Origin: Caldifarciminota bacterium
Lineage (GTDB): Bacteria > Hydrothermota > Hydrothermia > LBFQ01 > DSFT01
NCBI GenBank assembly: GCA_025060695.1
Contig: JANXBH010000004.1
Coordinates: 1-18,635, forward strand
Length of the DNA stretch: 18,635 bases
Reading direction: 5' to 3'
How positions within the stretch are numbered: position 1 is the first letter of the stretch; every line of letters starts with the position of its first letter. Positions 1 through 18,635 of the stretch are shown piece after piece. The notes beneath the pieces are model-generated. The model was given only the letters and a program-made list of their open reading frames with translations, ran no database searches and was not told where the DNA came from. The position numbers and the translations under genes were made by a program.

Positions 1-96
1 TATGAAATTTCAATCAAAGACTTAGAAAAAGGTATATACATAGTGGAAGTGATATTAGATAACAGGAAAGAAATTATCAGATTTGTCAAAAACTAA
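1..96 (+). CDS. C-terminal end of an exported protein with a type IX-like sorting tail (5' partial)
   Basis: An open frame enters from the left edge and ends with TAA at 94-96, giving the last 31 residues of a protein. The tail reads IKDLEKGIYIVEV, then DNRKEIIRFVKN. The pattern 'L-x-x-G-I-Y-I-V-x-V', a charged turn, then a basic strand ending in (V/I)-x-N, is the signature end of type IX secretion sorting domains and related FlgD-like Ig domains. It closely resembles the end of the protein at 17278, which has LKKGIYLMKLDGKSYKIIIN. The main body lies outside the window, so its function is unknown. A hairpin starts directly at the stop codon. That this is a real gene end is well supported by the motif; that type IX secretion exports it is inferred. 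Confidence 0.72.
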   Translation, partial: YEISIKDLEKGIYIVEVILDNRKEIIRFVKN

Positions 97-130
97 GGGG
101 CGTTCTGCCCCTAATTTATTAAAAAATTAG
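96..130. terminator. Double-hairpin, probably bidirectional terminator between convergent genes
   Basis: Two inverted repeats lie end to end between the plus-strand stop (94-96) and the minus-strand comEA-like stop (136-138). The first pairs AGGGGC (96-101) with GCCCCT (107-112) around a 5-base loop. The second pairs CTAATTT (111-117) with AAATTAG (124-130). Read on the plus strand, the second stem is followed by CCTTTTT. Read on the minus strand, the G+C-rich stem is followed by TAGTTTTT. Each direction therefore has a hairpin plus a T-run, as expected between convergent genes. Confidence 0.7.
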
Positions 131-135
131 CCTTT

Positions 136-480
136 TTAGTGAATTGTTATGTAATTTTTTATTTTTTCTAACTTCTTATCACCTATACCTTTAACTTTTT
201 TCAACTCCTCAATACTTCTATAGGGTCTATTTTCTATTATCCTTTTTGCTAAGGTAGGTCCTATACCGGGAATATCTAATAGTTCTTCATAAGATGCAGT
301 GTTAATATTAATCTTCTTTTCTTGCTCTACTTCAGATAATATTCTTTCTTGAGGTTCTTTTAATATCTCAAACTTAGGTGGATTTATTACTTTGTAATAC
401 CACAACCCAATTTCTCCAATTAGTATAAAACCAAACACTAAGGAAATTGCTATTAGTTCTCTTTTATTTAGTTCAAACAT
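136..480 (-). CDS. comEA: ComEA-like membrane-anchored helix-hairpin-helix DNA-binding protein
   Basis: This 114-residue protein has one N-terminal membrane segment (about residues 9-29), a short charged linker, and a tandem helix-hairpin-helix domain at about 57-113. The domain starts with the family signature ININTASYEELLDIPGIG and has a second hairpin, GIGDKKLEKI. This is the architecture of ComEA, which binds incoming double-stranded DNA outside the inner membrane during natural transformation; diderm homologues are often this short. The ATG at 478-480 is the natural start because it leads directly into the membrane segment. It has no Shine-Dalgarno sequence: a perfect G+C hairpin ends on the base before ATG. 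It follows the OmpA-like gene by 21 bases and is the last gene of the cluster. A membrane-bound HhH protein with another DNA role is possible. Confidence 0.82.
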   Translation of the reverse strand: MFELNKRELIAISLVFGFILIGEIGLWYYKVINPPKFEILKEPQERILSEVEQEKKININTASYEELLDIPGIGPTLAKRIIENRPYRSIEELKKVKGIGDKKLEKIKNYITIH

Positions 481-495
481 GGGGGCAAAGCCCCC
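481..495 (-). other. Perfect G+C hairpin abutting the comEA start codon
   Basis: On the minus strand GGGGGC, loop TTT and GCCCCC form a perfect 6-bp stem. It begins six bases after the OmpA-like stop (502-504) and ends on the base before the comEA ATG. T496 can also pair with A480, drawing the first base of the start codon into the stem. No T-run follows, so it is not a classical intrinsic terminator. It takes the place where a ribosome binding site would be expected. It could be a weak terminator or processing site, or a structure opened by the ribosome finishing the upstream gene. Confidence 0.6.
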
Positions 496-501
496 AATAA
501 A

Positions 502-2811
502 TTACTTTTCACCTACAAATTTTATTTCAACTCTACGGTTCATCTGATAGTCATTTTCGTTTTTCTCTGGAAATACACTTGGTCTTGTTTCTCCATATCC
601 AATGGACTTAATTCTGTCAATTGAAATACAACCTTTATTTACAAAATAGTCCCTTACTGCATCTGCTCTTGATTGTGAAAGTCTTAAATTGTATTCATCT
701 GAACCTCTCGTATCAGTATGACCCTCAACTTCAATCGTTGCGGTAGGCGTTTCCTTCAATAGTTGGCAAAGTTCATCAAGCACTGGATAGCTTTCAGGTC
801 TTATAGTTGCTTTATTTAAATCAAAGTATATATTTCTAACTACTATTCTTGCTTGCTTCTTTACAAGTTCCGCTAATATTGTGACAGTTTCTCCAATTTT
901 TACACTAACTTGCTTAACTTGCGCATAGTAGGACTGATCTTGTGGCTGGATATTTAGTGCATACTCACCCGGACCTATCTCAAATGAATATGAGCCATTG
1001 TTATCAGTTATTCCAGAAATATTAGTTCCTGGTATAGTAATATTAGAAATTACAGGTTTTTTAGTTTCTCTATCTATTACACTAACTACAACTCTTCCAG
1101 TCTTTGGCTTCTCTTCTATTGGAGTTAGTGTAATATTCTTTACTATTGCTCCCTCTACATTTGCTTGAACAACTTCAGAATATGTCTGATAACCTTCCTT
1201 TGATACTCCTAATTGAATAACTCCTAACGGTAATGAGTCAATTGTATATAAACCGAATTGATCACTGACTGCACTTTTGCCACTTGCTATAACTTGTGCT
1301 CCACTAATGGGCGCATTAGTCTTGGCATCAGATATCTTACCCGTAAGTTTCACGAATTTAGGTGCTTCTACTTTAATTTTGACAAGACCAACTTCCTCAA
1401 TAGCACTTTCCTTTAGCTCCACAGTTCTTACTGTAGTATTATAACCTTCCTTCTCTACTCTAAATGAATATGTTCCGGGTTCAAGCTCTTTAAATGTTAT
1501 TGTTCCTGTCTGCTCATTTGACCTATCTTCACTTATTTTAACATTATCCTTAAACAGTGAAACAAGAGCGGATAGAGGTGCTTTCGTCTCACTATCAAAT
1601 ATTCTAACACTAATACTACCTTTCTTTATTTTACTTAGCAATATCCTTACTTCATTTTTACCTTCAACTATACTAATAGTCCTAACTTCAGGTTGATAAT
1701 CCCTTGCAGATACCTCAATTGTATATGTTCCTGCAGGAATTTTCTTAAATTCAAATTTACCAAATTGGTCGGTCGTTTGTGAAAGTGTAGTTTTTTCAAG
1801 TTTTATATTAATACTTGCATTTGGTATAGGAGCATTATTTTGTGCATCCTGAACAATTGCTATAACATCACCATATTTAACCCTTGGAATACCTGCTTCA
1901 TATGTAAAATTAAAACTAGCCCACACACTCCAATCAGGTTTAAACGAAATCAAACCAACTCCTACGTAATCTGAACCATAAGGACCTGCACTATAGTTTA
2001 GAGGTTTTTCAAGAGCAATATCAAAGTGCCAATATGGATAGCCAAATTTAATTCCAAATGTTAGTAAATTAGCTGAAGAATCAGCAAATCTATCTCCAAT
2101 TGGTTTTAAATATACAAATTCCGCATATGGCTTAACTATACCTACGTGTGCTAATAACCCTGCTCCTATTTGCCAAAATTCATCATCTCTTACAGTATCT
2201 CCAACATTATAAACTGCTTCAATGTTAAGTCTTAGTGGATATCTTTGAAGTGATACTGCACCTCCAAGTCCATAGCTTAAAACTTTATATGCAAATGGTC
2301 TATATATTCCTCCCTTCCCACCTGTTGGGTCTTGTGTAGCAAATGGAACACCACTAATAGTATCTTTATCAAAACTCGAAGGATTAACATATTTTTCCTC
2401 ACCAACAGGTATGTTAATATAACCTCTAAAGCCTACCGCAAATGTATTCTTTACAATAGGAATACCTACCTTGAAGTTTGTTTTTACATCTCCAAGACCA
2501 TATCCAAGATACCACCCTTCACCCTCAATATCAAAAGCATCACCAAAATACTTCATTATTACACTAGCTTCAAATGGTGCTAAGCTATATCCAAAACCAA
2601 AAAACTGCGAGCCTATAAATGGCTTACCAGTTTTTCCATTTAGGATATAGTTTGATGCGGAGTATTCGTAGTTGAGATTTATTAAGTGGAATGTAAGTGC
2701 ATTTATACCATCCACAAAGGCTGAACCTACTCTTCTTGTACCTGTCAGAGCTTCATAGTTTAAACCATATAAATAAGTTTCAACTTGGTTTATTAGAATA
2801 AAAGTTAGCAT
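502..2811 (-). CDS. OmpA-family outer-membrane protein with four Ig-like/carboxypeptidase-regulatory repeats
   Basis: The protein has 769 residues. Residues about 15-310 are rich in alternating aromatic strands and turns and look like an outer-membrane beta-barrel. Four beta-sandwich repeats follow, at about 312-393, 397-481, 486-564 and 571-650. Each has the 'D.FG.Y.f...P.G.Y.i.v...GY' pattern of carboxypeptidase-regulatory or PEGA-like domains. Residues about 655-767 form an OmpA C-terminal peptidoglycan-binding domain, with EGHTDTRG, YNLRLSQSRADAV and MNRRVEI. The two diaminopimelate-contacting residues are D700 and R715, with the same 15-residue spacing as D271 and R286 of a characterised OmpA. 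The ATG at 2811 is fixed by a strong AAAGGAGG and by an in-frame stop two codons upstream. The signal peptide is very short or absent. The protein probably links the outer membrane to the cell wall. The four inserted domains are an elaboration on ordinary OmpA (about 350 residues). Confidence 0.85.
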   Translation of the reverse strand: MLTFILINQVETYLYGLNYEALTGTRRVGSAFVDGINALTFHLINLNYEYSASNYILNGKTGKPFIGSQFFGFGYSLAPFEASVIMKYFGDAFDIEGEGWYLGYGLGDVKTNFKVGIPIVKNTFAVGFRGYINIPVGEEKYVNPSSFDKDTISGVPFATQDPTGGKGGIYRPFAYKVLSYGLGGAVSLQRYPLRLNIEAVYNVGDTVRDDEFWQIGAGLLAHVGIVKPYAEFVYLKPIGDRFADSSANLLTFGIKFGYPYWHFDIALEKPLNYSAGPYGSDYVGVGLISFKPDWSVWASFNFTYEAGIPRVKYGDVIAIVQDAQNNAPIPNASINIKLEKTTLSQTTDQFGKFEFKKIPAGTYTIEVSARDYQPEVRTISIVEGKNEVRILLSKIKKGSISVRIFDSETKAPLSALVSLFKDNVKISEDRSNEQTGTITFKELEPGTYSFRVEKEGYNTTVRTVELKESAIEEVGLVKIKVEAPKFVKLTGKISDAKTNAPISGAQVIASGKSAVSDQFGLYTIDSLPLGVIQLGVSKEGYQTYSEVVQANVEGAIVKNITLTPIEEKPKTGRVVVSVIDRETKKPVISNITIPGTNISGITDNNGSYSFEIGPGEYALNIQPQDQSYYAQVKQVSVKIGETVTILAELVKKQARIVVRNIYFDLNKATIRPESYPVLDELCQLLKETPTATIEVEGHTDTRGSDEYNLRLSQSRADAVRDYFVNKGCISIDRIKSIGYGETRPSVFPEKNENDYQMNRRVEIKFVGEK

Positions 2812-2814
2812 ATC

Positions 2815-3279
2815 TTACCTCCTTTTATATTCTACCCTTACATAAAGAAGTTTTTTATTAAATTCCGAGATAGGCATATTCAAAACTATTAAATTTCCTT
2901 TTTGTTTTATTTCATAATTCGTTAAGGACGTAATCTCCTCAAAAAATGCACTATCTAAATTCATACCCTCATATTTGACATTTGTTGAAAGTAAGATTCT
3001 TCCTGATGAATCCGCAACAAGAATTAAATTTAAATTCCTGTCATTTCTTACAAGTTCATTAAAATAACTTCTTAGGTTATCAGGAAAAGCTTCTGATAGC
3101 ATTTTATTTCTTGATAGAAGACCAATTAAATAACCTATACTATAAACCATTTCCTGCCTTTCAATTTCAATACTCTGAATGGACTTTTTCTTTTCCGCTT
3201 CAAACCTATAGAACATATACCACAAAAAACCAATATTTAATAAAATCAAAAATATTAAAAAAAGAAGAAATTTTCTCAC
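2815..3279 (-). CDS. Single-pass membrane protein with a small sensor-like (Cache/PAS-like) domain
   Basis: This protein of 154 residues starts with GTG, and its GTGA overlaps the nuoB stop, indicating translational coupling; GGGGAG lies just upstream. Residues 4-22 form a hydrophobic membrane helix after MRK. A charged helical stretch (about 26-60) follows, then a mixed alpha/beta domain containing [15 protein letters not shown] and later [11 protein letters not shown]. The pattern 'hydrophobic-x-D-x-x-G-x-I-L-x-S-T' followed by later beta strands resembles extracytoplasmic Cache or PAS-like sensor domains. No kinase, HAMP, methyl-accepting or cyclase region follows: the gene ends about 35 residues after the domain core. 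It is either a stand-alone sensor or an accessory protein. The family assignment is tentative; topology and coupling to nuoB are seen directly. Confidence 0.6.
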
Positions 3280-3779
3280 AATACAACTCCCCTTTCTCTC
3301 TCTATTTTCTTCTTTAATTCTAAGATTCCATAAATTAAACTTTCAGGTCTTGGAGGACAACCCGGGACATAAATATCAACAGGAACAATCTGGTCCACAC
3401 CTTGTAAAACTGCATAATTATGATATTTACCACCTGTATTTGCACAAGTTCCCATAGATATTACATATTTTGGCTCTGGCATTTGGTCGTAAATCTTTCT
3501 TAAAACTGGTGCCATCTTCATAGTAACAGTCCCAGCAACTATCATCAAGTCCGCTTGTCTTGGAGATGCTCTAAATACCTCATAACCAAACCTTGCCATG
3601 TCGTATCTTGGCATTGAACTTGCCATCATTTCAATTGCACAACAAGCAAGTCCAAAAGTAGCAGGCCAAATAGAATTGCCTCTACTCCAATTTATTGCCC
3701 ACTCAACAGCATCCTTTACCTTAGTTAAAATAATAGCTCTTAGCAATTGCTTTTCTATTACCTTTTCATCTACTTCCAT
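3276..3779 (-). CDS. nuoB: NADH-quinone oxidoreductase subunit B (complex I, N2 cluster)
   Basis: These 167 residues have full family length. NuoB carries the terminal [4Fe-4S] cluster N2, which passes electrons to quinone at the junction of complex I's arms. The four ligands are visible: the adjacent pair C46-C47 in [12 protein letters not shown]112 in MGTCANTGG and C141 in VPGCPPRPE. Other hallmarks are R58 in [10 protein letters not shown] and the stretch [15 protein letters not shown]. The start at 3779 has GGAGGG six bases upstream and overlaps the nuoA stop by 10 bases. The downstream gene overlaps by 4 bases. NuoC, NuoD and the remaining subunits do not follow, so they must be encoded elsewhere. 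Confidence 0.96.
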
Positions 3780-4120
3780 TCAAACCCTCCCTTTGAAAAC
3801 ATATACACATAGCCTAAAAACAAAATTACTATAAATATAAATGCCTCAACAAAAGCTATCATCTTGAACTTCTCTATATTCAATACCCATGGAAATAAAA
3901 ATATAACCTCAATATCAAATATCAAAAATGCTAAGCCCACAAGATAGTAATGAATATTTATATGCCTTCCCCATTTCCCAGGTTTTACACCAGATTCATA
4001 TGGCTCCAATTTTTCAATAAACTTCCTTTTTGGTCCAAAAAAATAAGATAGTACCAATACACCATATGCAAGCAATATTCCAAATATAAAAAATACTAAT
4101 ACTATCAAGTAATTATCCAT
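3770..4120 (-). CDS. nuoA: NADH-quinone oxidoreductase subunit A (complex I)
   Basis: These 116 residues form three membrane helices, at about 5-28, 60-81 and 86-108. The long loop after helix one carries YESGV, and helix two carries [11 protein letters not shown], the conserved acidic signature of NuoA near the quinone channel. Size and topology are normal for the family. The gene is first in a minus-strand cluster and starts divergently from the LptE-like gene across 46 bases. No Shine-Dalgarno is visible before the ATG at 4118-4120. Instead AACTTTAAACT lies nine bases upstream, like two other leader-poor starts here. Its presence with nuoB argues for a true quinone-reducing complex I rather than a hydrogenase small subunit. 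Confidence 0.95.
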
Positions 4121-4166
4121 AAGTATGAAAGTTTAAAGTTATCTTCAAAACTTTAAAATTTTTAAT
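4121..4166. promoter_or_regulatory. Divergent promoter region between nuoA and the LptE-like gene
   Basis: These 46 bases carry both outward starts. Rightward, AACTT-TAAAAT (4149-4159) is followed by seven bases and ATG. Leftward on the minus strand, AACTT-TAAACT (4140-4130) is followed by nine bases and ATG. The two copies form an imperfect inverted repeat, AAAGTTT near 4128-4134 against AAACTTT near 4148-4154. Neither start has a Shine-Dalgarno sequence. The hexamers look like -10 boxes placed so that transcripts would begin at or next to the start codon. I see no convincing -35 box. The repeat could also be an operator. Confidence 0.45.
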
Positions 4167-4637
4167 ATGAGATATTTTATTATAGTTATACTTTCATCTT
4201 GTATTTATTCACTTACAGGATTTTTTCCGAGAGAATATAAGGATGTAGCAGTATACGAAATTGAAAATAAAACAGATTATCTTCAACTTACAAATATATC
4301 AAAGATAGCATTTGAAGAATATGTTTTAAATGAACCAAGATTAAATCTAAAAGATAGACAAAGTGCAAACATTTTGGTAAAAATCTATATAAGTAATTAC
4401 TCAAGAGAACCCGAGAAATATGACCAAAGTGGAAATATTATTTCATATAAATATAGTGCCTATATAGAAATAGAGTTTTTGAAAAAAGATACTACTAAAG
4501 TTTTAGATAGAAGAGGTTATCAAGGTTTTTTTATTCAAGGTTCACTAATTAGTCCTGATGAAGGCTATAAATTTGCTATAAAAGAAGCAATAAACAAGGC
4601 ATTTTCTGAATATTTTAGTATATTAAGTAAAGATTAA
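4167..4637 (+). CDS. lptE: LptE-like LPS-assembly lipoprotein
   Basis: The protein has 156 residues. The N-terminus MRYFIIVILSSC is a very short lipoprotein signal with the lipidated cysteine at residue 12. The mature part fits the LptE family: YKDVAVYEIENKT (the conserved strand ending in E-N-x-T), a helix, DRQSANILVKIYI (the 'A-D-x-x-L-x-x-x-I' strand), SNYSREPEKYDQSGNI (the family's 'Y-S-R-x-P-x-x-Y-D-x-x-G-N' turn) and SAYIEIEFL. LptE plugs the LptD barrel that inserts lipopolysaccharide into the outer membrane. No lptD is nearby. The gene begins the rightward pair and is followed after one base by the methyltransferase-like gene. The family call is from the motif pattern; the organism's outer-membrane glycolipid is not known. 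Confidence 0.78.
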   Translation: MRYFIIVILSSCIYSLTGFFPREYKDVAVYEIENKTDYLQLTNISKIAFEEYVLNEPRLNLKDRQSANILVKIYISNYSREPEKYDQSGNIISYKYSAYIEIEFLKKDTTKVLDRRGYQGFFIQGSLISPDEGYKFAIKEAINKAFSEYFSILSKD

Positions 4638-4638
4638 T

Positions 4639-5781
4639 ATGTTTAGAAAAGTAAAAAAACTGAACCATGAAGGTAAAGGTATAATTTATACGAAAAGTAA
4701 AATTCTTAAAATAGCACATGTCCTTCCAAACGAAGTTATAGAAATAAATAGCAAACAGGTAATAAAACCATCAAAATATAGAGTAGAACCTTTTTGTGAG
4801 TTTTACTATAACTGCACAGGTTGTAATTTACAAATAGCAAACTACGAATATCAAAAAAAATTGAAAATGAAATTTATAGAGAGAGTTTTAAGAAAAGCAA
4901 ATTTAAATATTCAAATTGAGGATATTGAACCTTCCAAAAGTTCTCATTATCTAAATATTTACGATAGGAATTATTATAATATAAAAGTTGATAGTTGTCC
5001 TTTGTTATACGAGAATATAAATGAAATACTAAATACATTTCCCAAAAGTGCTATAATTAGAGGTTCAGATAGATTAAAGGATTTCATTGTTCTTTTTGGA
5101 AGCCAAAAACTTATAAATAAAAAATACATTACCGAAGTATTCAATACTCGTAGTGATATATCGGGTATAGCTGTAAAGGAAGAAAATCTTATAAAACCAA
5201 TATTAGGAAATACATTCTACAAGGAGAGAATATTAAATAAAACTCTAAAAATTAGTTTTCTTTCGGACTTTGATAAAAATATTGAAATTTTTGAAAGGAA
5301 AATTAAATATTTAAGAAAAATTATGGAAAAATATGAGGTAAAGAGAGGCATATTTTTAAAGTCAGAATACTATCCAGTATTTTTGTATGAGTATCTTGAG
5401 TATATACATGCTATAGAAAGAAATGGTTATAATAGAAAAGATTTAGAGGAAATATTAAAGAATTACGATATTCTAAATTGCACTATTTTATCAAGTAAAG
5501 CTTCAAGCGCAATAAGAGCAAGCAAAGACTTTGATTTGATTTTATTAAATAAACCCTTCTTGAGGTATTTTAAATATATAAAAGAAAACCCATTTAAAAA
5601 CATTGTAGTAATTTTAGATAAAATTAAACAGCTTTATCCTATTTTAAAAATGATGAAGAGCATTAACTATGAGATTTTAGAGATAAAAGCATTTGACAGT
5701 TTTCCACATATTTTTAAATTTGAAATTATTCTATTTTTCAGAAATTCTGTGTCTTCTACATTCTTTAATAAAACTAATTAA
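4639..5781 (+). CDS. TrmA/RumA-family RNA methyltransferase homologue, apparently catalytically degenerate
   Basis: The 380-residue protein follows the layout of RlmD/RumA-type uracil-5 methyltransferases. A TRAM-like domain (about 1-45) is followed by the Fe-S motif C53-x5-C59-x2-C62, then NLQIANYEYQKKLKMK, and the fourth cysteine C120 in DSCPLL. The C-terminal half keeps the Rossmann layout and the closing FDSFPHIFKFEIILFF, equivalent to the family's 'D-x-F-P-x-T-x-x-x-E', with the general-base glutamate at E362. The catalytic pieces are gone. The SAM loop (normally D-x-Y-C-G-x-G-x-F) is IFLKSEYYPVF, D-P-P-R is N304-K-P-F, and the nucleophilic cysteine of S-C-N-P falls at L-D327-K. The frame is intact, so a pseudoenzyme or RNA-binding relative is more likely than a decayed gene. 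Its end overlaps convergent polX by 51 bases. Confidence 0.77.
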   Translation: MFRKVKKLNHEGKGIIYTKSKILKIAHVLPNEVIEINSKQVIKPSKYRVEPFCEFYYNCTGCNLQIANYEYQKKLKMKFIERVLRKANLNIQIEDIEPSKSSHYLNIYDRNYYNIKVDSCPLLYENINEILNTFPKSAIIRGSDRLKDFIVLFGSQKLINKKYITEVFNTRSDISGIAVKEENLIKPILGNTFYKERILNKTLKISFLSDFDKNIEIFERKIKYLRKIMEKYEVKRGIFLKSEYYPVFLYEYLEYIHAIERNGYNRKDLEEILKNYDILNCTILSSKASSAIRASKDFDLILLNKPFLRYFKYIKENPFKNIVVILDKIKQLYPILKMMKSINYEILEIKAFDSFPHIFKFEIILFFRNSVSSTFFNKTN

Positions 5782-7461
5782 TTCTTCATAACTTAATGTA
5801 TTTATTATATCTTCTTTCGTTAATATAGCTTTCTTTGCCATTTTTATGCCAAATCCCATCATACCAAACCCATTTCTGTTATGTGCATCAGTCCCAATAG
5901 AAAATTTTACATTATACCGCTTTGCTTTTAATATGTTAATATCATTTAAATCTAATCTATTGTAGTGTGCGTTAATTTCTAAAATAATTTTTCTTTCACT
6001 TGCTTTTTTAAATATTGCATCTAAGTCTAATTTATATGGCTCTCTATAAGAAACAAGTCTTCCGGTTGGATGTGCTATTATATCTACAAATGGATTTTCC
6101 ATTGCTTTTAAATATCTCTCAGTAATATCCTCATCTTTCCTTACATTGTGAATAGAAGCAAGGACTATATCTAACTGCTCTAAAATTTCATCAGGATAAT
6201 CTAAAGAGCCATCACTTAATATTTCTACCTCTGCACCTAATAGAAGTTTTACTTTTGAGTTTTCATTGAATTTTTTAATTTCTTTATTTCTTCTAATTAA
6301 ATCTTCTACTTCCATACCACCTGCAACTTTCAAACTTTTTGAATGGTCAGTAATTGCAATATACTCATAATTAAGCTTTAGAGCTTCCGCTTCAATTTCC
6401 CAAAAGTCCATTATTCCATCCGAATATCTGCTATGAACTTGCAAATCTCCCTTTATATCAGTAATTTCTACAAGTTTTGGAATTAGATATTTTTTTGCTA
6501 ATTCTATTTCATTCCTTCCCTCCCTAATCTCAGGAGGTATATATTGAATTTCCAAGATTTTATATACTTCTTCTTCACTTCTTCCACCTATGTATATATT
6601 ATCCCTAAATATTCCATATTCGTTTAATTTATATCCTTTCTCTGCCGCAAATTCCCTTAATAAAATATTATGCTCCTTTGAACCAGTAAAATACATAAGT
6701 GCAGCACCCCAACTCCTTTCTTCCACTACTCTTATATCTACTTGAATAAGCCTAGTATTTGAAAGCTCATATGAAAAAGATATTTTTGTATCACCCTTAG
6801 AGAATATATCTTTAATTTTTGGATGTTTTAGAATATCTTCACTAATATTCTTTTCTGAACATATTAAAATATCAATATCTCCAATAGTTTCCTTAAACCT
6901 TCTAAATGAACCTACTAATTCCACTTTTTGAACTCCACTAATTGAACTTATGTAATTTTTTAAATTTATTACATCCTGATATATTTCTCCAATTGGATAT
7001 CTTTCAGATAACTTTTGATACAACTCTATACCCTTTTTTATATTTTCTAATTTTTTTATACCAAATCCTTTTATTCTTAGCAAATCTCCACTTTCTACTA
7101 TCTTTTTCAGTTTTTCAATATTATCTACACCTAACTCTTCATATAAAGTTTTTGCGGTTTTTGGTCCTATATATGGAATTTTCATAATATCAAATATTCC
7201 CCTTGGTATTTTACTTAATAATTCCTCATGCTTTTTTATTTTTCCAGTTTTAATAAATTCTAATATCTTTTCTTTTAAATCTTCACCAATACCAAATATT
7301 TTTTCACCTTTCTGAATATATACACTAATGTCTTCCTCTAAGCTTTCCAATATATAAGAAGCTGTTCTATATGCTCTTACTTTAAATGGGTTATCTCCCA
7401 AAAATTCAAGAGCATCTGCTATTTCTTCAAATATTTTTGCTATTAAATGATTACTGTTCAT
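5731..7461 (-). CDS. polX: DNA polymerase X family protein with PHP exonuclease domain
   Basis: The 576-residue length is normal for bacterial PolX, a gap-filling base-excision-repair polymerase with 3'-5' exonuclease activity. The N-terminal 8-kDa/HhH region (about 1-150) includes IPYIGPKTA and IKGFGIKKLENI. The nucleotidyltransferase core has GSFRR, GDIDILI (D195, D197) and QVDIRV (D242), completing the catalytic aspartate triad. The PHP domain (about 337-570) shows GDLQVHSRYSDG, AITDHSK, GAEVEI, ASIHN, IIAHPTGR, NAHYNRLDL and GTDAHN, a full set of metal ligands. Both activities look intact. The gene is 14 bases downstream of spoVR and has ACTT-TAAGAT five bases before its ATG, with no Shine-Dalgarno, so it may have its own promoter. 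Its last 51 bases overlap the opposing methyltransferase-like gene. Confidence 0.94.
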   Translation of the reverse strand: MNSNHLIAKIFEEIADALEFLGDNPFKVRAYRTASYILESLEEDISVYIQKGEKIFGIGEDLKEKILEFIKTGKIKKHEELLSKIPRGIFDIMKIPYIGPKTAKTLYEELGVDNIEKLKKIVESGDLLRIKGFGIKKLENIKKGIELYQKLSERYPIGEIYQDVINLKNYISSISGVQKVELVGSFRRFKETIGDIDILICSEKNISEDILKHPKIKDIFSKGDTKISFSYELSNTRLIQVDIRVVEERSWGAALMYFTGSKEHNILLREFAAEKGYKLNEYGIFRDNIYIGGRSEEEVYKILEIQYIPPEIREGRNEIELAKKYLIPKLVEITDIKGDLQVHSRYSDGIMDFWEIEAEALKLNYEYIAITDHSKSLKVAGGMEVEDLIRRNKEIKKFNENSKVKLLLGAEVEILSDGSLDYPDEILEQLDIVLASIHNVRKDEDITERYLKAMENPFVDIIAHPTGRLVSYREPYKLDLDAIFKKASERKIILEINAHYNRLDLNDINILKAKRYNVKFSIGTDAHNRNGFGMMGFGIKMAKKAILTKEDIINTLSYEELISFIKECRRHRISEK

Positions 7462-7478
7462 ACTTTATCTTAAAGTCA
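7462..7478 (-). promoter_or_regulatory. Possible internal -10 element before polX
   Basis: On the minus strand the spoVR stop TGA (7478-7476) runs into ACTT-TAAGAT-AAAGT-ATG. TAAGAT (7472-7467) stands five bases before the polX start. ACTTTA-AGA-TAAAGT is also a perfect 6-bp AT inverted repeat. No Shine-Dalgarno is present. The element matches those before nuoA, the LptE-like gene and the YeaH-like gene. Confidence 0.35.
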
Positions 7479-8936
7479 AGCTTTATCTACGACCCATTCT
7501 GTATAATGTTCCCTATCACTGAAACCAAGTCTAAACTTTTTAATTCCAAAGAGATTTCTTATTCTTTGATTAATAAACTTTTCTGTCTCTTTTACTCCAT
7601 AGCCTGGATTACCAGAGATATACAAGTCGTGGATGTATAAGTATATATTTTCTCCTATTTTCATTGGTTCATTCTCCCTTTCAAATTCAATTTCATACTC
7701 AGGTCTAGAAAATAAGTCAATTGTAAAAAAGTCCTTGTTTATACCACCTTTTGGGACATAACCTTTATATATCCTTTGAAGCCAAAAGATATTTGCAAAC
7801 TTTATTATAGCTTCTATATTTTCATTGTCTTTAATATGGTCATAAAATTTAAATGGCATACTTTCTTCTAAAAGTGTAATAAACATATCAAAATCAAACA
7901 TTTCAAATACACTATAGTCAAATAAGTTTTGAGAGTATAAAAATATATTTTCTCCCTTCCTTGATTTGGTTAAGAAAAACAAATATCCAAGAATATACGG
8001 ATCAGAAAGTGTTCTATGTACTAAGTTCATAAGGTCCGCAAGATAAATTAAATTTCCATCTTCAAACTCCTCAAGCTGCTCCTTAGTTATAAATGGAAAT
8101 CTTGGAATAATATTTGAAGATATAAACTCTTTGACATTTATGTACTTAACTGCTTCAATATATAGCGCCTTTTCCCAGAAAGTTGCCCACCCTTCATGAA
8201 TATATTTTGTAAGCGTTATAGGATAAGAATACATTGCTCTATGCCTAAAGATTGAAATAATATCTTTAATAGTTTGTGCAATCCAAGGTATTGACATTAA
8301 TGCATATAAAATATCACCTTCATCTTCACTTGGATATTCTGGCTCTTCTATAATAAACGTTTTCTTTTCAGGGTCAAACCTTTCCTTTGGCCTATATGCT
8401 ATAGAAACTGGTTGAATTTCGTCAACTCTAAATGAAGAAGATATCTCAGCTAATATTTCTGAAACATCCTCTATACTCTCTATAAAATCTATACCATATT
8501 TTTCCTCATAGTCTTTTAGTATTTTTCTATACTTAGCAACAGATGAAGTATATGATAGTATAGTATTGTAAAATTTTTGCTTTAGTGTGTGTCTTTTAAA
8601 TAAGTCCGCATGTGCATATGCATGCAAAACAACAGCAACTTGATAAGCAATAGGCATATCACTTCTAATAAATCCAATTGCATAGTCCCCCATGTCGTAT
8701 ATAACTTCAAGAACTCCAAATACATAATTTTTTGTCCAATCTCTTTCTAATAGGCTCTGTTGCCAGTAAGCATAGCCATCTTCCCAAAATTCGATATCTG
8801 ATGGGACTCTTCCCATAATCGTATCTGAAATCTCCTCATTATCTAATATTATCCACTCAACAGGTAATGGATCTAAATTATGTGCCCTTACAATCGCCTC
8901 TAAGTCCTCTATTATTTTTTTATCTATTTTGGGCAT
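7476..8936 (-). CDS. spoVR: SpoVR family protein
   Basis: From the ATG at 8936 the product has 486 residues, normal for SpoVR. Family landmarks in order: VRAHNLDPLPVEW near the N-terminus, GYAYWQQSL, VVLHAYAHADLFKRH (family 'H-x-x-G-H-x-D-F-F-K-x-N', about residues 103-116) and LTKYIHEGWATFWEK (family 'K-x-x-N-E-G-W-A-x-x-W-H', about 242-256). In B. subtilis SpoVR affects spore cortex formation; in E. coli it is YcgB, linked to YeaG and YeaH in starvation responses. The biochemical activity is unknown. Two usual residues differ: Asn to His before EGWA, and Gly to Ala in the first histidine motif. A TTG at 8960 would add eight residues, but ATG with AAAGGGG 10-11 bases upstream is preferred. 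It overlaps the YeaH-like gene by 17 bases. Confidence 0.86.
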   Translation of the reverse strand: MPKIDKKIIEDLEAIVRAHNLDPLPVEWIILDNEEISDTIMGRVPSDIEFWEDGYAYWQQSLLERDWTKNYVFGVLEVIYDMGDYAIGFIRSDMPIAYQVAVVLHAYAHADLFKRHTLKQKFYNTILSYTSSVAKYRKILKDYEEKYGIDFIESIEDVSEILAEISSSFRVDEIQPVSIAYRPKERFDPEKKTFIIEEPEYPSEDEGDILYALMSIPWIAQTIKDIISIFRHRAMYSYPITLTKYIHEGWATFWEKALYIEAVKYINVKEFISSNIIPRFPFITKEQLEEFEDGNLIYLADLMNLVHRTLSDPYILGYLFFLTKSRKGENIFLYSQNLFDYSVFEMFDFDMFITLLEESMPFKFYDHIKDNENIEAIIKFANIFWLQRIYKGYVPKGGINKDFFTIDLFSRPEYEIEFERENEPMKIGENIYLYIHDLYISGNPGYGVKETEKFINQRIRNLFGIKKFRLGFSDREHYTEWVVDKA

Positions 8937-9969
8937 AGCTAAATTTACCCCTTTTACCAAGGTGTTTAAATATCCAATTTAAAACACTTATAGTATCTAC
9001 ATTATTTGAAACTGCTATCTCTCTACCCATAAAAAGTATAGAACTATTACTTGGAATATATGAGAACGTGTTAAATACGCCCTCATTATCGTACACTATA
9101 ATTCCATAGAAATGAAAGACATTATCTCTAAATAACTGTTTTTCAAAGATTTCTAAATCATTAGAAAAAACTGAAAAGTCTCCTGCATAAAATAAATATC
9201 TACTGTAGTTTTTGTATTTACTTGCAAGATTTCTTGTTTTTATTGAAAAGTCATATAATGAGGTTCCACCTCCTCCTTGTATTTTTGCAAATTCTCTAAT
9301 TGATAAAGATTCTTCCGTATCTAAAATATATAGTGGATTATCTGATTTTGGTATTTTCAATGGTCCAAATATTTTAGCTGAAACTTCATGAGAAATTCCA
9401 TAAAAATCAGTCATTTCAAAATTCGTTCCAAAAAATTGTATAAGACCTATTACAAGTGATTTTGCTATTACTCTCTCAATATCACTTATTGAACCTGAAA
9501 CATCAATACCAAGCACTACTAAACACTTCTTACTTAAACTTTCCTTTATGGAAAACCTATTAAATATCAAGTCTTCATCTGAAAATGGTTCGTTAAAAAG
9601 AGCTTCAGGTTCTAAATTTCCTTCTATGGCTAATCTTTTCATCTTTTGCTTCAGTGTCCTTTCTATATCTAACTGACTCGTTCTACCTATTTTTGACTTT
9701 CCTTCTTTTTTTACTTCAAACTCATAACTACTTTCTTCTATAATTATAGGAATTTGAAAATCAGAAAGAAAGTACTTTACAATCTCATCTCTACCAAATG
9801 CACCTTCATCAACATTACCAGGTCCACTTCCTGCTGAAATACCTAAGTCAAACTCCCAAACGTACATTGGTCTTGGCAGCATTAATCTTGGAATTTTCGT
9901 AGTTTTATCTAATGAAACATTTGGCTTTTCTTTTAAAAGTCTTCTTAAATATTTCCACTTAGTATTCAT
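8920..9969 (-). CDS. yeaH: YeaH/DUF444-family VWA-domain protein
   Basis: The 349 residues begin with a charged arm and a Gly-rich turn, GISAGSGPGNVDEGAFGR, leading to EIVKYFLSDFQIPI, as in the DUF444 family (E. coli YeaH). A von Willebrand A-type core at about 148-290 has a metal-ion-dependent adhesion site: D156-x-S158-x-S160 in GIDVSGSIS, T236 in GGGGTS and D264 in YAGDFS. The GGGGTS motif and VWA core match DUF444 closely. Members are typically co-encoded with PrkA/YeaG kinase and SpoVR. Here spoVR follows with an overlap but no kinase gene lies upstream. The protein is cytoplasmic (no signal). It is slightly shorter than E. coli YeaH (about 430). Its biochemical role is unknown; starvation-related signalling is inferred from the family. 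Confidence 0.84.
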   Translation of the reverse strand: MNTKWKYLRRLLKEKPNVSLDKTTKIPRLMLPRPMYVWEFDLGISAGSGPGNVDEGAFGRDEIVKYFLSDFQIPIIIEESSYEFEVKKEGKSKIGRTSQLDIERTLKQKMKRLAIEGNLEPEALFNEPFSDEDLIFNRFSIKESLSKKCLVVLGIDVSGSISDIERVIAKSLVIGLIQFFGTNFEMTDFYGISHEVSAKIFGPLKIPKSDNPLYILDTEESLSIREFAKIQGGGGTSLYDFSIKTRNLASKYKNYSRYLFYAGDFSVFSNDLEIFEKQLFRDNVFHFYGIIVYDNEGVFNTFSYIPSNSSILFMGREIAVSNNVDTISVLNWIFKHLGKRGKFSYAQNR

Positions 9970-10009
9970 AATTAAAATTTTAAAGTTAAAACACTCTGAA
10001 TTTCAACTA
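9970..10009 (-). promoter_or_regulatory. Promoter of the yeaH-spoVR(-polX) transcript
   Basis: This 40-base gap is the only break in the minus-strand run between the surface operon and yeaH. On the minus strand, TTGAAA (10006-10001) is followed by 18 bases and TAAAAT (9982-9977), then seven bases and the yeaH ATG. The last part, AACTT-TAAAAT-N7-ATG, is nearly base-for-base the sequence before the LptE-like gene. No Shine-Dalgarno is present, so the transcript could be leaderless. No hairpin terminator for the upstream operon is visible. Confidence 0.5.
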
Positions 10010-11314
10010 TTATTCATTTAAAATTTGAATAAAGAAGTTCTCATTGTTAGTATTAGTATTAAATTTATGAAGAGGAAATGTTAGTATGTAAAACTTATTA
10101 CTCTTCCATGCAAGAGTAGGAACTGGTAAATTTGTATCACAAGTTGAACCATTCCACCTCCAGTTGAAATTATCACAATTTGGATCGGAAAGTTCATATA
10201 TTTTAGTTGAAGTGTTTTTTATTAAAACACCATCAAGCATAGTAATAACTGGTGAGTTTGATTTTAGTGGAGATGGATAATTATCTGAAATTAAACTCAT
10301 TCTACTCAAGTATACCTTATTTAAATAATATACACTATCAACGCCCGCATAGTTCTTTAAAAAAGATAAATATCCCCCATATATTGTATCACGCATAGCG
10401 TCTATAAAATGACCTGAAATAATTACTAACTTTTTATTGCTATTTAAATAGTTTTGAAATGCGACATAAGACTTTCTAATATTGCTCTTATTTTCTCCAG
10501 AAAACCAAATAATAGTATTAAAACCAAGCTCATTTACAATGGCATTTACATCAAATACAGAATATGGATATTTTCTGTCTGCATTCCAATAAGTATACAA
10601 ATATCCATTAATATTTAGCAAGTTTCTATAAAAACTTCCATCATAACTAATATCGTCATCCACTACAAGAATATCTCCCATTTTCTCTATTACATAAAAT
10701 CCATAACTAATTGAATCAGATATTCCACCATTTTCATCAAATGCTTTAAAGTACACCCTTCTATTTCCACTTTGAAAGTTCTTTAGAGTAATTCTTTCAT
10801 ATGGAGTATCTATAACATGCCAGTTCTGTTCATAGTCAAACCTATACATTAAACCCTTAATAGTACTATTTCCATCCTCATCGTAGTATTTAAAATAAAA
10901 TGTTGCAACAGGTAAAATAGTATCAGGAGGTAAAGTACCATTAACAAAACTTATAACTGGTGGTGCATTTTTTACGAGTAAATTTATACACTTTGGTATA
11001 CTAATAGCGTTTAAATTGTCAATAGCCCATACGCAAAATAGATGATTTTCTGGAAATTTCCCAGCTTCAAAGTAAATAGTATCGTAATTTTTCGTTGTAA
11101 AAACCTTATTACTTGTATCATCCTTTGCTATGTAATATCCGATAATTTCTCCGTCAGGGTCATTCCCATACCAGTAAAATACTTGCCTCCCAGTAATAGT
11201 ATCATTTATACTCTCTACAAAAAGATAAACCCTCGGTATAATATTTTCTATTGGGTTATCTTTCGGCTTATTACAAGAAATAAAAATTAATGATAAAAAA
11301 ATTAACCTTTTCAT
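10010..11314 (-). CDS. Surface lipoprotein with fibronectin-like and glutaminase-like (ThuA/GATase-fold) regions
   Basis: This protein of 434 residues starts MKRLIFLSLIFISC, a short lipoprotein signal with C14 lipidated. Residues about 25-210 hold two Ig/fibronectin-like beta domains, with phrases such as FYWYGNDPDGEIIGYYI and YFKYYDEDGNSTIKGLMYRF. From about 212, a Rossmann-like region starts with MGDILVVDDDISYDGSFYRN and includes NTIIWFSGE, an inspection of a 'line' (KKLVIISGHFID) and SFLKNYAGVDSVY. This resembles ThuA/type 1 glutamine amidotransferase-fold domains seen in exported proteins of FCB and WOR-3 bacteria; I see no Cys-His-Glu triad, so it is probably a binding fold. The ATG overlaps the preceding stop (ATGA). 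It is the last gene of the surface operon. Function unknown. Confidence 0.74.
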   Translation of the reverse strand: MKRLIFLSLIFISCNKPKDNPIENIIPRVYLFVESINDTITGRQVFYWYGNDPDGEIIGYYIAKDDTSNKVFTTKNYDTIYFEAGKFPENHLFCVWAIDNLNAISIPKCINLLVKNAPPVISFVNGTLPPDTILPVATFYFKYYDEDGNSTIKGLMYRFDYEQNWHVIDTPYERITLKNFQSGNRRVYFKAFDENGGISDSISYGFYVIEKMGDILVVDDDISYDGSFYRNLLNINGYLYTYWNADRKYPYSVFDVNAIVNELGFNTIIWFSGENKSNIRKSYVAFQNYLNSNKKLVIISGHFIDAMRDTIYGGYLSFLKNYAGVDSVYYLNKVYLSRMSLISDNYPSPLKSNSPVITMLDGVLIKNTSTKIYELSDPNCDNFNWRWNGSTCDTNLPVPTLAWKSNKFYILTFPLHKFNTNTNNENFFIQILNE

Positions 11315-13041
11315 CTTACTATACCAAGCCTCGTTCTTCTTATTTTTTTACTCTCAAGGTCCTCAACTACTACTATGTATACTCCGGGAGCAACTTGAAA
11401 ACCACTTTTGTTTTTTAAATTCCAAAAGTACTCACCCCTTATTTCATTATAAAATTCATCTGAAAAGACTAAATCTCCTGCAAGATTGTAAATATATATC
11501 TTTCCTCTTTTTGGTAAATTTGAAATATATACGCCATTAAATTTTGAACTAAATTTAAATGGATTTGGATAAACTCTAAGTGGTAAGCTCGTTGATGGTT
11601 TTGAACCTGGAATAACTTCTATTAAGTTTTGACGATATGAACTATATAAAATTGGTATTCCCTGTTGTGGATAGCCTTTATCAAATGAAATTATTGAATA
11701 GTAATATAAATATCCATTTTTTACACCTAAGTCTTCATAATAATAACAAGGTGGACTTAAAGTGCTTGGACAATTATTAGTAATCTTAGGTAATCCCGCA
11801 TCGTATCCTATATTGTTAATTTTATCATACTGTGCAAGTATTAACCAAGTACTATCAAATAATTTAGACTTTCCTCTCAAAACTCTATATCCTTCAAAAT
11901 CCATTTCATTGCTAAATGGGTCAATATAGCTTTCAGGGGAATTATCCCAATATAAACTAACTTTTCTATCATCAGTTATTGCAATGAGTCTTGGTGAAGG
12001 TGGTGGTGCAGGAAGTAAGAAGTCCCTTTCAAAAGCAATTTTCGCCCACCTTGCATTCTTTTTAATATCCTCCTCATCCATTCCTCCAACAACCGCCACA
12101 TAAAATACTATAGTATCATTACTTTCAAGATAGTCTATTGGACCTATGGAAATTATACTTGTTGGGTCAGGATATGGATTATTTAAAAGATAGTTATCAT
12201 CAACATTCGGAAATATCGTATCTTTTGAAATATCTAAGTATTTATTTTTGTCAGGATAAACTTGGTTTGGATTCCAAGGCTTCCAAATAAATGAAACATT
12301 TAAGCTTTCGGGATATATCTTCTTATCGTCTTTTATAATTCCAAGAATTTGAAACCCTGCACTTATTTTCTTTGCAATAGTATCATAACCACTATTTCTT
12401 TCATATACAAGTTTCAAACTATCATTATAAAATAGTCTTTTGTGCTGAAAAAATGGGGTTCTTGCAAAATCACTTCCCCAAAATGTTCTATTTCCTGTTA
12501 CAAGCTCAGAATATATACCCAAATACATTTTTCTTAGGTCTCCTGCAGACTTATTTATAATTTTATACTCAAGAAAAACCACGTCTTCTATATATTCATA
12601 AGTATATAAAAATGCTCTTAAATGAACTTCAACTCCAAGAGGACTATGATTTACTACATTTGAATAGTCATCAAACTTTGCTGTTATTTCCTCGTCTGCC
12701 TTTGCATTAGGATCGTAATATGGAGATGTTAATATTAAAGACCTAATTTTTACACTATCTAACTTTCTAAATTCAAAGCCTTCACCACTAACCGAACTAT
12801 TGGCATATTCATCTACTGCAGAAGTAGATACCAACGTATCACCTTGTGAAGTGATTGCACCTATCCATATACCTGCAATAGTTAAGTGTTCAGTTTTTGA
12901 ATTTATAGGAAATTCTAAAGATGGTAGTCTTATTCCACTTGCAAAATTAGTCCCAAGCACACCAAAAGAACTAACTGTTATAGCTAAATTTCCATATTGT
13001 GTAGCCTTATAGTCTGGTAAATTTAAAAACAAAAAAATCAT
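11311..13041 (-). CDS. Exported protein with fibronectin-like domain and type IX-like C-terminal sorting domain
   Basis: The protein has 576 residues. A short hydrophobic start, MIFLFLNLPDY, serves as a signal. The body begins GNLAITVSSFGVLG and contains LTIAGIWIGAITSQGDTLVS, a pattern I associate with large exported proteins of WOR-3-type bacteria. A Pro-rich hinge (LLPAPPPSP) leads to a fibronectin III-like domain (about 350-480), with KVSLYWDNSPE and FEGYRVLRGK. The last 91 residues (486-576) form a sorting/FlgD-like domain: LRVYPNPF, IYIYNLAGDLV, then APGVYIVVVEDLESKKI and a basic end. The VYPNPF entry and GVYIV strand are the type IX hallmark. It overlaps both neighbours by ATGA. As a likely cargo encoded with a PorV-like barrel, it is probably displayed on the cell surface; its ligand or enzymatic activity is unknown. 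Confidence 0.8.
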   Translation of the reverse strand: MIFLFLNLPDYKATQYGNLAITVSSFGVLGTNFASGIRLPSLEFPINSKTEHLTIAGIWIGAITSQGDTLVSTSAVDEYANSSVSGEGFEFRKLDSVKIRSLILTSPYYDPNAKADEEITAKFDDYSNVVNHSPLGVEVHLRAFLYTYEYIEDVVFLEYKIINKSAGDLRKMYLGIYSELVTGNRTFWGSDFARTPFFQHKRLFYNDSLKLVYERNSGYDTIAKKISAGFQILGIIKDDKKIYPESLNVSFIWKPWNPNQVYPDKNKYLDISKDTIFPNVDDNYLLNNPYPDPTSIISIGPIDYLESNDTIVFYVAVVGGMDEEDIKKNARWAKIAFERDFLLPAPPPSPRLIAITDDRKVSLYWDNSPESYIDPFSNEMDFEGYRVLRGKSKLFDSTWLILAQYDKINNIGYDAGLPKITNNCPSTLSPPCYYYEDLGVKNGYLYYYSIISFDKGYPQQGIPILYSSYRQNLIEVIPGSKPSTSLPLRVYPNPFKFSSKFNGVYISNLPKRGKIYIYNLAGDLVFSDEFYNEIRGEYFWNLKNKSGFQVAPGVYIVVVEDLESKKIRRTRLGIVR

Positions 13042-13913
13042 GGTCTTTCAGGTTTTCTATACTTTTCAATTCTATATTTATATGCAACAAATAAGTCTTT
13101 CCCATCTCTACTTACAGCTATTGAAACAGGAATAATTGTAGTATCAGGACTTCTTGAAACCATGATAAAATCACCATATTTATTGAATTTCTGGAATCTC
13201 CTGTTGTTCAGCTCTAACACAAAAATTCCATAGTTATCATCCAAAGATACGTCTATAGGTAAATTAAATTTAGAAATAGAATCTGAGGGATTAGAACTAA
13301 ACCCACCAAGATGAACAAAACTATTTTTACTTAGTGTAATACCCTCTACCCAATTATTTCCACTTGATGCTACAAAAACTATAGAATCCTTACAGTATAT
13401 ACCCATAGGCTTTCTAACATTTAGTATTCCATTCCCCTCATATGCCAATGTGTCCAATGGATATATACTATCTCTATGATATAGAACAAGTCTTGATTTT
13501 TCATAAAATGATAGAACAAATCTTAAACTATCAAATGCACAGATTGAGTATGCTGGAATATTAGATATTTTTTTTGAAATTCTTAAATCTCCATCGTAGT
13601 TATAAATACTTAAGATAGTATCTGAAACCATGTAAATACTCCTGTCGCTTGATATATAGAAGGTTCTTGCAATTGAATGTATTTTAAATCCTTCATAATT
13701 TAAGTTTGTATATAGTCTTGTAAGTGAATCTTTAAACAAAACATATAGTAGTCCATCAGGTCCTACCTGTATTCTTAATATACTATCGTTAAATTCTTTA
13801 TAATCTATTCTAATGTACGTGCTATCTGATGGTCTTGGTTGTGGACTTTCAGATGGTAGTTCAAACTTCAATCCTGAACAGGAAAATAAAAATAAAACAA
13901 AAAATCTTTTCAT
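13038..13913 (-). CDS. Lipoprotein with NHL-type beta-propeller
   Basis: This 291-residue protein begins MKRFFVLFLFSC, a 12-residue lipoprotein signal with C12 lipidated, then a Pro/Ser-rich linker (PSESPQPRPSDS). The rest is repeated four-stranded blades with the pattern 'x-P-x-G-(I/L)-x-x-x-x-x-x-x-(I/V)-x-V': for example VGPDGLLYVLF, KPMGIYCKDSIVFVAS, LPIDVSLDDNYGIFVLEL followed by NNRRFQKFNKYGDFI, and PVSIAVSRDGKDLFVAYK. That is NHL/6-bladed propeller character, a usual protein- or ligand-binding scaffold, probably facing the periplasm or cell surface. Start ATG overlaps the PorV-like stop, and its stop overlaps the next start. Ligand unknown. Confidence 0.77.
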   Translation of the reverse strand: MKRFFVLFLFSCSGLKFELPSESPQPRPSDSTYIRIDYKEFNDSILRIQVGPDGLLYVLFKDSLTRLYTNLNYEGFKIHSIARTFYISSDRSIYMVSDTILSIYNYDGDLRISKKISNIPAYSICAFDSLRFVLSFYEKSRLVLYHRDSIYPLDTLAYEGNGILNVRKPMGIYCKDSIVFVASSGNNWVEGITLSKNSFVHLGGFSSNPSDSISKFNLPIDVSLDDNYGIFVLELNNRRFQKFNKYGDFIMVSRSPDTTIIPVSIAVSRDGKDLFVAYKYRIEKYRKPERP

Positions 13914-14752
13914 CTTATATACCCCACATTTATGCTATTTAGAACACCAAACTGACCTTTGCTTAAAAATGCATAGTCCATATAAACTTTACTTAACTTT
14001 ATTCCAAGACCAAAACTATAGTTTCCAACCGAATTTATACCCGTTCTGATACTAACTATCGAAATACTTCTCTCAAGCGCAAACGAAAATATCTCAAATC
14101 TATCAGAACCCTTCTCCAATTGCGATACTAAGTATATATTCTTAAATATATCACCACTCACACTGAGCCTAAATACTATAGGTAGAGAGTATCCTTTTAT
14201 ATCTGGACCTAAATTATAAATTCCAACCCCTATTCTAATGTCCCTATAACCAATAAGATAAATAGAACCAATATCTAAAGCAAAACCATTATAGCTACGG
14301 TTTGCAATATTTTCTTGAATAAACTTAAATGAAAAACCTATCCCAAATCTATCATATAGTTTTGTTCCTCCTGTAAGACCCAAAACTATATTATTATAAT
14401 TCCAATAGTAACCAGTCCCAAATGGATGGTCCTCGTCAGTTTCCTGTAAATATGAGCTATACATAGAATTTATATATCCACCAAAGCCAAAATTTTTTCT
14501 TTTTGTATTAAATGCAAAAAATCCTTGGTAAATTTCAGATGGATAAGTTTTTATATAAAATGAAAGCTGAGATTTATCAATAAATCCCAAAAGACCGCCA
14601 TTATAGTAGCTACTATATGCATCATTACTTATACTATTTCCACTAAATAGAACATCGTATCTTGAACCAACTGTATTTTTCAAAAAAGAAGCTATAGTTG
14701 TGCCAACTTTTTGGTCTCCTATACTTTCAAAAAAAGCTATAATAACTACCAT
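13910..14752 (-). CDS. PorV/PorQ-like outer-membrane beta-barrel protein
   Basis: The 280 residues have PorV-type character. The N-terminus VGTTIASFLKNTVGSRYDVL is close to the family opening 'G-T-S/T-A-x-x-F-L-K-x-x-x-G-x-R'. SISNDAYSSYYNGGLLG takes the place of 'A-x-x-D-x-x-A-x-x-x-N-P-A-G-L'. Alternating aromatic strands follow: FAFNTKRKNFGFGGYI, IGFSFKFIQENI, IRIGVGIYNLG, SIRTGINSVGNYSFGLGIKL and a closing aromatic strand, giving a barrel of roughly 12-14 strands. In Porphyromonas, PorV binds sorting domains of type IX cargo and shuttles them to the attachment complex. Here the gene lies between a TonB receptor and cargo genes. The signal peptide is very short (MVVIIAFF) or absent. It overlaps the receptor stop by 7 bases. 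It may be PorQ-like or a distant paralogue. Confidence 0.78.
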   Translation of the reverse strand: MVVIIAFFESIGDQKVGTTIASFLKNTVGSRYDVLFSGNSISNDAYSSYYNGGLLGFIDKSQLSFYIKTYPSEIYQGFFAFNTKRKNFGFGGYINSMYSSYLQETDEDHPFGTGYYWNYNNIVLGLTGGTKLYDRFGIGFSFKFIQENIANRSYNGFALDIGSIYLIGYRDIRIGVGIYNLGPDIKGYSLPIVFRLSVSGDIFKNIYLVSQLEKGSDRFEIFSFALERSISIVSIRTGINSVGNYSFGLGIKLSKVYMDYAFLSKGQFGVLNSINVGYIR

Positions 14753-17259
14753 TCTACATTTATACCTCCGTTTAATCTAAATGGATCCACGTACATATCA
14801 GGTCTTTTGTAAAAATATATATTACTTCTTGGTGGAATTTTATCACCATCTTTATAAGCTCTTCCTGTAATAGGATTTATTATATAAACATTCTTATAGT
14901 CAAGGATATTTTCAATCTTTAAATATGCATCAGCAAATTTATTAATTTTCTTTGTAAGCTTTAGACTTAAGTTTAACCAAGGTGGTCCTATTTTAGAGTA
15001 TGGTTCGCCTCTTTTTCCTGTGCTGTCTACAGGTGTATATCTTCTTCCACTCTGAAATTTTAGCGTAATTGTAGTAAATATATCGTACTTAAACTTTCTT
15101 CCATATTTCATATATAGTTTAACTGGCCTATCCCACGGCATAAATATTTCAGATATAGTTGTATCATAATCACCTAAGTATAAATCCTCACTTGTTGCAC
15201 CCCTTCCTCTTACTTGCGAAATAGTAATATCAAAGCTGAAGAAATTATTATTTGAAAATTTCTTCTCAATTTGAAACTCTATACCTAAACTTCTTGAGTA
15301 GTCAGAATTTAAGTATATCCAAAAGTCAGGATTTGGTGGTAGATTATCTATTCTTATAGCAGTTGGATAGTTAAATATGTCCCTATAGAATGCACTTAGC
15401 TTGGCTATTATGTCTTTTGCTAATATTCTTTCAAAACCCATTTCATATGCAACCGTAATGGTTGGTTTTAAATTCGGATTCCCTACAAGCTCATAATTAG
15501 AACTTGCTCTTACTCCAAGCTTTGTATATACATACTTTAAGTCAGGAACTTTAGAGAACCTTCCGTATGAAAAGTAAAACTTGTCATTTTCACTAATAGG
15601 ATATGAAATGCTTATTCTTGGACTTAGATTAAATCTTAAATCACCTTCCTTTATAAATTTTTCATACTGATTCCTTACAATAGGTGGAAGATAGTAGTTT
15701 TTATCTTCTAAAATACTTCTTACCCTTTCTAATGCATACTCACCTATTTTCCAATAGTCAACCCTAAAACCATATACAGCAATTAAACCTCCGAACTTAG
15801 TGGTATTTTGAATATAAAAACCACCCTTATTTGAATATGTCTTAAATATATCATAATTAAGACCAATACCATTTGAGTAGTTATACCATGGATAGTGTAT
15901 GTCTATATAAGTAAGCAAGTAATTTTCATGGATAAATCCTAATTTTAACTTATTGTACGCGCTTAAGTATCTTGTAAAATCAACTTTGTATATCCAACCA
16001 TCTGCATTGTTATGATGCCAATATGGACTATCACCACTATCGTAGAAAAATCCATCACCACTTGGAAGTGGATAGTTATCCTCTATGGGTTCATATTCAT
16101 TAAACATCTTATTCCTTGACCTTACTGTAAGACCATTAAAAACTCTCGCAATTCTTAGTTCAAATAAGGAAACTGGACTAATTAAATAATCAATTGAAAA
16201 ATATGAATTTACAAGTTCTTTTCTAAATATTGGATAGCCCTCTAAATAAAACATATATCTAATTGGAAAACCATATGCAAATCTATAGTCGCTTGAAGAA
16301 TAGAAAAAACCTTGACTTGTTTCAATTGCTCTATTGTAAAAATATCTAAATTTTAAACTTTTTATACCATAACCCAACTTTAGCATAAGACTATAATTAT
16401 TTTGTTCATACGGACCTTTAAAATGGTTTGGTAAGTGAGTATTATCAAAATCTCCTGAGATATCTAAAGAATAGGTAAGATTTCTATAGAGTGGACCCTT
16501 AATGTTTAAATCAATATTGTTATATTCATAAAATCCCCACTTTAAACCACTTGTGTCTTTATAAATTCTACCAAAACTGCCACCTTCGTACCTTAAATTA
16601 CCCTGAATTTTACTATATCCCTCATTTGTCTTTATATTTATTACTCCACCGCTTGCTTCACCGTACTCGGGGTTAAAACCACCTACTAAAGCTTCTATCT
16701 CTTCAAAGGCATTGTATGGTATAAAGGTTGTAGATATTGAACCAGTAATAGGATTTCTTACAGGTATACCATCTACAAGCACTAAAACATCACTTACTCT
16801 ACTTCCTCTTACATGTATCTCATTTCCATAACCTGTGATGGATGAGAGGTTTTGTAAAACATTTTTTATTGAAACTTCAGGAATATATTTTAAATCAGTC
16901 CTCCTTATGGTAGTTTGTGTAAATCCAACGTCCTTCTTTATAGGCTCTGGTTCCGCCTTGACTACTACCTCTTCTAACACATATCCCTGTGGTTCTAAGT
17001 AAAAGTCCACATTTAAATTACTATTAATAAATATTTCTTTTTGAGACTTCTTATAGCCCAAAATTTCAGCATTTAATTTATATTTTCCAGTAGGACCACT
17101 AAACAAAATTTCATAATAACCTTTCTCGTCAGTATATGTCCCATATGGAGTTCCTTCTAAATACACTGCTACCGCTTCTAAGGGTTTTGCAACCTTTCCG
17201 TCATAAACATAACCTTGAACTTTATATTGTAGGATAAATACAAAAATCATAATTTTCAT
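14746..17259 (-). CDS. TonB-dependent outer-membrane receptor with N-terminal regulatory domain
   Basis: This 837-residue protein opens with a short hydrophobic signal (MKIMIFVFILQ). A carboxypeptidase-regulatory-like beta-sandwich follows (about 12-95, with VQGYVYDGKVAKPLEAVAV and GTYTDEKGYYEI), then LEEVVVKAEPEP and a plug domain (about 108-212) with IRRTDLKYIPEVSIKNVLQN, HVRGSRVSDVLVLVDGIPVR and GFNPEYGEASGGVINIKT. A 22-strand-type barrel fills the rest, with a C-terminal aromatic end (INVEW). The order is typical of SusC/RagA-like receptors of the FCB group; no SusD partner is seen nearby. The substrate is not recognisable. The ATG at 17257-17259 is preferred because it precedes the signal; ATG at 17250 is the alternative. 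The start directly follows a perfect hairpin, without Shine-Dalgarno. Confidence 0.92.
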   Translation of the reverse strand: MKIMIFVFILQYKVQGYVYDGKVAKPLEAVAVYLEGTPYGTYTDEKGYYEILFSGPTGKYKLNAEILGYKKSQKEIFINSNLNVDFYLEPQGYVLEEVVVKAEPEPIKKDVGFTQTTIRRTDLKYIPEVSIKNVLQNLSSITGYGNEIHVRGSRVSDVLVLVDGIPVRNPITGSISTTFIPYNAFEEIEALVGGFNPEYGEASGGVINIKTNEGYSKIQGNLRYEGGSFGRIYKDTSGLKWGFYEYNNIDLNIKGPLYRNLTYSLDISGDFDNTHLPNHFKGPYEQNNYSLMLKLGYGIKSLKFRYFYNRAIETSQGFFYSSSDYRFAYGFPIRYMFYLEGYPIFRKELVNSYFSIDYLISPVSLFELRIARVFNGLTVRSRNKMFNEYEPIEDNYPLPSGDGFFYDSGDSPYWHHNNADGWIYKVDFTRYLSAYNKLKLGFIHENYLLTYIDIHYPWYNYSNGIGLNYDIFKTYSNKGGFYIQNTTKFGGLIAVYGFRVDYWKIGEYALERVRSILEDKNYYLPPIVRNQYEKFIKEGDLRFNLSPRISISYPISENDKFYFSYGRFSKVPDLKYVYTKLGVRASSNYELVGNPNLKPTITVAYEMGFERILAKDIIAKLSAFYRDIFNYPTAIRIDNLPPNPDFWIYLNSDYSRSLGIEFQIEKKFSNNNFFSFDITISQVRGRGATSEDLYLGDYDTTISEIFMPWDRPVKLYMKYGRKFKYDIFTTITLKFQSGRRYTPVDSTGKRGEPYSKIGPPWLNLSLKLTKKINKFADAYLKIENILDYKNVYIINPITGRAYKDGDKIPPRSNIYFYKRPDMYVDPFRLNGGINVEW

Positions 17260-17260
17260 G

Positions 17261-17278
17261 GTCCGCCAAAAGGCGGAC
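17261..17278 (-). other. Perfect G+C hairpin between a stop codon and the receptor start
   Basis: On the minus strand GTCCGCC, loop TTTT and GGCGGAC pair perfectly (7 bp). The first base of the stem is the G of the upstream TAG stop, and one base separates the stem from the receptor ATG. U17280 and A17259 can close the structure across a mismatch. No T-run follows. It is therefore unlike a normal intrinsic terminator and replaces a Shine-Dalgarno region. Confidence 0.6.
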
Positions 17279-18635
17279 TAATTTATAATAATTTTATAAC
17301 TCTTTCCATCTAACTTCATTAGATATATACCTTTCTTAAGATTTAAAACAACCTGCGAATTCTTAGAATTTACTACTTTACTTAGAGCTTTCCTTCCATC
17401 TATACTATAGATATCAAGACCATAGTCCTTGTCATTTGGAAGTATAAAACTTATTGTATTGCCCTTTATGGTAAACTTTATAGCTTCTTTCTTTTCTACA
17501 ATACTTGTCGTAATAAACTCAATATCAGTTTGAAATCTCGGATAAATTCTAGAGTTGTATATTCCTGCAGATGGTCTCCATCTTCTAAAATTACCCGTTA
17601 TATTTAGCATATCTCCCACTTGTGGAACGTACGGACCAAGGTTTATTTTTTGAACCTGAACTCTCGGTGCACTTGGATCATTGTAGTTTGAATAGTCAGC
17701 AACTAAAAAGAAGGCAGTTGTTCCAGTATCTACTACAACTGCTGAGTCCAATTTAATTAACATACTTTCGTAGTATTCGGATGTATCGTTGCTATATGCA
17801 AGCTGTCTGACTTTTACCTTCGCAGGTAAATAATTATTATTATTTGATACTATTTTATAGTATTTTATCTGAGCTATTTCAGTTAATCCCTGGAATTCCT
17901 CTATTAAACCCACAACTATAACACTATCTCCCTCAGTTGCATTCCACCAAGGACTATTACCATTCCATATAGTAATACCTGAAAATGGTGCATTTGAGCT
18001 TTGCATGAACCACCAATAACTTGGAAACCTATTTCCTGCACCTGTAATAACACCTGTCATAGTCATAAGAAATGCACTATCCATATATGCACTAAGGAAC
18101 ATAGACTGAGTATCAGGATTTGCTGAACTTTTAAATGTTGATTGAACCTTACTTATTTGCATAAATCCACCAAAGAATTTAGTAGAATCGTGAAGAGAAC
18201 TACCATTATTTGCCACAAGTTTATATAGCTGTCCATCAACTTGGTTAGAAGTTGATATAATAACACCTTTTGTGTTCTCAGGATCAGCTGCTACACTATT
18301 TATGGTAAGTACAGGAGTAAATGTATAAGTTGAGGGATTTAGTACATTACTTATTTGACTTATATCTCTTGTGTATATCAATCTCACGGTATTCCTATCA
18401 AGTGCATAAGCTATGTTTATTGATATAGTTTGAATCTCTACATCATTATCATTTCTTGGAACTATGACGTATTGACCACCTCTTGTATATACTACACCTT
18501 GTATATTTATTAACTGACCAACTTGGGGATTGTAGCTAAACCCACTATGACCATATCTAAAGTGAAAATATCCTGTTCCATCATATGCTTGAGCAACAGT
18601 CCAACCTGCTAAACTTATGCCTACTTGAACTACTA
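17278..18635 (-). CDS. Exported OB-fold-like repeat protein with type IX-like sorting tail (5' partial)
   Basis: The frame is open from the window edge to TAG at 17278-17280, about 451 residues, so the true start lies beyond 18635; GTG at 18385-18387 is internal. Three related beta-barrel segments contain 'V-G-x-x-(I/V)-x-(I/V)-x-G-x-(V/I)' strands: VGQLINIQGVVYTRG, EGDSVIVVGLIEEFQGLTE and VGDMLNITGNFRRW. That OB-fold pattern accompanies exported nucleases and lamin-tail-like proteins, but I see no nuclease motif. The segment KVKVRQLAYSNDTSEYYESM resembles the linker between such folds. The C-terminus is sorting-like: IKFTIKGNTISF, LDIYSIDGRKALS, LNLKKGIYLMKLDGKSYKII and an end in IN. It is first in the visible operon and precedes the TonB receptor. 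Function unknown; predicted cargo of a type IX-like route. Confidence 0.75.
   Translation of the reverse strand, partial: VVQVGISLAGWTVAQAYDGTGYFHFRYGHSGFSYNPQVGQLINIQGVVYTRGGQYVIVPRNDNDVEIQTISINIAYALDRNTVRLIYTRDISQISNVLNPSTYTFTPVLTINSVAADPENTKGVIISTSNQVDGQLYKLVANNGSSLHDSTKFFGGFMQISKVQSTFKSSANPDTQSMFLSAYMDSAFLMTMTGVITGAGNRFPSYWWFMQSSNAPFSGITIWNGNSPWWNATEGDSVIVVGLIEEFQGLTEIAQIKYYKIVSNNNNYLPAKVKVRQLAYSNDTSEYYESMLIKLDSAVVVDTGTTAFFLVADYSNYNDPSAPRVQVQKINLGPYVPQVGDMLNITGNFRRWRPSAGIYNSRIYPRFQTDIEFITTSIVEKKEAIKFTIKGNTISFILPNDKDYGLDIYSIDGRKALSKVVNSKNSQVVLNLKKGIYLMKLDGKSYKIIIN

Follow-up and report, generated by a model that had tools for sequence, protein, structure and literature searches.

Does a row of six neighbouring genes that joins two candidate secreted proteins to a TonB-dependent receptor, a PorV-like barrel and two lipoproteins encode a single surface machine, and is its barrel dedicated to the proteins encoded beside it? 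The stretch of DNA analysed here (the window) covers bases 1 to 18,635 of a 100-kb contig, within a 1.50-Mb genome that is 95% complete, and the named relatives that share its gene order are MAGs of the candidate division WOR-3 (Hydrothermota, Stahlbacteria).

Gene layout, receptor, lipoproteins and cargo

As originally predicted, the six genes are consecutive on the minus strand, and open reading frames for all of them (A to F) were found at 10010-18633. Gene A, encoding the first putative cargo, is represented by its 3' part (17278..18635; reading frame 17278-18633) and is open at the window edge; on the same contig it reaches about 19200, and the full protein has 640 aa. After a gap of 18 bases it is followed by B (14746..17259), encoding a TonB-dependent receptor of 837 aa, C (13910..14752), a PorV/PorQ-family outer-membrane barrel of 280 aa, D (13038..13913), a beta-propeller (NHL-type) lipoprotein of 291 aa, E (11311..13041), a second putative cargo of 576 aa, and F (10010..11314), a lipoprotein of 434 aa with an Ig/FN3-like N-terminal part. 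The genes overlap by seven bases at B/C (14746..14752) and by four bases at C/D (13910..13913), D/E (13038..13041, ATGA) and E/F (11311..11314), all on the minus strand. The overlaps announced in the prediction are present; their extent was understated, since not the last four but five genes (B to F) are locked together, by four overlaps of 7, 4, 4 and 4 bases.

The receptor B carries a CarboxypepD_reg-like domain (PF13715) and a plug domain (PF07715, 46 bits), both above cut-off, with a TonB-box-like EEVVVKA ahead of the plug (recognised by eye and with a regular expression), and the barrel domain model PF00593 gave no match to this protein. Its score against the SusC/RagA model TIGR04056 is 49.5 bits for a cut-off of 368, and no match to SusD was obtained within the module. 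NHL repeats were detected in 13 of 16 relatives of D, whose lipobox-type N-terminal Cys12 is conserved in relatives, and the lipobox-type N-terminal Cys14 of F is invariant in 17 relatives; a strict lipobox pattern misses some relatives of both proteins, yet their cysteine is still conserved in the alignments. F has no match above cut-off in Pfam and only weak matches of Ig/PKD type (titin Ig) in the PDB. Both lipoproteins presumably face the cell surface, but neither D nor F shows a clear acidic export signal like those known from Bacteroidota surface lipoproteins, and they could therefore face the periplasm.

The C-terminal tails of A (about 17281-17463, minus strand) and E (residues 490-576; 11314..11574, minus strand) score 25.5 and 27.4 bits, respectively, against the type A model TIGR04183, above its curated cut-off of 23, which bears out the prediction of two proteins with type IX-like sorting tails; against Pfam PF18962, neither tail reaches the cut-off of 27. 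On the strength of these tails, A and E are predicted to depend on the type IX system (T9SS) for their export. The tail of E is nearest to the CTD of PorZ (NF052228, 42.9 bits), PorZ (5m11) is its sole match in a profile search of the PDB, and the PorZ CTD model is matched by 23 of the 28 E relatives, as against seven for TIGR04183 (at 1e-3). Of the five CTD proteins from this genome that were scanned with NCBIfam, only the two encoded beside a PorV-like barrel match the PorZ model over the tail. The model of E (pLDDT 83.5, with the protein also supported by alignments) consists of an N-terminal beta-supersandwich (residues 1-342; 12016..13041, minus strand), an FN3-like part and the CTD; it has no catalytic domain and lacks the double propeller of PorZ. 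In GH94/GH116/GH15-type enzymes it is the non-catalytic domain that this N-terminal domain resembles, with Z values reaching 19.8 across some 250 residues. As for A, Por_Secre_tail is found in all 11 of its relatives and OB-fold/DUF5689 in some. A Neomarinimicrobiota homologue of A (L099:12051-15947), of about 1,298 aa, has extra N-terminal parts, and one aligned relative of A matches planctomycete-type cytochrome c domains.

Conservation of the block within and beyond WOR-3

If the six products work together, their gene order should be kept in related genomes. The order B-C-D-E-F indeed recurs in at least nine WOR-3 genomes from families f1, f4, f7, f8 and f10, and partial stretches of it, ended by contig ends, occur in further WOR-3 genomes. 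Gene A precedes B in the window's genome and directly follows F in families f4 and f8, and the 7-base B/C overlap is identical in relatives from f1, f4, f8 and f11. Protein identity is about 44-57% within the close family and about 27-47% to other families of the phylum. The set is also found in Eisenbacteria, where one contig (L093) shows the order E-B-C-D-E-F-A, and in Neomarinimicrobiota, with the order E-A-F-B-C-D on two contigs (L094 and L099). None of the 19 flanking genes tested beside the module in relatives was kept, bar one partial stray match, so that what holds the block together is not the recent shared ancestry of the region. The neighbours of the block in f10 (genes for a mechanosensitive channel, a methyltransferase, an S49 peptidase and a restriction enzyme) were considered as a clue to its substrate and set aside, since they are specific to f10 and do not belong to the module.

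The block is split in two families: B-C-D and E-F-A lie on separate contigs in f11, which retains all parts, and C-D and E-F lie on different contigs in f6, where these parts are likewise retained. In f17, the overlaps are mostly lost. Joint translation of the barrel with one cargo, as the prediction had it, thus fits the window and fails as a general rule. In a set of 147 WOR-3 genomes, D, E and F are strongly matched in 30, 28 and 28, respectively (union 30), and the sets of genomes with E and with F are wholly contained in the set with D; the three discordant genomes (G045, G015 and G034) resemble losses at contig ends. All three genes are absent from 117 of the 147 genomes. Close relatives that lack one of them lack all, as seen in G001 (from the same genus), in G027 and G035 and in families f2 and f9, and some f3 genomes have weak D-like matches only. 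Kinship among the 147 genomes would inflate any P value for this co-occurrence; nevertheless, the recurrence of order and content in several families and three phyla, together with the near-perfect co-occurrence of D, E and F, points to more than chance. Along with the separate lineage of the barrel described below, these results uphold the idea of a self-contained, conserved module.

A separate lineage of PorV-family barrels

C scores 68.4 bits against the PorV/PorQ family model NF033709, below its curated cut-off of 90; the model is matched by all 21 aligned C orthologues, and orthologues in other WOR-3 genomes lie above the cut-off (e.g. 161.6 bits in G013 and 135.8 in G029). Against the PorQ equivalog C reaches 39.6 bits, for a cut-off of 220, and among the listed matches of the window's C there is none to the PorV equivalog model and none to the PorP/SprF model, the protein matching models of the PorV/PorQ group instead. 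AlphaFold models C (pLDDT 86) as a barrel of 14 strands with a hatch at the N terminus, and its best solved match in Foldseek is the Flavobacterium johnsoniae PorV in the SprA translocon (6h3i_F, 1.9e-10). Comparison with PorV bound to a cargo CTD (8gl6_F) gave a Z of 32.6 with an rmsd of 4.6 over 267 residues; FadL channels come behind PorV (Z about 30), and BamG lies well below it (Z 24-25, as against 32). A profile of the module barrels has PorV as its sole match in the PDB (5e-21). In a maximum-likelihood tree, a branch with support 96/94 sets the 27 module barrels, which come from the three phyla, apart as a single clade from the canonical-like PorV of the same genomes and from the other PorV-family proteins of the window's genome.

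The best-conserved stretches of the module barrels are the hatch and loop 2. In C, loop 2 contains the motif TDEDHPFGTG (14411..14440, minus strand), which matches the PorV loop after F115, the loop that contacts the cargo CTD, and the pattern TDExHPxG[TL]G, which occurs in 23 of the 27 module barrels, is absent from all 29 other PorV-family proteins compared. A conserved lysine of the CTD contacts the main chain of PorV N87 and F115 (PMC10994853), and these two residues align to loop 1 and to the start of loop 2 of C, respectively. Judging from the model and the alignment to PorV, loop 2 of C is probably extracellular. As the CTD-contact positions of PorV are present in C, the cargo-binding groove expected of such a carrier is not missing, and loop 2 can be taken as a signature of the module.

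The window contains no core PorK/L/M/N/SprA gene. In the genome as a whole, SprA (283 bits, cut-off 200) and a PorU-like sortase (396 bits, cut-off 420) were found, which supplies the core that the prediction presupposed, together with about 53 sorting tails, three occurrences of TonB_C and another, more PorV-like barrel. With so many tails and this second barrel in the genome, a general PorV could carry E. SprA and C25 peptidases occur throughout the WOR-3 genomes G000-G058, with 31-92 sorting tails per genome where these were counted. Searches run without a positive control gave no match to GldM in nine genomes and no credible match to GldL in 15, and the motor of the T9SS may be missing or very diverged in WOR-3. 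SprB repeats (PF13573) gave no match in the genome, in a search without a control. The more PorV-like barrel (L139:2404-4299, on G000:C7; 631 aa) is fused to roughly 300 extra residues, as is its counterpart at L112 in G002 (593 aa); other PorV proteins are without such a fusion.

A diverged relative of part of the module was found in the same genome (L051; G000:C5, about 12107-20960), where genes for ExbB, ExbD, ExbD, TonB, a receptor, a CTD protein and a PorV-like barrel stand in a row. The CTD protein is related to E, and the block of receptor, CTD protein and PorV-like barrel has diverged from the module. Such triples recur across the phylum (L056-L059), and ExbD-ExbD-TonB also adjoins L058. 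An ExbBD-TonB set as a constant neighbour of the paralogous block was considered and rejected, being located beside L051 and L058 and not seen at L056, L057 and L059.

A possible dock beside a TonB-dependent receptor

Since the same six-gene set is kept together in three phyla, it probably encodes one surface machine. We propose, with middling confidence, that in this conserved module C is a dedicated dock for E, beside the D-capped receptor B, and that the products form one capture-and-uptake station. E, and perhaps A, would be released by the SprA translocon, and its type A CTD would be received by the loops of C. The barrel would then stay in place as a surface dock, with no handing-on of its cargo for cleavage, as PorQ does for PorZ; the CTD of PorZ is retained by PorQ, and cognate PorV-like barrels have been suggested to protect such tails (PMC10202324). 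E and A would come to lie beside B, where the propeller lipoprotein D would cap this receptor or be its partner, as in BtuB-BtuG, where the receptor is capped by a propeller lipoprotein (PMC10404256). F and A would be further accessory parts, and the whole would constitute a station for capture and uptake around the TonB-dependent receptor. The score of C below the curated PorV-family cut-off and the splitting of the module in some relatives both count against the dock.

The prediction had presented a dedicated PorV-like barrel for a cargo as a departure from what is known; this cannot be maintained, as PorQ-PorZ, PorV-PorU and SprF-SprB are precedents (PMC10202324, PMC12618676, PMC9143113). 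In PorQ-PorZ and PorV-PorU, from the attachment complex of Porphyromonas gingivalis, a PorV/PorQ-family barrel is likewise combined with a type A CTD protein that keeps its tail, and the tail of E is nearest to that of PorZ; E differs in having a beta-supersandwich and not the two propellers, and C differs in that its gene accompanies those of a TonB-dependent receptor and of two lipoproteins, in bacteria other than Bacteroidota. Dedicated carriers are also known for type B cargo (PMC12618676, PMC9143113): the SprF/PorP carriers, such as that of SprB in Flavobacterium johnsoniae, are encoded next to their cargo as C is, but they involve type B CTDs and PorP/SprF barrels, whereas the module has type A-like tails and a PorV/PorQ-family barrel. 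With the SprA-PorV translocon (6h3i, 8gl6) the module shares the PorV fold and equivalent loops of C, and SprA is present in the genome; however, PorV serves many cargoes, while C, whose chain is shorter, falls in a clade of its own that is marked by a near-private loop motif. On the receptor side, BtuB-BtuG of Bacteroides is similar in that a TonB-dependent receptor is encoded with a propeller lipoprotein, but there is no sequence evidence for D as a BtuG and BtuBG is devoid of a T9SS part. Nor was a cobalamin riboswitch, or any other riboswitch or RNA family, found near the module at gathering score in six sources. SusCD systems and utilisomes also combine a receptor with co-encoded surface lipoproteins, but the module has no SusD relative and B is far under the SusC/RagA cut-off.

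In light of PorQ-PorZ, PorV-PorU, SprF-SprB and BtuB-BtuG, the module is best described as a new variation on known parts and not as a new category. The literature searched, which is partial in its coverage and thus no proof of novelty, contains neither the combined six-gene module, conserved in three phyla and with a barrel clade to itself, nor a receptor and PorV module, nor a T9SS in WOR-3 or Eisenbacteria, and the WOR-3 genome papers examined make no mention of T9SS or TonB. If the dock reading holds, the concept of cognate PorV-like docks, so far applied to PorZ and type B cargo, would come to cover an entire receptor station, and WOR-3, Eisenbacteria and Neomarinimicrobiota would all have T9SS parts combined with TonB-dependent receptors. 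Two questions could then also be put to the test: by what means certain CTDs avoid being cleaved, and what powers the T9SS outside the Bacteroidota.

Other readings have to be weighed against this one. PorV acts as a shuttle in F. johnsoniae (PMC10994853), co-encoded pairs of carrier and cargo are known for type B cargo (PMC12618676) and the genome has a PorU-like sortase; C might therefore only ferry E and A from SprA to PorU for cleavage, with the receptor co-regulated and outside any complex. We regard this as rather unlikely, because it explains neither the PorZ-like tail of E nor the cohesion of B-C-D where E-F-A lies elsewhere (f11) or is reordered (Neomarinimicrobiota). The fold similarity of C to FadL-family channels (Z about 30) would instead fit an ordinary nutrient-uptake operon, in which a substrate is taken up by B and the lipoproteins, C acts as a FadL-like channel through which this or a related hydrophobic substrate passes, and the general T9SS exports E and A; the presence of TonB genes and the existence of pairs of TonB-dependent receptor and propeller such as BtuBG (PMC10404256) are in keeping with this. 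Yet the profile search retrieves PorV and not FadL, and the module barrels belong within the PorV/PorQ family, near barrels that adjoin other CTD proteins, which makes such an operon a doubtful explanation.

It is more improbable that the barrel, the propeller lipoprotein and the receptor form a surface or outer-membrane biogenesis station that helps to assemble glycans or surface lipoproteins, similar to BamG-BamI in the Bacteroidota BAM or to PorQ-PorZ in its delivery of lipopolysaccharide. BamG is a FadL-family barrel partnered with a propeller lipoprotein (PMC12578637), and the PorZ-like tail of E would also fit; however, the absence of the module from most WOR-3 genomes (117 of 147) is unlike an essential assembly machine, and the fold of C is closer to PorV than to BamG. 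Very little credence can be given to the suggestion that the dedicated PorV-like barrel is loaded with cargo, and releases it, in steps that are driven or gated by TonB energy transmitted through the receptor encoded with it. Were it true, the module would be a TonB-powered type IX surface display, in phyla without detected GldL or GldM, and the L051 layout is the one to be expected of such a machine.

A few observations concern the surroundings of the module and its leader peptides. Directly adjoining it are a SpoVR-like and a DUF444/YhbH-like gene (7476-9969), which overlap by 41 bases; PrkA, the usual partner of SpoVR-like and DUF444 (YhbH-like) genes, is absent from the window. Further away, the segment 502-2811 encodes a protein of 769 aa that combines a barrel-like part at its N terminus with several CarboxypepD_reg domains and one OmpA domain and is distantly similar to PorE-type and CHU_0125 OmpA-like proteins. 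The module proteins of family f1 (L032 and L033 included) have unusually short leaders, for example MIFLFLNLPDYKA in E and MVVIIAFFESIG in C, with the lipid-bearing cysteine at position 12 in D and 14 in F, where the leaders of f4 relatives run to about 18-26 residues. The leaders of the OmpA-like protein and of the PorU-like protein look similarly short, and the L051 proteins of the same genome have leaders of normal length.
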